Below are positions 1 through 64,000 of a DNA stretch of 64,000 nt, in pieces. Each line of letters begins with the position of its first letter. Within the stretch, counting starts at the first letter, position 1. Origin of the DNA: Anaerococcus sp. Marseille-P3625. Its GTDB lineage: Bacteria; Bacillota; Clostridia; Tissierellales; Peptoniphilaceae. The stretch covers positions 769,262 to 833,261 of the forward strand of contig NZ_OCTP01000011.1 of NCBI RefSeq assembly GCF_900232825.1, in the 5' to 3' direction. Made by a program: the position numbers and the translations under genes. The notes under the pieces are model-generated. The model searched no databases. It saw only the letters and a program-made list of their open reading frames with translations, and had not been told where the DNA came from.

Positions 1-417
1 AAGACCGTAACCTTCTTTTACAAATTCTTCTTCTTTAGCTTTTGAGTGTACAAGGATTACATCAGCGTTTCCTGCTTTAGCATCTTCTAAAGCAGCGCCA
101 GTTCCCTTTGATACGATTTCCATATCAAGACCTGTATCTTCTTTAAGAGCATCTCTTAGATATTCCATAAGACCTGAGTCGTTTACAGATGTTGTTGTTG
201 TAAGTTTTACAACATTTTCTTCTTTAGAAGTATCATCTTTAGCATCTTCGTCTTTTTTGTCTTCTTCTTTGTTAGCATCCTCTTTGTTTTCTTGGCTTTG
301 AGATTCTGTTACTTCTGTTTTTGTTTCTTCTTTTGTTTCTTCTTTTTCTTGATTGCCACAACCTGTTGCTATTAGTAAGGTTGCAACTGCAATTAGGTGA
401 AATTTATTTAGTTTCAT
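1..417 (-). CDS. TupA/ModA-like tungstate or molybdate ABC transporter binding lipoprotein (C-terminus cut by window edge)
   Basis: The reading frame starts at 417 and runs off the left edge, leaving 139 residues. It opens with a lipoprotein signal peptide ending in a lipobox (LIATGC, Cys20), followed by an acidic Glu/Lys/Thr-rich linker to about residue 68. The binding domain then begins with a TTTTSVNDSGL stretch and continues with GTGAALEDAKAGNADV and HSKAKEEEFVKEGYG. This is the pattern of TupA-type tungstate-binding proteins (TTTSTxDSGL, then GTGxAL and ADVxLVH). It is the last visible gene of the formate dehydrogenase/molybdopterin operon, 11 bp after the MoeA-PBP gene, so it probably supplies the metal oxyanion. 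Tungstate is favoured over molybdate by motif only; the permease and ATPase genes would lie outside the window. Confidence 0.8.
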   Translation of the reverse strand, partial: MKLNKFHLIAVATLLIATGCGNQEKEETKEETKTEVTESQSQENKEDANKEEDKKDEDAKDDTSKEENVVKLTTTTSVNDSGLMEYLRDALKEDTGLDMEIVSKGTGAALEDAKAGNADVILVHSKAKEEEFVKEGYGL

Positions 418-428
418 ATTCTTTCCTC

Positions 429-2324
429 CTATAAAATATTTCCACTTTCATTTGTATTATACCCACCAAGCTCAGACATTCTAATTTTAAAGGCTTCTGA
501 TCTTAAAATTTCTAGCAAATCTTTGATTGACTGAAGCTTCAAATTCTCTTTTTTGATGATAAATTGATATTCTTCATCTTTTAGGTAGATAAAGTCGATA
601 TCCATTTTGATGGCTGCTGATTCTACTCCAATAGAAAAATCGCAATCGCCATTTTTTACAGCAAGAGCTGCGGATAGGTGAGTTGTAACTTCATTATCAT
701 AGCCTTTTATGGTATAAGGGTCAATATTTTCTTTTTTCAAAAGATAATCAAAAAGCAATCTTGTTCCTGCTCCTCTTTGCCTATTGACCATTTTTTTATC
801 TAGCAAATCATCTATGGTTTTTATTCCAAGAGGATTTCCTTTTGGAACATAAATTCCCTGCCTACGACCTACTACATTTATCTTTGAAATATTTTCTGGA
901 TCGAAAAATAATTTTATGGCATCATTATTATATGTTCCATCTTCATCAAGCAAATGTGATGGAGCTATTAGGCAATTGCCCTCGCTTAGAGCCTTTAGTC
1001 CAGAAAGAGAACCTACATGAGAAGATGAAATCTTCGTTTGCTTTTTGTCTTTGGCAAACATATCATTTAGCAAGTCTACAACAATATCGTGAGAGCCTAT
1101 ACAAACAATTCTGTTGTTAAGAATTTCTTTGGCGATCGGCTTATGCAAAATTACATCTATGATATCACCCCTGTTGTAGCCTTCGATATTTCTATCGATT
1201 ATTATATAGCCATCAGATTGGGCAAGGGAAAATAAAGATCCCGCCTTTCTATCTAGGGGAGTTACAATTGTTTTGCCATCTACAAGGCCAAGTTTAGATC
1301 TTATATATTCTCTATTTTTTAGCGAAGAAATCACAGGTTTGGTAAGTTTTGCCTTTATTATTTCTTTGTCATCTTCAATTTGATTTAATTTTTTTAGGAT
1401 AGTAGGGATTACGATTCTTTCAAAAACTATGTGAGTTGAAACTGGATAGCCTGGAAGTCCTACAAAAGGGATGTCAAAAATTTTTCCCAAAATTGCAGGC
1501 TTACCTGGTTTTATGGAAATACCATGGACAAAAACTTCTCCTAGTTTTCCAACAATTTCGCTGGTAAAATCTTTGCTTCCTGCAGAAGTTCCTGCAATTA
1601 GACAGACAAAATCACATTCTTTGCTTGCCTTTACCAAGGCTTTTTCTATGGAATCTTTTTCATCTTTTACAATTGGATAGATAATTGTTTCGATGCCATT
1701 TTCAAAGGCCATACTTTTTAGCATGGCGGAGTTTGATTCTATAATTTTGCCAACGCTAAGCTCTTCGTCTTTATCGATTATCTCATTGCCTGAAGGGATA
1801 AGTCCAAGGATTGGCTTTTTTAAAACTTCAACTTCGTTGATGCCAGTTGCTATTAAAACAGAAAGGTCGACTGCTCTAAATTTGTGGTAGGATTCAAATA
1901 TCAAATCTTTTTCTATTACATCTTCACCTTGGATTCTAATATTTTCCCAAGCATTTACTGGCTTTAAAATCGTAATACCATCTTCTTCGATTTTTACATC
2001 TTCTATCATTATTACCGCATCGTAAGGCTTAACTAGGGGAGAGCCGGTGTTGCAATAAATGAAATCTTCGTTTTTTAAAAAAAGCGGTTTATTTTCTCTG
2101 GCAAGTTTGGTCATCTCGCTTACAACCATTACTCCGTCCATGGCTGATGAATGATAGGAAGGAGAAGAATATTTGGCAAAAATTGCTTTTGCAGAAATTC
2201 TTCCCATGGCATCTTTGGAATTTATGATTTCAGTTTTCTTATCATCAAAAAATCCACCTAAATTACTTTGAAAAATCTCTATGGAATCTTCTAATTCTTT
2301 GGTATCTAAATATATATTTCTCAT
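429..2324 (-). CDS. MoeA-type molybdopterin molybdenumtransferase fused to a PBP/LysR-substrate-like domain
   Basis: About 631 residues. Residues 1 to about 400 are a MoeA domain (metal insertion into adenylylated molybdopterin): SAMDG near the N-terminus, PSGNEI, a GTSAGSKDF pterin-binding loop, ISIKPGKP and GLPGYP. From about residue 405 a periplasmic-binding-like fold follows (CIGSHDIVVDLL, then NRQRGAGTRLLFDYLL and GDCDFSIGVESAA). Such MoeA-PBP fusions are known in clostridia and archaea, and the extra domain is thought to sense or bind oxyanion or cofactor. I place the start at the ATG at 2324, because it forms an ATGA overlap with the upstream moeA stop. A TTG 18 bp further upstream (2342) is also in frame. 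It is the second moeA of the operon and lies directly before the tungstate/molybdate binding protein. Confidence 0.88.
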   Translation of the reverse strand: MRNIYLDTKELEDSIEIFQSNLGGFFDDKKTEIINSKDAMGRISAKAIFAKYSSPSYHSSAMDGVMVVSEMTKLARENKPLFLKNEDFIYCNTGSPLVKPYDAVIMIEDVKIEEDGITILKPVNAWENIRIQGEDVIEKDLIFESYHKFRAVDLSVLIATGINEVEVLKKPILGLIPSGNEIIDKDEELSVGKIIESNSAMLKSMAFENGIETIIYPIVKDEKDSIEKALVKASKECDFVCLIAGTSAGSKDFTSEIVGKLGEVFVHGISIKPGKPAILGKIFDIPFVGLPGYPVSTHIVFERIVIPTILKKLNQIEDDKEIIKAKLTKPVISSLKNREYIRSKLGLVDGKTIVTPLDRKAGSLFSLAQSDGYIIIDRNIEGYNRGDIIDVILHKPIAKEILNNRIVCIGSHDIVVDLLNDMFAKDKKQTKISSSHVGSLSGLKALSEGNCLIAPSHLLDEDGTYNNDAIKLFFDPENISKINVVGRRQGIYVPKGNPLGIKTIDDLLDKKMVNRQRGAGTRLLFDYLLKKENIDPYTIKGYDNEVTTHLSAALAVKNGDCDFSIGVESAAIKMDIDFIYLKDEEYQFIIKKENLKLQSIKDLLEILRSEAFKIRMSELGGYNTNESGNIL

Positions 2325-3538
2325 CTGATTAGGCTTACCCAAACATCTTCTCCATCTCTTAGACCTTCAGTATATTCATCTATTATAATATAGCCCTTGG
2401 CTTTTTTTAGTAGGGAAATATTGTTTGAAAATCCAAAGATGGGACTTGCAATAAGCTCATCCTCCTTTTTCTTTAAATCTACTAGACAAATTTGCGTTTT
2501 TGCAGAATTGTTGGCTATGTTTCTATCGATTTTGCATTTGATTTTAAGATCTTCTTCTATATTAAAATACTTGTTATAAGCTTTTTGGAAAATGCTCCTA
2601 AAAATTGCATAAGCACTTATAGGATTTCCCGGCAGTCCCAAAATCATAGTCTTGTTATTTTGGCTAAGGCTTGTAGGCTTGCCTGGTTTTATGGAAATGC
2701 CATGATAGATTATCCCTGGCTTTAATTTTTTGCCGACAGTTGGGACAAAATCTTTTTTGCCCTTGGATGATGAACCAGAAATAAAAATTAAATCTAAATC
2801 TTCTTTTAGTTCTTTTTCTATTAAATTTTCATCATCTGCCAAATGCTTTACAGAAACAACTTCAATTCCCATGCTAGTTAAAAGTCCAAAAAGCATATAA
2901 GAATTTATATCTCTTGCTTTGGCTGGCCTTAATTTGCCATTAACTGGAATTATTTCATCGCCAGTAGATAGGATCTTGCACCTTAATTTCTTATAAACAG
3001 AAATTTTGTCATAGCCAAGACTTGCCGCCATGGCCATGGTTTCTGGATTAATAATTTTGCCAGCTTTTTCGTAAATATCGCCAACTTTTGAATCATCACC
3101 AATGTCAATTACATGATCCATAAAAACAACCGGTCTACTTATAGAAATTAATTTTTCAGATAAGCTTTCTGTAAATTCTATTGGAATAACCGCATCCGCA
3201 CCCTCTGGAAGCATTCCTCCAGTGTAAATTTTGGAAGCTTCTCCTCTTTGCAAAATTTTTTGAGGAACTTCTCCCATAGGTATTTCTTCAATGACCTTTA
3301 GCATTGAGGGGATTGTTTCTGTCGCTCCAAGAGAATCCTTGTAATTTAGGGCATAGCCATCCATGGTGCCTTTTCTAAAATGTGGCAAATCATCTTTGCT
3401 TATCAAATCTTCTGCCAAAATATAGCCTAAGGCAGAAGTCGTTTCTAAGCTAATTTTTTCCTTGTAGGAAATTTTTTCCATAAGGTCCACTTGCAAATTT
3501 ATAGCTTGATCAATTTTTACTACTTCTAATAAATCCAT
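2321..3538 (-). CDS. moeA: Molybdopterin molybdenumtransferase MoeA
   Basis: 405 residues, the usual size for MoeA, which inserts molybdate or tungstate into adenylylated molybdopterin in the cytoplasm. Visible family motifs are RKGTMDGYA, GGMLPEGADAVI, STGDEIIP, FISGSSSKGKKDF (the pterin/metal loop), GISIKPGKP and GLPGNPISA. The ATG at 3538 is chosen because GAGGTGG lies just upstream; an in-frame GTG at 3544 has no better site. It starts 8 bp after fdhD and its stop overlaps the start of the MoeA-PBP gene (ATGA), so the two are translationally coupled. Its MPT-binding motifs are closer to the classical MoeA pattern than those of the fused paralogue (STGDE against PSGNE). Confidence 0.93.
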   Translation of the reverse strand: MDLLEVVKIDQAINLQVDLMEKISYKEKISLETTSALGYILAEDLISKDDLPHFRKGTMDGYALNYKDSLGATETIPSMLKVIEEIPMGEVPQKILQRGEASKIYTGGMLPEGADAVIPIEFTESLSEKLISISRPVVFMDHVIDIGDDSKVGDIYEKAGKIINPETMAMAASLGYDKISVYKKLRCKILSTGDEIIPVNGKLRPAKARDINSYMLFGLLTSMGIEVVSVKHLADDENLIEKELKEDLDLIFISGSSSKGKKDFVPTVGKKLKPGIIYHGISIKPGKPTSLSQNNKTMILGLPGNPISAYAIFRSIFQKAYNKYFNIEEDLKIKCKIDRNIANNSAKTQICLVDLKKKEDELIASPIFGFSNNISLLKKAKGYIIIDEYTEGLRDGEDVWVSLIR

Positions 3539-3545
3539 AACCACC

Positions 3546-4244
3546 TCATTTTATAATAAGATTTTCGTTCTTGTTATAAAGATTAAATCTTTGTTCTCTG
3601 GCAAAAGCAATCAAATTTACATTTTTTTCTCTTGCCATATCTATGGAAACGCTGGTAGGTGAGGCTTGAGATACGATTAAATCAAAGTCGATTTTTAAAA
3701 TTTTATCAATAATCTGATCGCTTACCCTGCAAGAAGTAAAGATAAATTTATCTGAAATGTCAACTTCCTTTGCTAAAATATAGCCTATGAGCTTATCGAC
3801 GGCGTTATTTCTTGCCACATCTTCAAAGAATTCCATGATCCTATAATTTTCTATAATAGCACAAGCATGAGCACCACCAGTTTTTTTAAAAATCAAAGAA
3901 TAATTTTGAAATTCATTTGCCAAGGCAAAGATTTTTTCTCTTTCAAGGATAAATTTACCCTTATTTCTCTTTATCTTTGGAGATTTTTCCTCTTTTAATT
4001 TCACATAGGCCTTATTATCTCTTATTTGTAAATCTATTATGTCATCTTTGGAATTTATCAAGTCCAAGGCATAAAGATGGCCTATGACAAGATATTCTAA
4101 ATTTGACGGCGAGCACATAAGCCTTGCAAGGATTTTTTCTCCTTGGTAAATGTAAAAATAAGTTTCTACTATAACATCATCGTTAAAGCAAATTATCTTA
4201 TCTTCTTTGTATTTTTTTATTTGGTATTTTTTAGTTAAATCCAT
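3546..4244 (-). CDS. fdhD: Formate dehydrogenase accessory sulfurtransferase FdhD, lacking the usual CxxC motif
   Basis: 232 residues. FdhD passes sulfur from a cysteine desulfurase to the bis-MGD cofactor so that formate dehydrogenase is active. Recognisable family blocks are FKKTGGAHACA, EDVARNNAVDKLIGY, FTSCRVSDQII, SQASPTSVSIDMA and NLIAFAREQRFNLY. The CxxC (CGxCG) pair that normally lies just before the TGG block is absent: that stretch (about residues 85-105) is Lys-rich with no cysteine. Cysteines remain in HACA and TSCR. The gene overlaps the end of mobA by 14 bp and has only a weak ribosome site, so coupling with mobA is likely. Context beside fdhA and mobA supports the name. Confidence 0.88.
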   Translation of the reverse strand: MDLTKKYQIKKYKEDKIICFNDDVIVETYFYIYQGEKILARLMCSPSNLEYLVIGHLYALDLINSKDDIIDLQIRDNKAYVKLKEEKSPKIKRNKGKFILEREKIFALANEFQNYSLIFKKTGGAHACAIIENYRIMEFFEDVARNNAVDKLIGYILAKEVDISDKFIFTSCRVSDQIIDKILKIDFDLIVSQASPTSVSIDMAREKNVNLIAFAREQRFNLYNKNENLIIK

Positions 4245-4845
4245 TGTTTTTCTCTTTCAAAAATTTCTGCCAATCTTCGGGATAATTTAGATTTCTAAAG
4301 ATGTTTTGATAATTTTTAAAGGTCCTTATCTCTTCTTCTTTTATGATAGTAGGGGAGATTTCTTCTAAAAATCCATTAAGACTTCTTTTTTGTGCTTGTA
4401 GATATTTTTCTAAATTATTTGCCAAGTCTTTTTTGTAAAAGGCAAAAAATGGCTGGTAGCATTTTTCATTCTTATAAACCAGAGCTTTTTCGTAAGGCTT
4501 AGTCTTTAGAAAATCTAGGTAGACTTGGTTAAAATAAGGCATATCGCAAGCTATTAGAAAATTATCCTCATTAACAGAAGAAATGAGGCCAGTAAAAAGT
4601 CCTCCACATGGCCCCATATCTTTTATAATATCAGATACGATAAGTATTTTATTTTCGTAATTATCATACCTATTTTTGAAAAAATCTTTCTTGTTGCTTA
4701 CAATAATTATTTCTTCAAAATTTTTGGATAAATTTTCTATAAGAGTATCTATTAGATAAATCCCCTTATAATTAAGCATTTGTTTATCCTTGCCCATCCT
4801 AGTGGATTTGCCACCGGAAAGAACGATTGCTGATTTTTCTTTCAA
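4231..4845 (-). CDS. mobA: Molybdenum cofactor guanylyltransferase MobA
   Basis: 204 residues. MobA transfers GMP from GTP to Mo-molybdopterin to form MGD, the cofactor form used by bacterial formate dehydrogenases. The N-terminus has the nucleotidyltransferase signature IVLSGGKSTRMGKDKQ with its GTP-binding glycines and lysine; ACDMPYF carries the metal-binding aspartate. Length and layout match MobA. The start is a TTG at 4845, immediately after the upstream TGA stop (TGATTG), with a GGGGTGG-like ribosome site inside the end of the ferritin-like gene. No MobB is seen in this window. Confidence 0.9.
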   Translation of the reverse strand: MKEKSAIVLSGGKSTRMGKDKQMLNYKGIYLIDTLIENLSKNFEEIIIVSNKKDFFKNRYDNYENKILIVSDIIKDMGPCGGLFTGLISSVNEDNFLIACDMPYFNQVYLDFLKTKPYEKALVYKNEKCYQPFFAFYKKDLANNLEKYLQAQKRSLNGFLEEISPTIIKEEEIRTFKNYQNIFRNLNYPEDWQKFLKEKNNGFN

Positions 4846-5340
4846 TCAACCACCCCAACTCATGTTCATATACTTATTCATGAGCTTATCATATTCGTCT
4901 TTGAAAATTTTGGCATGGCCATCTTCCCAAGCCGCAAAGTTTGTTAGAATTTCTTTTAGTTCGCTATCTTCTACTTTGCCTGCCATCATCTTATAATATT
5001 CTCTAAAATCTTCTTCGATTAGGTAAGCCATACGAAGAACGTTCATATCTGGAATCATTGATTGTTCCAAAGTCTCATCTAAGTTTTCGCTTTCTTTTCT
5101 TTGGTTGAAAAACTCGTGAGCTTCTTCTTTTGGCAATTCTAGGTCAGAAACTTCCTCACCTTGGTATTTGGCAAGTAATTTTTTTAGATATTCGTAATGT
5201 CCCCATTCGATTTCAGATAATTTCTTAAAAACAGATTGGGTTTGTAGATTTTGGCTTTTTTCTGCATTGTCTTTGTAGAAATTGTGGCCATATAATTCCA
5301 TGCCCATGGCAAGATTTATTATCTTTATTGGATCATACAT
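4846..5340 (-). CDS. Ferritin-like/rubrerythrin-type diiron protein without rubredoxin domain
   Basis: 164 residues forming a four-helix ferritin-like domain. Metal ligands are visible as E15, E45xxH48, a Glu pair in the third helix (LIEEDFREYY) and ExxH in AWEDGHAKIF. It lacks the C-terminal CxxC..CxxC rubredoxin domain found in the rubrerythrin at 41.7 kb, and instead ends in MNMSWGG. The ATG at 5340 overlaps the end of the formate dehydrogenase gene by 8 bp and follows GAAAGGA, so it is translated with it. Relatives bind diiron centres and act on peroxide or store iron. A role in protecting or metallating the oxygen-sensitive dehydrogenase is inferred from position only. Confidence 0.75.
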   Translation of the reverse strand: MYDPIKIINLAMGMELYGHNFYKDNAEKSQNLQTQSVFKKLSEIEWGHYEYLKKLLAKYQGEEVSDLELPKEEAHEFFNQRKESENLDETLEQSMIPDMNVLRMAYLIEEDFREYYKMMAGKVEDSELKEILTNFAAWEDGHAKIFKDEYDKLMNKYMNMSWGG

Positions 5341-8029
5341 AAGAATTCCTTTCTAATTTTTCTATAGCAACAGATGAAACTTTTAATTCTGGAATTTTGG
5401 CAATTGGGTCCAAAACTGGGTTTGTAAGTGTATTTGCAGATCCGTCAACATAGTGGAAAGGCATAAATACAACGCCCGGTTCAATTTTGTCGGTAACCTT
5501 TGCCATTGTCGTAACGCTACCACGTCTTGATGAAACTTTTACTCTTTCACCATCGGCAATATTGTAGGCTTTGGCAGTAACAGGTGAAATTTCCATGTAG
5601 GATTTTCCAGCAATTTCTGTAAGTCCGTCGATTTTGCCAGTCATAGTTCTGGTGTGGTATTGGTATAACATTCTTCCCGTTGTTAGTATCAATGGATAAT
5701 CTTCATCAGGTGTTTCTTTACTTACTTCATATTCTATTGGCACAAATAGGCCCTTGCCTCTTGCCATAGTATTTTTGTGCAAGTATTTGGTTCCCTTGTG
5801 ATCTTTGCTTGTGCATGGCCATTGTAGAGATTCAGTTTTTAATCTCTCATAGGAAATTCCCCTATAAGATGGAGTGCAAGCTGCTAGTTCATCCATGACT
5901 TCGCTTGGAGAATTATAGTACTCTTCATAACCTAGTAGTGTTGAAACTTCCATTAAGATTTGCCAGTCTGGCTTTGCTTCGCCAATAGGATCTATGGCTT
6001 TATTGATTCTTTGGATTCTTCTTTCGGTGTTGGTGAAAGTTCCGTCTTTTTCGGCAAATGATGCTGCTGGTAAAACTACATCGGCAAATGATGCTGTTTC
6101 CGTTAGGAAAATATCTTGAACAACCAAGAAATCCAAACTATTAAGAGCTTTCTTGATGTGGTTTAAATCTGGATCAGATATCATAGGATTTTCGCCCATT
6201 ATATATAAGAAGCTTAGTTCTCCTTTTTCTGCTGAGTGCATCATTTCAGTTAGGGTTAGACCTTTTTTAGCTGGTAATTCAGTATGCCAGAAATTCTCCA
6301 TAGATTCTCTAACTGGATCCAAAAATACTTTTTGATATCCTGTGTAATCTGTAGGAAGAGCACCCATATCACAAGCACCTTGAACGTTATTTTGTCCTCT
6401 TAGAGGGTTAATACCTGTAGATTCACGACCTACATTTGCTAAAAGCATTTGTAGGTTTGAAGTTGATCTTACGCCGTTGGTACCTGTAGCATGTTGGGTA
6501 ATTCCCATTGAATAATACAAAGCACCTTTGTCAGCTTTGGCATACATTCTTGCAGCCTTGATCAAATCATCTTTGTCGATTCCACAAATTTCTGCAACAA
6601 CTTCTGGAGTATATTTTTCTACAACTTTCTTAAATTCTTCAAAACCTTCAGTTCTTTCGTTTATATATTCCTCATTTTCAAGATGTTCACTTAAAATTAC
6701 ATTCATCAAACCATTTAAAGCTGCAATATTTGTTCCTGGTTTAATTTGCAAGTAAATATCTGCATATTTGGCAAGTTCGATCTCTCTAGGATCTATAACT
6801 ATAAGTTTTGCTCCATCTTGTACTCTTTTTTTGATTTTTGTACCTATAACTGGGTGATTTTCAGTTGTATTTGTACCGATTATCAAAAATGCATCTGTGC
6901 CATCAATTTCTTCTATGGAATTTGTCATAGCGCCAGAGCCAAGAGTATTGGCAAGACCTGCTACGGTTGAGGCGTGGCAAAGACGAGCGCAGTGGTCAAC
7001 GTTATTTGTCTTAAAAACTGTTCTTATAAATTTTTGGAACAAATAGTTTTCTTCATTAGTGCATCTTGCAGAAGAAAAACCACCGAATCCATCTGGACCT
7101 TTTTTGGCCATAATTTCTTCGTATTTTTCTTTGATTAGCCTATAAGCTTCTTGCCAAGATGCTTCTACAAATTTGCCATCTTTTTTGATAAGTGGTTTTG
7201 TAAGTCTATCCGGATGATTTACGAATTTGTGGGCAAATTTACCCTTTACGCAAAGCAAACCATCGTTTGGTATGGTGTTAATTGGCTCAACTTCAACTAT
7301 ACGATTACCCTTAATTAGTAAATTTATTTGGCAACCTACTCCACAGTAAGAGCAAGTTGTTTGAACTTTTCTAACTTCCCAATATCTAAATTTATCTTCT
7401 GGATATTTTTTCTTAGGATTTAAAGCTCCAACCGGGCAAGCTGAAACACAGTTGCCGCAAGAAACACAATCGCTATTGCCAAAGCCCTTTTCCATAGGAG
7501 CTCCAATATAAGAATCAAAACCTCTATCTATAAAACTTATGGCATGACTATTTTGCAAATTATGGCATACGCTTACGCAAATTCCGCATTTTATGCACTT
7601 ATAAGGGTCATAGGTAAAGAACTTGTTGGTACTATCGACCTTTAATTCACTAGGCTCATTTTTGTAAGAGCCAGTCTTAACTCCATATTCATAGCAATAA
7701 TTTTGCAATTTGCATTTACCAGATTTATCGCAATTTAGACAATCATTTGGGTGGTTGGAGAATAATAAATCTAATATTTCTCTTCTCATCCTCATGATTT
7801 TTTCGCTGTGGGTGTGGATTTTCATTCCATCTTTTAATTTTTCTGAGCAAGCTGTAACTGGGGTTTTGTAACCTTCAACTTCTACTATGCATAACCTACA
7901 AGCGCCATTTGGCAATAATCTTTTGTCATAACAAAGGGTAGGAATTTCTACGCCAATTTCGTTACAAAAGCTAAGGATCGTTTTAGGAGCATCAACATCA
8001 TATTTGACATTGTTAATGTAAACTTCCAT
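5333..8029 (-). CDS. fdhA: Formate dehydrogenase catalytic subunit, cysteine type, with NuoG-like Fe-S N-terminus
   Basis: 898 residues from the ATG at 8029, chosen because AAGGAG lies 8 bases upstream; the longer in-frame start at 8050 would overlap the previous gene. Domains in order: a [2Fe-2S] plant-type ferredoxin (CRLCIVEVEG), a His-Cys3 cluster (HPNDCLNCDKSGKC), two [4Fe-4S] motifs (CIKCGICVSVC, CVSCGNCVSACP), the Mo/W-domain [4Fe-4S] motif (CSYCGVGC), the bis-MGD domain, and a C-terminal dinucleotide-binding domain (GRMLYQYHTRTMTG). The catalytic position, normally Sec in VUHG-type enzymes, is Cys351 in HCARLCHAS. It oxidises formate to CO2 or the reverse, passing electrons through its own clusters to the NuoE/F-like partners encoded upstream. 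Mo or W cannot be told from sequence. Confidence 0.93.
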   Translation of the reverse strand: MEVYINNVKYDVDAPKTILSFCNEIGVEIPTLCYDKRLLPNGACRLCIVEVEGYKTPVTACSEKLKDGMKIHTHSEKIMRMRREILDLLFSNHPNDCLNCDKSGKCKLQNYCYEYGVKTGSYKNEPSELKVDSTNKFFTYDPYKCIKCGICVSVCHNLQNSHAISFIDRGFDSYIGAPMEKGFGNSDCVSCGNCVSACPVGALNPKKKYPEDKFRYWEVRKVQTTCSYCGVGCQINLLIKGNRIVEVEPINTIPNDGLLCVKGKFAHKFVNHPDRLTKPLIKKDGKFVEASWQEAYRLIKEKYEEIMAKKGPDGFGGFSSARCTNEENYLFQKFIRTVFKTNNVDHCARLCHASTVAGLANTLGSGAMTNSIEEIDGTDAFLIIGTNTTENHPVIGTKIKKRVQDGAKLIVIDPREIELAKYADIYLQIKPGTNIAALNGLMNVILSEHLENEEYINERTEGFEEFKKVVEKYTPEVVAEICGIDKDDLIKAARMYAKADKGALYYSMGITQHATGTNGVRSTSNLQMLLANVGRESTGINPLRGQNNVQGACDMGALPTDYTGYQKVFLDPVRESMENFWHTELPAKKGLTLTEMMHSAEKGELSFLYIMGENPMISDPDLNHIKKALNSLDFLVVQDIFLTETASFADVVLPAASFAEKDGTFTNTERRIQRINKAIDPIGEAKPDWQILMEVSTLLGYEEYYNSPSEVMDELAACTPSYRGISYERLKTESLQWPCTSKDHKGTKYLHKNTMARGKGLFVPIEYEVSKETPDEDYPLILTTGRMLYQYHTRTMTGKIDGLTEIAGKSYMEISPVTAKAYNIADGERVKVSSRRGSVTTMAKVTDKIEPGVVFMPFHYVDGSANTLTNPVLDPIAKIPELKVSSVAIEKLERNSYV

Positions 8030-8030
8030 A

Positions 8031-8978
8031 TTATTCTCCTTTTTTCGCATCTACTTTTTCAATCTTTTTAACTATATTTTTAAAACCTGTTACTGTTAAC
8101 CAGTTGCTTTCAATAAATTCTCCTGCACCTTTCATATAAGGAGTGTCAGGATTATCCAAAAACATTAGCTCTGTCATCATTCTACCCTTTAGACATAAAG
8201 GTCTGCCAGAACTTGGTTTTTTAGCTGTAACTGCAATGTTTTCTCCATTTTTGGAGTGAACTTCAAAATTGCAACCAAATTCGCAAACTTTGCACTTAAC
8301 AGTTTTCTTTTCGCTTTCAAAACTTCTAATTTTGCCAAGCGATCTTTTGTCAATCAAAGCTCCAACTGGGCAAATTGAAACGCATCTATTGCAAGATATG
8401 CAATATGAATGAGCAAAATCTTTTCCTAGATCCAAAGCTATATAGGCATCATAACCTCTATCGGCAAAGCTTAGGATAGATCTTTCTTCGATTTGTCCAC
8501 AAATTTGAACGCATTTGCCACAAAGAATGCATTTAGCATTATCTTTTAAAATATAAGGGCTTGAAAGATCGTAAACTTTTTCTCTTTTTGCTCCGTCGTG
8601 GTCTCTAAATTTCACATCATATTCGTAAGCGTATTTTTGTAAATCGCAAGCTCCTGCTTTTTGGCAAGTTAGGCAATCATTTGGGTGAGAATCTAAAAGA
8701 AGTTGTAAAATAGCTCTTCTTTTTTTGATAATCTCCTCAGATTTAGTATTTATTTCCATGCCATCAGCAACTCTAGTTGAGCAAGCTGTATCGATTTTTG
8801 TCCAACCACGGTTTGTAATCTCTACTATGCATAACCTACAACCGCCGAACTTCTCAAGATCTGGATCGTAACATAGGGAAGGGATATCTATGCCATTTTC
8901 TCTGGCTACTTCCAAAATAAACCTATCTTTTTGGGTTTGTATTTCTTTTCCATCGATTTTTATTGTAATATCTGTCAT
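8031..8978 (-). CDS. NuoG-like iron-sulfur subunit (truncated paralogue of the FdhA N-terminus)
   Basis: 315 residues. It repeats the cluster order of the neighbouring FdhA N-terminus: [2Fe-2S] (CRLCIVEI), His-Cys3 (HPNDCLTCQKAGACDLQ), and two [4Fe-4S] motifs (CILCGKCVQIC, CISCNRCVSICP). It then has one more cluster motif (CKVCEFGC with a later CLKGRM), the start of a molybdopterin-oxidoreductase domain, and stops there. It therefore carries electrons but cannot hold the bis-MGD cofactor. It lies between the NuoF-like gene and fdhA, with 1 bp before the fdhA start. I infer that it wires the diaphorase part to FdhA, as the HydA/NuoG-type subunits do in bifurcating hydrogenase and formate dehydrogenase complexes. 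Confidence 0.82.
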   Translation of the reverse strand: MTDITIKIDGKEIQTQKDRFILEVARENGIDIPSLCYDPDLEKFGGCRLCIVEITNRGWTKIDTACSTRVADGMEINTKSEEIIKKRRAILQLLLDSHPNDCLTCQKAGACDLQKYAYEYDVKFRDHDGAKREKVYDLSSPYILKDNAKCILCGKCVQICGQIEERSILSFADRGYDAYIALDLGKDFAHSYCISCNRCVSICPVGALIDKRSLGKIRSFESEKKTVKCKVCEFGCNFEVHSKNGENIAVTAKKPSSGRPLCLKGRMMTELMFLDNPDTPYMKGAGEFIESNWLTVTGFKNIVKKIEKVDAKKGE

Positions 8979-8982
8979 AAAA

Positions 8983-10521
8983 TCATCCCTTTACTACAGC
9001 TTTTGGTTTGATTGGGCAAACATTATAGCAAGTTCCACATTTAATGCACTTATCTTGATCGATAATATGTTTTTCTTTTGGATTGCCGCTTATGCAAGAT
9101 ACTGGACAATTTCTCTTACAAGTTCCACATCCTATACAATTATCTGCTATCTTATAGCTTAACAAAGCCTTGCAAGTTCCAGCTGGGCAGTGTTTGTTTT
9201 TGATATGTTCGATGTATTCATCTTTGTAATACATAAGTGTTGAAATTACTGGGAAAGCCGCAGATTTTCCAAGACCACATAAAGATGTTTCAGTTACCAA
9301 TTGACTAAGTTCTTCTAGCTTATCAATATCTTCCATCTCGCCATGGCCGGCAATAATTCTTTCAAGAATTTCAAGAATTCTCTTTGTACCTTCTCTACAA
9401 GGAACGCACTTACCACATGATTCATCACAGGTAAAATCTAGGAAAAATCTTGCAATATCAACCATACAAGTATTCTCATCCATAACTACCATTCCGCCTG
9501 AACCCATGATTGAGTGTAATTCTTTTAAGGTTTCATAATCAACAGATGAGTCAAGGTATTTTGCTGGTATACATCCACCAGATGGACCACCAGTTTGTAC
9601 TGCCTTAAGCTCCTTATCTCCTTCAATTCCATCACCTAGGTCATAGATTATTTGTCTTAGAGTTGTACCCATTGGAACTTCTATAAGTCCACTTTTTTTG
9701 ACATCTCCTACTAGGGAGAAAACCTTAGTTCCTGGAGATTTTTCAGTACCGATAGATCTGTACCAATCAGCACCTTTTAGGATAATTTGTGCAACATTTG
9801 CCAAAGTTTCTACATTGTTGATAACTGTTGGTTTTTGCCATAAGCCTCTAAAGGCTGTACGGTGAATTTTTACTCTTGGCATTCCTCTTTTGCCCTCAAT
9901 TGATTCCATCAAAGCGGTGGATTCACCACAAACAAAGGCACCAGAACCTAATCTAAGCTCGATTGAAAAGTCAAAACCAGAATCCATTATATTTTTGCCA
10001 AGAAAGCCCTTATCTTCCGCATCTTTAATAGCGTATTTTAAACTTTCTACAGCTTTTGGATATTCAGCTCTAACATAGATAAAACCTCGATCGCTTCCTA
10101 TTGCATAACCTGCAATTGCCATTGCTTCAAGAACTGAATGAGGGTCATTTTCAAGAATTGACCTATCCATATAAGCACCAGGATCTCCTTCATCAGCGTT
10201 ACAGATTATATATTTTTGATCTACATCGTAATCGTAAGCTGTTTGCCATTTTTTGCCTGTCGGAAAGCCTGCGCCACCTCTTCCTCTTAACAAGGAATCT
10301 TTTATTACATTTATTATTTCTTGTCTATCCATTTCAAATAGAGCTTGATGGAGGGCAAAATATCCATCTCTAGCTATGTATTGATCAATATCTCTAGGAT
10401 CTATTACTCCACAGTTCCTAAGAGCAATTTTTACTTGTATGTCATCTGTCGGCTCTAAATTTTCTGGATGGGCAATTTTGGTATTTTCTTTAATCTCTTT
10501 AAGATAATCTAAACTAATCAT
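8983..10521 (-). CDS. NuoF/HydB-like NAD(P)H-binding flavoprotein subunit
   Basis: 512 residues. It has the FMN/NADH-binding core of NuoF (LLRGRGGAGFPTGKKW, CNADEGDPGAYMDR, GAFVCGESTALMESIEG), the N3-type [4Fe-4S] motif CDESCGKCVPCREGT with its downstream cysteine (SLCGLG), and two C-terminal ferredoxin [4Fe-4S] motifs (CIGCGTCKRNCP, CIKCGTCYNVCP). The N-terminal thioredoxin-like [2Fe-2S] domain found in many HydB proteins is missing; the separate NuoE-like gene upstream supplies that function. It is expected to exchange electrons between NAD(P)H and the Fe-S chain. Whether the complex also uses ferredoxin (bifurcation) is possible but not shown. Confidence 0.9.
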   Translation of the reverse strand: MISLDYLKEIKENTKIAHPENLEPTDDIQVKIALRNCGVIDPRDIDQYIARDGYFALHQALFEMDRQEIINVIKDSLLRGRGGAGFPTGKKWQTAYDYDVDQKYIICNADEGDPGAYMDRSILENDPHSVLEAMAIAGYAIGSDRGFIYVRAEYPKAVESLKYAIKDAEDKGFLGKNIMDSGFDFSIELRLGSGAFVCGESTALMESIEGKRGMPRVKIHRTAFRGLWQKPTVINNVETLANVAQIILKGADWYRSIGTEKSPGTKVFSLVGDVKKSGLIEVPMGTTLRQIIYDLGDGIEGDKELKAVQTGGPSGGCIPAKYLDSSVDYETLKELHSIMGSGGMVVMDENTCMVDIARFFLDFTCDESCGKCVPCREGTKRILEILERIIAGHGEMEDIDKLEELSQLVTETSLCGLGKSAAFPVISTLMYYKDEYIEHIKNKHCPAGTCKALLSYKIADNCIGCGTCKRNCPVSCISGNPKEKHIIDQDKCIKCGTCYNVCPIKPKAVVKG

Positions 10522-10529
10522 AAATTCAC

Positions 10530-11030
10530 CTACTTGTTATTTTCCAAAACTTTTAAGACATCTTTTTTTGTAAAGTGTTCGACCTGTTCGCCATTTATTT
10601 CAACTACTGGAGCAGCTCCACAGTTTCCAAGACATCTAGTTTCTGATATAGAAAACTTGCCATCAGGAGTAGTTTCTCCTTTTTTTATGCCAAGGCGAGT
10701 TTCAAATTCATTTAAAATATCGGCAGCTCCTTTTACATAGCATGCTGTTCCAAGACAGATGTGAATATCAGTTTTTCCCTTTGGAATAAAGGTAAATTGT
10801 GAATAGAAAGTTGCTACACCATAAACTTCTGCAAGTGGTATATTTAGTCTATTTGAAATTAGGGTCATAATTTCATCTGGCAAATAACCAAATATATTTT
10901 GTGCCTCTTGCAAAACTGGCATCAAAGGACCTTTTCTATCTTTATTTTTTTCTATGAAATTTTTAATTTCTTCTATCTTTTCTTTGTTTGCTTCCTTGTC
11001 GAAAGCAAAATTTCCTCTAATTGTTTTCAT
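10530..11030 (-). CDS. NuoE/HydC-like [2Fe-2S] thioredoxin-fold subunit
   Basis: 166 residues, typical for the NuoE family. After a helical N-terminus, the block LMPVLQEAQNIFGYLP and VYGVATFYSQF precede the four cluster cysteines, in CLGTACYVKGA (two) and ETRCLGNCGAAP (two). This subunit carries a [2Fe-2S] cluster next to the flavin of NuoF. It lies directly after the formate channel gene with GAGGAAATTA as ribosome site and 8 bp before the NuoF-like gene, so the two subunits are co-translated. No hydrogenase catalytic subunit is encoded nearby, which ties this diaphorase module to formate dehydrogenase. Confidence 0.9.
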   Translation of the reverse strand: MKTIRGNFAFDKEANKEKIEEIKNFIEKNKDRKGPLMPVLQEAQNIFGYLPDEIMTLISNRLNIPLAEVYGVATFYSQFTFIPKGKTDIHICLGTACYVKGAADILNEFETRLGIKKGETTPDGKFSISETRCLGNCGAAPVVEINGEQVEHFTKKDVLKVLENNK

Positions 11031-11867
11031 TTAATTTCCTCTTTTTCTATAAGCTAACCAATATCCTAATCCTACAAATATTCCACCACCGATGATATTA
11101 CCAAGGGTTACTGGAAGTAGATTGTGACCTAGAAAACTTCCCCAATTTAAGCCATTTAGAGCTGCTTGATCAAGACCTGTTGCAGCAACATATTCTGGTA
11201 TAGATTTTGCCAAAATTCCTGCAGGTATGTAATACATATTTGCAATACTATGCTCAAAACCTGAAAGAACAAATAGCATAACCGGGAAAAATGCACAAAG
11301 CATCTTGCCAACTTGGCTATCAGATCCAAAAGACATCCAAACTGCTAGGCAAACTAACCAGTTACAAGCAATTCCTAAAATAAGAGCTTGAGAAAATCCT
11401 AAATTCACCTTAGAATTTGCAATTAAGATTACTCTGGCTCCAAGTTCGCTTGCTCCACTATTCCATTGACCAGATTTTAGCATCAAAAATGCAAAAAATA
11501 CTGAACCAATAAAATTGCCAATATAAACTATGCCCCAAGCTCTCAATAATTCTTTTATACTTATTTTTTTGTCCAAAACTGAAATTACCATAAGGTTATT
11601 ACCGGTAAAAAGTTCAGCTCCTCCAATAAGTACAAATATTAGGCCTGGAGTAAAGGTTAAGCCTTGGATAAGCTTTCCAATTCCTAAGCTTTCTTTGCCT
11701 GCAAGTAAATTAAAAGATGCAAAGGTTGAACCGCCTGCCGCAAAAGCTATAAACACCCCAGCAATAAAAGAAAGTATAAAAAGTTTTTTGCTACTTGCGC
11801 GTGCCTTGCCAACATAAACATCACTTACCTTGTCCAAGATTTTATCTGGACTTAAAATCTCTTGCAT
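11031..11867 (-). CDS. Formate/nitrite transporter family channel (FocA-like)
   Basis: 278 residues with six predicted membrane helices, the size and layout of FNT-family pentameric channels. The family glycine-rich helix repeats are visible (IAFAAGG, FTPGLIFVLIGGAELFTGNNL, GNFIGSVFFAF, GIACNWLVCLAVWM, FVLSGFEHSIANMY, GNIIGGGIF). NWLVCLA and SGFEHSIANM are characteristic of formate channels; the histidine in FEHSIANM matches the central gating histidine. I start it at 11867, where GGAGGAG lies 4-5 bases upstream, rather than at the in-frame ATG at 11909. It is first in the formate dehydrogenase operon and should move formate across the membrane. Confidence 0.9.
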   Translation of the reverse strand: MQEILSPDKILDKVSDVYVGKARASSKKLFILSFIAGVFIAFAAGGSTFASFNLLAGKESLGIGKLIQGLTFTPGLIFVLIGGAELFTGNNLMVISVLDKKISIKELLRAWGIVYIGNFIGSVFFAFLMLKSGQWNSGASELGARVILIANSKVNLGFSQALILGIACNWLVCLAVWMSFGSDSQVGKMLCAFFPVMLFVLSGFEHSIANMYYIPAGILAKSIPEYVAATGLDQAALNGLNWGSFLGHNLLPVTLGNIIGGGIFVGLGYWLAYRKRGN

Positions 11868-11944
11868 ATCTCCTCCTTTATTTAACATAAGATATACATA
11901 AATATTCAATTTAAAAATATAAAATCAAATACTTACACACTAAT

Positions 11945-11973
11945 ATAATAAAACTTTTTCCCGACTTTGTCAA
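11945..11973 (-). promoter_or_regulatory. Promoter of the formate dehydrogenase/molybdopterin operon
   Basis: On the minus strand a perfect TTGACA (11968-11973) is followed by a 17-bp spacer and TATTAT (11945-11950). The first gene, the formate channel, begins about 78 bp downstream. No other strong promoter is seen before tupA, so this may drive about 12 kb. Confidence 0.75.
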
Positions 11974-11995
11974 TGAGAGTGAAAATGGCAGTATA

Positions 11996-12011
11996 GTCAA
12001 TATTACTTGAC
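11996..12011. promoter_or_regulatory. Candidate regulator-binding inverted repeat upstream of focA
   Basis: GTCAATATTACTTGAC is a perfect 5-bp inverted repeat with a 6-bp centre. It lies 23 bp upstream of the -35 box, centred about 65 bp before the probable start of transcription, where an activator would sit. Its half-site orientation is the opposite of an FNR site, so no regulator is named. Confidence 0.4.
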
Positions 12012-12120
12012 AAAAATTTATCTAACTAGGAAATCATTTTTTAATAAAGTATTTTCTTGAAATTTTTTGAAAGTTATCAGACAAATAATTTTTTTAGCCC
12101 TTGATTTATTAATATTTTAG

Positions 12121-12152
12121 ATAAAAAAATAAGCTTAAATTAATAAGCTTAT
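12121..12152 (-). terminator. Rho-independent terminator of the moaA-moaB operon
   Basis: On the minus strand ATAAGCTT (12145-12152) pairs with AAGCTTAT (12129-12136) around an 8-base loop and is followed directly by a run of T. It ends the operon 23 bases after the moaB stop. Confidence 0.8.
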
Positions 12153-12174
12153 CGAAATTGTATTTTTATAAATA

Positions 12175-12654
12175 CTAATGATTATCAATACCAATTATGG
12201 TTTCAAGAGCATGAATTAAAAAAGGTCTTATTATTTCAAAATTTTCCGTACAGGCTTTAGCAGATCCTGGGAAATTTATTATAAGGCTTTCTCCTCTTAT
12301 ACCAGCTACAGCTCTTGATAAATAGGCAAGAGGAGTGATTTTCCCGCCCTCATATCTCATAGCTTCTGTAATTCCAGGAGTTTGTTTTTCGATAACTTCT
12401 AAGCTCGCATCGGCTGTAAAATCTCTTTTGGAAAATCCAGTTCCACCGCTTGTTAGAATGAGGGAAATTTTTTCATCGGCATATTCTATTAATTTATTTT
12501 TTATTTCCTCGTAATCATCAGCTATTACTTGGTATTTTTTTACTTCAAAGCCCATTTCTTTTAAGAGATCTACTAGAATTTTCCCGCTTTTATCTTCGTA
12601 AATTCCAGCAGCTGCCCTATCTGAGCTTACCAAAACTGCCGCACTAAAGTTCAT
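12175..12654 (-). CDS. moaB: Molybdenum cofactor biosynthesis protein MoaB/MogA
   Basis: 159 residues. MoaB/MogA proteins adenylylate molybdopterin before MoeA inserts the metal. Family motifs visible are VSSDRAAAG near the N-terminus, LILTSGGTGFSKRDFT (the pterin-binding SGGTG loop) and a C-terminal GESLIINFPGSAKAC. Length matches MoaB. A GGAGG site lies 8 bp before the ATG. It is the last gene of the moaA operon and overlaps the MOSC gene by 11 bp, so it is translationally coupled to it. Confidence 0.92.
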   Translation of the reverse strand: MNFSAAVLVSSDRAAAGIYEDKSGKILVDLLKEMGFEVKKYQVIADDYEEIKNKLIEYADEKISLILTSGGTGFSKRDFTADASLEVIEKQTPGITEAMRYEGGKITPLAYLSRAVAGIRGESLIINFPGSAKACTENFEIIRPFLIHALETIIGIDNH

Positions 12655-13108
12655 TTTTATCCTCCAAATTTTCTTTAGGGATTTCTTTTATAGAAATTTG
12701 ATCGCCTGGATAAATGTAGCCTTCTTTTTTTACTATGGTAAAAATTCCCTCGCTTGGCATTATGCATTCGCCAATTATATTTCTAATTTCACAACCCTTG
12801 TGGCAAACTTTGCCAATTTGAGTGACTTCAAGTTCACAAGCTCCAATTACAAGCCTTGTTCCAATTGGCAAATGGTGAAGGTCAATTCCTTGGGTCATTA
12901 TATTTTCTGCAAAATCTCCAGGCTTTAGGCTGGGTAATTTTTTTTGCATTTTTTTAAGTGATTCTTCTGCCAAAAGAGAAACTTGCCTATGCCAATTGCC
13001 TGCATGGGCATCGCCAATTATTCCATGGTCAATTTTTAATTGGATTTTTTCTACGGGAGTTTTTATAGTTCCCTTTTCCTTGCTTATATTAACTGAAATT
13101 ACTTTCAT
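12644..13108 (-). CDS. MOSC-domain protein
   Basis: 154 residues. The MOSC fold handles molybdopterin-sulfur chemistry; small stand-alone MOSC proteins in moa operons are common in clostridia, but their exact reaction is unsettled. The family core is visible in GIIGDAHAGNWHRQVSLLAEESL, with the conserved cysteine region GKVCHKGCEIRNIIGECIMP nearer the end. I choose the ATG at 13108, which gives the usual MKVISVN start. A GTG at 13132 is in frame but would extend the overlap with moaC from 20 to 44 bp. It lies between moaC and moaB. Confidence 0.85.
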   Translation of the reverse strand: MKVISVNISKEKGTIKTPVEKIQLKIDHGIIGDAHAGNWHRQVSLLAEESLKKMQKKLPSLKPGDFAENIMTQGIDLHHLPIGTRLVIGACELEVTQIGKVCHKGCEIRNIIGECIMPSEGIFTIVKKEGYIYPGDQISIKEIPKENLEDKNEL

Positions 13109-13577
13109 TTGTGAATGTTCCACTTTTTCCACCTGACTTTTTTAATAATTTTATATTCGTGATTTCTATATCTCTTTGAAGAGCCTTGCACATATCATAA
13201 ATGGTTAAAGCTGCAAGACTTACAGCAGAGAGTGCTTCCATTTCCACTCCAGTTTTTTCATCTACCTTGCAAGTTGCAAAAATTTCTATGAAATTTTGCT
13301 TATCATTCATCTTAAATTCTATGTCTATGGCAGTTAAATTTATGGGATGGCACATAGGAATGGCCCTAGATGTGTTTTTGGCAGCCATTATTCCTGCGAC
13401 TTTTGCAACGGTAAGGACATCGCCCTTTTTTATTTGGCTATTTTTTACCATTTCATAAGTTTTTTCGTTAAGTAAAACTTTCCCGTAGGCTACGGCTTGT
13501 CTGTGGCTTATGGATTTTTCCGATACATCTACCATTTTTGCCTTGCCATTTTCGTCTAAATGTGAAAATTTGTCCAT
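13089..13577 (-). CDS. moaC: Cyclic pyranopterin monophosphate synthase MoaC
   Basis: 162 residues. MoaC converts the MoaA product to cyclic pyranopterin monophosphate, the first stable molybdopterin intermediate. Motifs: FSHLDENGKAKMVDVSEK at the N-terminus, GIMAAKNTSRAIPMCHPI (with the HPI active-site region), and EKTGVEMEALSAVSLAALTIYDMCKA near the C-terminus. Its start codon directly follows the moaA stop (TAAATG), and its Shine-Dalgarno GGAGGA is formed by the last two glycine codons of moaA. Confidence 0.95.
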   Translation of the reverse strand: MDKFSHLDENGKAKMVDVSEKSISHRQAVAYGKVLLNEKTYEMVKNSQIKKGDVLTVAKVAGIMAAKNTSRAIPMCHPINLTAIDIEFKMNDKQNFIEIFATCKVDEKTGVEMEALSAVSLAALTIYDMCKALQRDIEITNIKLLKKSGGKSGTFTNESNFS

Positions 13578-14516
13578 TTATCCTCCAATAGAATTCATAT
13601 TTCTTAAACTAGCAGAAGTAGAATTTTCTAGCTGGTGCTTTTGGGGTTTATTATAAATCGCCCTTATAATTTGCTCTTTTTTTTCTTCTTTTGATAGGCC
13701 CTTTATATTAATTTCATCTGCCGAATGTAGACAAGCTTTTAATTTGCCATCTGAAGTTAGTCTTATCTTGTTGCAATCTTTGCAAAACTTATTGCTTAAA
13801 GGTGAAATAAGGCCAATTTTTCCCTTGTAACCGTCAATTTGATAATTTCTAGCCACTCCCTTATATCCTAAATCTTTATAGGAATAGGCTTTTAAAATAT
13901 CCTGGTTTCCCATGAAATTTTCTTTATCAAAATCTTTGGCCTGGCCAATTGGCATTAGCTCAATAAACCTAACTTCTATATCTCTATCTTTGGTCAAATT
14001 TATAAAAGAATCTATCTCATCTTCGTTAAATCCCTTGATCAAAACTGTATTTATTTTTACCTTAAATCCTAAGTCCAGAGCTTTTTCTAAGGATCTTATG
14101 GTTTTGTCAAAATCGCAGCTTTTAGTAATTTTCTTAAATTTATCTTCTTTTAAAGTATCTAGGGAAAAATTAATCCTATTTACTCCAATTTCCTTCAAGC
14201 GTTCGAGTTTATCGTAAATCAAGGAGCCATTAGTTGTAATTCCAATATCTTCTAAGGCTTTAATAGATGCGATTTTTTCTATAAGATTCATTATATTTTT
14301 TCTTACAAAAGGCTCGCCGCCAGTAATTCTTACTTTTTTTACGCCCAAATCCGTCATGATTTGAACTATTTCATAAATTTCTTCAAAAGTTAAAATATCC
14401 TTATGGTCAAGTAATTTGATGCCTTCTTCACCCATGCAATATTTGCATCGAAAGTTGCACCTATCTGTGACTGATATTCTAAGATAAGAAATTTCTCTAT
14501 TAAATTGATCTTTCAT
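13578..14516 (-). CDS. moaA: GTP 3',8-cyclase MoaA
   Basis: 312 residues, radical-SAM enzyme for the first step of molybdopterin synthesis from GTP. The N-terminal SAM cluster motif is CNFRCKYC, preceded by LRISVTDR. The second cluster motif near the C-terminus is CKDCNKIRLTSDGKLKAC. The protein ends in NSIGG, keeping the conserved C-terminal double glycine needed for catalysis. It is the first gene of moaA-moaC-MOSC-moaB. No moaD, moaE or moeB is present in the window, so the sulfur-insertion step must be encoded elsewhere. Confidence 0.95.
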   Translation of the reverse strand: MKDQFNREISYLRISVTDRCNFRCKYCMGEEGIKLLDHKDILTFEEIYEIVQIMTDLGVKKVRITGGEPFVRKNIMNLIEKIASIKALEDIGITTNGSLIYDKLERLKEIGVNRINFSLDTLKEDKFKKITKSCDFDKTIRSLEKALDLGFKVKINTVLIKGFNEDEIDSFINLTKDRDIEVRFIELMPIGQAKDFDKENFMGNQDILKAYSYKDLGYKGVARNYQIDGYKGKIGLISPLSNKFCKDCNKIRLTSDGKLKACLHSADEINIKGLSKEEKKEQIIRAIYNKPQKHQLENSTSASLRNMNSIGG

Positions 14517-14563
14517 TAAATCATCCCTATCTAAAATTAAGAGTTTTCTTCTACCTAATTATT

Positions 14564-14626
14564 ATAACAGATTATGGACTATATAAAAAATTGCCGGCAA
14601 ATTTTGGGAAGATTTTCCCAAAAAAA
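14564..14626 (-). promoter_or_regulatory. moaA promoter region with two palindromes
   Basis: Reading toward moaA, a TATAAT box lies about 48 bp before the start codon with only a T-rich stretch at the -35 position. Just upstream are the 10-bp palindrome TTGCCGGCAA (14591-14600) and the inverted repeat GGGAA-N3-TTTCCC near 14606-14619. They may be operators for a metal or cofactor regulator; part of the second also overlaps the flanking terminator. Confidence 0.4.
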
Positions 14627-14648
14627 TAGAACCCAATATTGGGTTCCA
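14619..14648 (-). terminator. Terminator after the OsmC-like gene
   Basis: GAACCCAATATTGGGTTC (14629-14646) is a perfect palindrome. On the minus strand it is followed after two bases by a T run, 5 bp after the stop of the 14651-15103 gene. Confidence 0.75.
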
Positions 14649-14650
14649 TT

Positions 14651-15103
14651 TTATAAAACTATCTTAAAATTAACTTTTATTTTATCCTTAAAAGTGTTGT
14701 AAATTAGAGTTTTATCCAAAACTTCTTGTAGAAATTCACACAAATCGTCTCCTTCTAAAAATGAAAAGAAATAAATATCTATATTTATTTCATCTATTAG
14801 GGCTTTTTCATCAAAGCCAATTACATTTAGCAAGTACATTGGATTTTTTATTGTAAGGTTTACTTTTGCTTCTATGTCTTGGAGGACTTGCTGGTGTTTT
14901 TCGGCCTGCCTTTTCATGGTTAGGATGATTTCTGAAGTTATGGCAGATATTAGATAGTCTATTGATGTAAATTCTTCTTTTTCCGAATCAAAGGAAATGG
15001 GGGAATCTACAGCAATTGATGATTTTTCGTTGTAAATTTTGACCAAATCATCTCTAACTACTGCCCTATAATTTTTATTAAAAAAATTTATATCATCTGT
15101 CAT
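14651..15103 (-). CDS. OsmC-like small protein without the peroxidatic cysteines
   Basis: 150 residues. The arrangement of a short N-terminal beta part, a central helix after IDYLISAITSEIILTMKRQAE, and an INIDIYFFSFLEG strand followed by a helix (CEFLQEVLDKT) resembles the OsmC/Ohr fold. The two reactive cysteines of OsmC/Ohr are not at their usual places: the central helix reads TSEII where SCTA is expected. A peroxidase function is therefore doubtful. It overlaps the MetE-like gene by 11 bp and is last in a four-gene operon. The OsmC assignment is tentative; treat as an uncharacterised protein. Confidence 0.5.
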   Translation of the reverse strand: MTDDINFFNKNYRAVVRDDLVKIYNEKSSIAVDSPISFDSEKEEFTSIDYLISAITSEIILTMKRQAEKHQQVLQDIEAKVNLTIKNPMYLLNVIGFDEKALIDEINIDIYFFSFLEGDDLCEFLQEVLDKTLIYNTFKDKIKVNFKIVL

Positions 15104-16271
15104 ATTCTTCTCTTAATTTGTCGCGAGCTTCTATCATGGACTCTAACTTCTTTTTGATATTTTCGTATTCATTTACAGGTCTATTAGAAAATGTTGCAAA
15201 TCCACAGTCAGGATTTAGCCACAAATTTTCTTTGTCTATAAATGTTAGGGCTTCTTTGGCTCTTTCATAGATAACATTGCTATCTTCTTTTGCATCAAAT
15301 CTAGGATTTATAACTCCTAGCCCTAATTTTATTTTATTTCTAATTCTATCATCTGATAAAAGTAATTTTAATTCTCCAGCTCTTGGGGTAGAAAATTCTA
15401 GAGCCAATAGGTCTGCCTTAATATTAGCAAATAAATCTAGCAAAGGAGTGTAAGGACCTTCTAGAAGTATGCTTTCGTTTTTGGACCAATTGCCTCGGCA
15501 AACGTGCATGGAAGCTATAGATTTTGATCTGTCAATCCCATCCATGACACTTTTTATAAGATGACTTGCAAATTTTAATTCTTCTGTAGGATCTTTTCTT
15601 TGGGATAAGGATGCACACATGAATGTTCTTGGTCTACCTTCAGTAAAAACAATTTCTGTTAGGACTGGTTCGTCAAATTGAATTACATCTACGCCAATTT
15701 CTTGAAGGTTTTTGATTTCTTCTTTGAAAATTTTTATTACATCTTCGCCAAGATCTTCTTTGCTATCGTAGTATTTGGAGCTTACATTGGCAAGCCACAT
15801 ACTTCTGGTTACAAGATAAGGACCAGGCATGGTGATTTTTACTTTTCTATCGGTCAAAGATTTTAAAAGTTTTAATTCATTTGCGACAATATCGCCCTTG
15901 TAGACAAGTTTTCCTGTACAAATGGCATTTTTTATTGAACTTGCTGGTACATCAAGAGTTGTAAGTATGTTTTCAAACTCTCTTTTGTCATCCACATAAT
16001 CGAGCATTTCAGCCATGGACATTTGGCTTACGCCCCCTAATTTTTCTGAGATAAAGGAAACGTAATTATCACGTGCTATTTCGCCGCTGGTAATTATATC
16101 AATATCCAAATCTTCTTGAAGCCTTACAACTTCCTTGGTTTTTTCGCTAACAAGTTTTTCATAAGATGCCTTATCGATAAGGTTGGCGGATAATTTCCTA
16201 CGAGCAAGGAGAATTTCCTTGCCCCTAGGCATTGATCCTATAAGTGATGTTTTAAAAAGCTTAGTTTGCAC
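15093..16271 (-). CDS. Short MetE-like (cobalamin-independent methionine synthase C-terminal-type) protein
   Basis: 392 residues, about half of full MetE. It matches only the catalytic barrel: IGSMPRG at the N-terminus, PGPYL, DVIQFDEPVL, MHVCRGNW (His and Cys zinc ligands) and NPDCGFATF (the last zinc-ligand Cys). It lacks the N-terminal barrel that binds folate polyglutamate. Such short proteins methylate thiols using donors that are often unknown, and some are folate-independent methionine synthases. The start is a GTG at 16271 with AGAAGG upstream, overlapping the PhnD-like gene by 11 bp. Substrate and donor cannot be read from the sequence. Confidence 0.8.
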   Translation of the reverse strand: MQTKLFKTSLIGSMPRGKEILLARRKLSANLIDKASYEKLVSEKTKEVVRLQEDLDIDIITSGEIARDNYVSFISEKLGGVSQMSMAEMLDYVDDKREFENILTTLDVPASSIKNAICTGKLVYKGDIVANELKLLKSLTDRKVKITMPGPYLVTRSMWLANVSSKYYDSKEDLGEDVIKIFKEEIKNLQEIGVDVIQFDEPVLTEIVFTEGRPRTFMCASLSQRKDPTEELKFASHLIKSVMDGIDRSKSIASMHVCRGNWSKNESILLEGPYTPLLDLFANIKADLLALEFSTPRAGELKLLLSDDRIRNKIKLGLGVINPRFDAKEDSNVIYERAKEALTFIDKENLWLNPDCGFATFSNRPVNEYENIKKKLESMIEARDKLREEYDR

Positions 16272-17088
16272 TATTGAAACCTTCTAGGAAATTTCCTAAA
16301 TATTCATTAGCTTCTGTAATTTGCTTAAAGCCATCATATCTTCCATCAACCCATTTTGTAAGACCTTCAAGATCCATTATTTCCTTATCTTCTTTTTTGT
16401 TGTAATCCATTCTCATCATGATTTCATCAAAAGCTTTGATATCTTCATCGGAAACTTCTGGATTAAAGGTAAATACACAATGGTCAAAATAATCTGTCTT
16501 ATCTAAAACTTCTACAGCGTTTTTGTCAATTGTTCCATCGGCAATCCAAGCATCGTAATTTAGATCTAAGCAAAATGTTGCATCAACTTCGTCATTTAGC
16601 AAAGCTTTCATGCTATCAAGTTCTCCACCAACGTGATCTCCGTGAAGACCAACGCCTATGTCAAATCTTTTTTCTTCGTAATCTTTGCCAAATTCAAGAC
16701 CATTTTTGTGGAGATGATTAATTGGAATAAGTCTTGCTTGAGGAGAGTCTATTGCGCCAAAGCCTATGGTTTTGCCTTTTAGATCAGAAATTTCTTTAAA
16801 TCTATCTTTTTTTACAACTAGATAAGTTCTTCTATCCCTATCTGTATCTCTCATGCAGCCGATTTTTTCTTTTTTATCAGTTCTAAGTCTTGCATCTAAT
16901 TGGGCAAGTGGAGAATTCCAAGCTACATCTATATCTTTGTTGATAAGAGCATCTACTTGTAATTTGTAATCCTTAAAGAAAACAGGCTCAATTTCTGCTC
17001 CATTTTCCTTATAAAACTTCTCAATCAATTCCCAAATAACTGTAACTCTAGGAGCATAAATAACTGCTCCTACCTTTAATTTATTCAT
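16261..17088 (-). CDS. PhnD-like binding-fold protein with no signal peptide
   Basis: 275 residues resembling phosphate/phosphonate ABC binding proteins: ELIEKFY near the N-terminus, DVAWNSPLAQLDARL, a DLKGKTIGFGAIDSPQARLIP block, and a hinge region followed by DEVDATFCLDLNYDAW. Unlike transporter proteins it starts at MNKLKVGAVIYAPRV, with no signal peptide or lipobox, and no permease or ATPase gene lies beside it. AAAGGAT precedes the ATG. It is thus probably a cytoplasmic binding protein or enzyme. It sits between the acyl-CoA-dehydrogenase-like and MetE-like genes in one operon. Confidence 0.75.
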   Translation of the reverse strand: MNKLKVGAVIYAPRVTVIWELIEKFYKENGAEIEPVFFKDYKLQVDALINKDIDVAWNSPLAQLDARLRTDKKEKIGCMRDTDRDRRTYLVVKKDRFKEISDLKGKTIGFGAIDSPQARLIPINHLHKNGLEFGKDYEEKRFDIGVGLHGDHVGGELDSMKALLNDEVDATFCLDLNYDAWIADGTIDKNAVEVLDKTDYFDHCVFTFNPEVSDEDIKAFDEIMMRMDYNKKEDKEIMDLEGLTKWVDGRYDGFKQITEANEYLGNFLEGFNSAN

Positions 17089-17104
17089 TAGTATCCTTTC
17101 TTTA

Positions 17105-18235
17105 TTATAAAAGTGGTTGACCTGTGATAGCTTTGCCTAGCCATACATTTAATACGTCCAATGATGGAGCCATGATTTGTCCTGCATAAGCATCTCTCAT
17201 TAATCTTTCGATTTCGCTTGCTTTGTTGTAGGTCTTTCCACCGCCAACTCTCATTGCAAGCGTTGATGAAGAAATTGCATTGTCGATTGCAGCAATTCTT
17301 GCAGCTATAATCTTAGCAACTGCATCAGCTTCGCCATCTACTAAACTTCTTGCAGCAAGTTCTGTTAGAGCCTTTGAGCTCATAGCATTTTTATAGATTG
17401 TTGCCAAGTGAATTTGAACTGTTTCTATATTTGCAAGATTTCTTCCATCAGGATATTTTCTATTTAGTGCATAGTGGTTAGTAACAGATGATAATCTTAA
17501 GTTTAGTCCTGTATAAACGCTTGCAAGTCCAAGAATGAAATATGGAGCTACTACGTTAAATACTTGATCTTGACCTGATCCTTCTTCGCCGATTTTGTTA
17601 ACTTCATCAAGTTTAACATCATTTAATTGCATTGGGCAAGATACGTTACCCTTCATGCCTATGCCTTTCCAATGTTCCGTCTTAAATTCTAAGCCTTCAG
17701 ATTCAAGTGGAACTAACCAGTTGTTGATAGCTCCTTCTTTTTCTGTAGCTGGAGTTAAGATTAGATAATAGCTAGCGTTTAAAGCACTTGTAACCATTGA
17801 TTTTACACCGTTAAAAGTATAAGTTCCATCGTTGTTATTAGTTACTTTAACTTCTGGAATATAAAAATGTGTTCCAGTTCCAAATTCAGAATAAGCTAGT
17901 GCCATGAATTTGTTGTTGTTAACAATATCATCTACAACTTTTTTCTTTAATTCGTCATTACCGTTTGTAAGAACTGTCATCAATGCAACATTGTGCATCA
18001 TGTAGCAAAGACCAGCTGTTGGATTAGATTCAGCAAAAGCTAAAACTGCTTGTTGGTGCTCTACTGCAGTTTTTCCTAAGCCGCCTAATTCTTCTGGGAT
18101 AAGAAGTTTAAAATAACCAGCTTCTCCCATAGCTTTGAAAGATTCAGCAGGGAATTTTCCCTCTTCATCAGTCATGCGATTGAATGGTTCAATGTGTTCT
18201 TTAGCAAATTGTTTTGCTTGTTCGTAAAAGTTCAT
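17105..18235 (-). CDS. Acyl-CoA-dehydrogenase-fold flavoprotein lacking the usual catalytic glutamate
   Basis: 376 residues spanning the three-part acyl-CoA dehydrogenase fold: the N-terminal helical domain (LLIPEELGGLGKTAVEH), the beta domain (ALAYSEFGTGTHF, then FNGVKSMVTSA) and the C-terminal helical domain ending RLMRDAYAGQIMAPSLDVLNVW. Classical dehydrogenases have a YEGTNE-type catalytic Glu in that last segment; here it reads MAPSLDVL. This is the pattern of the DszC/SfnB side of the family, which acts on sulfur compounds, though those enzymes need oxygen. GGAGG precedes the ATG. It is first in an operon with PhnD-like, MetE-like and OsmC-like genes. The substrate is unknown. Confidence 0.8.
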   Translation of the reverse strand: MNFYEQAKQFAKEHIEPFNRMTDEEGKFPAESFKAMGEAGYFKLLIPEELGGLGKTAVEHQQAVLAFAESNPTAGLCYMMHNVALMTVLTNGNDELKKKVVDDIVNNNKFMALAYSEFGTGTHFYIPEVKVTNNNDGTYTFNGVKSMVTSALNASYYLILTPATEKEGAINNWLVPLESEGLEFKTEHWKGIGMKGNVSCPMQLNDVKLDEVNKIGEEGSGQDQVFNVVAPYFILGLASVYTGLNLRLSSVTNHYALNRKYPDGRNLANIETVQIHLATIYKNAMSSKALTELAARSLVDGEADAVAKIIAARIAAIDNAISSSTLAMRVGGGKTYNKASEIERLMRDAYAGQIMAPSLDVLNVWLGKAITGQPLL

Positions 18236-18270
18236 ATTTTTCCTCCTATAAAAAAATATTTTACATAATT

Positions 18271-18299
18271 ATCATAACAGCCATTTCTAATCTTGTCCA
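18271..18299 (-). promoter_or_regulatory. Promoter of the acyl-CoA-dehydrogenase-like/MetE-like operon
   Basis: Minus strand TGGACA (18294-18299), 17-bp spacer, TATGAT (18271-18276), about 35 bp before the start codon. Five of six bases match in each box. Confidence 0.7.
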
Positions 18300-18392
18300 G
18301 AAATTTTTTATTTATATTTTATTTTTTTATTTGTTTAAAAGTGGATATTTATCTTTGTGAAAGATCAAATCTTTATATAGTAATTTATTGCA

Positions 18393-18422
18393 AAAAAATA
18401 CCCAACCGCTTTTGCAGTTGGG
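18393..18422 (-). terminator. Terminator of the rpmH-rnpA-yidD-yidC-jag cluster
   Basis: CCCAAC-N10-GTTGGG (18401-18422), extended by an inner GC pair, is followed on the minus strand by a T run. It begins 8 bp after the jag stop. Confidence 0.85.
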
Positions 18423-18430
18423 ATTGTTTT

Positions 18431-19582
18431 TTATTCTTCATCTTCGTCTTTATATTCTACTACTACATATCTTTTTGGTTCTACGCCCTCGGAGTGGCTT
18501 GTTACGTTTGTAAATTTGCTAATTTCTTCGTGAGCTAGGCGTCTTTCGTAGGAATTCATATATTTTAGATTCCATGATTTGCGGCTTCTTTGAACTTTTC
18601 TTGCTGTATCATTTGCAAGTTCTCTAATTTTGTCGTCACGACGTTTTTTGTAGTTGTTGATATCTACATTTACTCTTAGGTTGTTGGCTCTTGAGTCTAT
18701 TGATTTTCTTATCAAAAGTTCAATTGCATCAAGGGTGCTTCCAGCTTTTCCTATGGCAATTCCTGTGTCATTTTCTTCAACTTTTACATCAAGTTTTATT
18801 ATTGATCCTTCAAGGTTGCCATAGACGCTTGCATTTTCAAAGTGCATTTGTTTTAAAAGTTCTTCTAAGAATTCTTTGGCCTTGTAGTATTTGTCTATGT
18901 CGGTTTGTTTTTTCTCTAAGGAGATGTTTTTTGCTTCTTGGTCGTCTTTAAGATCTTCTAATGGAAAATCTTTTGCATTTTCTTCTTCTGTATTTTCAGC
19001 TGTTGAAAAATCTGGCATTTCATTTCTTTTTATCTGGTAGCCATCATTTTCAATTTTTTCTATGCTTTTATCCAAATCGCTTGTTAGATCTTTTTCGATT
19101 ATGCTTTCATTTGTTGAATTTTCTTGGTAAGAATTTATTTTTTCAAGTCTTTCAAAGTTTCCAAGATTTTCTTCTTTTTCTTTTATTTCTTCAATTGATT
19201 CTACAAATTCTTCGCCTTGTTTTTGGATAGCTTCGCTGCTATCTTCTATTTGATAATCCTTATTATCTTCTTTTTCGTATAGGGCATCGGCCTTTTCTTG
19301 GTAGTATTTTTTTCTAGATTCTATATCGTAATCTTCTTTATATTCTTTGGAATTTAGGCTATCTCTTTTTATTTCTTCTTCAAAATCAAATAGTGTATCG
19401 TCTAAGTCTTCGTCATAAGTTACACGAATGATAGCATCTTTGCTTCCAAGACCAAGAAATCCAGCTGAGCCTTCTTCTATTACTTCTATTTCTACTTCAG
19501 ATCTATTTTTACCTATTTCATTAAGGGCAAGTTCTACAGCTTCTTCTTTATTTTTTGCTTGTTTTATTATTGATTTTCTCAT
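18431..19582 (-). CDS. jag: RNA-binding protein Jag/KhpB (EloR) with a long acidic linker
   Basis: 383 residues, longer than the usual 200-300. Residues 1 to about 55 are the Jag-N domain (AVELALNEIGKNRSEVEIEVIEEG, GFLGLGSKDAIIRV). A Glu/Asp/Lys-rich region of roughly 170 residues follows. The KH domain has IAIGKAGSTLDAIELLIRK, and a C-terminal R3H domain has NSYERRLAHEEISKF, SHSEGVEPKRYVVVEY. In firmicutes KhpB binds RNA with KhpA and controls cell elongation. The ATG at 19582 has AGAGGAG upstream and overlaps the end of yidC by 35 bp, the classic yidC-jag arrangement. Confidence 0.93.
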   Translation of the reverse strand: MRKSIIKQAKNKEEAVELALNEIGKNRSEVEIEVIEEGSAGFLGLGSKDAIIRVTYDEDLDDTLFDFEEEIKRDSLNSKEYKEDYDIESRKKYYQEKADALYEKEDNKDYQIEDSSEAIQKQGEEFVESIEEIKEKEENLGNFERLEKINSYQENSTNESIIEKDLTSDLDKSIEKIENDGYQIKRNEMPDFSTAENTEEENAKDFPLEDLKDDQEAKNISLEKKQTDIDKYYKAKEFLEELLKQMHFENASVYGNLEGSIIKLDVKVEENDTGIAIGKAGSTLDAIELLIRKSIDSRANNLRVNVDINNYKKRRDDKIRELANDTARKVQRSRKSWNLKYMNSYERRLAHEEISKFTNVTSHSEGVEPKRYVVVEYKDEDEE

Positions 19583-20303
19583 TTTCTCCTCTAATTTCTA
19601 TTTCTTTATTTTTTGGATTTACAAGATGCATTATCACCATAATTATAAGTCTCATCACTGAGCTTAAGGTATAATAAAGTGGCAAACCAGCTGGTAGGCT
19701 ACGGAAAGTTAGGAAAAATACTAATGGCAAGAAAAGCATTGTCTTATTCATGCTTGCCATAGGTCCTTCATTCATTTGCGGATTAGTTTTCATTGAGAAA
19801 AGGGTTACAGCAAATTGAGATAAACTTGTTAGTAGGGGAAGTCCATACCAAAGTGGATCTGCTTTTGTAAGATCGCTTATCCAATAAAAATCTTTTCTAA
19901 TGCTTTCAATTCCTTCAGGAAATACAAAAGTCTTTGTATCGTTCATAACTCTAAATAAGGCAAAGAGTACTAAAATTTGAAAAATCATTCCCAAACATGA
20001 TGAAATACCAGGATTTACTCCTTCTTCTTTGTAAAGTTCTTGCATTTTCTTTTGCATAATCTGTGGGTCGTAGGAGAATTTTTTTTGTATTTCATCCATT
20101 TTTGGTTTTATTCTTTGAGTATTTTCAGCTTGTTTTTGCTGAGAAATTGTAACAGGTACTGCTATTAGGGTAACAAGAATTGTCATTATAATGATTGCAA
20201 TGGCATAAAAACTTATGCTTTCTGGCTCAGTTGCTGAATTAGCCAAAGAATCATAAATCCATCTCATTAGTTTTCCTAATAGGCTAGCTATAAAATTTAA
20301 CAT
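19548..20303 (-). CDS. yidC: Membrane protein insertase YidC
   Basis: 251 residues, the short Gram-positive YidC/Oxa1 form. Membrane segments include IAIIIMTILVTLIAVPVTISQQ, then a cytoplasmic hairpin (MDEIQKKFSYDPQIMQKKMQELYKEEGVNP) and later helices around PLLTSLSQFAVTLFS and MLFLPLVFFLTF. The conserved positively charged groove region precedes QQKQAENTQ. It inserts membrane proteins with or without Sec. It lies between yidD and jag, the typical order near oriC. Confidence 0.94.
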   Translation of the reverse strand: MLNFIASLLGKLMRWIYDSLANSATEPESISFYAIAIIIMTILVTLIAVPVTISQQKQAENTQRIKPKMDEIQKKFSYDPQIMQKKMQELYKEEGVNPGISSCLGMIFQILVLFALFRVMNDTKTFVFPEGIESIRKDFYWISDLTKADPLWYGLPLLTSLSQFAVTLFSMKTNPQMNEGPMASMNKTMLFLPLVFFLTFRSLPAGLPLYYTLSSVMRLIIMVIMHLVNPKNKEIEIRGENEKINNKTSKK

Positions 20304-20347
20304 AATAACTCCATAATTTTTTCTAAGCTATAAGTAGGACTAAAGGA

Positions 20348-20563
20348 TTATTTTACTGGATCATATCCACCTTTGGAAAAAGGATTGCACCTTAAAATTC
20401 TCCACAAAGACTTAAAAAATGCTTTTACAAATCCGTAGCGTCTAAAGCACTCAATGGCATACGAACTACAGGTTGGATGATATTTGCATTTTCCCAATCC
20501 CAATTGTGGAGAAATAAATTTTCGATAAAATATGATGATTTTGATAAAAATTTTATTTAACAT
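20348..20563 (-). CDS. yidD: Membrane protein insertion efficiency factor YidD
   Basis: 71 residues, the normal size. The family signature [44 protein letters not shown] is complete, including the three conserved cysteines. The start overlaps the end of rnpA by 11 bp. YidD is a small membrane-associated amphipathic protein that helps YidC. Confidence 0.95.
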
Positions 20564-20903
20564 AAAAAATCTTATTCTTCTTAAATGCTATGCTTAAAAC
20601 ATGACCTAGAGATTTTTTTAATTTTTGGTAGTCAAAGTCTGTAAGATGCTTTTTGGGAATAATTACTATGTCAACTCCATTGAGATTTTTATAATTATTT
20701 CTAACTATATCTCTAAGTCTTCTCTTTAGGAAATTTCTTTGATTGGCCTTGCCGACTTTTTTTCCTATAGAAAAGCCAAATCTTGGATGATTTAATCCAT
20801 TATTTTTTATAAGTACTGTGAAGTCTCTATTAAAAAAAGCATCGTTTTTTTTGTAAACTCTCTGAAAGTCAGTATCTTTTCTTAAACTTATTTTCTTTTC
20901 CAT
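20553..20903 (-). CDS. rnpA: Ribonuclease P protein component
   Basis: 116 residues. RnpA binds the RNase P RNA and the 5' leader of pre-tRNA. The signature region [25 protein letters not shown] contains the conserved RNR-like basic helix, and [10 protein letters not shown] matches the family strand. AGGACATAG precedes the ATG. It lies between rpmH and yidD, as in most bacteria. Confidence 0.95.
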
Positions 20904-20960
20904 CTATGTCCTAATTCTATTAAAAGTAACGCTCTTTGTAGAAAAAGAAAATCCTAGAAA

Positions 20961-21095
20961 TTAAGCGGATAATCTTTTTCTATTTTTTTTACGTCTTGCT
21001 TTTAAAACACGTCTTCCGCCTGGGCTAGACATTCTTTTTCTAAAGCCATGATCTTTTGATCTTTTTCTTCTATTTGGTTGATAGGTTCTTTTCAT
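20961..21095 (-). CDS. rpmH: 50S ribosomal protein L34
   Basis: 44 residues, translated directly from the sequence: it begins [14 protein letters not shown] and has [20 protein letters not shown] before ending in KKNRKRLSA. This is a full-length, textbook L34. A strong GAGGAGGTG site precedes the ATG, and the gene is first in the rpmH-rnpA-yidD-yidC-jag cluster. Confidence 0.97.
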
Positions 21096-21130
21096 ACTTA
21101 CACCTCCTCATAAAATTTTGACTCATATTA

Positions 21131-21159
21131 TTATATGTAGAAATAGCTATTCTGTCAAG
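21131..21159 (-). promoter_or_regulatory. rpmH promoter
   Basis: Minus strand consensus TTGACA (21154-21159), 17-bp spacer, TATAAT (21131-21136), 35 bp before the rpmH start. Both boxes are perfect. Confidence 0.9.
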
Positions 21160-21420
21160 ATATTTTGTTATATTTGAAATTTTTTATTTGATTTTTATTT
21201 CTTGTATAAATTTTCAGAGATTATCCTAATATTTATTCAAGAATTTTATGGATTTACTTATAAATTTTCAATGTGCATATCTTTTTTAAGAAAAATTCTT
21301 ATCAACAAAAAATTAAGATTTTTTCACATGAAAAAAAATTAGTTTTTATGAGTAAAGATTTTTTTGAATAGCTAAAACATAGGAATCTATAAAAAATTTA
21401 TAAAAAAGATAAATAAATAC

Positions 21421-21710
21421 ACAAACTTATCCACATATACACAAATTATTTGCCAAAATATTTATAAAATTATAAGTTTTCCCAAAACTTATTCACAGCT
21501 TGTGGATAAGTTGTTAAAAACTCTGATTTATAGTATAATTTCTTGTGTAAAAGTATAAGGAAAAGCTAAATTCCTATTTTCATTAGATAATAATTGTGGA
21601 TAAAATATAGAAAAATAAACTTTTTAAATTTTTTTATTTGCTTTAATCCTTAATTTTCGGGAATTATTTTTAAAAAACAAAAGTTATCCACAATTTAATC
21701 CACATTAGTG
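21421..21710. other. oriC part 1: DnaA-box cluster upstream of dnaA
   Basis: The 696-bp gap between rpmH and dnaA is very AT-rich and contains DnaA boxes. Exact TTATCCACA occurs at 21427-21435 and 21684-21692 (plus) and at 21501-21509 and 21595-21603 (minus). Near matches are TTATTCACA at 21489-21497 and TAATCCACA at 21696-21704. A cluster here and another after dnaA is the bipartite origin layout of Bacillus and many firmicutes. Between 21160 and 21420 I see only AT-rich DNA. Confidence 0.88.
21511..21539 (+). promoter_or_regulatory. Probable dnaA promoter inside oriC
   Basis: TTGTTA (21511-21516), 17-bp spacer, TATAAT (21534-21539). It directly abuts a DnaA box (21501-21509) with another at 21595, which suits DnaA autorepression. 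A second TATAAT at 21739-21744 has a poor -35 box. Confidence 0.6.
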
Positions 21711-21791
21711 GAAAACTTATTTTTTTACTTTTAAAGCTTATAATATAAGTGTTTATTCTTGTGGAAAGATTTTTCTTAAGAAAGGCTTACA

Positions 21792-23192
21792 ATGATTAAT
21801 TTAGAATACATTACCAGTGAATTAAAAAATGAAATGAAAATGAATATTCCAGATGAGAGTCAATATTATACTTGGATAGATATTTTAAAACCTATTAATT
21901 TTTTTGAAAATACCCTATATCTTGAAATACCTAAGTCTAATATGATGTTCATTTACGAGAAGATTTGGATTTCTTCTTTGCAAGAGGCTATGGATAAGAT
22001 TACTAAGGATAAGGGTCTTACTTACAAGGTCGTAGTAGTTGCTAGAGATTCCTATAGTTACAATAAAATACTAGCTTTGGGCAAGGATTATGATAGTGAC
22101 GGGCAGATGAAAATAAAAGAGGTAAATGATTTTCCTAAACCACTTTTGGATAGGAATTATACTTTTGAAAATTTTATCCAAGGTAAATCCAACCAGTACG
22201 CTCTGGCAATTGCAAGTGCTGTTACCCAAAATATTATAAATGGAGATTCTACAAAAATTTATAATCCCTTGTTTATTTATGGAGCATCAGGCCTTGGCAA
22301 AACACACTTAATGCAGGCTATAGCCCACAAAATTTTGGAGGCTCGCGATGATTTGTATGTTATGTATATTTCAAGTGAGCGTTTTACAAACGAGTTAATT
22401 GCAAGCATTCAGCCTACAAGTAAGGTTAAAAATCAAAATCTAAACCAAGAATTTAGAGAAAAGTACCGCTCAGCAGATATTCTTCTTATAGATGATATAC
22501 AGTTTTTATCTAATAAAGAAGGAACTCAAACTGAATTATTCCACACCTTTAATGATCTTTATTATGCTGATAAACAAATTGTTTTATCATCTGATAGACC
22601 TCCTTTGGAGATTAAAGACTTGGAAGATAGGCTTTTATCAAGGTTTTCTTGGGGTATTACTGTCGATATACAAAAGCCAGATTTTGAAACAAGAGTTGCA
22701 ATTTTGCAAAAAAAATCAGATGAATTAGGTGCTTATATTGACCCAGAAATTTTAACTTATATAGCAGAAAATATAGATACAAATATTAGAGATTTGGAAG
22801 GAGCCTTATCAACTGCCATAGCCTATGCAAAAGGCGATAATAGAAATTACGTTAGCCTTGAAGATGCCAGTAAGGGCATTAATACCAGGTCTTTAAACAA
22901 AAGAAAACACGTAAACATTTCCGATATACAAAAAAAGGTTGCCGAAAAATATTCCATCAAACTTTCTGATTTGACAGGCAAGAGCAGAAAAAAAGAATTT
23001 GTTAGCCCAAGACATATAGCCATGTACTTGTGCAGAGATATTTTGGATGATTCGCTTGTTACTATAGCCAATAGTTTTGACCGTGATCATACGACTTTGA
23101 TGCATGGTATAGATAAAATAAAAGATCAAATGGAATTAGATAGTGATTTTAAAGAAGAAATAGAAAAAATTAAAAAATCTATAGTCGATTAA
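21792..23192 (+). CDS. dnaA: Chromosomal replication initiator protein DnaA
   Basis: 466 residues, normal length. Domain I occupies about residues 1-85. The AAA+ domain starts at YTFENFIQGKSNQYA and has Walker A GASGLGKTH and Walker B LLIDDIQFL, with sensor region LSSDRPP and arginine-finger area DRLLSRFSWG. The C-terminal DNA-binding domain contains SPRHIAMYLCRDIL and the signature FDRDHTTLMHG. AAGAAAGG precedes the ATG at 21792. It sits between two DnaA-box clusters. Confidence 0.97.
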   Translation: MINLEYITSELKNEMKMNIPDESQYYTWIDILKPINFFENTLYLEIPKSNMMFIYEKIWISSLQEAMDKITKDKGLTYKVVVVARDSYSYNKILALGKDYDSDGQMKIKEVNDFPKPLLDRNYTFENFIQGKSNQYALAIASAVTQNIINGDSTKIYNPLFIYGASGLGKTHLMQAIAHKILEARDDLYVMYISSERFTNELIASIQPTSKVKNQNLNQEFREKYRSADILLIDDIQFLSNKEGTQTELFHTFNDLYYADKQIVLSSDRPPLEIKDLEDRLLSRFSWGITVDIQKPDFETRVAILQKKSDELGAYIDPEILTYIAENIDTNIRDLEGALSTAIAYAKGDNRNYVSLEDASKGINTRSLNKRKHVNISDIQKKVAEKYSIKLSDLTGKSRKKEFVSPRHIAMYLCRDILDDSLVTIANSFDRDHTTLMHGIDKIKDQMELDSDFKEEIEKIKKSIVD

Positions 23193-23200
23193 TTTCAAAA

Positions 23201-23395
23201 TGTGGATTAATTTGTGGAAAAGTCAGTGGATATTTAAATTTTATCTTCGTAAAAATTCCTCAAAATTTATATGTGGATAAGTCCTTAAGTTATCATATAC
23301 TTATCCACAAGATGATTTTAATAAGTTTTGGCTTATTTATAATAAAAAATCAACTTATCCACATTTATACAGGGCCTACTACTATTACTACTAAA
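23201..23395. other. oriC part 2: DnaA boxes plus DnaA-trio unwinding element before dnaN
   Basis: Exact DnaA boxes lie at 23272-23280 (minus), 23301-23309 and 23355-23363 (plus), with a near match at 23201-23209. The last box is followed by TTTATACA, a GGGCC patch, and six trinucleotides CTA CTA CTA TTA CTA CTA (23376-23393). The complementary strand reads 3'-GAT repeats, which is the DnaA-trio. An AT-only run follows. This matches the basal unwinding system described in Bacillus subtilis. Confidence 0.85.
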
Positions 23396-23421
23396 TATAT
23401 ATAATTACATGAGGAGAAAAC

Positions 23422-24534
23422 ATGAAATTCGAAATTAAACAAAACTCATTGATGAATGCTATAAACATAGCTAACAGAGCTGTATCAAAAAATACCAATA
23501 TACAAATACATGAATTAATATACTTTCAAGCAGAAAATGATATCTTAATTCTTACAGCCTTTGATGGAGAAATAACTATAAGAACTTCAGTAAAAGCAAA
23601 AGTTATAGAAAAAGGTGAGGCTGCAATTAAGGCAAATTTATTTACCAACATCATTAGAAAGCTTCCAGATGAGATAATAAGAATTGAAAAAAACGATGGA
23701 AAAATTAATATTAGAAATAAATCTTCTAACTTTAATCTTATAGCTTTTGAATATTTTGAGAAAAAAGATATAGAACTTCCTCATACAAATCCAATAGAAA
23801 TAGCTAATGACAAGCTAAAAAGATCTATAGTTCAAACGGAATTTGCCACAAGTTTGGATGAAACAAAACTTGCTTTGACTGGAATCTTATTTGAGATAAA
23901 AGATTCAAATTTAACTATGGTTGCCTTAGATGGTTATAGGGTGGCACTTAAGAAAAATAAAATTGAATATCAGTCAGTTTTTGAAAATCAAAGTTTTATA
24001 ATACCAAAAAGATCCCTTATAGAATGGTCAAGGATTATTTCTGATGATGATATTACAAAAATCTATAAAGCTGATAATGATCTAGCATTTCAAAGCCAAA
24101 ATACTACCATGTATTGCAGAGTAATTGATAAAAATTTCATAGACTACAGAAATATTATAAACGACGCATCTGATACATCTGTTCTAGTCGATAAAATGTC
24201 TTTGGTCTCTGCCCTAGACCGTGCTCAAGTTTTGTCAGATCCAGGAAGAGCAAATTTAATCCGTATAGAAATAACTGACGATGCTATGGTTATAAAATCA
24301 AATTCAGAAATAGGAGATGTTAAAGAAGTTATAGGAGTAAAAAAAGAAGGTCCTAACTTAAATATTGCCTTTAATGCAAGATATATGCAAGAAGGGGTTA
24401 GAGCTTTTGATAGCGATAAGATAAAATTAAATTTCAAATCATCCTTAAATCCTTGCCTAATTTATCCAATTGATAGCAGGTACGAAGATGAAAATTTAAC
24501 CTATTTGGTATTGCCAGTTAGACTAGCAAACTAG
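23422..24534 (+). CDS. dnaN: DNA polymerase III beta sliding clamp
   Basis: 370 residues, three repeated clamp domains. Recognisable regions are the first-domain strand FDGEITIRTSV, the second-domain start TSLDETKLALTGILFEI with VALDGYRVALKK, and the C-terminal ILPVRL-like ending YLVLPVRLAN. GAGGAG precedes the ATG. It follows dnaA by 229 bp holding half of the origin, and leads dnaN-S4-recF-gyrB-gyrA. Confidence 0.97.
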   Translation: MKFEIKQNSLMNAINIANRAVSKNTNIQIHELIYFQAENDILILTAFDGEITIRTSVKAKVIEKGEAAIKANLFTNIIRKLPDEIIRIEKNDGKINIRNKSSNFNLIAFEYFEKKDIELPHTNPIEIANDKLKRSIVQTEFATSLDETKLALTGILFEIKDSNLTMVALDGYRVALKKNKIEYQSVFENQSFIIPKRSLIEWSRIISDDDITKIYKADNDLAFQSQNTTMYCRVIDKNFIDYRNIINDASDTSVLVDKMSLVSALDRAQVLSDPGRANLIRIEITDDAMVIKSNSEIGDVKEVIGVKKEGPNLNIAFNARYMQEGVRAFDSDKIKLNFKSSLNPCLIYPIDSRYEDENLTYLVLPVRLAN

Positions 24535-24542
24535 GAGCAATT

Positions 24543-24749
24543 ATGAAAAAATTAGAATTTGAAACTTCAATGATAAGCCTAAAAGATTTGCTAAAGGCAA
24601 CAAATCTTGTTTCATCAGGTGGCCTTGGCAAAGTTATTATAAAGGATCAGGGAGTTTTAGTAAATGGAGAGCTTTGTTTTGTTCCTGGCAAAAAACTTTA
24701 CAAAAACAATCAAATTATTTTTGAAGATTATGAAATTACTATAATATAA
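24543..24749 (+). CDS. yaaA: S4-domain RNA-binding protein YaaA (RlbA type)
   Basis: 68 residues comprising one S4 fold: SLKDLLKATNLVSSGGLGKVIIKDQGVLVNGE, then FVPGKKLYKNNQI. This small protein is nearly always encoded between dnaN and recF in firmicutes. Its TAA stop overlaps the recF start (TAATG). Its precise RNA target is not known. Confidence 0.92.
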   Translation: MKKLEFETSMISLKDLLKATNLVSSGGLGKVIIKDQGVLVNGELCFVPGKKLYKNNQIIFEDYEITII

Positions 24750-25834
24750 TGTGGATTAGCAATATAAAATTAGATTCATTTAGAAATTATAATAAGGCAA
24801 GGGTTGAATTTTCCAAGGGAATAAATATTTTTCTTGGAGATAATGCTCAAGGCAAAACTAATCTTTTAGAGTCCATCTATTATTTGGCCAATGCCACAAG
24901 CTTTAAAAAAATTAGAGATAGGGATATTATAAGTTTTAAAAAAGATAAGATGAGCCTTGATGGAATTATTAGAAAAGATAAGTATTTTAAGCACGTATCT
25001 ATAAATATTTCAGATAAAGAAAAGAATATCTACGTAAATGAAGTAAAATATGATAGAAACAAAGATCTTAGGGCTTTATTTTCTATAGTGCTTTTTACCC
25101 CAGAAGATTTGATGATTATAAAAGAAGGTCCAAATCTAAGACGTGATCTAATCGATGAAATAATAACAAGTTTAGATTTTTCCTATAAACCTATTAAAAA
25201 AGAATATGATAAGCTTATTTTTCAAAGAAATAAGCTATTAAAAAATCAATCTATCCCTTATTTTTACGAGCAAATTGATGCTTTTGATAAGTCTATTAGC
25301 AAATTTGCCTATAGGATTTATCAAAAAAGAGAAAAAATTATTAAACTTTTGGATAAATATGCCTATTCTTACCACTATTATTTATCAGCTGGCAAAGAAA
25401 AATTAAGGCTAGCTTATAAGGCAGATGTTAGGGCAAATTCTAAGGAAGAATATTACCAACAATTATTAGCAAATAGAAAAAATGACTTAAAATATCAAAC
25501 AACCCAGGCTGGCATCCACAAAGATGAAATAGAAATTACTATAAATGATAAATTAATCAAAAATTTTGGATCCCAAGGCCAGCAAAGATCAGCAATATTA
25601 AATATCAAACTTGCCCAAGTTAAGCTAATTAAGGAAGTGACAGGTGAAAAATCTGTCATTTTATTTGACGATGTTTTTTCAGAGCTAGATGAAAAAAGAT
25701 CAGCTTTTCTCTTAAAAAACTTAAAAGATTATCAAACGATTATAACAGCGACAAACACCAAAAGTTTGGATATGATAGATCAATCGACTATTAGATACAT
25801 AAAAAATGGCGAAATTTACAATAAATTACCGTAA
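24749..25834 (+). CDS. recF: DNA replication and repair protein RecF
   Basis: 361 residues, normal length. Walker A is GDNAQGKTNLLESIYYL. The ABC-ATPase signature region near TTQAGIHKDEI and GSQGQQRSAILNIKLAQ, and Walker B VILFDDVFSELDEKR are all present. RecF loads RecA at gaps with RecO and RecR. Start and previous stop overlap by one base, so it is coupled to the S4 gene. Confidence 0.96.
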   Translation: MWISNIKLDSFRNYNKARVEFSKGINIFLGDNAQGKTNLLESIYYLANATSFKKIRDRDIISFKKDKMSLDGIIRKDKYFKHVSINISDKEKNIYVNEVKYDRNKDLRALFSIVLFTPEDLMIIKEGPNLRRDLIDEIITSLDFSYKPIKKEYDKLIFQRNKLLKNQSIPYFYEQIDAFDKSISKFAYRIYQKREKIIKLLDKYAYSYHYYLSAGKEKLRLAYKADVRANSKEEYYQQLLANRKNDLKYQTTQAGIHKDEIEITINDKLIKNFGSQGQQRSAILNIKLAQVKLIKEVTGEKSVILFDDVFSELDEKRSAFLLKNLKDYQTIITATNTKSLDMIDQSTIRYIKNGEIYNKLP

Positions 25835-25857
25835 TTTTATGCTTAGAAAGGAAAAAT

Positions 25858-27759
25858 ATGACACAAAGTAATTATGATGCAGCAAATATTAAGGTCTTAG
25901 AAGGCTTAGAACCAGTTCGCCTAAGGCCAGGAATGTATATAGGTTCAACAAGTGAGAAAGGCCTTCACCACCTTGTTTATGAGGTTGTTGATAACTCGAT
26001 AGATGAGGCTTTGGCTGGTCGTTGTGATTATATAAAAGTAAGTATTTCAGAAGATAATATAGTAACAGTTGAAGATGACGGTTCAGGAATTCCAGTAAAA
26101 GAACATCCACAAACTCACAAATCAACTCTTGAAACAGTTTTAACAGTTTTACACGCTGGTGGAAAATTCGATTCATCTGCCTACCAATTTTCTGGTGGAC
26201 TTCACGGAGTTGGTGTTTCTGTAGTAAATGCCCTATCAGAATTTCTAATAGCAGATGTAAAAAGAGATGGACATCTTTATAGGATGACCTTTGAAAGAGG
26301 AAAAGCTACTAGCCAACTTCAAGTTCTAGGAGATACAGAAGAAACCGGAACAACTATAAGCTTTAAGGCAGATCCAGAAATTTTCGAAACTACAGTTTTT
26401 GACAAAAAAACCCTAGAAAGAAGATTTCGCGAGATGGCATTTTTAAATTCAGGCGTACAAATTATTTTTGAAGATAAAAGAGATAATTCAACTCAAAGCT
26501 TTAAATATGATGGCGGCCTTAGTGAATTTGTAAAATACCTTAACCGCAACAAAGATTCTATAATGACAGAAATCCCGCATTTTTTGGGCACTCAAGAAGA
26601 AACAGGCATAGAAATTGCCTTTCAATATACAGATTCCTACAACGAAAATATTTTAACCTTTGCCAACAATATCCTAACACCAGAAGGTGGTACTCACTTA
26701 TCAGGTTTCCGCTCAGCTTTGACCCGTGGAATAAATGATTATGCTAGAAAATATAAAATGATCAAAGATAATGAAGAAAATCTTCAAGGTGAAGATGTTA
26801 GAGAGGGAATGACAGCTATAGTTTCTGTCAAAATTACAAATCCTCAATTTGAGGGACAAACCAAGGCGAAACTTGGAAATTCAGAAGTTCGTGGAGCTGT
26901 TGATAGCTTTTTCTCTAGCAAATTAGAAAGTTTTTTGGAAGAAAATCCAAAAGTTGCTCAGACTATTTTAGATAAGGCCTTACAATCAAGAAGAGCAAGA
27001 GAGGCTGCAAGAAAGGCAAGAGATCTTACAAGAAAAAGATCAATCCTTGATTCTGCAACTCTTCCAGGCAAACTTGCCGATTGTCAATCAACCGACATAA
27101 GTGAAAATGAAATTTTCATAGTCGAGGGTAATTCAGCTGGTGGTTCAGCCAAAGGTGGACGTGATAATAGAATTCAAGCCATACTTCCTTTGCGTGGAAA
27201 AATCCTAAATGTAGAAAAAGCAAAACTTGATAGAATTCTAAATTCCGAAGAGATAAAGGCTATGATAACAGCTTTTGGTACAGGTATTGGCAATGATTTT
27301 GATATATCAAAACTTAGATATGGAAAAATCATCATAATGACAGATGCCGATGTCGATGGAGCTCATATTCGTACACTTTTACTAACTTTCTTTTATAGAT
27401 ATATGAAAGAATTAATAGATGGTGGCCATGTTTATGTTGCCCAACCACCTTTATACAAAATTTCACAAGGAAGAAGCGAACGTTATGTATATTCTGATAA
27501 CGAACGCGATATGGTCTTAAAGGATGTAGGAGAAAATCCTTACAAGATTCAAAGATACAAGGGACTTGGTGAAATGAATGCCGAGCAACTTTGGGATACG
27601 ACAATGAATCCTGATAATAGAGTTCTTTTACAAGTAATGGAAGATAGCGAATCCACAAGCCTTGATGATACATTTTCCCTACTAATGGGCGAAAAAGTTG
27701 AACCGCGTCGTGAATTTATAGAAGAAAACGCCAAATACGTAAGTAATATTGACGTATAG
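25858..27759 (+). CDS. gyrB: DNA gyrase subunit B
   Basis: 633 residues. GHKL ATPase motifs: [23 protein letters not shown] and [20 protein letters not shown] motifs: [16 protein letters not shown] (acidic catalytic Glu) and [21 protein letters not shown] (DxDxD metal site). The C-terminus has [14 protein letters not shown]. Length matches the short firmicute GyrB. AAAGGA precedes the ATG. Confidence 0.97.
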
Positions 27760-27767
27760 GAGTAATG

Positions 27768-30218
27768 ATGACAGAAATTAACAACAATGACAATATAATA
27801 ACTATAGATCTTGAAGAGAAAATGAAAGAGTCCTACCTAGATTATTCCATGAGCGTTATAGTTTCACGTGCATTACCAGATGTACGCGATGGTCTAAAAC
27901 CAGTTCATAGGCGTATACTTTATGGAATGGAAGGCCTAGGACTTGATCCAAACAAACCAACCCGTAAGTCAGCAAGAGTAGTCGGCGATGTAATGGGTAA
28001 ATATCACCCTCATGGTGACAGTGCAATTTATGATGCCCTAGTTCGCCTTGCCCAAGATTTCTCAACCAGATATCCCCTAGTTCAAGGCCAAGGTAACTTT
28101 GGTTCTGTTGATGGCGATGATCCTGCTGCTATGCGTTATACTGAAGTTAGGATGAGCAAAATCGCCAAGGAGATGCTTAGAGATATCAACAAAGATACAG
28201 TTGATTTTATGCCAAACTTCGATGAAGAAGAAAAAGAACCTACAGTTCTTCCAGCAAGATTTCCAAATCTTTTGGTAAATGGTTCAAATGGTATAGCTGT
28301 TGGTATGGCGACAAATATGGCTCCTCACAATCTTAACGAAGCAATTGATGCATCAATTGCCTATATGAAAAATCCAGAAATTACCATTGAAGACTTAAAC
28401 AAAATAATAAAGGGCCCAGATTTTCCAACAGGAGCAAAAATTCTTGGCAAAAATGGTATAAGAGAAGCTTATCAAACTGGTCGTGGCAAGGTAAAACTTC
28501 GTGGCATTGCAAAAATTGAGCCATTTAAGAAAAATCGCGAGAGAATCATTGTAACAGAAATTCCTTACCAAGTTAACAAGGCAAGACTAATAGAAAAAAT
28601 AGCAGATCTTGTAAAAGATAAGAGAATTGATGGCATATCTGATATCCGCGATGAATCTGATAGAAAGGGTATGCGCATTGTAATTGAAATAAAACGTGAT
28701 TACAACGCCAACATAGTTTTAAATAATCTTTACAAATACACCCAACTTGAAACAACTTTTGGTATTATAAATCTTGCCTTAGTTGATGGAATTCCAAAGA
28801 TTTTAACCCTAAAAGAATTAATAAAATACTATATAGACCATCAAAAAGAAGTAGTTACCAGAAGAACACAATTTGACCTAGATCGCGCCAAAGCACGTAA
28901 GCACATAGTTGAAGGCTTGATAATAGCTATTGATAATATAGATGAAATAATAAAAATCATCAGATCTTCTTACGACGATGCGGAAATTAAGGGAATTTTC
29001 CTAGAAAGATTTGGCCTAACAGACCTACAATCTCAAGCTATCTTAGATATGAGATTAAAACGTCTATCAGGTCTTGAAATTGAAAAGCTAAACGCTGAAA
29101 ATAAGGAACTTGAACAAACAATTACCTACCTTCTTTCAATCCTAAACTCAGAAGAAAAACTAATTAAGCTTATAGAAGAAGAATTAAATGAGATTAAGGA
29201 AAAATATGGAGATAAGCGTCGCACCAAAATTGTAAAAGATGAAGGCGAAATCGACATAGAAGAATTGATCGAAAAAGAAGACATACTAATAACCCTAACC
29301 AATGATGGTTATATAAAAAGACTTCCTGTAGATACTTACAGAGTCCAAAATAGGGGTGGCAAGGGAATATCTGCGGCAAATACCAAAGAAGATGACTATA
29401 TCAAAAGAATAATGACAACCAATACTCATGAAGATTTGTTATTCTTTACATCTTTAGGAAGAGTTTATTCGCTAAAAGGCTACGAAATCCCAGAAGGATC
29501 TAGGACAAGCCGTGGCCAAGCCATAATAAATATCTTGTCATTAAATGCTGGCGAAAAAATCACAGAAATAATGACCCTATCAGATCTAAAAGAAGATGAT
29601 CAAATAGTTCTACAAACAAGAAATGGCAAAATCAAAAAAACCGATGCCAAAAATTTCAAATCTATCCAAAGAAATGGAATAATTGCCATAGGTCTTGAAG
29701 AGGGCGATAAATTAATATCAGCTCGCCATATAGAAAAAGAAGAAGAGCTAATAATTTCGACCAAAAATGGAATGACTATCCAATTTTCCACAAAAGATGT
29801 TAGAAATATGGGTCGTCAAGCTCGTGGAGTTCGTGCAATAAGACTAAACAAAGATGATCAAGTTGTAGCAATGAACATCAAGGGCAGCGAAACCTACCTA
29901 CTTGTTGTAACAGAAAATGGTTTTGGCAAAAAAACTTCCTTTAACAATTTCAAAAACCAAAGCAGGGGTGGAAAGGGAATAAAATGCCACAAAGTTACAG
30001 AAAAAACAGGCTTTGTAGTAGATACAATTCCAGTAGATCTTGAAGATGATATAATGATGGTATCACTAAAAGGCGATATAATAAGAATAAAAGCAAAAGA
30101 TATTTCTACAACAGGAAGAAATACCATGGGTGTAACCCTTAAAAATCTAGCAGATGAAAATGACAAGATCGTTTCAGTAACCAAATACGACCCGAGCTTA
30201 GAAGAAGTGGAAAAATAA
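27768..30218 (+). CDS. gyrA: DNA gyrase subunit A
   Basis: 816 residues. The catalytic tyrosine lies in [10 protein letters not shown]; the quinolone-resistance region reads [17 protein letters not shown] with Ser/Asp at the usual hot spots in wild-type form. The C-terminal six-bladed beta-pinwheel starts near residue 500 and contains the GyrA-box-like QNRGGKG and repeated GR/G-type blades. Of two adjacent ATG codons I choose the second (27768), which sits at better spacing from AGGAG. It is followed after one base by the RsbV-like gene. Confidence 0.97.
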
Positions 30219-30219
30219 A

Positions 30220-30522
30220 ATGTTTGATACAAAAATAGAAAATTGCGAAAATTATCAAAAAATATCCTTAACAGGGGATCTGGATGTTTATTCAGAAGAA
30301 GAATTCAAAAAATTCATCGATGAAAAAATCGATGCTAATAAAGACATAATTTTTGACCTTGAAAAGCTAGATTATCTTGACTCAACAGGACTTGGAATGT
30401 TTATGACAGTCTACAATATGCAAAAATCCAGGGACAAAAAAGTCAAGATAATAAATAGCAAAGAAAACATCAAAAAACTCTTTAAAATAACAGATCTCTT
30501 TGATCTTTTTGCCATGGAGTAG
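30220..30522 (+). CDS. Anti-sigma factor antagonist, STAS domain (RsbV/SpoIIAA-like)
   Basis: 100 residues forming one STAS domain. The phosphorylation-site loop LDYLDSTGLGMF keeps the conserved serine used by RsbV and SpoIIAA. In its unphosphorylated form such a protein would bind the anti-sigma factor and release sigma. The ATG follows the gyrA stop by one base, so expression is at least partly linked to gyrase. Next are an RsbW-like and a sigma gene. RsbV is preferred over SpoIIAA because nothing else in the window suggests sporulation. Confidence 0.88.
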   Translation: MFDTKIENCENYQKISLTGDLDVYSEEEFKKFIDEKIDANKDIIFDLEKLDYLDSTGLGMFMTVYNMQKSRDKKVKIINSKENIKKLFKITDLFDLFAME

Positions 30523-30525
30523 AAA

Positions 30526-30858
30526 ATGGAAAAAATAACTATAAATATTCCTGCAAAATCAAATTACATCAAGTCAATAAGACTCTTTACAGCTTCCCTT
30601 GCAAGTGATCTTGGCTTTAACATCGAAGAAATAGAAGATCTAAGAGTAGTTGTAAGCGAGGCTATAAATTATAAATTAAGCGAAGAAGAAATCAAAATTG
30701 AGTTTTTGCCTAAGGAAAAAAACTTGACAATCAAAGTATATGGCAAAGATAAAAGCCTAGATCAAAAAGCACTACAAATGCGCGATCTAATCCTAAAAGA
30801 ATTGGCAGATGAAGTAAAAATAAGTGAGGATACTATCCAAATAACAAAAAGGGCATAA
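30526..30858 (+). CDS. Shortened RsbW-like anti-sigma factor lacking ATP-binding motifs
   Basis: 110 residues, against about 145-160 for RsbW. The N-terminus aligns with RsbW (NIPAKSNYIKSIRLFTASLASDLGF, IEEIEDLRVVVSEA). The N-box that should follow (SEACTNAVxHAY) is replaced by SEAINYKLSEEE, and the glycine-rich G-box (GGLGL) is missing entirely. It should still be able to bind sigma or RsbV, but ATP binding and kinase activity look lost. Its place between RsbV-like and SigB-like genes supports the call. Confidence 0.75.
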   Translation: MEKITINIPAKSNYIKSIRLFTASLASDLGFNIEEIEDLRVVVSEAINYKLSEEEIKIEFLPKEKNLTIKVYGKDKSLDQKALQMRDLILKELADEVKISEDTIQITKRA

Positions 30859-30860
30859 AA

Positions 30861-31649
30861 ATGACAAAAAAACAAGAGCCAGCAAAAACTGACCAAGCCT
30901 ACAAAGATCAAATAAAAAAGAAATTTGAAGAGTTTTACCTTACTCGTGATAAGAAACTAAGAGATGAGCTTATCAAAGAGCACATGTATATAGTGGACAT
31001 CTTATCAAACAAATACGTCGGCAAAGGCATAGAAAAAGATGACCTTTACCAAGTAGCAAGCCTTGGACTGATATATGCCATTGACAGGTATGAACCAGAC
31101 AAGGGTTATGAATTTTCTTCATTTGCAACTCCAACCATAATGGGAGAATTAAAACGCTATTTTAGAGATAAGGGTTGGGTAATAAGAGTCCCAAGACGCA
31201 TACAAAACCTCTACAAAAAAATAAACACTGCCAAAAAAATCCTTCCACAAGAACTTCAAAGAACTCCAACAATCAAAGATATAGCAGAATATATTGGAGA
31301 AGACGAAGAAACAATACTTGAAGCAATGGAAGCAAGCAAAGTTTATACACCCCAAAGTTTGGATATGAAATATCAAGTGCAAAAAGGAGAAAACTCCATT
31401 GATCTAGCAGAAATGATAGGAGAAGAAGATAAAAGCTTTGACTCAATAGAACTATCAGACCTAATAGAAAAATCAACCCAAAGACTAAACGATTTGGAAA
31501 AAGAAATCCTAGACCTAAGATACTATCAGGGCAAAACTCAAATAGACATAGCACAAAGTCTTAACATAAGCCAAATGACAGTATCAAGAATAGAAAAGAA
31601 AATCACCCAAAAATTCACCCTGGAACTAGAAAAAACCAAGGAAATATAA
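30861..31649 (+). CDS. RNA polymerase sigma factor, SigB/SigF/SigG group
   Basis: 262 residues. Region 2 has YVGKGIEKDDLYQVASLGLIYAIDRYEPDKGYEFSSFATPTIMGELKRYFRD with the RPRR-like VPRRIQNLY after it. Region 3 is RTPTIKDIAEYIG, and region 4 EKEILDLRYYQGKTQIDIAQSLNISQMTVSRIEKK gives the helix-turn-helix. This is the SigB/F/G type. With RsbV- and RsbW-like genes just upstream it is most likely a stress sigma like SigB. Similar rsbV-rsbW-sigB sets near gyrA are known in Clostridioides. A hairpin terminator follows. Confidence 0.88.
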   Translation: MTKKQEPAKTDQAYKDQIKKKFEEFYLTRDKKLRDELIKEHMYIVDILSNKYVGKGIEKDDLYQVASLGLIYAIDRYEPDKGYEFSSFATPTIMGELKRYFRDKGWVIRVPRRIQNLYKKINTAKKILPQELQRTPTIKDIAEYIGEDEETILEAMEASKVYTPQSLDMKYQVQKGENSIDLAEMIGEEDKSFDSIELSDLIEKSTQRLNDLEKEILDLRYYQGKTQIDIAQSLNISQMTVSRIEKKITQKFTLELEKTKEI

Positions 31650-31650
31650 A

Positions 31651-31703
31651 AAAAGGCTAGCAAAAGATGATAAAAATCAATCATCCAAATTTGCTAGCCT
31701 TTT
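31651..31703 (+). terminator. Terminator of the dnaN-gyrA-sigma operon
   Basis: AAAAGGCTAGCAAA (31651-31664) pairs perfectly with TTTGCTAGCCTTTT (31690-31703) across a 25-base loop. The A-start and T-end make it potentially active in both directions. Confidence 0.75.
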
Positions 31704-31734
31704 ATAAGATTTTCAAAAATTACAAGGAAGTTAT

Positions 31735-32355
31735 ATGGATAAGCTTAATAGAATTTTAAAAAGAAATAAAATTTTAGCAAAATTTCTAATTTTTTGCCTT
31801 TTGGGAGTCTTGGCTTTTTTCAACAAAAATTTTACTGATGATTCTGATATTTCCAAGGATTTTTCTGCAAATAACGATGATAATTTTTATCAAATGGCTA
31901 AGGTTACTAAGGTGATTGATGGGGATACTATTAAAGTTGATATTGATGGGAAGGTTTATAAAGTACGATTTATAGGTATAAATTGCCCGGAAATTGGAGA
32001 AAATGAGGAATTTTTTGGCAAAGAAGCCTATGAATTTAGTAAAGAAAAACTAGATGATAGAGAAATTTTTTTACAAAAAGATGTTTCTGAAACTGACAAG
32101 TATGGGAGATTGCTTAGGTATGTTTGGCTAGAAAAGCCTAAAGATTTGAATAATCCAACAAAAAACGAAATTAGAGATTTATCCATTAATGGAATTTTGG
32201 TAAGAGAAGGCTATGCCAAGGCCAATTATTATCCACCTGATACAAGTTATACAGAATTTTTAAAGGAAATAGAAAAACAAGCAAAAAAGGAAAATTTATC
32301 TATGTGGAATGAAAAGCAAAGATCTGAGTGGGTAGATTTAAATCCCAAGAGATAA
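31735..32355 (+). CDS. Thermonuclease (SNase-like) with N-terminal membrane/signal segment
   Basis: 206 residues. A basic N-terminus is followed by a hydrophobic segment (about residues 16-30, KFLIFCLLGVLAFF), then an acidic spacer. The nuclease domain begins at about residue 53 (AKVTKVIDGDTIKVDIDG) and shows KVRFIGINCPE and the catalytic-loop DKYGRLLRYVW with later VREGYAKANYYPP. Metal-binding aspartates and active-site arginines are in place. It would be exported or membrane-anchored and degrade extracellular nucleic acid. AAGGAAG precedes the ATG. Confidence 0.88.
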   Translation: MDKLNRILKRNKILAKFLIFCLLGVLAFFNKNFTDDSDISKDFSANNDDNFYQMAKVTKVIDGDTIKVDIDGKVYKVRFIGINCPEIGENEEFFGKEAYEFSKEKLDDREIFLQKDVSETDKYGRLLRYVWLEKPKDLNNPTKNEIRDLSINGILVREGYAKANYYPPDTSYTEFLKEIEKQAKKENLSMWNEKQRSEWVDLNPKR

Positions 32356-32404
32356 ATTTTATATTTGAAATAAAAAGTCAAATTATATTGAAAATTTAAA
32401 AAAA

Positions 32405-32439
32405 CTAGCAGCAAAATTTTATTGCTACTAGCTTTTTTT
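32405..32439 (+). terminator. Terminator after the nuclease gene, overlapping the coaX end
   Basis: CTAGCAGCAA pairs with TTGCTACTAG (32422-32431) allowing one bulge, followed by seven T on the plus strand. It covers the last codons of the convergent coaX gene. Confidence 0.7.
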
Positions 32440-33204
32440 GTTCAAATTATAAATAATATCAAGTCCTCTAAGGGCTAGGTTAGGGACTTTTTTTGCCTGG
32501 TATTTTTCATCTTCTATTAGATTTATAAAAGGTCCGGTTAGTAAAATTTGGGTGTTTTCTTCTTTTTTTTGGTATTTTTCAATTATTTGCTCTACTATCC
32601 CCCGCACTGAATTTTTGTAGGCAAGGTAGATGCCATTTTGCATGGCTTTGGTTGTCGAATTGCCCAAAATATTTGTCGTTTTTTTTATTTCTATTTGAGG
32701 TAGTTTGGAGCTTTCTAGAAATAGAGATTTTTGACAAAGGTCGATTCCTGGAAGAATTAGTCCACCTAAAAATTCTTTTTTGCTATTGATATAGTCAATT
32801 GTCGTTATTGTCGATGCTGATATGATAATTGAATTTTCATCATTTATTTTATTTGCACAAACTGCTCTTATTATTCTATCGCTACCGACATCTTTGGGAT
32901 TTTCGCATTTGATATTTATGCCGATTTTAAGTCCAGCTGAAATTAGCATGGGATTTTTGCCTGTGATTTTTTGAGAAATTTCGTTATATATTAAATCTAG
33001 CTCTGGAACTACAGATGAGATTATTATTTGATCTATATCTTCTAATCTTAGATTATTTTCCAGCAAAAGTAGCTTTATTAGAAGCTTTATTTCACTAGAG
33101 CTTTTGTTTCTATCTGTTCCAATGGAAAATTTACAGAGCATATTTTCCCTATCAAAAACTCCAAAATCCGTGATTTTATTTTCTATATCAATTGCTAAAA
33201 GCAT
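32428..33204 (-). CDS. coaX: Type III pantothenate kinase
   Basis: 258 residues, the normal size of CoaX, which phosphorylates pantothenate in CoA synthesis. Motifs: LLAIDIENKITDFGVFD (the ASKHA phosphate-1 loop at the start), VGSDRIIRAVCAN, ITTIDYINSKKEFLGGLILPGI (phosphate-2 and substrate loop) and STTKAMQNGIYLAYKNSVRGIVEQII. It begins one base after the panT-like stop, in an operon with that transporter component. Confidence 0.93.
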   Translation of the reverse strand: MLLAIDIENKITDFGVFDRENMLCKFSIGTDRNKSSSEIKLLIKLLLLENNLRLEDIDQIIISSVVPELDLIYNEISQKITGKNPMLISAGLKIGINIKCENPKDVGSDRIIRAVCANKINDENSIIISASTITTIDYINSKKEFLGGLILPGIDLCQKSLFLESSKLPQIEIKKTTNILGNSTTKAMQNGIYLAYKNSVRGIVEQIIEKYQKKEENTQILLTGPFINLIEDEKYQAKKVPNLALRGLDIIYNLNKKS

Positions 33205-33205
33205 T

Positions 33206-33964
33206 TTATCTCCTTGATTTATTGAGAGCTTTAATTACTGCTGTTGTAAGTATTAGCGATAAAATCGCCTCAGGTATTCCACTTGTGATGGAAACTCCAA
33301 GTATAGCAGATTTGGCATTTTCCATTGGAATTCCAAGTGTTTCCACATATTGTTTGGCATAAATTAAATAAATTCCTCCCAAAACCAAAATTGTATTGGT
33401 CATTGATCCTACAAAAGCGCCCATAGCTATTGGGAAGTCTGCCTTATCGGATTTTCTGGAATAAACAAATAGGCCTAAGCAAACTAATAGTAAAATTACA
33501 ACAAAGATGATATTTGAAGTTGATTTACCTGCATTGATATTTTTATAAAGTAAATATCCTAGACCAAGTGAAATTACTATCCACAAGCCTTCTGAAAGTT
33601 TTTTTAGATTTGAATTACTTAGTTTTTTAAAGCCAACATAGGCATAGTAACTTGTAATACCAATTAGTACTCTAGGCACAATTGATATAAGTGGATTGTA
33701 AAATACGAAAGAAACTGGACTTGGATTTCTCAAAAGAGCATTAAGAAGTGATGAAACTCCAAAAATAAGTCCTACAAGTGCGCCTACAACAGGTCCTTCT
33801 GCTATAGCTCCAATAATTACTGGAATATGCATAGTTGTCGCATTAATAAATCCCAAAGGAATAAGACCAAGTGGGGTTAGACTTAATACAACAGTGATTG
33901 CACCAAGCATAGCAGCTGTAACGAGTTTTCTACTAGTAATAGTAGTTGATTGTGATTTAACCAT
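33206..33964 (-). CDS. ECF transporter S component, probably pantothenate-specific (PanT-like)
   Basis: 252 residues with six to seven predicted membrane helices. The N-terminus KLVTAAMLGAITVVLSLTPLG is typical of ECF S components, as is the conserved small-residue/Pro pattern in FINATTMHIPVIIGAIAEGP. S components bind a vitamin and pair with a shared EcfA/A'/T module. Direct coupling to coaX points to pantothenate. The region around residues 115-165 carries an extra Lys-rich cytoplasmic insert. A 125-nt structured leader precedes it. Substrate is inferred from context. Confidence 0.8.
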   Translation of the reverse strand: MVKSQSTTITSRKLVTAAMLGAITVVLSLTPLGLIPLGFINATTMHIPVIIGAIAEGPVVGALVGLIFGVSSLLNALLRNPSPVSFVFYNPLISIVPRVLIGITSYYAYVGFKKLSNSNLKKLSEGLWIVISLGLGYLLYKNINAGKSTSNIIFVVILLLVCLGLFVYSRKSDKADFPIAMGAFVGSMTNTILVLGGIYLIYAKQYVETLGIPMENAKSAILGVSITSGIPEAILSLILTTAVIKALNKSRR

Positions 33965-33975
33965 TTTTCCTCCTG

Positions 33976-34053
33976 ATATGGTTCATATAGATACCATTCT
34001 TTGCATCAAAAGATGCTAGTAATTTGCTAATAGCTAAGATAAAAATAGTATCT
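33976..34053 (-). ncRNA. Candidate structured leader RNA of panT-coaX
   Basis: In the mRNA, a 10-bp closing helix forms between positions 34044-34053 and 33989-33998 with a single U-G wobble. It encloses two small hairpins, GCT-ATT-AGC (34026-34034) and GCATC-TTTT-GATGC (34003-34016). A further hairpin ATATG-AAC-CATAT (33976-33988) lies just before the Shine-Dalgarno. This looks like a three-way junction placed to control translation. I do not recognise it as a known riboswitch class. Confidence 0.45.
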
Positions 34054-34095
34054 CCAATAATTGTGAGATCTAAAAATAGCTATAAGCTTGTTTAA

Positions 34096-34124
34096 ATTAT
34101 AACAAATACTGTTCAATAAGTAAA
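34096..34124 (-). promoter_or_regulatory. panT-coaX promoter
   Basis: Minus strand TTTACT (34119-34124), 17-bp spacer, TATAAT (34096-34101). Transcription would begin near 34089, giving a leader of about 125 nt. Confidence 0.6.
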
Positions 34125-34220
34125 GATAGTTTTTAAAATAAATAATTTTGTAAGGGAAAAATCATCTATAAATTCTATATATGAGTGTAAGGCAATTACA
34201 AAAAAATTTAGGAGGAAAAA

Positions 34221-34406
34221 ATGAAATTACAATTAAGATTTAGCATATTGGATTCAGACAATAGCAAAAAGAAAGTTACCAAGACATTTTCAAACATCAA
34301 TGAAAATGCAACAAATGATCAATTCAAGGAATTTGCCCAAAGCTACACATCACTAATGGATGTAAGTGGACTTGAAGTTTATATAATAACTGTAGCAGCA
34401 ATTTAA
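34221..34406 (+). CDS. Small DUF1659-like protein
   Basis: 61 residues. The arrangement LRFSILDSDNSKKKVTKTFSNI, NATNDQFKEFAQSYTSL and ending YIITVAAI resembles the DUF1659 family of small firmicute proteins, which are usually encoded next to a DUF2922 protein, as here. Function is unknown. GGAGG sits upstream of the ATG and the DUF2922-like gene starts 11 bp downstream. Confidence 0.75.
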   Translation: MKLQLRFSILDSDNSKKKVTKTFSNINENATNDQFKEFAQSYTSLMDVSGLEVYIITVAAI

Positions 34407-34417
34407 GGAGGAAATAA

Positions 34418-34639
34418 ATGTCAATGAGAAAATTAAAATTATACTTTAAAGACCAAATACAAAACGCAAAATCACTAACAATAGATTATCCAAAAGCAGA
34501 CTATGATGGAAAAGTTCTTTCAGAAACTATGGATAAAATCATAGCTTCCAAAGTATTACTTACCAAGAATGGACCAATAGTTGCCAAAACTAAGGCAGAA
34601 ATCGAGACGATTGATAAAAAAGAAATAACTTTGGGATAA
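34418..34639 (+). CDS. Small DUF2922-like protein
   Basis: 73 residues: LKLYFKDQIQNAKSLTIDYPKADYDG, then VLSETMDKIIASKVLLTKNGPIV. This resembles the DUF2922 family. GGAGGAAATAA precedes the ATG, so the pair is one operon. No function is known for these proteins; members are small, soluble and often highly translated. Confidence 0.75.
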   Translation: MSMRKLKLYFKDQIQNAKSLTIDYPKADYDGKVLSETMDKIIASKVLLTKNGPIVAKTKAEIETIDKKEITLG

Positions 34640-34668
34640 AAAAAGGCTGGTATGAAATTTCATACCAG
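34640..34668. terminator. Bidirectional terminator between the DUF2922 and membrane-protein genes
   Basis: CTGGTATGAAATTTCATACCAG (34647-34668) is a perfect 22-bp palindrome. The minus side is followed by a strong T run; the plus side has only a short T-rich stretch. Confidence 0.8.
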
Positions 34669-34672
34669 TTTC

Positions 34673-35539
34673 TTAATATGTTCCAAGGAAAAGATAGGAA
34701 ATAAATTTTACCCTTATCTTATAAAAAATATTTGTAAAAAGAAAAGTTATAAGAGAGGATGTTAGAAGAATAAAAATTACTTCTATATGGAAATAATTTT
34801 CCAAAAGCATAAAAACTAGAGGATTTATATATAAAAATCCCATAAGCAAATATTTTTCAAAATCCACATTTTCTGGCGTCTTGTCGGCCTTTAAGATGAT
34901 GTAAGTTAAGAAAAATAAGGATAGGTAAATTCCTATGTAATATTTAAAATAGAAATTTACTAGATAAAATTCTAAAGCAAATAAAATAGCTGACAAAACA
35001 CACAAAAGTCCGTTAATTTTTAGGGCTGGCTTAATTTGAGAGCCCATCACATAAAAGGCAAAATAAGCTAGTAGGTCTTTATAATAAAAATCAAATGGTA
35101 AAAATGTGGTATTTTGCATTACAAGGTAGATTAAAAGCGATAAAATTGCTAACATATTTGTAATCATTCTTCCAAAAACTTTGCTTAAAAAAAGCTCTAT
35201 TAGGAAAAATACTGCAATTACAAAGATCAAATCATAGTATTTTATGATAATTTCTTCTAAGTCGTAGATTAATTTTATAGAAAAATCTAACTTAAAATTC
35301 ATCTTATAAAATAAAATAAAGGCCAAATAAAAGATCAAAGGTAGGAATAAAAATCCTACTTTTTTTGTTTCCATAAAGGAAATATTGTAGGCAAAATAAG
35401 CTATAAGATAGCAATTTACAAGCATAGTAAGGATATTGTTATTAAGTTTTATTTGATTTGCAAAAAATGGCGAAAATAAGCTTAGAATTAATAAAAATGA
35501 AGCTAAGCCATCCGCAAAATTAATATTTATCTTTTTCAT
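34673..35539 (-). CDS. Uncharacterised polytopic membrane protein
   Basis: 288 residues, rich in Phe, Leu, Ile and Tyr, with about eight to nine predicted membrane helices and short loops. No charged motif or known signature is evident; the general look (repeated FY/LLI helices) is that of acyltransferase-3- or TraX-like membrane proteins, but the catalytic residues of those families are not seen. It is a single gene facing the DUF1659/DUF2922 pair, ended by the shared palindrome. I do not assign a function. Confidence 0.65.
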   Translation of the reverse strand: MKKININFADGLASFLLILSLFSPFFANQIKLNNNILTMLVNCYLIAYFAYNISFMETKKVGFLFLPLIFYLAFILFYKMNFKLDFSIKLIYDLEEIIIKYYDLIFVIAVFFLIELFLSKVFGRMITNMLAILSLLIYLVMQNTTFLPFDFYYKDLLAYFAFYVMGSQIKPALKINGLLCVLSAILFALEFYLVNFYFKYYIGIYLSLFFLTYIILKADKTPENVDFEKYLLMGFLYINPLVFMLLENYFHIEVIFILLTSSLITFLFTNIFYKIRVKFISYLFLGTY

Positions 35540-35608
35540 ATTAATATAATATCACTATTTCCAAAAAATGCCTATAAGATGGTATAATATAAGACAAGCG
35601 AGGAACTT

Positions 35609-36292
35609 ATGGCAAATAGATCAAGAAATAACAAGAAAACAAATCATCGTAGAAAAAGAAGAAGATTTTCGGTACTTCCTTATGTGCTTTTGGCAATTTT
35701 TCTAATCGGAGGAGCTTTGACCATATTCATATCTCTTACATCTAATGTCGATAGGAATATTAGAAAGCTTGAAAGCGCTATAAAAACTTACAATGTGGAC
35801 TATCTGAAAGAAAATACCGACAGGCTTCCAATAATTTTGGATGTTTTTAGGAAATCTTACTCAGATGATTCCATAAAAGAAGAAGAATTTTACAAAAATA
35901 ATTTTGCAAATTTATCCATAAAAGTGGAAAATATTGAGAAAAAAGGCAGAGACAAGAAAGTAAAATTAAAGATAGAAAATGTAAATTACATAGATTGCTA
36001 CAAGCAAACCAAAGAAAACGAAGATGAAAATATCTTGCATAATAATTACATGGAAGAATTATCCAAGGACGATCAAAAAAAATCCAGCAGAGAAGCTACT
36101 ATATTTTTAGAAAGAAATATAAAAGGCTACAAAATCTACGAATCAAAAGATTTTATCAACGCCATTTTTGGTGGAGCTTTGGATTATGCTGACGATTTGA
36201 AGAATATTAAAGAAGAAAATAAAGACCAAGAAGAAAAAGAAAATCAAGAAAACAAAGATCAAACAGACAAAAAAGATCAGGGCAAGAACTAA
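35609..36292 (+). CDS. Single-pass membrane protein with basic N-terminus and acidic C-terminal tail
   Basis: 227 residues. The N-terminus is strongly basic (NKKTNHRRKRRRF), then one membrane helix (about residues 24-45, VLPYVLLAIFLIGGALTIFI). The outer part from residue 46 to about 195 is a small folded domain with repeated charged helices, and the last 25 residues are Glu/Lys/Asn/Gln repeats. It resembles DUF4878-type lipoprotein/membrane stress proteins only loosely. GAGGAAC precedes the ATG. The CPBP protease gene follows 28 bp downstream. Confidence 0.6.
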   Translation: MANRSRNNKKTNHRRKRRRFSVLPYVLLAIFLIGGALTIFISLTSNVDRNIRKLESAIKTYNVDYLKENTDRLPIILDVFRKSYSDDSIKEEEFYKNNFANLSIKVENIEKKGRDKKVKLKIENVNYIDCYKQTKENEDENILHNNYMEELSKDDQKKSSREATIFLERNIKGYKIYESKDFINAIFGGALDYADDLKNIKEENKDQEEKENQENKDQTDKKDQGKN

Positions 36293-36320
36293 GGGCATTT
36301 TTAGTTGAAAGAAGGTAATT

Positions 36321-37232
36321 TTGTTAAATGAAAATTATTCTATAAGGCAAACAAAAGAAACTTTGGCAAAGAGAAATCCAGTAATTACTGTAGTTATTTT
36401 ATTTTTAGCTATGGAAATCCCGGGATTTTTCCTAGCTATGATATTTAGATCTTTCTTTGCAAATGAAGAAAATTTTGATTTATTAGAAATTTTAAATAAT
36501 CCAGACGATAAAATACTCTTGTTTTTACTTTTTATGACTCTTTTTGTCGTGATTTTAGGATTTATTTTTGGGAAATTTTTCCAAAAAAGAAATTTAGAGT
36601 CTTTTGGACTAAAAAATCCAAAGAGGAAGATCAATTATTTAAAAGGCTTAGGCTTGGGCTTTGCAGCGCTTGCTATTGCAGTTTTGCTTTTAAAAATATT
36701 GGGAGCTATAGATCTAACAAATAATTTGGCCAATGTTTCGCCTTTTATTTTTATTTTATTTATCATAGGTTGGATGATTCAAGGTTTTGAAGAAGAGTTT
36801 ATGATTAGATCTATTTTGATGAATTATTTTGCAAGCCTTAATACGGTCCTTATTGGAATAATTGCCAACAGCTTGATTTTTGCAATCTTACATTTGGGTA
36901 ATGACGGTTTTTCTTTTTTGCCTTTTATAAATATTTTTTTTATGGGACTTATTTTTTCTCTTCTTTTTTATATTTCTGATGATATAATGCTTGCTGCGGC
37001 AGCTCATAGTATGTGGAATTTTACCCAGGGAAATATTTTTGGCGTTAGCGTTAGTGGAAATTTTCCTATCAAAAATTCAATTTTCAAGGCAAGTTTTATT
37101 GGAAATGATATACTTACAGGTGGGGCTTTTGGCATTGAAGGGGGATTTGCCGTTACTTTTGTCGAGATTATCGCACTAATTATTTTATACAAATTGGCAA
37201 AAGAAAAGAGCAAAGAATATGAAAAAATATAA
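36321..37232 (+). CDS. CPBP-family intramembrane glutamic endopeptidase
   Basis: 303 residues with about eight membrane helices. The CPBP (Abi/CAAX) motifs are present: EEEFMIRSIL (EExxxR), FAILHLGNDGFSF (FxxxH type) and AAHSMWNFTQGN (HxxxN/B type). These residues form the Rce1-like catalytic site. The start is a TTG at 36321 with GAAGG upstream; the nearby ATG at 36328 is out of frame. Bacterial CPBP proteins process membrane peptides or protect against bacteriocins; the substrate is unknown. Confidence 0.85.
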   Translation: MLNENYSIRQTKETLAKRNPVITVVILFLAMEIPGFFLAMIFRSFFANEENFDLLEILNNPDDKILLFLLFMTLFVVILGFIFGKFFQKRNLESFGLKNPKRKINYLKGLGLGFAALAIAVLLLKILGAIDLTNNLANVSPFIFILFIIGWMIQGFEEEFMIRSILMNYFASLNTVLIGIIANSLIFAILHLGNDGFSFLPFINIFFMGLIFSLLFYISDDIMLAAAAHSMWNFTQGNIFGVSVSGNFPIKNSIFKASFIGNDILTGGAFGIEGGFAVTFVEIIALIILYKLAKEKSKEYEKI

Positions 37233-37263
37233 AAGGCTTGAGGATTTTTAGATCCCAAGCCTT
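37233..37263. terminator. Bidirectional terminator between the CPBP gene and pgi
   Basis: AAGGCTTG-A-GGAT pairs with ATCC-C-AAGCCTT around a TTTTAG loop. A-rich and T-rich flanks on both sides let it end both convergent genes. Confidence 0.8.
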
Positions 37264-37269
37264 AATTTT

Positions 37270-38541
37270 TTAGTAACCAGCTTTGCCTAGTAGTTTAAAC
37301 ATTTGACTTTTGTATTCTTCAACTCCAGGTTGGTTAAATGGATTTACTCCAAGCATATAACCTGAAACTCCTACTGCAATTTCAAAGAAATAGTAAAGTT
37401 CTCCTATGGATTTGGCACTTACTTCATCTAGGATTATTCTGATATTTGGAACTTCCCCTTTGACATGGGCAATAGTTGTTCCCTCCATAGCTTGCTTGTT
37501 GATAAAAGATAGGGATTTGCCAGCTAGGTAATTTAGCCCATCCAAATTATCTTTATCTTCTTTGACTTTAATATCTTTCTCTGGATTTTTAACTTCAATA
37601 ACACTTTCAAATAAATTTCTCTTGCCATCTTGGATTATTTGGCCAAGTGAGTGCAAATCTGTGGTATTATTTACAGAAACTGGGAAGATTCCGCATCCGT
37701 CTTTGCCTTCGCTTTCTCCGTATAATTGCTTCCACCATTCAGCTATATATTGTAATTTTGGCTCATAATTTACTAAAACTTCAATATCTTTGCCATTTTC
37801 ATAAAGCATATTTCTAACTGCTGCATATTTTATAGCTTCATTTTCAAAAGAATTTTCTCTATATTTGTCATAGCCTAACTTAAACCCAGCCATAAATTCG
37901 TCTATATCGATGCCAGCTGCTGCAAGTGGCAAAAGTCCAACAGCAGAAATTACTGAAAATCTTCCGCCTATATCATCTGGAATTACAAAAGTTTCATAGC
38001 CTTCAGCATCAGCTAATTCTTTTAGAGCGCCTTTTTTTCTATCGGTTGTTGCAAAAATTCTTTCCTTTGCACCTTCTTTGCCATATTTTTCCTCTATGGC
38101 TTCTTTTAAAAATCTAAAAGCTATGGCAGGTTCTGTTGTTGTTCCTGATTTGGAAATTACATTAAGGCTATAATCCTTATCTTTCAAGTATTCTAAAAGT
38201 TCTGATAAGTACTCGCCAGAAAGATTGTGGCCTGCATAGATTAATTTCACCTTTCTATCTGATGAAAAATATGAATCAAGAGCAAATTCTGTTGCCTTAA
38301 TTCCTAAATATGAGCCGCCAATTCCAATGGATACTAAAATATCGCTAGAAGCTTGAATTTTTTCTCCTGCTTTTTTTATTCTTTCAAATTCTTCTTTATC
38401 ATAATCAACTGGTCTTTCTATCCAACCCAAAAAATCATTGCCAGAGCCATTTTTATTAATTAGGCTATCAAAAGCTTTCATAGCTTTATCTTCATAATTG
38501 CAAAGATTTTTACACTCGACATTAGTTAAATCTATTTTCAT
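37270..38541 (-). CDS. pgi: Glucose-6-phosphate isomerase
   Basis: 423 residues, the shorter firmicute form. It interconverts glucose-6-phosphate and fructose-6-phosphate. Signatures: [36 protein letters not shown] (catalytic loop), [17 protein letters not shown] and the C-terminal [12 protein letters not shown] with LLGKAGY. Catalytic Glu in [14 protein letters not shown] is present. It stands alone between a bidirectional terminator and the galE promoter region. Confidence 0.96.
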
Positions 38542-38703
38542 ACATGCCTCCTTTATATTAATTTATACCCCAAGATTTGCTTTAAGAAAAAGAGATTGAA
38601 AAATTTTTAAAAGAAGTAAAAATAAAAAAATTTCTCTAACAAGTGATCTAGAAAAAATCCTTGTAAATTCCTAAATTTAGCTAATTAGAAACCCTTTCTT
38701 AGC

Positions 38704-38732
38704 TTGACAAAAAAATCTCTTTTCTATAAAAT
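38704..38732 (+). promoter_or_regulatory. galE promoter
   Basis: TTGACA (38704-38709), 17-bp spacer, TAAAAT (38727-38732), 28 bp before the galE ATG. An AGCTAA...TTAGCT inverted repeat lies just upstream. The rest of the pgi-galE gap shows nothing notable. Confidence 0.7.
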
Positions 38733-38760
38733 GAACTTGATATATATTGAAAGGAATATT

Positions 38761-39789
38761 ATGAAACGTGTTTTATTAACAGGAGGCGCAGGCTATATAG
38801 GAAGCCACACTGCTGTAGCATTGCTTAAAAATGGCTATGAAGTTGTAATTTATGACAATTTGATCAATTCATCCATTTTAGTTATAGATAGAATCAAAAA
38901 AATCACCGGCAAAAATTTGACTTTTTACAAGGCTGATGTACTTGATACAGATTTTCTAAAAGAAGTTTTGATAAAAGAAAAAATTGATACGGTAATTCAT
39001 TTTGCAGCCCTAAAGTCTGTTAGCGAATCTTTAGAAAAACCACTAGAATATTACAAAAATAACCTTGGAGGAACTTTATCTTTGCTAGAAGCTATGAGAG
39101 CCTCTAAGGTTAAAAAAATAATTTTCTCATCTTCTGCTACAGTTTATGGAGATCCCAAAAAAACTCCAATAACAGAAGATTTTCCCAAGGGAATTTGCAC
39201 CAATCCCTACGGCTGGTCCAAATCTTTTATAGAGCAAATTTTAGTTGATATTAACGGTTCAGATAAGGAATTTAAGGTAGTTTTGCTTAGGTATTTTAAC
39301 CCTATAGGAGCTGATAAATCTGGAGAAATTGGCGAAGATCCAAGGGGAATTCCAAATAATCTTATGCCTTATATTTGCCAGGTTGCCCTTGGAAAACTTC
39401 CTTATCTTCATGTCTATGGCGATGATTACGACACAAAAGATGGAACGGGAATTAGAGATTATATACACGTAGTGGATTTGGCCTATGGCCATGTTCTTGC
39501 AGTAGAAAAAATCGATGAACTAAAATCTCTTGAAATAATAAATCTTGCAACAGGCAGAGGATATTCAGTTTTGGAAGTAGTTGCTGCCTTTGAAAAAGCA
39601 AGTGGCAAAAAAATTCCCTACAAAATAGAAGCTCGCAGACCTGGAGATGTGGATAAATCTTTTGCAGATGCATCCTATGCTAAGAAAGTCCTAGGCTGGC
39701 AAGCAAAATATGGAATCGATCAAATGTGCGAAGACACATGGAGATGGCAATTAAAAAATCCAAACGGATATGAAAGCGAGGATAAATGA
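38761..39789 (+). CDS. galE: UDP-glucose 4-epimerase
   Basis: 342 residues from the ATG at 38761, chosen because GAAAGGA precedes it and the protein then begins with the Rossmann motif MKRVLLTGGAGYIGSHTAV; the upstream in-frame ATG overlaps the promoter. Other motifs: HFAALKSVSES, SSSATVYGDP (catalytic Ser), NPYGWSK (YxxxK) and RYFNPIGAD. It interconverts UDP-glucose and UDP-galactose. The next gene overlaps its stop by 4 bp. Confidence 0.96.
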   Translation: MKRVLLTGGAGYIGSHTAVALLKNGYEVVIYDNLINSSILVIDRIKKITGKNLTFYKADVLDTDFLKEVLIKEKIDTVIHFAALKSVSESLEKPLEYYKNNLGGTLSLLEAMRASKVKKIIFSSSATVYGDPKKTPITEDFPKGICTNPYGWSKSFIEQILVDINGSDKEFKVVLLRYFNPIGADKSGEIGEDPRGIPNNLMPYICQVALGKLPYLHVYGDDYDTKDGTGIRDYIHVVDLAYGHVLAVEKIDELKSLEIINLATGRGYSVLEVVAAFEKASGKKIPYKIEARRPGDVDKSFADASYAKKVLGWQAKYGIDQMCEDTWRWQLKNPNGYESEDK

Positions 39790-40703
39790 AAAGCACCCTA
39801 GTAGTTCTAGCAGCTGGTATTGGCAAAAGATACGGAGCTGGAATCAAACAACTTGCAAAAATGGATAAAAATGACTATGTGATAATCGATTATTCAATCT
39901 ATGATGCCATAAAGGCAGGCTTTGACAAAGTTGTTTTTATAATAAGAGAAGATATAGAAAAAGACTTCAAAGAAGTAATTGGAGATAGGATTTCAAAAAT
40001 TATAGACGTTAAATACGCCTACCAAACTTTGGATTTGCCAAAAGGATATGAAATTCCAAAAGATAGAAGCAAACCTTGGGGAACGGTAAATGCCCTAATT
40101 GCTTGCAAGGACTTGGTAAATGAGCCATTTTTGGTAATAAATGCTGATGATTACTATGGCAAAAAAGCCTTCAAAGACCTAAATAAATTCTTAGTAGATC
40201 CAGAAAATTTTCACAAAGACAAAATACAAATTGCCATGGCAGGCTACAAACTAAAAAACACCCTATCAAAAAACGGAAGCGTAACCCGTGGAGTTTGCCT
40301 TGCAAATAATGAAAATAAATTAGAAAAAATAATAGAAACTCACGAAATAGAAGAAAAAGATGGCAAAATTTCAAGCAAAGAAAACCTATCCGAGGATTTA
40401 TTAAACTTAGAGAGTCTTGTATCTATGAATATGTGGGCAACATATCCAGAATTTATCGATCTTTGCAAAGATCATTTTGAAAAATTTATTGAAAAAAACA
40501 AGGCAAATTTGGAAACTGCTGAATATGTTTTGCCAGAAATGATAGAAGAGCTTTTAGTAGAAGAAAAGGCTGAGATAAGCATCTTGCCGACAAGCGATAA
40601 GTGGATAGGAATTACCTACAAATCTGACTTGGACCTAGCCAAAAAAGAATTTGAAAAAATGCTAGATCAGGGAATTTACCCAAAAGATATTTGGGCAAAA
40701 TAA
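39786..40703 (+). CDS. Sugar-phosphate nucleotidyltransferase
   Basis: 305 residues. The N-terminus has the nucleotidyltransferase P-loop-like LVVLAAGIGKRYGAGIKQLAKM, a middle KPWGTVNALIACKDLV, and the metal-binding VINADDYYG. It most likely makes a UDP-sugar (or similar) for the coupled galE product, since the genes overlap by ATGA. Sequence differs from classical GalU (no LGTRFLPATKA); the sugar cannot be told. It may serve salvage of hexose-1-phosphates from host glycans, which is an inference. Confidence 0.85.
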   Translation: MKSTLVVLAAGIGKRYGAGIKQLAKMDKNDYVIIDYSIYDAIKAGFDKVVFIIREDIEKDFKEVIGDRISKIIDVKYAYQTLDLPKGYEIPKDRSKPWGTVNALIACKDLVNEPFLVINADDYYGKKAFKDLNKFLVDPENFHKDKIQIAMAGYKLKNTLSKNGSVTRGVCLANNENKLEKIIETHEIEEKDGKISSKENLSEDLLNLESLVSMNMWATYPEFIDLCKDHFEKFIEKNKANLETAEYVLPEMIEELLVEEKAEISILPTSDKWIGITYKSDLDLAKKEFEKMLDQGIYPKDIWAK

Positions 40704-40767
40704 AATTTCAGAAAGCATTAGCTAAGAATTGAAAATTATAGTATAAGTAAAAAGTATAGGAGGAACT

Positions 40768-41046
40768 ATGGCTAAAGAAATCTTACAAATTTCGATAATT
40801 TTTATGATTTTTATCGGGCTTTTCCTAGTAACAATGCAAATTGTAAGCGCTAGAAATTTGAAAAAAACCAAAGAAAAGATAAAAGCCTTACAAGAAGCCC
40901 TAAAACCAGGAGTAGAAGTAATGCTTTTGGGTGGAATTTATGGAAAGCTTGTAAAATTAGATAAAGATACAGCTCTAATAGAAATTGCAGATAATACCGA
41001 AATCAAAGTAGACCGTTCTTCCATACAAGCAATAGTAAAAAATTAA
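40768..41046 (+). CDS. yajC: Preprotein translocase subunit YajC
   Basis: 92 residues: one N-terminal membrane helix (IIFMIFIGLFLVTMQIV), then a small cytoplasmic domain with LKPGVEVMLLGGIYGKLVKLDKDTALIEIADNTEIKVDRSSI, the YajC signature. YajC associates with SecDF. GGAGGAAC precedes the ATG. It is not next to secD, secF or tgt here, which is unusual; it neighbours an EIIA-Man gene. Confidence 0.88.
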   Translation: MAKEILQISIIFMIFIGLFLVTMQIVSARNLKKTKEKIKALQEALKPGVEVMLLGGIYGKLVKLDKDTALIEIADNTEIKVDRSSIQAIVKN

Positions 41047-41101
41047 AAATTTACGAAAATTTCACTAAGTCGAGCTAGAATTATTTGTAAAGGAGTATTT
41101 A

Positions 41102-41521
41102 ATGAAAGGAATAATATTAACTAGTCACGGAACTTACGCTTCTGGACTTTATCAAACAGTAAAGATGATAGCAGGAGAATTTCCTAATATCAAAATAGTA
41201 GAATTTCACGAAGGCGATAAGCTAGAAGATTTAGATCAAAGATTAATCGATGCTTATAAGGCTTTAGCTTACAAAGATGTAGTAGTAATAACAGACCTTG
41301 CAGGAGGAACCCCTTTTAATAGATCTGTAATGAGCCTTGCTGATAAGGGCAATGTAGCATTCTTATCTGGAGCAAACTTTGCCATGGTCTATCAAGCTCT
41401 AAGCTCTGAAATAGAAGATTTATCAGAATTTGTAGAAGATGTATTAGAAACAGGCAAATCTTCAATAACAAAATTTGACATGGGCGAAGATGATGAAGAA
41501 AGCCTAGGAGAAGGCATTTAA
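41102..41521 (+). CDS. PTS mannose-family EIIA domain protein
   Basis: 139 residues, a complete EIIA-Man domain. The phosphorylated histidine is His9 in ILTSHGTYASG, and the second signature VVVITDLAGGTPFN is present. No EIIB, EIIC or EIID gene is beside it, so it either joins a transporter encoded elsewhere or serves a regulatory role. GGAG precedes the ATG, and a terminator follows. Confidence 0.88.
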   Translation: MKGIILTSHGTYASGLYQTVKMIAGEFPNIKIVEFHEGDKLEDLDQRLIDAYKALAYKDVVVITDLAGGTPFNRSVMSLADKGNVAFLSGANFAMVYQALSSEIEDLSEFVEDVLETGKSSITKFDMGEDDEESLGEGI

Positions 41522-41541
41522 AATTTATAAAAAATTACAGC

Positions 41542-41580
41542 AAATCCCCTAACTAGAAACACTAGAGGGGATTTTATTTT
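41542..41580 (+). terminator. Terminator after the EIIA gene
   Basis: AATCCCCT (41543-41550) pairs with AGGGGATT (41565-41572) and is followed by a T-rich tail; the loop itself holds a CTAG...CTAG mini-stem. Confidence 0.8.
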
Positions 41581-41605
41581 AATAATTCACACAAGAAAAG
41601 CGTTT

Positions 41606-41624
41606 GAAAATGATAATCATTATT
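41606..41624. promoter_or_regulatory. Fur-family operator upstream of rubrerythrin
   Basis: GAAAATGATAATCATTATT matches the Fur box GATAATGATAATCATTATC at 17 of 19 positions. PerR sites are similar, so Fur and PerR cannot be told apart. It lies 29 bp upstream of the rubrerythrin -35 box. Confidence 0.75.
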
Positions 41625-41652
41625 TACCACGCAAAAGAATTTTACGTCATTA

Positions 41653-41681
41653 TTGACAAAGTTATTTAAAATTATTATAAT
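41653..41681 (+). promoter_or_regulatory. Rubrerythrin promoter
   Basis: Consensus TTGACA (41653-41658), 17-bp spacer, TATAAT (41676-41681), 45 bp before the start codon. Both boxes are perfect, which suggests high expression. Confidence 0.88.
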
Positions 41682-41726
41682 ATTAGTAAATACATATAAA
41701 AAATATTGTATAAAAGGAGTGTACAT

Positions 41727-42317
41727 ATGCAATTAAAAGGTAGTAAAACAGCACAAAATCTAATCACATCATTTGCAGGCGAAAGCCAAGCTAATATGAG
41801 ATACACATTAGCAGCAAAAGTAGCTAAAAAAGAAGGTTATGTTCAAATTTCAAGAATATTTGAAGAAACAGCAATGAATGAAAGAGAACACGCTGCAAGA
41901 TTTTACAAATTCTTAAAAGAAGAATATGAGCTAGAAGCTATCGAATTAACAGAAGGTTACACAGCTTTCCCAGTTGTTTATCATGACACATTAAAGAACC
42001 TTGAAGGCGCTATCGCAGGCGAAAACGAAGAAGCTGAAACAATGTATCCAGAATTTGCAAAAGTTGCAAAAGAAGAAGGATTCAATGAAATAGCTACAGC
42101 ATTTACCTACATTGGAAAAGTTGAAGAAGCTCACAGAAATAGATTCCAAAAACTTCATGACAACATTGAAGAAGGAAAAGTTTTCGAAAGAGAAGAAAAA
42201 GTTTTCTGGATGTGTGGCAACTGTGGTTATATAGTAGAAGCAGAAAAAGCTCCAAAAATTTGCCCAGCTTGTGCTCATGGTCAAGAATACTTTGAAATAG
42301 CTAGATTTAACTATTAA
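41727..42317 (+). CDS. rbr: Rubrerythrin
   Basis: 196 residues from the ATG at 41727, chosen for the AAAGGAG site; a longer frame from 41706 would run through that site. The diiron four-helix domain has FAGESQANMRYTLAAKVA, EETAMNEREHAARFY (ExxH) and a second ExxH in KVEEAHRNRFQ. The C-terminal rubredoxin domain has CGNCGYIV and CPACAHG. Rubrerythrin reduces hydrogen peroxide in anaerobes using reduced rubredoxin or NADH-linked donors. It is monocistronic with its own promoter and terminator. Confidence 0.96.
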   Translation: MQLKGSKTAQNLITSFAGESQANMRYTLAAKVAKKEGYVQISRIFEETAMNEREHAARFYKFLKEEYELEAIELTEGYTAFPVVYHDTLKNLEGAIAGENEEAETMYPEFAKVAKEEGFNEIATAFTYIGKVEEAHRNRFQKLHDNIEEGKVFEREEKVFWMCGNCGYIVEAEKAPKICPACAHGQEYFEIARFNY

Positions 42318-42333
42318 TTAGATAGATTAAAAG

Positions 42334-42357
42334 GCAGGATTTGATCCTGCTTTTTTT
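42334..42357 (+). terminator. Rubrerythrin terminator
   Basis: GCAGGAT-TTG-ATCCTGC followed by seven T (42351-42357). Confidence 0.9.
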
Positions 42358-42521
42358 GTATTTATTATTAAGAATAAGCAATATTTTCAAAATTTCACCG
42401 ACAATTCTTTAATATTTGATTTAACAAAACTAAAAATTCAGACAAATAATATCAATTTATAAGCAAAAAAGCAGTAAAAATTAAAAATTTACTTATTTTG
42501 CTTATTTTTTTAAAAAAATAG

Positions 42522-42582
42522 TTGAACATTGTTCACAAAGAGTGTATTATATATCCGTAACAACAAATGAACAACGTTCATT
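42522..42582. promoter_or_regulatory. tetR promoter with two matching palindromic operators
   Basis: TTGAAC (42522-42527), 17-bp spacer, TATTAT (42545-42550) form the promoter. Operator 1, TGAAC-ATT-GTTCA (42523-42535), covers the -35 box. Operator 2, AATGAAC-AAC-GTTCATT (42566-42582), lies near the start of transcription, 17 bp before the tetR ATG. Both share the half-site TGAAC-N3-GTTCA, as expected for autoregulation by the TetR protein. Confidence 0.75.
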
Positions 42583-42599
42583 AATTGAAAGGATATAAT

Positions 42600-43196
42600 A
42601 TGGCGACTAGAGATATTAACGATAAGAAAAAAGCAATAATGGATGCAGCTCTTAGAGTTTTCAAAAACAAGGGTCCAGATAAAACATCTGTTAGAGATAT
42701 TATGAAGGAAGCAGGCTTTGGCCTTGGAACTTTTTACCTATATTACGATGATAAAAACGATTTGAAAGAGAGAATGGTTTTAGAAAAAGCTATGGAAATT
42801 ATTACCAAGGCTGAAAATATGTGCACCCAAGAAGATCCAGTTGAAAGGTACATATCTTTTTTGGAATATATTATTGATTATTTGATAGCTAATCCTTTTG
42901 AATTAGAACTTCTAAGCAAAAATATTACCTGGGCACTTTATGCAGAAATTGAAAACGATCAAAGATTAAAGGAAGCAGATTCTGCTCTTTCATTTATTTT
43001 GAATAAGTATGAGAATCTTTTTTCAAAAGATTATAGCCAATCCCAACAGCTATATATTCTTTCTATCACTTTGGATATTGTGATGTCAACTTGTAAAAGC
43101 GCTGTTATGGCTGAGTCTATTTTGACAATTGATGAAATGAAACCAGTTTTATTTGCTGTTATTAGAAAAATATTTAGTAAAACAGGAGATAATTAA
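42600..43196 (+). CDS. TetR-family transcriptional regulator
   Basis: 198 residues from the ATG at 42600 (GAAAGGA upstream; a TTG at 42585 would fall just after operator 2). The N-terminal helix-turn-helix is AIMDAALRVFKNKGPDKTSVRDIMKEAGFGLGTFYLYYDDKNDL in layout, with the ligand-binding domain behind it. Its stop is directly followed by the MMPL transporter start, so it probably represses its own operon until an effector, perhaps a lipid or drug, is bound. Confidence 0.92.
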   Translation: MATRDINDKKKAIMDAALRVFKNKGPDKTSVRDIMKEAGFGLGTFYLYYDDKNDLKERMVLEKAMEIITKAENMCTQEDPVERYISFLEYIIDYLIANPFELELLSKNITWALYAEIENDQRLKEADSALSFILNKYENLFSKDYSQSQQLYILSITLDIVMSTCKSAVMAESILTIDEMKPVLFAVIRKIFSKTGDN

Positions 43197-45251
43197 ATGA
43201 AAAAAATAGCAAAATTTATTTCATACCATCCTAGACTTATTTTGCTTATCATGACTATCTTATTGATACCCTCATGGTTTGCCTATAAGAATACTGGTGT
43301 AAATTATGATATTTTATCTTATCTACCAACAGATCTTGAATCCACCCAGGGTCAGGAAATTCTCGATAAGGATTTTAAAAATGCCGCCACTGGCATGCTA
43401 ATCCTAAAAGGAAGCGACCACGATGCTGAAGTTTTGAAAAATGAAATTTTACAAATCGATGGGGTAGAAGATGTTATTAGCAAATCTTCAATTGCTGGAG
43501 AAATGTTACCAAAAGATTTTTTGCCAGATGAGATAAGAGATGCTTTTTATGCTGAAGATAGCACACTTTTGATGGTGAAATTTTCAGAATCTTCATCATC
43601 TTTTAAAACTATGCAAGCAATCGATAAGATCAAAAAAATCGAATCAAAAGAAAAGTTTCTAAGCGGTATAAGTGCTTTGGTAAAAGATACCAAGGATTTA
43701 ATAGATCATGAAACTCCGATTTATGTTGGACTTGCTGTCCTTTTAGCTCTTATAGTTTTAAGTTTGACCAATGAGTCTACCATAATTCCCTTTCTTTTCT
43801 TGTTAAATATTGGCTATGCGATTTTATATAACTTTGGTACAAATTTTTTCTTAGGAGAAATTTCTTATATAACCAAAGCTATTGCAGCTGTTTTGCAATT
43901 GGCTGTAACAACTGATTATTCGATATTTTTATACCACAGATATGCAGAAAAGAAAAAAACCAACCAGTCAAAAAATGAGGCCATGGCTAAGGCCATAGTA
44001 AATACACTTTCATCAATATTTGCCTCATCACTTACAACTTTTGCAGGATTTTTAGTTTTGCTTTTGATGAGATTAGGACTTGGCAAGGACATTGGACTTG
44101 TAATGAGCAAGGGAGTTTTGTTAGGACTTATATCAACTGTTGTAGTTTTGCCAGCTATGATACTTGTAGGCGAAAAATGGGTTAACAAATTTAACCACAA
44201 GGAATTGTTGCCTTCTTTTGAAAAAACTTCAAATTTCACTATGAAATACAAAAAAATCTTGTTTATCATATTCTTAGTATTATTTATTCCAGCTATATAT
44301 GGATCAAATAATACCAAGCTTTACTACAATTTGGATAGGTCGTTGCCAGCCGATTTGGATTCTATTGTAGCCTTAAATAAAATGAAAAAAGACTATAATA
44401 TGGCTTCAACTCACTTTGTTGTTGTAAAAGATGACCTATCTAAGCAAAGTGTCGATAGTTTAGTTGACGAAATAAAAAAAGTTGACGGAGTAAATAACGT
44501 CCTTAGCCTAAATTCTATGACAGGCTTAACTCTTCCAAATGATGTTTTGCCAGATAAGTTAAAGGATAATTTTTACAAAAATGGCTACCAAATGCTTATG
44601 ATAAATTCAAAATATCAAACAGCATCTGACGAAGTTAACAAACAAGTTGGAGAAATTAGAAAAATTGTTAAGGCTCATGATAAGGAAGGCTACTTAACTG
44701 GTGAGGCTGTTTTGACCAAAGATTTGACAATTCTTTCAGATAGGGATTTCAAAATGGTAAATATAGCATCAGTTGTGGTTGTATTTTTGATAATTGCCTT
44801 TGTCTTTAAATCACTTGCCATTCCAATTATATTAATTGCAGCCATAGAGCTTGCTATATTTATAAATATGGGCATTCCTTTTTACACTGGAAAAACAATT
44901 CCTTTTGTAACATCAATTATAATCGGCGTTGTACAATTAGGATCAACCATAGATTATTCAATACTTCTAACCGACAGATTTTTGCACGAATATAAAGTGA
45001 CGAATGACAAAAATGAGGCATTAATCAAAGCTATAAAAGAAACTTCCAAATCAATAGTAACATCAGCCCTATCATTTTTTGCAGCAACTATTGGGGTTGG
45101 AATTTATTCAAAAATGGAAATTGTATCAACTATATGTTCATTTTTAGCCAGAGGAGCAATTATAAGTATGCTTGTAATTATAATCTTCCTACCAGCGATA
45201 ATAAGCATAACATTCCCATTTATAAAGAAAACAACCAAAGGATTAAATTAG
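43197..45251 (+). CDS. MMPL/RND-family transporter
   Basis: 684 residues in two similar halves. Each half starts with a membrane helix and an extracellular domain, then about five helices. RND signature stretches are VTTDYSIFLYHRYAE in the first half and GSTIDYSILLTDRF in the second, both with the proton-relay aspartate. Gram-positive MMPL proteins export lipids, fatty acids or drugs. The gene begins one base after tetR and is followed by a secreted coiled-coil protein, 9 bp downstream. Confidence 0.9.
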   Translation: MKKIAKFISYHPRLILLIMTILLIPSWFAYKNTGVNYDILSYLPTDLESTQGQEILDKDFKNAATGMLILKGSDHDAEVLKNEILQIDGVEDVISKSSIAGEMLPKDFLPDEIRDAFYAEDSTLLMVKFSESSSSFKTMQAIDKIKKIESKEKFLSGISALVKDTKDLIDHETPIYVGLAVLLALIVLSLTNESTIIPFLFLLNIGYAILYNFGTNFFLGEISYITKAIAAVLQLAVTTDYSIFLYHRYAEKKKTNQSKNEAMAKAIVNTLSSIFASSLTTFAGFLVLLLMRLGLGKDIGLVMSKGVLLGLISTVVVLPAMILVGEKWVNKFNHKELLPSFEKTSNFTMKYKKILFIIFLVLFIPAIYGSNNTKLYYNLDRSLPADLDSIVALNKMKKDYNMASTHFVVVKDDLSKQSVDSLVDEIKKVDGVNNVLSLNSMTGLTLPNDVLPDKLKDNFYKNGYQMLMINSKYQTASDEVNKQVGEIRKIVKAHDKEGYLTGEAVLTKDLTILSDRDFKMVNIASVVVVFLIIAFVFKSLAIPIILIAAIELAIFINMGIPFYTGKTIPFVTSIIIGVVQLGSTIDYSILLTDRFLHEYKVTNDKNEALIKAIKETSKSIVTSALSFFAATIGVGIYSKMEIVSTICSFLARGAIISMLVIIIFLPAIISITFPFIKKTTKGLN

Positions 45252-45260
45252 GAGGTAAAA

Positions 45261-47564
45261 ATGAAAAATAAATTTGTAAAAGCCTTAGCAGTTCTTAGCA
45301 TAGGATCAATTCTAACTTGCAACATTTCTTATGCAGATAATGTAGTTAAAAAAAACGAAACCATATATGTAACTAAAGAAAACAACAAAGTAATAGACCA
45401 AACTGCATCAATTTGGCTAAATTCTGATGAAAATATAAAGACAAAAGATAAGTCAAATCTAAAAGAGATCAAAAATCTAAAGACAGATCAAAGTGTAAAA
45501 GAAGATGGGGGCTTTATTAATTGGAATGAAGATAGCAAGGATATCTACTACCAAGGGAAAATGCAAACAGATCTTCCGGTAGAAGTTAATGTAAAATATT
45601 TTCTTGATGGCAAAGAAATTTCCTTTGACCAATTAAAAGATAAAACTGGCAAGCTAAAAGTTGAAATTTCAGCTGTTAACAAGAGCAAAGATAAGGCAAC
45701 AATAAAAGGAAAAAACACCAACATATATTCGCCTTACCTAGTTTTGACAGAAGTAAGCTTTAAGTCAGATGAAGTTTCAAATATCAAAACAGACGATGGA
45801 AAAATAGTAAAAGATGGAAAAAATGACATTGTAATGGGAGTTCTTGCTCCAGGACTAAAGGAAAATTTTTCGGATATTTTAGAAGATGACAAATTAGATA
45901 AGTTTAAAGATAAATTTGTAATTGAAATGGATATAAAAAATTACAAACCAGCAGAAATTTATGCGATAATTAGCAATGAATTTTTCCAAGATGATTTGAA
46001 TATGAAATCAATGGATAAATTAAACGATGGCATAGATGAACTTACAAACAATGCTGTAAAATTAGTCGATGCCTCTGACAAATTAGCTGATGGCGCAAAC
46101 AAACTTGACGATGGAATTGAAACTTTGGCAGATGGAAGCGAAAAACTTTCAGAAGGATCCCAAAAACTAAATAGTTCTTTTGGAGAATTTGCCAAGGCCT
46201 TTAAAAATTTACCAGATCAAATAGGACCTATGACAAAAGCCATAGATCAATTATCAGCTGGAGGCAAATCTCTAAACAATGGCGTAAATGAATATACCAA
46301 AGCTCTTTCTTTAATAAATTCCAATATGGGAAAATTAAACGAGGGCGCAAACAACCTTGCTAGTGGAATAAGTGAACTTGATGATGGAATCGGCCAATTA
46401 AATGAAGCGACAAGTATGCTAAAAGAAAAAACTTCCTTTAGCTCATCAGATGACAGTAGCGAAAGTTTTGGCAAATCATTAATAAAATTACAAAACGGCC
46501 TTGATGAATTTTCCACAAAAATAAGTCCACTTGCAGATTCTGTCAATAAACTTGATTCTTCTATTGGAGCTATTTGTGATTCATCAAAAAATTTAAGCTT
46601 AGGCTTAAATAGCCTAAATGAAAAAGCAAAAGCTAGCCCAAATATTGGAAATTCAATAGAAAATATCTATGCCAAGGCAAATGCAATAGAAAATGTAATA
46701 GGAAACTTACAGGCAAATAACGAAGATGGTTCCCTAACAAATGAAATAGAAAATCTAAAAGCCATAGAAAATTCTTTGCTATCTGAGGCAAATAATTTTA
46801 AAAAAGGAGCAGAAAACTCCTCAAATCTATTAGCATCTATCGACCAACTAGCTAAAGGTTCTGAATCTTTAAGCCAAGCAACAACAAAACTAAAAACTGG
46901 TTCAGCTGAAATAAATGAAAAATTATCCAAATCACAAGAAGAAATTTCTCTAGCATCCAAATCTTTAGCCGCTGGCATTGGTCAAATAGAAGAAGGATTT
47001 TCATCAAGCAACTTGGCAAAATTACAAGAAGCTCTAGCAAATCTAAACCAAGCAAGCGAAAAATTAAAGAATGGCTCAGAAAAATTAAAAGCAGGAAGCC
47101 TAGAAAATAAAGCGGGCGTAGAAAAATTAGCGACTGCAATTAATGAGCTTGACAATAACTCTGATAAGCTAAAAACTGGGTCAGCAGAACTTTCTGATGG
47201 TCTAAGTCAATTTCAACAAAGATCAGCTTCTTTGAAATCTTTGGGAGAAATAAACGACAAAGCCATAAATCCGATGGCAAAAGGCATTGGTCAACTAAAC
47301 GATGGAATTTTGGAACTTAGAAATGGTGCCCTAAAACTAAAAGAAGGCTCAAGTACCTACAAATCAAGTTATCAAGAATTTAACCAAGGATTAAAAAAAT
47401 ACAAATCCCAAGGCATAGACCAACTAAGCAAAAAAACAGAAGACCTAGGAGAAATAAGCGAAATTTTAGACAAAATGACAAATCTTGCTAAAGAAAATAA
47501 TTCCCTAAGCGGATCTAGCGATAACTTTGAAAGCAAATCAAGAATTATAGAAAAAATCAAGTAA
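45261..47564 (+). CDS. Secreted heptad-repeat coiled-coil protein (YhgE/MMPL-associated type)
   Basis: 767 residues. A signal peptide (ALAVLSIGSILTCNISYA, about residues 8-25) is followed by a mixed alpha/beta domain to about residue 245. The rest is made of heptad-like repeats of the form LxxGxxxL (KLADGANKLDDGIETLADGSEKLSEGSQKL is one block), predicted as coiled coil. No C-terminal membrane anchor or sorting signal is present. Proteins with these LxxG repeats accompany MMPL or ABC exporters in firmicutes, and the protein may act as their extracellular adaptor. Function is inferred. GGAGG precedes the ATG. Confidence 0.78.
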   Translation: MKNKFVKALAVLSIGSILTCNISYADNVVKKNETIYVTKENNKVIDQTASIWLNSDENIKTKDKSNLKEIKNLKTDQSVKEDGGFINWNEDSKDIYYQGKMQTDLPVEVNVKYFLDGKEISFDQLKDKTGKLKVEISAVNKSKDKATIKGKNTNIYSPYLVLTEVSFKSDEVSNIKTDDGKIVKDGKNDIVMGVLAPGLKENFSDILEDDKLDKFKDKFVIEMDIKNYKPAEIYAIISNEFFQDDLNMKSMDKLNDGIDELTNNAVKLVDASDKLADGANKLDDGIETLADGSEKLSEGSQKLNSSFGEFAKAFKNLPDQIGPMTKAIDQLSAGGKSLNNGVNEYTKALSLINSNMGKLNEGANNLASGISELDDGIGQLNEATSMLKEKTSFSSSDDSSESFGKSLIKLQNGLDEFSTKISPLADSVNKLDSSIGAICDSSKNLSLGLNSLNEKAKASPNIGNSIENIYAKANAIENVIGNLQANNEDGSLTNEIENLKAIENSLLSEANNFKKGAENSSNLLASIDQLAKGSESLSQATTKLKTGSAEINEKLSKSQEEISLASKSLAAGIGQIEEGFSSSNLAKLQEALANLNQASEKLKNGSEKLKAGSLENKAGVEKLATAINELDNNSDKLKTGSAELSDGLSQFQQRSASLKSLGEINDKAINPMAKGIGQLNDGILELRNGALKLKEGSSTYKSSYQEFNQGLKKYKSQGIDQLSKKTEDLGEISEILDKMTNLAKENNSLSGSSDNFESKSRIIEKIK

Positions 47565-47570
47565 AAAAAT

Positions 47571-47595
47571 ATCCTCCAAGCAAAACTTGGAGGAT
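47571..47595. terminator. Bidirectional terminator between the heptad-repeat and small membrane genes
   Basis: ATCCTCCAAG-CAAAA-CTTGGAGGAT is a perfect 10-bp stem. The upstream A-run and downstream T-rich stretch allow it to serve both convergent genes. Confidence 0.85.
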
Positions 47596-47599
47596 AAAT

Positions 47600-47869
47600 T
47601 TATTTATTTTCCCTATGGACTAGAGCAAAATACATAATTGCAATTGCTACAAGCATTATAGTCAATGGCGTGTATATCCAATCATTAATATCGTGAACGC
47701 CCTCGGTATAAAGAATTGTATAAAATTCTTTTAACAACCATAAGGTAATTAGAACAAAAACGATTTCTAAGAAATGTTTAAAATATTCAGCATAATTATG
47801 AAAGAACTTTTTTGTATTATCGTGAATTTTTTCCGTATCAATAGCTGGTTGATTATTATTAGATTCCAT
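47600..47869 (-). CDS. Small two-helix membrane protein of unknown function
   Basis: 89 residues from the ATG at 47869 (TTGGAGG upstream; an in-frame TTG at 47881 lies inside that ribosome site). An acidic/Asn-rich N-terminus is followed by two predicted membrane helices (FLEIVFVLITLWLLKEF and YTPLTIMLVAIAIMYFAL). No known family is recognised. It stands alone between a terminator and the divergent V-ATPase operon. Confidence 0.6.
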   Translation of the reverse strand: MESNNNQPAIDTEKIHDNTKKFFHNYAEYFKHFLEIVFVLITLWLLKEFYTILYTEGVHDINDWIYTPLTIMLVAIAIMYFALVHRENK

Positions 47870-48134
47870 ATTTTCCTCCAAATATAAGATTTATAAGTCA
47901 AATTTAAATTAAACAGATTATAGATAAATATTAAGGTCTCCGTTTTTGTACCTACTTGAATATTTATTAATTTCAATTTGAGTATATACTCATCATTTAA
48001 TTTAGTCAATATTTTTTAAAAAATAAGTAAATTTGACAAAATACAAGAATTGACTAGTTATTTTAAGTAAATTTATCTATATATTAATGTTATTTTAGGG
48101 TATAATTTAAGTAAGTTTATTTAGGAGGTGAAAA
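47870..48134. promoter_or_regulatory. Divergent promoter region before the V-ATPase operon
   Basis: This AT-rich gap should hold promoters for the small membrane gene (left) and the ATPase operon (right). TATAAT at 48101-48106, 28 bp before the GGAGGTG-led ATG, is the best -10 candidate for the ATPase, but its -35 box is poor. TTGACA at 48033-48038 lacks a good partner. Confidence 0.4.
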
Positions 48135-48444
48135 ATGGCAGATGATATTTTATTAAAGATCAAAGAAGCTGAAGAGCAAGCGTCTTTAACTGTTAGCGAT
48201 GCCAAAAGCAAAGCTGGTGATATTATTAAAGATGCCAAGGATAAGGCAAATTTTGAGTACAAAAAAATTATCTCCGATGCCAAAAAAGAAGCATCTTCAT
48301 TGATTGATCAAGCAAACAAAGCCGCAAAAAGCGAAAGCGAGCCTGTAATTGCAAAGGCTAAGGCGGATACAGAAAAAATTCTAAATACTGAAAAAATCGA
48401 TGCAAAAGCTCTTATCAAAGAACTTACAGAAAGGATAGTCAAAG

Positions 48445-48458
<14 letters not shown>
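48135..48458 (+). CDS. V-type ATP synthase peripheral-stalk subunit H/G
   Basis: 107 residues, almost entirely one charged helix (AEEQASLTVSDAKSKAGDII, AKKEASSLIDQANKAAKSE). This is the small partner of subunit E in the peripheral stalk (called H, G or NtpF in different schemes). AGGAGGTG precedes the ATG. It is the first gene of a nine-gene V-ATPase operon and overlaps the subunit I gene by 14 bp. Confidence 0.82.
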
Positions 48459-50846
<2,388 letters not shown>

Positions 50847-50861
50847 TATTAGGAAAAGATT

Positions 50862-51413
50862 ATGAATAATCTTGAAGTAATATTAGAATCAATTATTAAC
50901 GAAGGAATTAAAGAAAAAGATCAAATTTTAGATGATGCCAATAATAAGGCTAGAGAGATTTTAGAAAATTCTGAAAATGATGCCAAGGCTATAGCCCAAA
51001 AAATCCTTGATACTGCCAAAAAAGAAGCCAAGACAATTGGCGAAAATGAAGCAGTATCAACAAAAAGAAAGGCGCGCGATATTGAAATTGCTGCCAAAAA
51101 CCAAGTTGTAGATGAAATTGTCGAAAAACTTATAGAAAATCTTAGAAATATCGACCAAATTTCCTATGTAACTTTTGTGGAAAAAACTTTGGAAAAATTA
51201 AATATCGGAGAAGGGGAAATTCTCCTATCAGAAAAACACAAGGATACTTTTAAGAATGATTCTATAAGGGGACTAAAAATATCAGATGAAACTTGTGAAG
51301 ATGGCTTCGTTGTAAGAAATGGCAAAATCGAATATGATAACAGATTTTCTTCGATAATAAAATACAATATCGACGATATAAGAAAACAAATTTCAGATGA
51401 AATTTTCAAATAA
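50862..51413 (+). CDS. ntpE: V-type ATPase subunit E
   Basis: 183 residues. A long helical N-terminus (IINEGIKEKDQILDDANNKAREILE, AKKEAKTIGENEAVSTKRKAR) pairs with the H/G subunit, and a C-terminal globular domain binds the catalytic head. This is the peripheral-stalk E subunit. It lies between ntpK and ntpC as in most bacterial V-ATPase operons. Confidence 0.88.
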   Translation: MNNLEVILESIINEGIKEKDQILDDANNKAREILENSENDAKAIAQKILDTAKKEAKTIGENEAVSTKRKARDIEIAAKNQVVDEIVEKLIENLRNIDQISYVTFVEKTLEKLNIGEGEILLSEKHKDTFKNDSIRGLKISDETCEDGFVVRNGKIEYDNRFSSIIKYNIDDIRKQISDEIFK

Positions 51414-51423
51414 GGAGGGATAA

Positions 51424-52485
51424 ATGAAAAGAGATGACTATATAGGTGGATCTATCTCAGCAAGAATCTATGAAAAAAACCTCCTAAGCAAAAATGATCT
51501 AGAAAGATTAAATGATTACGATAAGATTGAAGATGTCCTAAATGCCCTAAATGATTCTTCATATAGAGAAAGCATCAAGGACTTACAAAGACCTAGTGAT
51601 TATGAAAAAATTTTAAATGATGAATTGAAAAATACTTACAAGCTTATAGAAGAAATCCCAAATAGCAAGGATCTTTTGCAATATTTTAGAGAAAAATACA
51701 ACTTCCACAACCTAAAAGTTATGGCAAAGGAAGTTTTGCAAGATGAAAATTACTCTAATTTATATAGCGAAATTGCAAATATCGATCTTGCCTATATAAA
51801 GGAAAATATTCTAAAAGATAAGAAAAACGAAGAAGCCTTGGTAAAAGAAACAAGCATCGACTTTTTGGCCAAAGAAGAAAATGTAAGCGAAGATGATCTT
51901 TATCTTTCTTATATAAGAGAAGCTTTAGGGAAATTTAGAGAAACTAAAGACCCTAGAGATTTAGATATAATTTTAGATAAAAATTACTATGAGAAACTTC
52001 TAGCTGATAGCAAAAATATTGGCCTTGAGGGACTTATCAAATTTACTAAGGAAAAAATTGATCTTACAAATATAAAAATCTTATTGCGCATCAAAGCGCA
52101 AAACCAAGAGCTTGATAGATTAGATGAGGCCCTAATAGACGGCGGCAACATCGAAATTTCAACATTAAAAGAGCTTTTTATCCTAGATCTAAATCAAATA
52201 GTTTTAAAACTTCAAAATTACGACATAGGAAAATATCTAAAAGATTTGGTAAGCAAAGACAAAAGCTTGGACCAATCTATGCTTGATTTGGAAAAAGCCA
52301 TTGACGATCATCAAATGCAATATTCAAAAAAAGCCAAAGATATGACCTACGGCCCTGAAGTTTTGATAAATTATATAATTAGCAAAGAAACCGAGATAAA
52401 AAATTTAAGGATAATTTTAGTATCCAAAGTAAATTCACTATCCAAAGAATTTACCCTAGAAAGGTTGCGTGAAACTTATGCATAG
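51424..52485 (+). CDS. ntpC: V-type ATPase subunit C (d)
   Basis: 353 residues, all-helical, made of three similar funnel-shaped repeats. Signature parts are GGSISARIYEKNLLSKNDLERL at the start, LLQYFREKYNFHNLKVMAKEVL, and ISKETEIKNLRIILVSKVNSL near the end. It joins the central shaft to the K ring. GGAGGGAT precedes the ATG. Its stop overlaps the subunit F gene by 8 bp. Confidence 0.9.
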   Translation: MKRDDYIGGSISARIYEKNLLSKNDLERLNDYDKIEDVLNALNDSSYRESIKDLQRPSDYEKILNDELKNTYKLIEEIPNSKDLLQYFREKYNFHNLKVMAKEVLQDENYSNLYSEIANIDLAYIKENILKDKKNEEALVKETSIDFLAKEENVSEDDLYLSYIREALGKFRETKDPRDLDIILDKNYYEKLLADSKNIGLEGLIKFTKEKIDLTNIKILLRIKAQNQELDRLDEALIDGGNIEISTLKELFILDLNQIVLKLQNYDIGKYLKDLVSKDKSLDQSMLDLEKAIDDHQMQYSKKAKDMTYGPEVLINYIISKETEIKNLRIILVSKVNSLSKEFTLERLRETYA

Positions 52486-52789
52486 AGTAGCAGTTATAGG
52501 AGATAAGGATTCCATACTAGCCTTTAAGGCACTCGGTGTAGAAGTACACACAGTTGTAGATGCAAATGGTGCAAGTGAGATGATAAAAAAACTTGCCAAA
52601 GAAGATGTAGGAGTAATATTTATTACAGAAAAATTTGCATCAGAAATCCCATCTACAATCGACAAATACAAAGAGCAAATGACTCCAGCAATAATTCTAA
52701 TTCCAGATAACAAAGGAAGTCTTGGAATTGGACTTGCTGATATTAATAAGAGCGTTGAAAAGGCTGTTGGAGCCAATATTCTAAATTAA
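52478..52789 (+). CDS. ntpF: V-type ATPase subunit F
   Basis: 103 residues from the ATG at 52478, which gives the standard start [22 protein letters not shown]; an in-frame start 9 bp upstream is less likely. [12 protein letters not shown] and [28 protein letters not shown] are typical of subunit F, a central-shaft component. It overlaps the end of ntpC. Confidence 0.92.
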
Positions 52790-52800
52790 AGGAGCTTAAT

Positions 52801-54558
52801 TTGAAAATAGGTAAAATTACTAAAGTATCAGGACCATTGATAGAAGCTAGCGGCTTATCTGATGCTAACATCTATGATGTGGTTGAGGTATCAAAAGATA
52901 AGCTCATCGGCGAAATTATTGAGATGAGAGGAGATGTTGCTAGTATTCAGGTTTATGAAGAAACAACTGGTATAGGCCCTGGAGATCCAGTAACAAGTAC
53001 AGGCTACCCTCTATCAGTAGAACTTGGCCCTGGTATGCTAGAACATATGTACGATGGTATCCAAAGACCTCTAAAAAAACTAGAAGATCTTGCAGGAGAT
53101 TTTCTAAAAAGAGGAGTTACAGCAAAACCTCTAGATCGTGATAAAAAATGGGAATTTACCCCAGCAAAAAATATAGGCGATGAGGTAGAAGCTGGAGATA
53201 TACTTGGAAGCGTTGAAGAAACAAGTGTAATAACTCACAAAATCATGGTACCAATCGGTATAAAAGGCAAAATCAAAGATATAAAAGAAGGCGAATTTAC
53301 AGTTGACTCTACAATTGCCACAATCCAAACAGAAGATGGCGATAAAGAAGTCAACATGATTCAAAAATGGCCGGTCCGTAAGGCTCGCCCAACAAAAAGA
53401 AAACTTGACCCAAATGAACCACTTATAACAGGTCAAAGAGTAATAGATACATTTTTCCCAGTTGCCAAAGGTGGAACATCTGCAATTCCAGGACCATTTG
53501 GTTCAGGAAAAACTGTCGTTCAACACCAAATAGCAAAATTTGCCGATACCGACATAGTAATTTATGTAGGTTGTGGCGAACGTGGCAACGAAATGACCGA
53601 TGTACTTAACGAATTTCCAGAGCTAATCGATCCAAAAACTGGCCAATCAATAATGAAACGTACAGTTCTTATTGCCAATACATCAAATATGCCAGTAGCA
53701 GCTCGTGAAGCTAGTATTTATACAGGAATTACCCTTGGAGAATATTTCCGCGATATGGGCTACAATGTGGCAATGATGGCAGATTCTACCAGCCGTTGGG
53801 CAGAGGCTCTTCGTGAAATGAGTTCTCGTCTTGAGGAAATGCCAGGAGATGAAGGATACCCAGCATATCTTGCAAGTAGAATTGCAGATTTTTATGAAAG
53901 AAGTGGAAAAGTTGAAGTTTTAGGAAATCGTGATGATAAGGGATCTCTTACAGTTATAGGAGCAGTAAGCCCTCCAGGTGGTGACTTATCAGAGCCAGTA
54001 ACCCAAGCAACTTTGCGTATAGTAAAAGTTTTCTGGGGTCTTGATTACGATCTTTCTTACCAAAGACACTTCCCAGCAATTAACTGGTTGACATCTTATT
54101 CCTTATACCAAGATAAGATGGATAGATATATAGATGAAAATGTAAACGAAAATTTCTCAACAATGAGAAAACGTGCCATGAGCTTACTTGCTCAAGAATC
54201 ATCCCTCTTAGAAGTAGTAAGACTTGTCGGTCGTGATGCACTTTCTGATGATGATAAGCTTAAACTTGATGTTACCAAGTCTTTAAGAGAAGATTATTTG
54301 CAACAAAACGCCTTCCATGATGTAGATACTTATTGTTCACTAAATAAGCAAAATATCATGCTGGATTTAATCTTATACAATTACGATAAATCTCTTGAAG
54401 CTTTGACAAATGGCATAGAACTTGAAAAACTAGAAAATCTTCCAGCTAAAGAAAAAATCACCCGTGCAAAATACGTTAGTGAAGAAGAAGTAGGAAAAAT
54501 TTCTGACATCAAAAAAGATATAGACCAAGAAATTGGCGCACTTTCAAAGGAGGCATAA
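52801..54558 (+). CDS. ntpA: V-type ATPase catalytic subunit A
   Basis: 585 residues, normal length. Walker A is [13 protein letters not shown], followed by [50 protein letters not shown] and [13 protein letters not shown]. The A-subunit bulge region (residues about 110-200) is present. The start is a TTG at 52801 with AAAGGAG upstream. It hydrolyses or makes ATP in the A3B3 head. Confidence 0.97.
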
Positions 54559-55925
54559 TGTTAAAAGAATATAAAACAGTTACAGAAGTTGTTGGGCCTC
54601 TAATGCTTGTAGAAGGCGTTGAAGGTGTAAGCTTTGATGAACTAGTAGATATACAAATGCAAACAGGCGAACGCCGTAGAGGTCGTGTAATAGAAATCGA
54701 AGAAGGTCGTGCCATGGTTCAACTTTTTGAAGGTTCAACTGGAATCAACCTTGAAGCTACAAGCGTAAGATTTTTAGGCCGTCCACTAGAACTTGGCGTA
54801 AGCGAAGACATGGTAGGTCGTGCTTTTAACGGACTTGGAGAGCCGATTGATGATGGCCCTGCCATAATTCCAGAAGAAAAAAGAGATGTAAATGGAACAG
54901 CCATAAATCCAGTAAGTCGTGACTATCCATCAGAATTTATTCAAACGGGAATTTCTACAATAGATGGACTAAATACCCTAGTTCGTGGACAAAAACTTCC
55001 AATATTTTCCGGAAACGGACTTCCACATAACCAAGTAGCGGCTCAAATTGCCCGTCAAGCTCGTGTACTAAACGACGATCAAGGCTTTGCTGTAGTTTTT
55101 GCAGCTATTGGTATAACTTTTGAGGAAGCACAATTTTTCATGGATGACTTTAGAAAAACTGGAGCCTTGGACCGTTCAGTATTATTTATGAACCTTGCCG
55201 ATGACCCAGCCATAGAACGTCTTTCAACACCAAAAATGGCCCTAACAGCTGCAGAATATCTAGCTTACGAAAAAGATATGCAAGTTTTGGTAATTATGAC
55301 AGATATGACCAACTACGCAGAAGCTCTTCGTGAAGTTTCAGCTGCTCGTAAGGAAGTTCCAGGCCGTCGTGGATATCCAGGATATCTTTATACAGACCTT
55401 TCTACCATATATGAAAGAGCTGGCAAACTTCGTGGCAAACCAGGAACAATTACACAAATTCCAATTTTGTCAATGCCAGAAGATGATATCACTCACCCAA
55501 TACCAGATCTAACAGGCTATATCACAGAAGGACAAATAATCCTAAATCGTGATTTATATAACCAAGGCATAGAACCACCAGTTTCAATCTTGCCATCTCT
55601 TTCCCGTCTAAAAGATAAGGGAATAGGAAATGGCAAAACTCGTGAAGACCATGCTGACACAATGAACCAAATTTATGCAGCCTACGCATCAGGAGTAGAC
55701 GCTAGAGAATTACAAAAAATCCTAGGAGATTCTGCCCTTTCAGATGCAGATCTAGCTTTTGCAGAATTTGCCAAAGAATTTGAAGAAAAATACATTAATC
55801 AAGGATATTACACCAACAGATCTATCGAAGAAACTCTTAATCTTGGTTGGGAATTGCTAAAGATCATTCCAAAATCTGAGCTAAAGAGAATTGACGATAA
55901 ATTAATAGAAAAATACATGGGTTAG
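54558..55925 (+). CDS. ntpB: V-type ATPase regulatory subunit B
   Basis: 455 residues. Typical B-subunit segments are [18 protein letters not shown] in place of a P-loop, [60 protein letters not shown] and [31 protein letters not shown] precedes the ATG and its A is shared with the ntpA stop. It forms the non-catalytic half of the A3B3 head. Confidence 0.97.
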
Positions 55926-55933
55926 GTGATAAA

Positions 55934-56623
55934 ATGGCTAGACTAAAAGTAACGCCAACAAGGATGAACCTAAACAACTTAAAAAAAAGATTAAGCACCA
56001 GCAAGCGTGGCTATAAGCTTTTAAAAGATAAACAAGATGAGCTTATGCGCCAGTTTATGATTCTAATTCGTAAAAACAAAAGCCTAAGAGAAGAAGTGGA
56101 AAAAGAACTATCAGATTCTTTTTCTGACTTTCTCATAGCAAGTGCTTTTATGAGTCCAGAATCAATGCAAGCTGCTGTAAGCTTTCCAACCCAAAAAGTT
56201 GGCGTTGATATAAGTGTCAAAAATGTCATGAGTGTTAGAATTCCTCAAATGGAGTTTGAAGTGGAAAAAAATGAAAATGCAAGTATGTATCCATATGGCT
56301 ATGCCGAAACTTCAGCAGGCCTTGACCAAGCTATAAGTAAACTTAACTTTGTCATGGAAAAATTACTCAAACTTGCAGAACTTGAAAAAACTACCCAACT
56401 TATGGCAGATGAAATCGAATCAACCCGTCGTCGTGTAAACGCTCTTGAATATAGGACAATTCCAGATTTGGAAGAAACTATAAAATATATAAGAGCAAAA
56501 TTAGAAGAAAACGAAAGAGCTACTATCGCAAGACTAATGAAAGTAAAAGATATCATCTCAGATACCGAAGTTTCAAGAAAGTCAAAAAAGAAAAGTGAAA
56601 CAAGCGATAGGACCTATATGTGA
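55934..56623 (+). CDS. ntpD: V-type ATPase central-shaft subunit D
   Basis: 229 residues, a long antiparallel coiled coil. MARLKVTPTRMNLNNLKKRLSTSKRGYKLLKDKQDEL matches the family start in layout, and the C-terminal ESTRRRVNALEYRTIPDLEETIKYI is the signature. It rotates within the head. It ends the ATPase operon; the CorC-like gene follows by 12 bp. Confidence 0.95.
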   Translation: MARLKVTPTRMNLNNLKKRLSTSKRGYKLLKDKQDELMRQFMILIRKNKSLREEVEKELSDSFSDFLIASAFMSPESMQAAVSFPTQKVGVDISVKNVMSVRIPQMEFEVEKNENASMYPYGYAETSAGLDQAISKLNFVMEKLLKLAELEKTTQLMADEIESTRRRVNALEYRTIPDLEETIKYIRAKLEENERATIARLMKVKDIISDTEVSRKSKKKSETSDRTYM

Positions 56624-56635
56624 TAAGGAGAAAAA

Positions 56636-57952
56636 ATGGACGTAGGGCCCTATTTTAGCATACAAAGTATCATAACAATAATCTTACTAATGTTTCTAAA
56701 TTCTTTAATAATAGCAGTCCACACCGGACTTATCTCTCTAAATTCAGAAAAACTTAGAGAGCTAGAAGAAGAAGGCAATAGTAAGGCAAAATATCTATTA
56801 AAAATAACAAGTGATCAAGATTCCTTAAACCAGGCCTTTGCCATGGTAGATATGGTCTTATCATTTTTCATCGTATCTTATCTAGTAAGAAGAGTAAGAG
56901 TTATTGTGGAAAATTCTGACATTTTAAATGGATCATTAAATGCCAGTGCCTATATAATTATAGGAATAATTATTTTTTCCATGATAAGGCTAATTTTTAT
57001 AGATAAGATCCCCAAAAGATTGGCAGTTAGAAATCCCATGGGCATTGCCATGGCGACAAATTTTCTAACAAGAATAATAATGGCCATAACCTATCCTTTT
57101 GTAAAATTTACCAATGCTGTGACAAATTTATTTATGAATATCTTTGGCATAGAAGCAAAGGCTATAGAAAAGGAAGTTACCAGCGAGCAAATCAAATCTA
57201 TAGTTCAAGTTGGAGAAAATCAAGGGATAATTCGCCCTATGGAATCGAGAATGATCCATTCCATCATGGGCTTTGATGATCTTATAGCAGAAGAGATAAT
57301 GACTGCACGTACAGATGTCTTTATGATAGATGTAAATGATAGCGAAAAAACTTGGCTTGATGAATTTACTAAGATTAGACATTCAAGAATCCCGGTTTAT
57401 GAAGATGAAGTCGACAACATCCTTGGAATAATCTACACCAAAGATTATCTTTTAGAGGCAACTAGAGTTGGAATCAAAAATGTCCACCTAAGAAGCCTAA
57501 TAAAGCCAGCATATTTTGTGCCAGATAAGATTGAAACGGACAAATTATTTGCCGATATGCAGATAAAGCACATTCACATGGCCATATTAATCGACGAATA
57601 TGGTGGTTTTGCTGGAGTTGTAACCATTGACGACCTGCTTGAAGAAATAGTAGGAGATCTAAATGAGGGAGAAGATTGCGGAGTCGAATTTAGGGAAAAT
57701 CGCAAGGGAGTTTATGTTGTAAAAGCTTCCATCTCAATTAAAGATCTAAACGAGAAAATCCCAATAGAAATTGACGAAGATAACGAAAATTACGACTCTC
57801 TTGGCGGCTTTATCATAGATAAGCTAGGCTATATACCAGAAGCAGGCGAAAATGAAAGCCTTGATTACAATGGATATGAAATAAAAATTCTTTATATAGA
57901 AGATAATAGGATCAAAGCTTGTAGGATTAGGAAACTAAAAGAAGACAAGTAA
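56636..57952 (+). CDS. CNNM/CorC-family (HlyC/CorC) membrane protein
   Basis: 438 residues. An N-terminal DUF21 domain with about four membrane helices (residues 10-190), two CBS domains (EEIMTARTDVFMIDVN with HSRIPVYEDEVDNILGIIYTKDYL; LFADMQIKHIHMAILIDEYGGFAGVVTIDDLLEEIVGDL), and a C-terminal CorC_HlyC domain. Relatives transport or sense Mg2+ and related cations. GGAG precedes the ATG; it is probably cotranscribed with the V-ATPase. Confidence 0.9.
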   Translation: MDVGPYFSIQSIITIILLMFLNSLIIAVHTGLISLNSEKLRELEEEGNSKAKYLLKITSDQDSLNQAFAMVDMVLSFFIVSYLVRRVRVIVENSDILNGSLNASAYIIIGIIIFSMIRLIFIDKIPKRLAVRNPMGIAMATNFLTRIIMAITYPFVKFTNAVTNLFMNIFGIEAKAIEKEVTSEQIKSIVQVGENQGIIRPMESRMIHSIMGFDDLIAEEIMTARTDVFMIDVNDSEKTWLDEFTKIRHSRIPVYEDEVDNILGIIYTKDYLLEATRVGIKNVHLRSLIKPAYFVPDKIETDKLFADMQIKHIHMAILIDEYGGFAGVVTIDDLLEEIVGDLNEGEDCGVEFRENRKGVYVVKASISIKDLNEKIPIEIDEDNENYDSLGGFIIDKLGYIPEAGENESLDYNGYEIKILYIEDNRIKACRIRKLKEDK

Positions 57953-57963
57953 GATCAACAAAA

Positions 57964-57990
57964 GCTCTGAATATTCAGAGCCTTTTTTAT
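57964..57990 (+). terminator. Terminator of the V-ATPase/CorC operon
   Basis: GCTCTGA-ATAT-TCAGAGC followed by CTTTTTT. It overlaps the end of the convergent phosphofructokinase gene. Confidence 0.88.
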
Positions 57991-59207
57991 TTTACAAAAT
58001 CACAAAGATTTACAAAAACTGGCAAGCCGTTTTCATAAGCTACACTAACTTCTCCTTGAATTAGTGGATAAGTATAGGCTATCATTTTTTCTTCAAGCAA
58101 ATTTCTGTCATCTAGCCATTCTTGAGGGATTTTTCTTTCCTTATTGGCAATTTCTTCACTTGCAACAAAAGAGTAATTTATCTCATAATTCAAAGACTCT
58201 TCTCTTTTTATTATAGGAAGAAGATTTGTTTTTTCTTTTGAAACACTAGCAGCTCTAAAACCCAATTGGTAGGCCTCAAGAGAATCGGTTTTGCTAATAA
58301 TGGTGTTTGTTCTTTGGCAAATATTTAGCTCGACATTACGAGATTTGATATTAAGCCTATCTCTAACAATATCAGCAAGTCTATTGGCAACACCAGCTAT
58401 AACCTTGTGAGAAAAACCATCTGCAGTATTTGAAATGCTTTCTTTTAGAAGAATTTTATCCCTATCCATAAAACCTTCCGCAACTGCAACGATCAAATTG
58501 CTTTCTTCTTTCAAAGAAATTTTAATATCATCGAGAACTTCATCAATGGACTTATCATCTTCTGGCAAATACAAGAGATTTACAACTTTTCTATCCCTTT
58601 TATAATTAGAAAGCAAAGAAGATCCAGCTAGCCAACCTGCATTTCTTCCCATAATCTCAACAAAAGTTACAGATTTTAGCTTATAAACATCAACATCAAG
58701 ACGCATTTGGCTTATAGTTTGGTTGATAAACTTAGCAGCAGAAGCAAAACCAGGAGAATGATCCATTTGGCAAAGGTCGTTATCTATAGTTTTTGGGCAA
58801 CCAACTATATTAATGCCAGAAATAGAATTTTCCCTCATATAGGAATTTAGCTTAGAAACCGTATCCATGGAATCGTTTCCACCTATGTAAACAAAAGAAC
58901 TTATATCGTATTCTTCAAAACGGTCAAAAATTTTCTTATAAACTTCATCATTTAAATCATCGGATAATTTAAACCTACAAGAACCCAAAATAGAAGAAGG
59001 CCTTGCCATAAGCTTATCTTTGATGTTGTTTTTTATAAATTTATCCTTATCGACACTTACAATTTCGCCCCTAATAAGACCTTCAATACCAAAACGGCTT
59101 AAATAAATATTATCAAATTCCTCCAAAATACCAGCATCAATAACCCCGCAAAGGCTTGAATTGATAACGCTAGTAGGACCACCAGATTGAGCAACAATTA
59201 AATTCAT
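57987..59207 (-). CDS. 6-phosphofructokinase, residues of the PPi-dependent type
   Basis: 406 residues from the ATG at 59207, chosen for its TAGGAGGAAAG site; a longer frame from 59333 has no such site. Motifs: IVAQSGGPTSVINSSL at the phosphate-binding start, YIGGNDSMDT, GCPKTIDNDL (with the catalytic Asp) and EIMGRNAGWLAG. ATP-using PfkA has GGDGS and PGTIDND. Asp instead of Gly after GGN and Lys in PKTIDND are the residues of pyrophosphate-dependent enzymes. It would be reversible in glycolysis and gluconeogenesis. PPi use is inferred from motif. Confidence 0.85.
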   Translation of the reverse strand: MNLIVAQSGGPTSVINSSLCGVIDAGILEEFDNIYLSRFGIEGLIRGEIVSVDKDKFIKNNIKDKLMARPSSILGSCRFKLSDDLNDEVYKKIFDRFEEYDISSFVYIGGNDSMDTVSKLNSYMRENSISGINIVGCPKTIDNDLCQMDHSPGFASAAKFINQTISQMRLDVDVYKLKSVTFVEIMGRNAGWLAGSSLLSNYKRDRKVVNLLYLPEDDKSIDEVLDDIKISLKEESNLIVAVAEGFMDRDKILLKESISNTADGFSHKVIAGVANRLADIVRDRLNIKSRNVELNICQRTNTIISKTDSLEAYQLGFRAASVSKEKTNLLPIIKREESLNYEINYSFVASEEIANKERKIPQEWLDDRNLLEEKMIAYTYPLIQGEVSVAYENGLPVFVNLCDFVK

Positions 59208-59630
59208 CTTTCCTCCTAAGAATTTATTAATAAATCTCACTAATAATATACAAAAATGAGAGATGATTGCAAATAAAATACAAAGATTTCGATTTATTAT
59301 TGCAAGGGATTTTTTACAAAAGATCAAAATCAAATAATCAAAAATCTTTAAACTTATCTTTCCAACAAATAATTAAAGTAGAGAGGGATAAAAGAATTTT
59401 ATGCAAGATTTCAATCAATAATTATAAATAAAAAAATTTTAATAAAATATTTTACCTTTAAAAAATATTCTGATATAATGTATATAAATAAAACTATGTT
59501 CTATTAAAATAAAATGTTAAATTTTAATATTATTAACTATTGACATAAAGCTAAAAAAACTTTGGATTTATTAATCCAAAATTACCTTAATTTTTAGATA
59601 AATCATAAAGAAGGGAGGTAATAAGACTAG
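59208..59630. other. Divergent intergenic region between pfk and the pilus locus
   Basis: This 423-bp gap holds the pfk promoter on the left and the likely pilus promoter on the right (TTTACC 59451-59456, 17 bp, TATAAT 59474-59479). After that promoter, TTTGGATT-TATT-AATCCAAA (59561-59580) is a perfect hairpin with no directly adjoining T run, so an operator or leader structure is likelier than a terminator. GGGAGG lies before the first pilus gene. No regulator gene is present here. Confidence 0.55.
59243..59272 (-). promoter_or_regulatory. Phosphofructokinase promoter
   Basis: Minus strand TTGCAA (59267-59272), 18-bp spacer, TATTAT (59243-59248), about 36 bp before the start codon. Confidence 0.5.
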
Positions 59631-61772
59631 ATGAAAAAATTGAATAAAATTTTGTCCTTCTTTTTGGCTTTATTTTTTGGGCTAACAAATATTAGTTTAG
59701 CTTATGCTGCAAAAACCGAAAGATTAAGTAGGGAAAGTTCACTTTTAACAGCTTACCAAGAAGTTTTTAGCAAAGATTATCTTAGGGGAAATGCGAAATC
59801 TAGAGCAAAACCTTCTGAAAAAATCTACGCAAGAAAAGATTCTACAGAAAATTCTTTAAAATCTCCTAAAGAAAGCAAGGAATTTCCAAAAACAGACACT
59901 CTAAGCATAAGTGATAGCGAGAAATTTCAAGCCTTAGCTAGAGCAAATCCATCCGATTCAAAAATCCCTAATTTCATGGAAACAAAGTTCGTGGTTAAAG
60001 TAACATTGCATCCCCTAGAGGGCAAAACAGCCTTTGATTTTGCCAAAATTTATCCAAGTGGAGCAAAGATTAATGTCGATGGCGAATATTCTGTTTACTA
60101 TAAAGATCTTGAAAATGGAGAAGAAGTTATTAAGCCAGGCCAGGGTCAATATAGCAATTCAAAAGATTTTTCAGCAGATAATCTTTCTTTAGATTTTGGT
60201 ATAGTTTCTCAACTTTATTTTGCAGATGAGGATGATTTTCTACCTGGCCATGAAAACGACGATGCCTATATGGAAGCTTATGTAGATCCTTCATCGACTA
60301 AGGTTCTTGAAGATTACGGCAGTAAAGAAATAACTTGGCAGGGAGATTATCCGACAACTACTTTACCAGTAGACCTTTACCAGGTGCAAAATACTGAAGT
60401 TATATTTAAAACTAAAGATAAAGATGGAAAAATTTTAGACACAAACCCGACAGGGAAATTTATGAAATTTACTTATAAACTAGGAGAAGAAAGTAAATCT
60501 GGAGAAAATATTCCAAGTGATTCTTCAAATAAGGACATGATAGAATATTTAAACCCTCATGTAGGAAATTGGAAAAATAATTATAATGGAACCAATACTC
60601 CAAGCGTAAGTCTTGATAATACGACAAATGGCTTTATAGTTGAAGGCGACTTTGCCTACAAAATCATAAATCAGGAGCAAAAAGATAATGACAAGTCAAA
60701 TCCTTTGGAAGTTACTCTCATCAAAAAACCTCTAGTTGTAACTACCGACCCAAAAAAAGATAGCGACTATGTAAAAGTAGTTTTTAACGAGGGCAAACAT
60801 GGAAGTATGGATCCAAATAGCAAAGTTTATTGGGTTTTAAAGGGAATTGACCTAGGTAATAGAGTCATCGCTCCAAATATTACTGCTGATTTTGGATGGA
60901 AGTTTACTAATTGGGACAATAATTTTAAAACAGAAGGTCAAATCTACAATAAAGATACAACCCACACCGCCCAATATGAAAATAATTTATCTAATAAAGA
61001 TATTATTCCATATATTCCAGAGGACAAAACAAATCCAACCAGTCCAAATGATTCTGGTATACCAAAAAAAGATGAAGATGGTAAGGATATAGATAAAGAG
61101 AAATACGACATTGTAGCTTTTAAAACTGAGGATAAAACAAAAGGAACTCTAAGTCATGGAACAAAGGAAAATCAAGAATATATATCAGTCTTGGTCAAAA
61201 AAGACATTGATCCTAGCAAAAGAACTTTTGGCAAAGTAAAACCACAAGTAAATGAATTAGCAGGAAATAAATTCTGGTATTGGGATAAAAATGGAGACTT
61301 AACAAGAGCAATTGCTGATAGTGCAGAGATTAAAAATGGCGAGGTTTATACAGTTCACTTTGCAAAACATGGCGATACCATAAGTCCAAACACTCCAGAT
61401 TTCCCAGAAAGTTCAAACTTAGTAAAAGTTACCTACAAAGCTGGCGAGGGTGTAAATTTTGCACCAAATAATGATCAAAAGATTGTGGCAGTAGAAAAAG
61501 GCACCAAGGAAAAAGATCTTCCAGGAAAACCAGATGCTAAAGCAAAATTCCTCTACAAAGATCCTATATCATGGACTGCTGATCCTCCAATCGATAAAGA
61601 TGTGGGAATCCAGCGAAATACCACGGTTACAGCAAGTGCTGCCAAAAATGTTCCAACAGGACTTATAATAGAAGATACTGGCAATGGATTAATAAAAATC
61701 CTCCTTGCTATTGTATTAGCAGGACTTGCCCTCTACAGAATAAGAAAAAATACACAAGTAGATTATGAATAA
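59631..61772 (+). CDS. Large cell-wall surface protein, likely pilus-tip adhesin, with NVPTG sorting motif
   Basis: 713 residues. A signal peptide (ILSFFLALFFGLTNISLAYA, about residues 7-26) is followed by a Lys/Ser-rich segment and several beta-rich domains. Two stretches (about residues 380-450 and 490-580) look like InlB/bacterial surface repeats (VVFNEGKHGSMDPNS..., FKTEDKTKGTLSHGT...), each ending in a Trp-rich strand and VxF/YxN. The C-terminus has NVPTG, a membrane helix (LIKILLAIVLAGLALY) and a RIRKN basic tail. It is first in a pilus operon and plays the Cpa position. Adhesin function is inferred. Confidence 0.75.
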   Translation: MKKLNKILSFFLALFFGLTNISLAYAAKTERLSRESSLLTAYQEVFSKDYLRGNAKSRAKPSEKIYARKDSTENSLKSPKESKEFPKTDTLSISDSEKFQALARANPSDSKIPNFMETKFVVKVTLHPLEGKTAFDFAKIYPSGAKINVDGEYSVYYKDLENGEEVIKPGQGQYSNSKDFSADNLSLDFGIVSQLYFADEDDFLPGHENDDAYMEAYVDPSSTKVLEDYGSKEITWQGDYPTTTLPVDLYQVQNTEVIFKTKDKDGKILDTNPTGKFMKFTYKLGEESKSGENIPSDSSNKDMIEYLNPHVGNWKNNYNGTNTPSVSLDNTTNGFIVEGDFAYKIINQEQKDNDKSNPLEVTLIKKPLVVTTDPKKDSDYVKVVFNEGKHGSMDPNSKVYWVLKGIDLGNRVIAPNITADFGWKFTNWDNNFKTEGQIYNKDTTHTAQYENNLSNKDIIPYIPEDKTNPTSPNDSGIPKKDEDGKDIDKEKYDIVAFKTEDKTKGTLSHGTKENQEYISVLVKKDIDPSKRTFGKVKPQVNELAGNKFWYWDKNGDLTRAIADSAEIKNGEVYTVHFAKHGDTISPNTPDFPESSNLVKVTYKAGEGVNFAPNNDQKIVAVEKGTKEKDLPGKPDAKAKFLYKDPISWTADPPIDKDVGIQRNTTVTASAAKNVPTGLIIEDTGNGLIKILLAIVLAGLALYRIRKNTQVDYE

Positions 61773-62292
61773 AAAATCTAAAGAAAAAAAATCTCCCAAA
61801 GATCCAGTCACCAGAGCCTTACTAAAATTATTAATCAAAATTACAAGCTTATTGATAATAATTGTAAGCGTATTTAGCTTTATCTTTGGAATTCATAGGG
61901 TTGATGATACTTCAATGATTCCAAATATAAGCCCTGGCGATATGATTCTTTATTACAGATTAGAAAATGATTTTATTGTAGGCGAAAGTGTAATCTACAC
62001 CTACAACAGAGAAAACAAACTTGCAAGAATAGTAGCAAGTCCGGGAGATGAAGTTGATATTGATGAAAATGGTCTAAAAGTAAATGGTTCCTACCAATAT
62101 GAACCCAAAATTTACAAAGACACCCTAGCCTTTACAAATGGGATAAAATTCCCAGTAAAGCTTAAAGACGATGAGTTTTTCCTACTGGCAGATAACAGAG
62201 ATCAAGCAGTTGATTCCAGACTCTTTGGACCAGTAAATAAAAAACTTATCAAAGGTAAGATATTTACTCTTCTAAGAAGAAGGGGAATATAA
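61765..62292 (+). CDS. SipA-like signal peptidase I homologue without the catalytic lysine
   Basis: 175 residues, one N-terminal membrane helix (about residues 19-42) and the S26 fold. The nucleophile region VDDTSMIPNI keeps Ser50, and the box LADNRDQAVDSRLFGPV is intact. In the general-base region, canonically KRVIGLPGD, it reads ARIVASPGD, so Ala87 replaces the catalytic Lys. It overlaps the adhesin gene by 8 bp and precedes the backbone pilin, exactly where SipA lies in streptococcal FCT islands. SipA there is a non-peptidase assembly factor, so the same role is likely here. Confidence 0.85.
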   Translation: MNKKSKEKKSPKDPVTRALLKLLIKITSLLIIIVSVFSFIFGIHRVDDTSMIPNISPGDMILYYRLENDFIVGESVIYTYNRENKLARIVASPGDEVDIDENGLKVNGSYQYEPKIYKDTLAFTNGIKFPVKLKDDEFFLLADNRDQAVDSRLFGPVNKKLIKGKIFTLLRRRGI

Positions 62293-62320
62293 TATAAAAA
62301 ATATTTGAAAGGAAAGTATT

Positions 62321-63487
62321 ATGAAATCATTTAAAAACAAAATCGTAGCAAGCGTATTAGCTTTTACCCTAGTTGGTGGAGCATTCGTAATTAATCCAAA
62401 TGTAGCAGAAGCAGCAAGCAAACCATTAAACATCAAAAAAGTATTAAATCTTCCAGCTGAAGGTGTAACAACACCAGCAGAAATATTTACTTTTACATTT
62501 ACTGGTCACAGTATAGATGGTGATACAACAAAAGCGGCCAATCTTCCAAAAGTTTCTGATGTAACAATAGCATACACAGCTGATGATAAAGATGATAAAG
62601 ATACTAAAAAAGATGGTAAACAACTTATCAAAGAATCAGCTGACGCCCTAGCAAATGTGAAATTTACAGCTGCTGGTCAATATACTTATACTGTAGTAGA
62701 AACTAAAGGTAATACAAAAGATATGACCTATTCACAAGCTGAATATCTAGTATCTTTATTTGTAAAAAAAGTTGGAGAAAAATACGAAGTAACAGATATC
62801 CAAATCAAACAAACAAAAAATGATAAGGGTGAAGATGTTACTCAAAAGAAAACTGGATACCAACCAGGAGATGAGGACGATACTACAAAAGATAAAAACA
62901 AATTTGCCTTCGTAAACAATTACGACAAAAAAGATGGTAATGATAATCCAACAGGCGGACCAGAAATTCAAGGTGCTGATAAAAAAGGTTTTGCTTTAAG
63001 AAAAACTATCACAGATTCAACCCCAGATACAAATGCAGAATTTACATTTAATCTAACAGTAGCAAAACCAGTAGGCTCAAATTCTGATGCAACAGAATTT
63101 AAGTATTTTGTAGTAGATGGGAATGGTACAGCTGGTACAGAACAAAGTGAAAAATATGGACAAGCTTTTGATGTAGTTTTAAAACACTATCAAAGAATAG
63201 TATTTAAAGAAGTTTTACTAGGTTCAAAGATAACCTTTGACGAAACAGTTGCTGGTGCTTATACAGGTTCTGTAAAATCTTCTACCTTTAATGGTACAGC
63301 AGGAACTGGTAAAGAAGGTATCATCGGTGATCAAGCTGGTGGAAACTTTGTAGAATATGAAAACAAAACCCAAACAGCAACAGGTTTACTAGTTGACAAC
63401 TTACCATTTATCGCTCTAGTAGCTGTAGCTGGTGCTGGTATTGCTTTCTTTGTAAAAAACAGAAAAGAAGAGGAAGCTTTAGCATAA
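62321..63487 (+). CDS. Backbone pilin, FctA/Spy0128-like, with two isopeptide domains
   Basis: 388 residues. Signal peptide with probable cleavage after residue 31 (VAEA). Two FctA-type domains follow. Candidate isopeptide residues are Lys39/Lys40, Glu127 (VVETKG) and Asn199/200 (FVNNY) in the first, and Lys228 (LRKTI), Glu297 (FKEVL) and Asn348 (YENKT) in the second. The C-terminus has TATG instead of LPxTG, then LLVDNLPF, a membrane helix and a KNRKEEE tail. GAAAGGAAAG precedes the ATG. It would polymerise through the following sortase. Confidence 0.85.
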   Translation: MKSFKNKIVASVLAFTLVGGAFVINPNVAEAASKPLNIKKVLNLPAEGVTTPAEIFTFTFTGHSIDGDTTKAANLPKVSDVTIAYTADDKDDKDTKKDGKQLIKESADALANVKFTAAGQYTYTVVETKGNTKDMTYSQAEYLVSLFVKKVGEKYEVTDIQIKQTKNDKGEDVTQKKTGYQPGDEDDTTKDKNKFAFVNNYDKKDGNDNPTGGPEIQGADKKGFALRKTITDSTPDTNAEFTFNLTVAKPVGSNSDATEFKYFVVDGNGTAGTEQSEKYGQAFDVVLKHYQRIVFKEVLLGSKITFDETVAGAYTGSVKSSTFNGTAGTGKEGIIGDQAGGNFVEYENKTQTATGLLVDNLPFIALVAVAGAGIAFFVKNRKEEEALA

Positions 63488-63508
63488 GCCTTAGTATAAC
63501 TTTATTTT

Positions 63509-64000
63509 ATGGATAGTAAGGAAAATACTAAAGATAATTTATCAAAAACTGATGATTTGCAAGGGGAAGAGAAATCTTCCCCAAGCTTAGAAAAAAAAAT
63601 AATTCTAACAGATGAACAAAAGAGAAAATTAAAAAAAATTAGACTTGCATCTAGATTTGTGGATTATATAATTTTATTTATTTCTATAATGTCACTTATC
63701 ATAGCAATTTACGCTTTTTGGGATACACACCAGCTTTTAGAGATTGCTGATAGCCAAACCTATTCTGCATATAAGCCAGATAGTGAGGATGATTTAAGTT
63801 TTTCTGATCTAAAAAAAATAAATTCTGATGTTTTGGGCTGGATAGATGTTTATGGGACAAAAATTGACTATCCAATTGTTCAAGGCAAGGATAATGACGA
63901 GTATTTAAACAAAACCGTTCTTGGCAAGTTTTCTACAACTGGTTCGATTTTCCTAGATGCAGCCAATAGCAAAGATTTTTCCGATTTCCAAAATGTTCTT
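63509..64000 (+). CDS. Class B sortase (pilus type), C-terminus cut by window edge
   Basis: 164 residues are visible, all in one open frame. A charged, Ser/Lys-rich N-terminus of about 50 residues is followed by a membrane helix (VDYIILFISIMSLIIAIYAF). The start of the sortase barrel has INSDVLGWIDVYGTKIDYPIVQGKDNDEYLNKT, with GSIFLDAANS, the class B pattern. The catalytic His and Cys lie beyond the edge. It starts 21 bp after the pilin stop, and I see no Shine-Dalgarno before the ATG at 63509, though an in-frame stop upstream rules out an earlier start nearby. It should cross-link the pilin. Confidence 0.88.
   Translation, partial: MDSKENTKDNLSKTDDLQGEEKSSPSLEKKIILTDEQKRKLKKIRLASRFVDYIILFISIMSLIIAIYAFWDTHQLLEIADSQTYSAYKPDSEDDLSFSDLKKINSDVLGWIDVYGTKIDYPIVQGKDNDEYLNKTVLGKFSTTGSIFLDAANSKDFSDFQNVL

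Follow-up and report, generated by a model that had tools for sequence, protein, structure and literature searches.

The locus and its signals

Positions 14651–18235 of the window, by which we mean the whole stretch of 64,000 nucleotides analysed here, hold four tightly packed minus-strand genes that form an operon (Table 1), within the limits that the original prediction had given. A gap of 16 nt separates the gene of the acyl-CoA-dehydrogenase-like (ACAD) flavoprotein from that of the PhnD-like protein, and two overlaps of 11 nt each follow, in keeping with the tight or overlapping spacing that had been claimed. The single terminator was found as well, as a hairpin with a T run that was read by eye on the minus strand, the hairpin scan having given the stem for the plus strand only. 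The promoter had been called good. There is a candidate with an extended −10 which agrees with the consensus at 10 of 12 positions, but such sites are present in the operon region at the number expected by chance (17 observed vs 15.6 expected), so that the call must be regarded as weak. Methionine-responsive leaders had also been put forward as something to look for. No S-box or T-box was seen in the window, nor beside the operon in any of the 16 public-genome loci scanned out of 67, the sole T-box among these lying about 7.7 kb from the operon of locus L029, on the opposite strand; control of the operon by such a leader was rejected.

Table 1. Genes and signals of the operon, in window coordinates.
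Feature	Positions	Strand	Remarks
Acyl-CoA-dehydrogenase-like (ACAD) flavoprotein	17105–18235	−	376 aa; A356 replaces the catalytic Glu
PhnD-like PBP-fold protein	16261–17088	−	275 aa; signal-less; H203-C204 invariant
Core MetE, catalytic half only	15093–16271	−	392 aa; putative Zn and homocysteine residues kept
OsmC-like protein	14651–15103	−	150 aa; cysteines not conserved
Putative promoter, TGGACA-17-TATGAT, TG before −10	18271–18299	−	score 10/12; weak
Terminator hairpin, GAACCC-AATATT-GGGTTC + T run	14629–14646	−	by eye

A block inherited as a whole

The PhnD-like gene was found in 9 of 101 relatives, all nine of which hold all four genes, and the module-type MetE is confined to the same nine; the separation of the genes in relatives that would have spoken against a common role was not seen. 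Conservation of the set, which had been proposed as a check, extends to public genomes, where 49 of 67 loci comprise the four genes, contiguous and in one fixed order in 46 of these 49, the module loci being spread over 27 genus-level labels and several phyla. Such recurrence goes beyond chance. Because that scan relied on one profile built from the nine close relatives, plus a pair of short peptide patterns, distant modules will have been missed. Among the remaining 18 loci, 13 associate the ACAD-PhnD pair with another partner, three are cut before MetE could be visible, one begins inside PhnD, and in one (L069) no ACAD was found. MetE cannot therefore be the sole purpose of the ACAD-PhnD core, which does without it in 13 of the 67 loci. 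The four proteins have concordant distance matrices (r 0.77–0.86; 0 of 999 permutations; 42 rows), and phyla are intermixed in the tree of the PhnD-like protein. A search of viral contigs for relatives of the latter found none, and viral transport of the module was rejected.

Residue counts given below were drawn from 68 rows, the window and the 67 loci, after removal of eight near-identical or cut loci (L020, L029, L045, L054, L059, L081, L082 and L084). This left 59 rows for the PhnD-like protein (L061, cut, being also removed), 59 for ACAD (without L069), 43 for MetE (L058, its frame broken in two, being removed and L069 included) and 43 for the OsmC-like protein, from four-gene loci only. 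The four genes are inherited together, as a block present in several phyla, and their active sites are altered alike.

Four proteins that depart from their families

The core MetE matches the Pfam family Meth_synt_2 (114 bits) and can be aligned with full MetE over the C-terminal half of the latter only, so that the folate half is missing, as had been noticed; a MetE catalytic domain without the N-terminal folate domain is what the Mes-type proteins display. Its predicted zinc ligands are H256, C258, E292 and C356, and its predicted homocysteine residues S13, E64 and D200, positions that were matched by alignment and, by eye, from motif context (the HVC and LEFS segments), the roles of the E. 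coli MetE counterparts being those given in PMC7857596. H256 is present in 42 of 43 rows and each of the six others in all 43. With this putative site intact, synthesis of methionine from homocysteine is a candidate activity.

Matches of the ACAD-like protein to the Pfam families Acyl-CoA_dh_N, M and 1 are above cut-off. The loss of the catalytic glutamate that had been pointed out in the window proves general: the IYEGT segment of solved ACAD structures has its Glu opposite A356, and the 59 rows have Ala (55), Gly (3) or Ser (1) there, never Glu. At positions 226–245, within which we take the alternative catalytic-Glu helix position to lie, Glu is absent from the three commonest residues at every position, and the base of a catalytic acyl-CoA dehydrogenase is accordingly lacking. 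The best NCBIfam match, Rv1679/FadE16, stays below its cut-off (229.6 bits vs 600), as do the others, SfnB and 3-sulfinopropanoyl-CoA desulfinase among them.

The PhnD-like protein (Phosphonate-bd, 101.5 bits) begins with MNKLKVGAVIY, where no signal-like stretch is visible by eye, and no ABC transporter gene adjoins its gene in the window. The original prediction was right in this respect: in the window, the signal peptide and transporter genes of an ABC phosphonate or phosphite binding protein are both missing. Three ligand-binding residues of the phosphite-binding Pm_PhnD (5lq5), Y46, S126 and H158, have Y41, S115 and H152 as their counterparts. In the Pm_PhnD anion motif T127 and S128 have given way to P116 and Q117, and in the cleft of the PhnD-like protein H203-C204 stand in place of D205 and the capping Y206. 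The first Ser and the His of the STS-H motif are thus retained while the Thr, the second Ser and the Tyr cap are changed, and the new His-Cys pair is kept in 59 of 59 rows. In NCBIfam the closest model is again one whose cut-off is missed, Rv1680 SBP-like (188.7 bits vs 400), and the same holds for models of selenate- and sulfonate-binding proteins.

OsmC/Ohr peroxidases have two reactive cysteines. The OsmC-like protein, which reaches 25.4 bits with Pfam OsmC, just below the cut-off of 27.5, has one cysteine in the window copy and no conserved cysteine column in the family (best 18/43), so that the claim of lost cysteines stands. In a sister clade the gene after the ACAD-PhnD pair codes for a TusA-like protein (12 of 13 loci, 8 of these 12 having served to build the profile used to find it), and on two Paracoccus plasmids a TusA-like domain is fused to a module-type MetE that has no adjoining ACAD or PhnD. 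The sister system can also contain a MoaA-like radical SAM protein.

Methionine supply in the carriers

No MTHFR (PF02219), MetH (PF02574) or full-length MetE was found in the host genome, so that the complete metE or metH that would have weakened a link with methionine supply did not appear. LuxS, SahH and strong matches to MetB/C/Y (PF01053) were not found there either, and these tested sources of homocysteine were likewise not found in five more of the nine relatives. MTHFR is found in none of the nine module-bearing relatives, an absence that is weak evidence by itself because only 32 of the 101 relatives have the enzyme. In 42 other module genomes (41 with all four genes, and that of L069), which as public-locus genomes carry no completeness value, MTHFR is present in 32 and a full-MetE-type catalytic domain (matches below 1e-130) in 20, 19 of these in frames of at least 757 aa and the last (G392) in a frame of 340 aa. 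Their coexistence with the module means that it is not a general substitute, and the view of a sole methionine synthase everywhere was rejected.

The original interpretation is supported in part, with the folate-independent methionine synthesis that had been proposed as a candidate route. The gene absences in the host fit folate-independent methyl transfer; the want of any tested homocysteine source, the MTHFR and full MetE that coexist elsewhere and the missing methionine leader speak against it. One might still see in the core MetE an ordinary methionine synthase fed by methyl-folate or a methyl corrinoid, its three neighbours being unrelated: its catalytic residues are intact, and PMC7857596 has MesA to MesD functioning, or predicted to function, without the folate half. 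We find this very unlikely when MTHFR is found in 0/9 module-bearing relatives, the four genes are co-inherited and all 11 NCBIfam matches of the core MetE fall below cut-off.

Selenium, sulphur and molybdenum cofactor in the vicinity

Some neighbourhoods evoke the handling of chalcogens. In Aerococcus the order is ACAD-PhnD-selD-yedF-Se/S carrier-selB, with a SelA-like match beyond, and in Solirubrobacteraceae selD-tRNA-Sec-selA-selB-ACAD-PhnD. In Paracoccus the TusA-like/MetE fusion comes after TusA, DsrE and two unknowns and before SelA and TrxB, with a cysteine desulfurase on the opposite strand, and in Ezakiella a formate dehydrogenase (FDH) with one in-frame TGA adjoins the module. The ACAD and PhnD-like proteins might then free or activate sulphur or selenium that OsmC- or TusA-like carriers pass on, MetE only demethylating methylated thiols or selenols with methionine as a by-product. 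The TusA-like domains in the sister-clade partner enzymes and in the Paracoccus fusion, as well as the sub-cut-off matches to selenate and sulfonate binding proteins, SfnB and the desulfinase, go in the same direction. Yet the signs of selenium, as looked for with a handful of marker proteins, are limited to four places (3 of 67 public loci and one plasmid), three other module-adjacent FDHs have no in-frame stop, and the diiron-type TusA-like domains, read by eye, lack the CP motif that is a feature of TusA. On balance we hold this mobilisation to be rather unlikely.

Directly downstream of the operon the window has moaA, moaC, MOSC and moaB (assigned by homology and by eye), and likewise an FDH/FdhD/MoeA cluster. 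Ezakiella, Coriobacteriales, Armatimonadetes, Campylobacter, Neomegalonema and Pseudonocardia have genes resembling FDH or S/N-oxide reductases in the vicinity of the module or of the ACAD-PhnD pair; a second Campylobacter has moaC there, and Lagierella and Mediannikoviicoccus have moaA-moaC-MOSC. With the MoaA-like protein of the sister system, this could designate the module as an accessory of molybdoenzymes, chiefly of FDH. However, MoaC, present in 56 of the 101 relatives overall, is missing from four of the nine module-bearing ones, whose completeness is 99% or better in each case. The module adjoins jag in three further loci of the Anaerococcus type, the molybdenum cofactor genes of the window being unmatched within a 20-kb stretch. 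An obligate role of this kind was rejected on account of MoaC, and the accessory reading as a whole appears most unlikely.

A tentative mechanism

The operon is best read as an undescribed methyl- or chalcogen-transfer module organized around a core MetE. The methyl- or sulphur-transfer route that had been predicted is supported by the intact putative zinc and homocysteine site, the conserved module and the Paracoccus fusion. Our preferred reading, which we put forward tentatively and at a little less than even chances, is that the four genes form one functional module for the folate-free carriage of a methyl group between a small ligand and homocysteine or methionine; a sulphur or selenium atom would be a less likely cargo. 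The PhnD-like protein would not be part of a transporter, and would act as a cytosolic enzyme or carrier that closes on a ligand of small size which may be methylated; His203-Cys204 would sit where, in phosphite-binding relatives, the R group of the ligand points. The ACAD-like flavoprotein, which keeps residues of the middle domain and has lost the dehydrogenase base, could perform a redox step on that ligand. The core MetE would accept or give up the methyl at its zinc-thiolate, making or using methionine, and the OsmC-like protein might hold and present an intermediate, as the TusA-like domain may do in related systems. In the host this would amount to salvage, in which methionine is formed from imported homocysteine and a methylated compound and a thiol or selenol is released. 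The roles of His203-Cys204 and of the OsmC-like protein are candidates, suggested by alignment and analogy.

A bolder proposal, which we consider improbable in its entirety, would have an undescribed, horizontally mobile pathway where the invariant cysteine of a PBP-fold enzyme takes the methyl from a small methylated sulphur, selenium or phosphorus compound, driven by the flavoprotein, and a fifth family of core MetE methylates homocysteine, allowing aerobic and anaerobic salvage to methionine with neither folate nor B12; the ACAD-PhnD core would also serve diiron and radical-SAM variants, including the Rv1679–1681 families, in other phyla. If the module works as we propose, it would provide methionine with methyl groups independently of folate and corrinoid alike, assign a first function to the ACAD/PhnD pair and to the unexplained NCBIfam set Rv1679 and Rv1680, and show a binding-protein fold converted to a cytosolic enzyme. 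Even with a different chemistry, a four-gene block whose order is constant over 46 of 67 loci and several phyla makes a clear, testable target.

Comparison with known systems

A published description of the module, including combinations with OsmC or TusA, was not found in the open-licence literature, nor was a joint account of Rv1679 and Rv1680. Among the closest known sets is Rv1679/Rv1680/Rv1681 (NF049984, NF049985, NF049973), whose NCBIfam names give no function. The first two are the best NCBIfam matches of the ACAD-like and PhnD-like proteins, which in the window remain under both curated cut-offs, and a radical SAM protein takes the third place in that set instead of MetE and OsmC; locus L079 is above both the Rv1679 and the Rv1680 cut-offs, and the His-Cys pair is present there too. 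Short MetE proteins of the PRK06233 type, with which we associate YxjG/YxjH of B. subtilis and structure 1ypx, are likewise short PF01717 proteins, but the core MetE scores 115.8 bits where the cut-off is 576 (62 bits with 1ypx), and we know of no such module partners for them. The phosphite and phosphonate binding proteins PtxB and PhnD, as described in PMC5700983, share with the module protein the sequence family and the counterparts of Y41, S115 and H152; they differ at P116-Q117 and H203-C204, and the module protein has neither signal-like stretch nor transporter.

The Mes proteins are to be compared with the core MetE. MesA, MesB and MesC are PF01717 core enzymes without the folate half, set apart by description, since PMC7857596 links them with corrinoid proteins, methanogens or the Wood-Ljungdahl pathway, where the module has ACAD, PhnD-like and OsmC-like partners. 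MesD with MesX is a similar arrangement, combining, according to the same article, a core MetE devoid of the folate half, the same zinc and homocysteine residues and a required partner predicted to use flavin; MesD is reported there from aerobes only. The structure 3rpd, identified there as MesD, gives only 55.2 bits with the core MetE (phmmer), and, with 3rpd standing in as a proxy for ACIAD3523, the core MetE does not attain the similarity that defines MesD (a BLASTp hit to ACIAD3523 of at least 390, ibid.). None of the four module proteins matches DUF1852 (MesX) in Pfam, and the module has three partners of other folds. Several of its hosts here are, we assume, strict anaerobes, unlike the carriers of MesD. 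The module MetE is possibly a fifth kind of core MetE.

The module and its distribution

The four genes of the cassette, coding for an acyl-CoA-dehydrogenase-like flavoprotein (ACAD), a PhnD-like protein of the PBP fold without a signal peptide, a core MetE and an OsmC-like protein, are a real module. In the window, they lie packed as one unit at the positions of the original prediction; its family names agree with Pfam and NCBIfam matches, and every departure from the family norm that it listed was confirmed, by alignment or by reading. A terminator hairpin is indeed present 3′ of the operon, while the promoter is plausible, although such sites occur in the region at chance number. The genes upstream resemble jag and yidC, as judged by eye.

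The PhnD-like gene is found in 9 of 101 relatives, and in all nine the four genes are adjacent, in one order. Module-type MetE is present in exactly these nine (PF01717 search of the 101 genomes, E 2e-35 to 7e-27, frames of 394-399 aa), the next short match being at 3e-19. The flanks vary among the relatives' loci; in the loci L012, L013 and L015 the cassette adjoins jag, as in the window, with an mnmE-like gene (by eye) beside it or further down and no Moco gene after it.

A single scan with the profile A1 gave 67 public-genome loci. All four genes, defined as four profiles each matching over at least 60%, are present in 49, spanning 27 genus-level labels; of these, 46 keep the window's gene order without interruption, and three (L063, L065, L066) are rearranged. 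In L058, one of the 49, MetE is broken into two frames. The remaining 18 comprise a sister clade of 13 ACAD-PhnD loci without MetE or OsmC (L067, L070-L080, L085), three loci that end before the MetE position (L051, L052, L061), one that starts in PhnD (L054) and L069, where ACAD was not found. Extra ACAD copies occur in six loci (three in L022; two each in L026, L047, L050, L052 and L065). When neighbours within 9 kb were clustered, each module gene came up under 29 to 40 labels, whereas any further family reached 11 at most. Distance matrices computed for the four proteins are in agreement (r 0.77-0.86, 42 rows).

In the PhnD-like tree, the proteins nearest to the window's come from two Peptoniphilaceae genera, Lagierella and Anaerococcus. 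Haemophilus and Campylobacter group (97/95) with Gemella, Veillonella and Parvimonas; the placement of Neomegalonema and Coriobacteriales beside Loigolactobacillus is weaker (81/89). Such mixed-phylum groupings suggest that the block is passed from one phylum to another. A split (100/98) separates 46 rows of the window's type, taking in two Coriobacteriales loci with their downstream genes cut off, from 13 rows without MetE.

Coordinates of the module and of related or neighbouring features
Feature	Coordinates	Strand	Content
Four-gene module	window 14651-18235	minus	ACAD, PhnD-like, core MetE, OsmC-like
Core MetE	window 15093-16271	minus	
Formate dehydrogenase (FDH) and molybdenum-cofactor cluster	window 429-14516	minus	MoeA fused to PBP-like domain, MoeA, FdhD, MobA-like, rubrerythrin-like, FDH alpha, NuoG-like, NuoF, NuoE, formate/nitrite transporter, then MoaB-, MOSC-, MoaC-, MoaA-like (MoaC by search, rest by eye)
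Finegoldia cassette (same place as L022)	L014:10465-13872		three ACADs in tandem; two share 57% identity with the window's protein
Ezakiella FDH beside module	L028:12998-15676		one in-frame TGA, codon 350, context CARTUH, as known from selenocysteine FDHs
Aerococcus MAG	L065:858-15924		ACAD-PhnD separate from MetE-OsmC; after ACAD-PhnD: selD, yedF, Se/S carrier, selB, selA-like match
Solirubrobacteraceae MAG	L080:3595-12045		in a row: selD, tRNA-Sec, selA, selB, ACAD-like, PhnD-like, 487-aa TusA-like-domain protein
Paracoccus MetE/TusA-like fusion, annotated plasmid	L086:6593-8122		beside TusA, DsrE, SelA, TrxB (selA and trxB adjoin)
Paracoccus MetE/TusA-like fusion, unannotated	L090:5593-7122		
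Mycolicibacterium plasmid	L088:1899-12847		ACAD-PhnD-radical SAM block; around it deiodinase-like, glutaredoxin, Rv1678-type membrane, CcdA, disulfide oxidoreductase genes

Metabolic setting

The host genome (completeness 99.89%) has no match for MTHFR, PF02574, LuxS or AdoHcyase, full-length MetE was not found in it, and its best PF01053 match reaches only 3.3e-10. In this host, the only methionine synthase candidate detected is that of the module; the homocysteine for it must be supplied externally or by a route other than those examined. Among the nine module-bearing relatives, MTHFR is found in none, versus 32 of 101 relatives overall; nor is full-length MetE (6/101 overall) or AdoHcyase, while PF02574 (G032) and LuxS (G035) each occur in one, and a strong PF01053 match in two (G024, G032). 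That the module has the only candidate does not hold in general: unlike in these relatives, among 42 other genomes with the module, MTHFR occurs in 32 and a full-MetE-type domain in 20. The methyl- or sulphur-transfer route of the original prediction, possibly folate-independent methionine synthesis or thiol salvage, is partly supported. AdoHcyase is found in 3 of 41 module genomes.

Sister systems and the nature of the transferred group

In 12 of the 13 sister-clade loci, the gene after PhnD carries a TusA-like domain (eight of these proteins built the profile, which found those of L076, L077, L078 and L080). Of five of them submitted to Pfam, four weakly match diiron-type families (DUF455 or AurF; above cut-off in one case), and the L080 protein has no match. 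In the thirteenth locus, L079, a radical SAM protein of the Rv1681 family (528.5 bits) takes this place; its N-terminus looks TusA-like, by eye only. Module-type MetE (395 and 397 bits) is itself fused to this TusA-like domain in two Paracoccus plasmids, of which the annotated one yielded neither an ACAD nor a PhnD-like gene. The OsmC-like protein of the window's module and the TusA-like domain elsewhere may thus fill one slot, and the MetE, diiron and radical SAM enzymes would be alternative last steps acting on a shared intermediate. As these three chemistries can all remove or move a methyl group, methyl transfer is the reading that we favour. That the module handles selenium or sulphur is rather unlikely, and we keep this reading in mind because of the selenium neighbours in L065, L080, L086 and L028.

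Comparison with known systems

The whole system was not found in the open-licence literature searched. Across 59 ACAD-like sequences, A, G or S stands in place of the Glu, while K145, T149, D348, M355 and P357 are constant. In the PhnD-like protein, Y41, R80, D83, D114, S115, D151, E156, H203 and C204, among others, are invariant (59 sequences). Its profile was aligned to 5LQ5, the structure of Pm_PhnD with phosphite, residues being paired in the numbering of PMC5700983: Y46, S126 and H158 of Pm_PhnD correspond to Y41, S115 and H152 (the latter in 56/59), whereas T127 and S128 are replaced by P116 and Q117 (57/59 each), D205 by H203, and Y206, described there as the tyrosine capping the ligand over its R1 hydrogen, by C204. 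The pairing of H203 and C204 rests on the profile, since the single-sequence alignment puts a gap in this stretch. Judging from these invariant and substituted residues, the cleft is rebuilt in one way throughout, the 13 sister-clade members included.

In the core MetE, S13, E64, D200, C258, E292 and C356 are constant across 43 sequences, and H256 is a histidine in 42 of them; the counterparts of these seven residues bind homocysteine and zinc, according to PMC7857596. C118 and C219, a further pair of cysteines that does not belong to the zinc site, show no variation either (43/43). A proxy test, which among the Mes enzymes covered MesD, indicates that the enzyme is not MesD, and it has those characteristics of a core methionine synthase that sequence can show.
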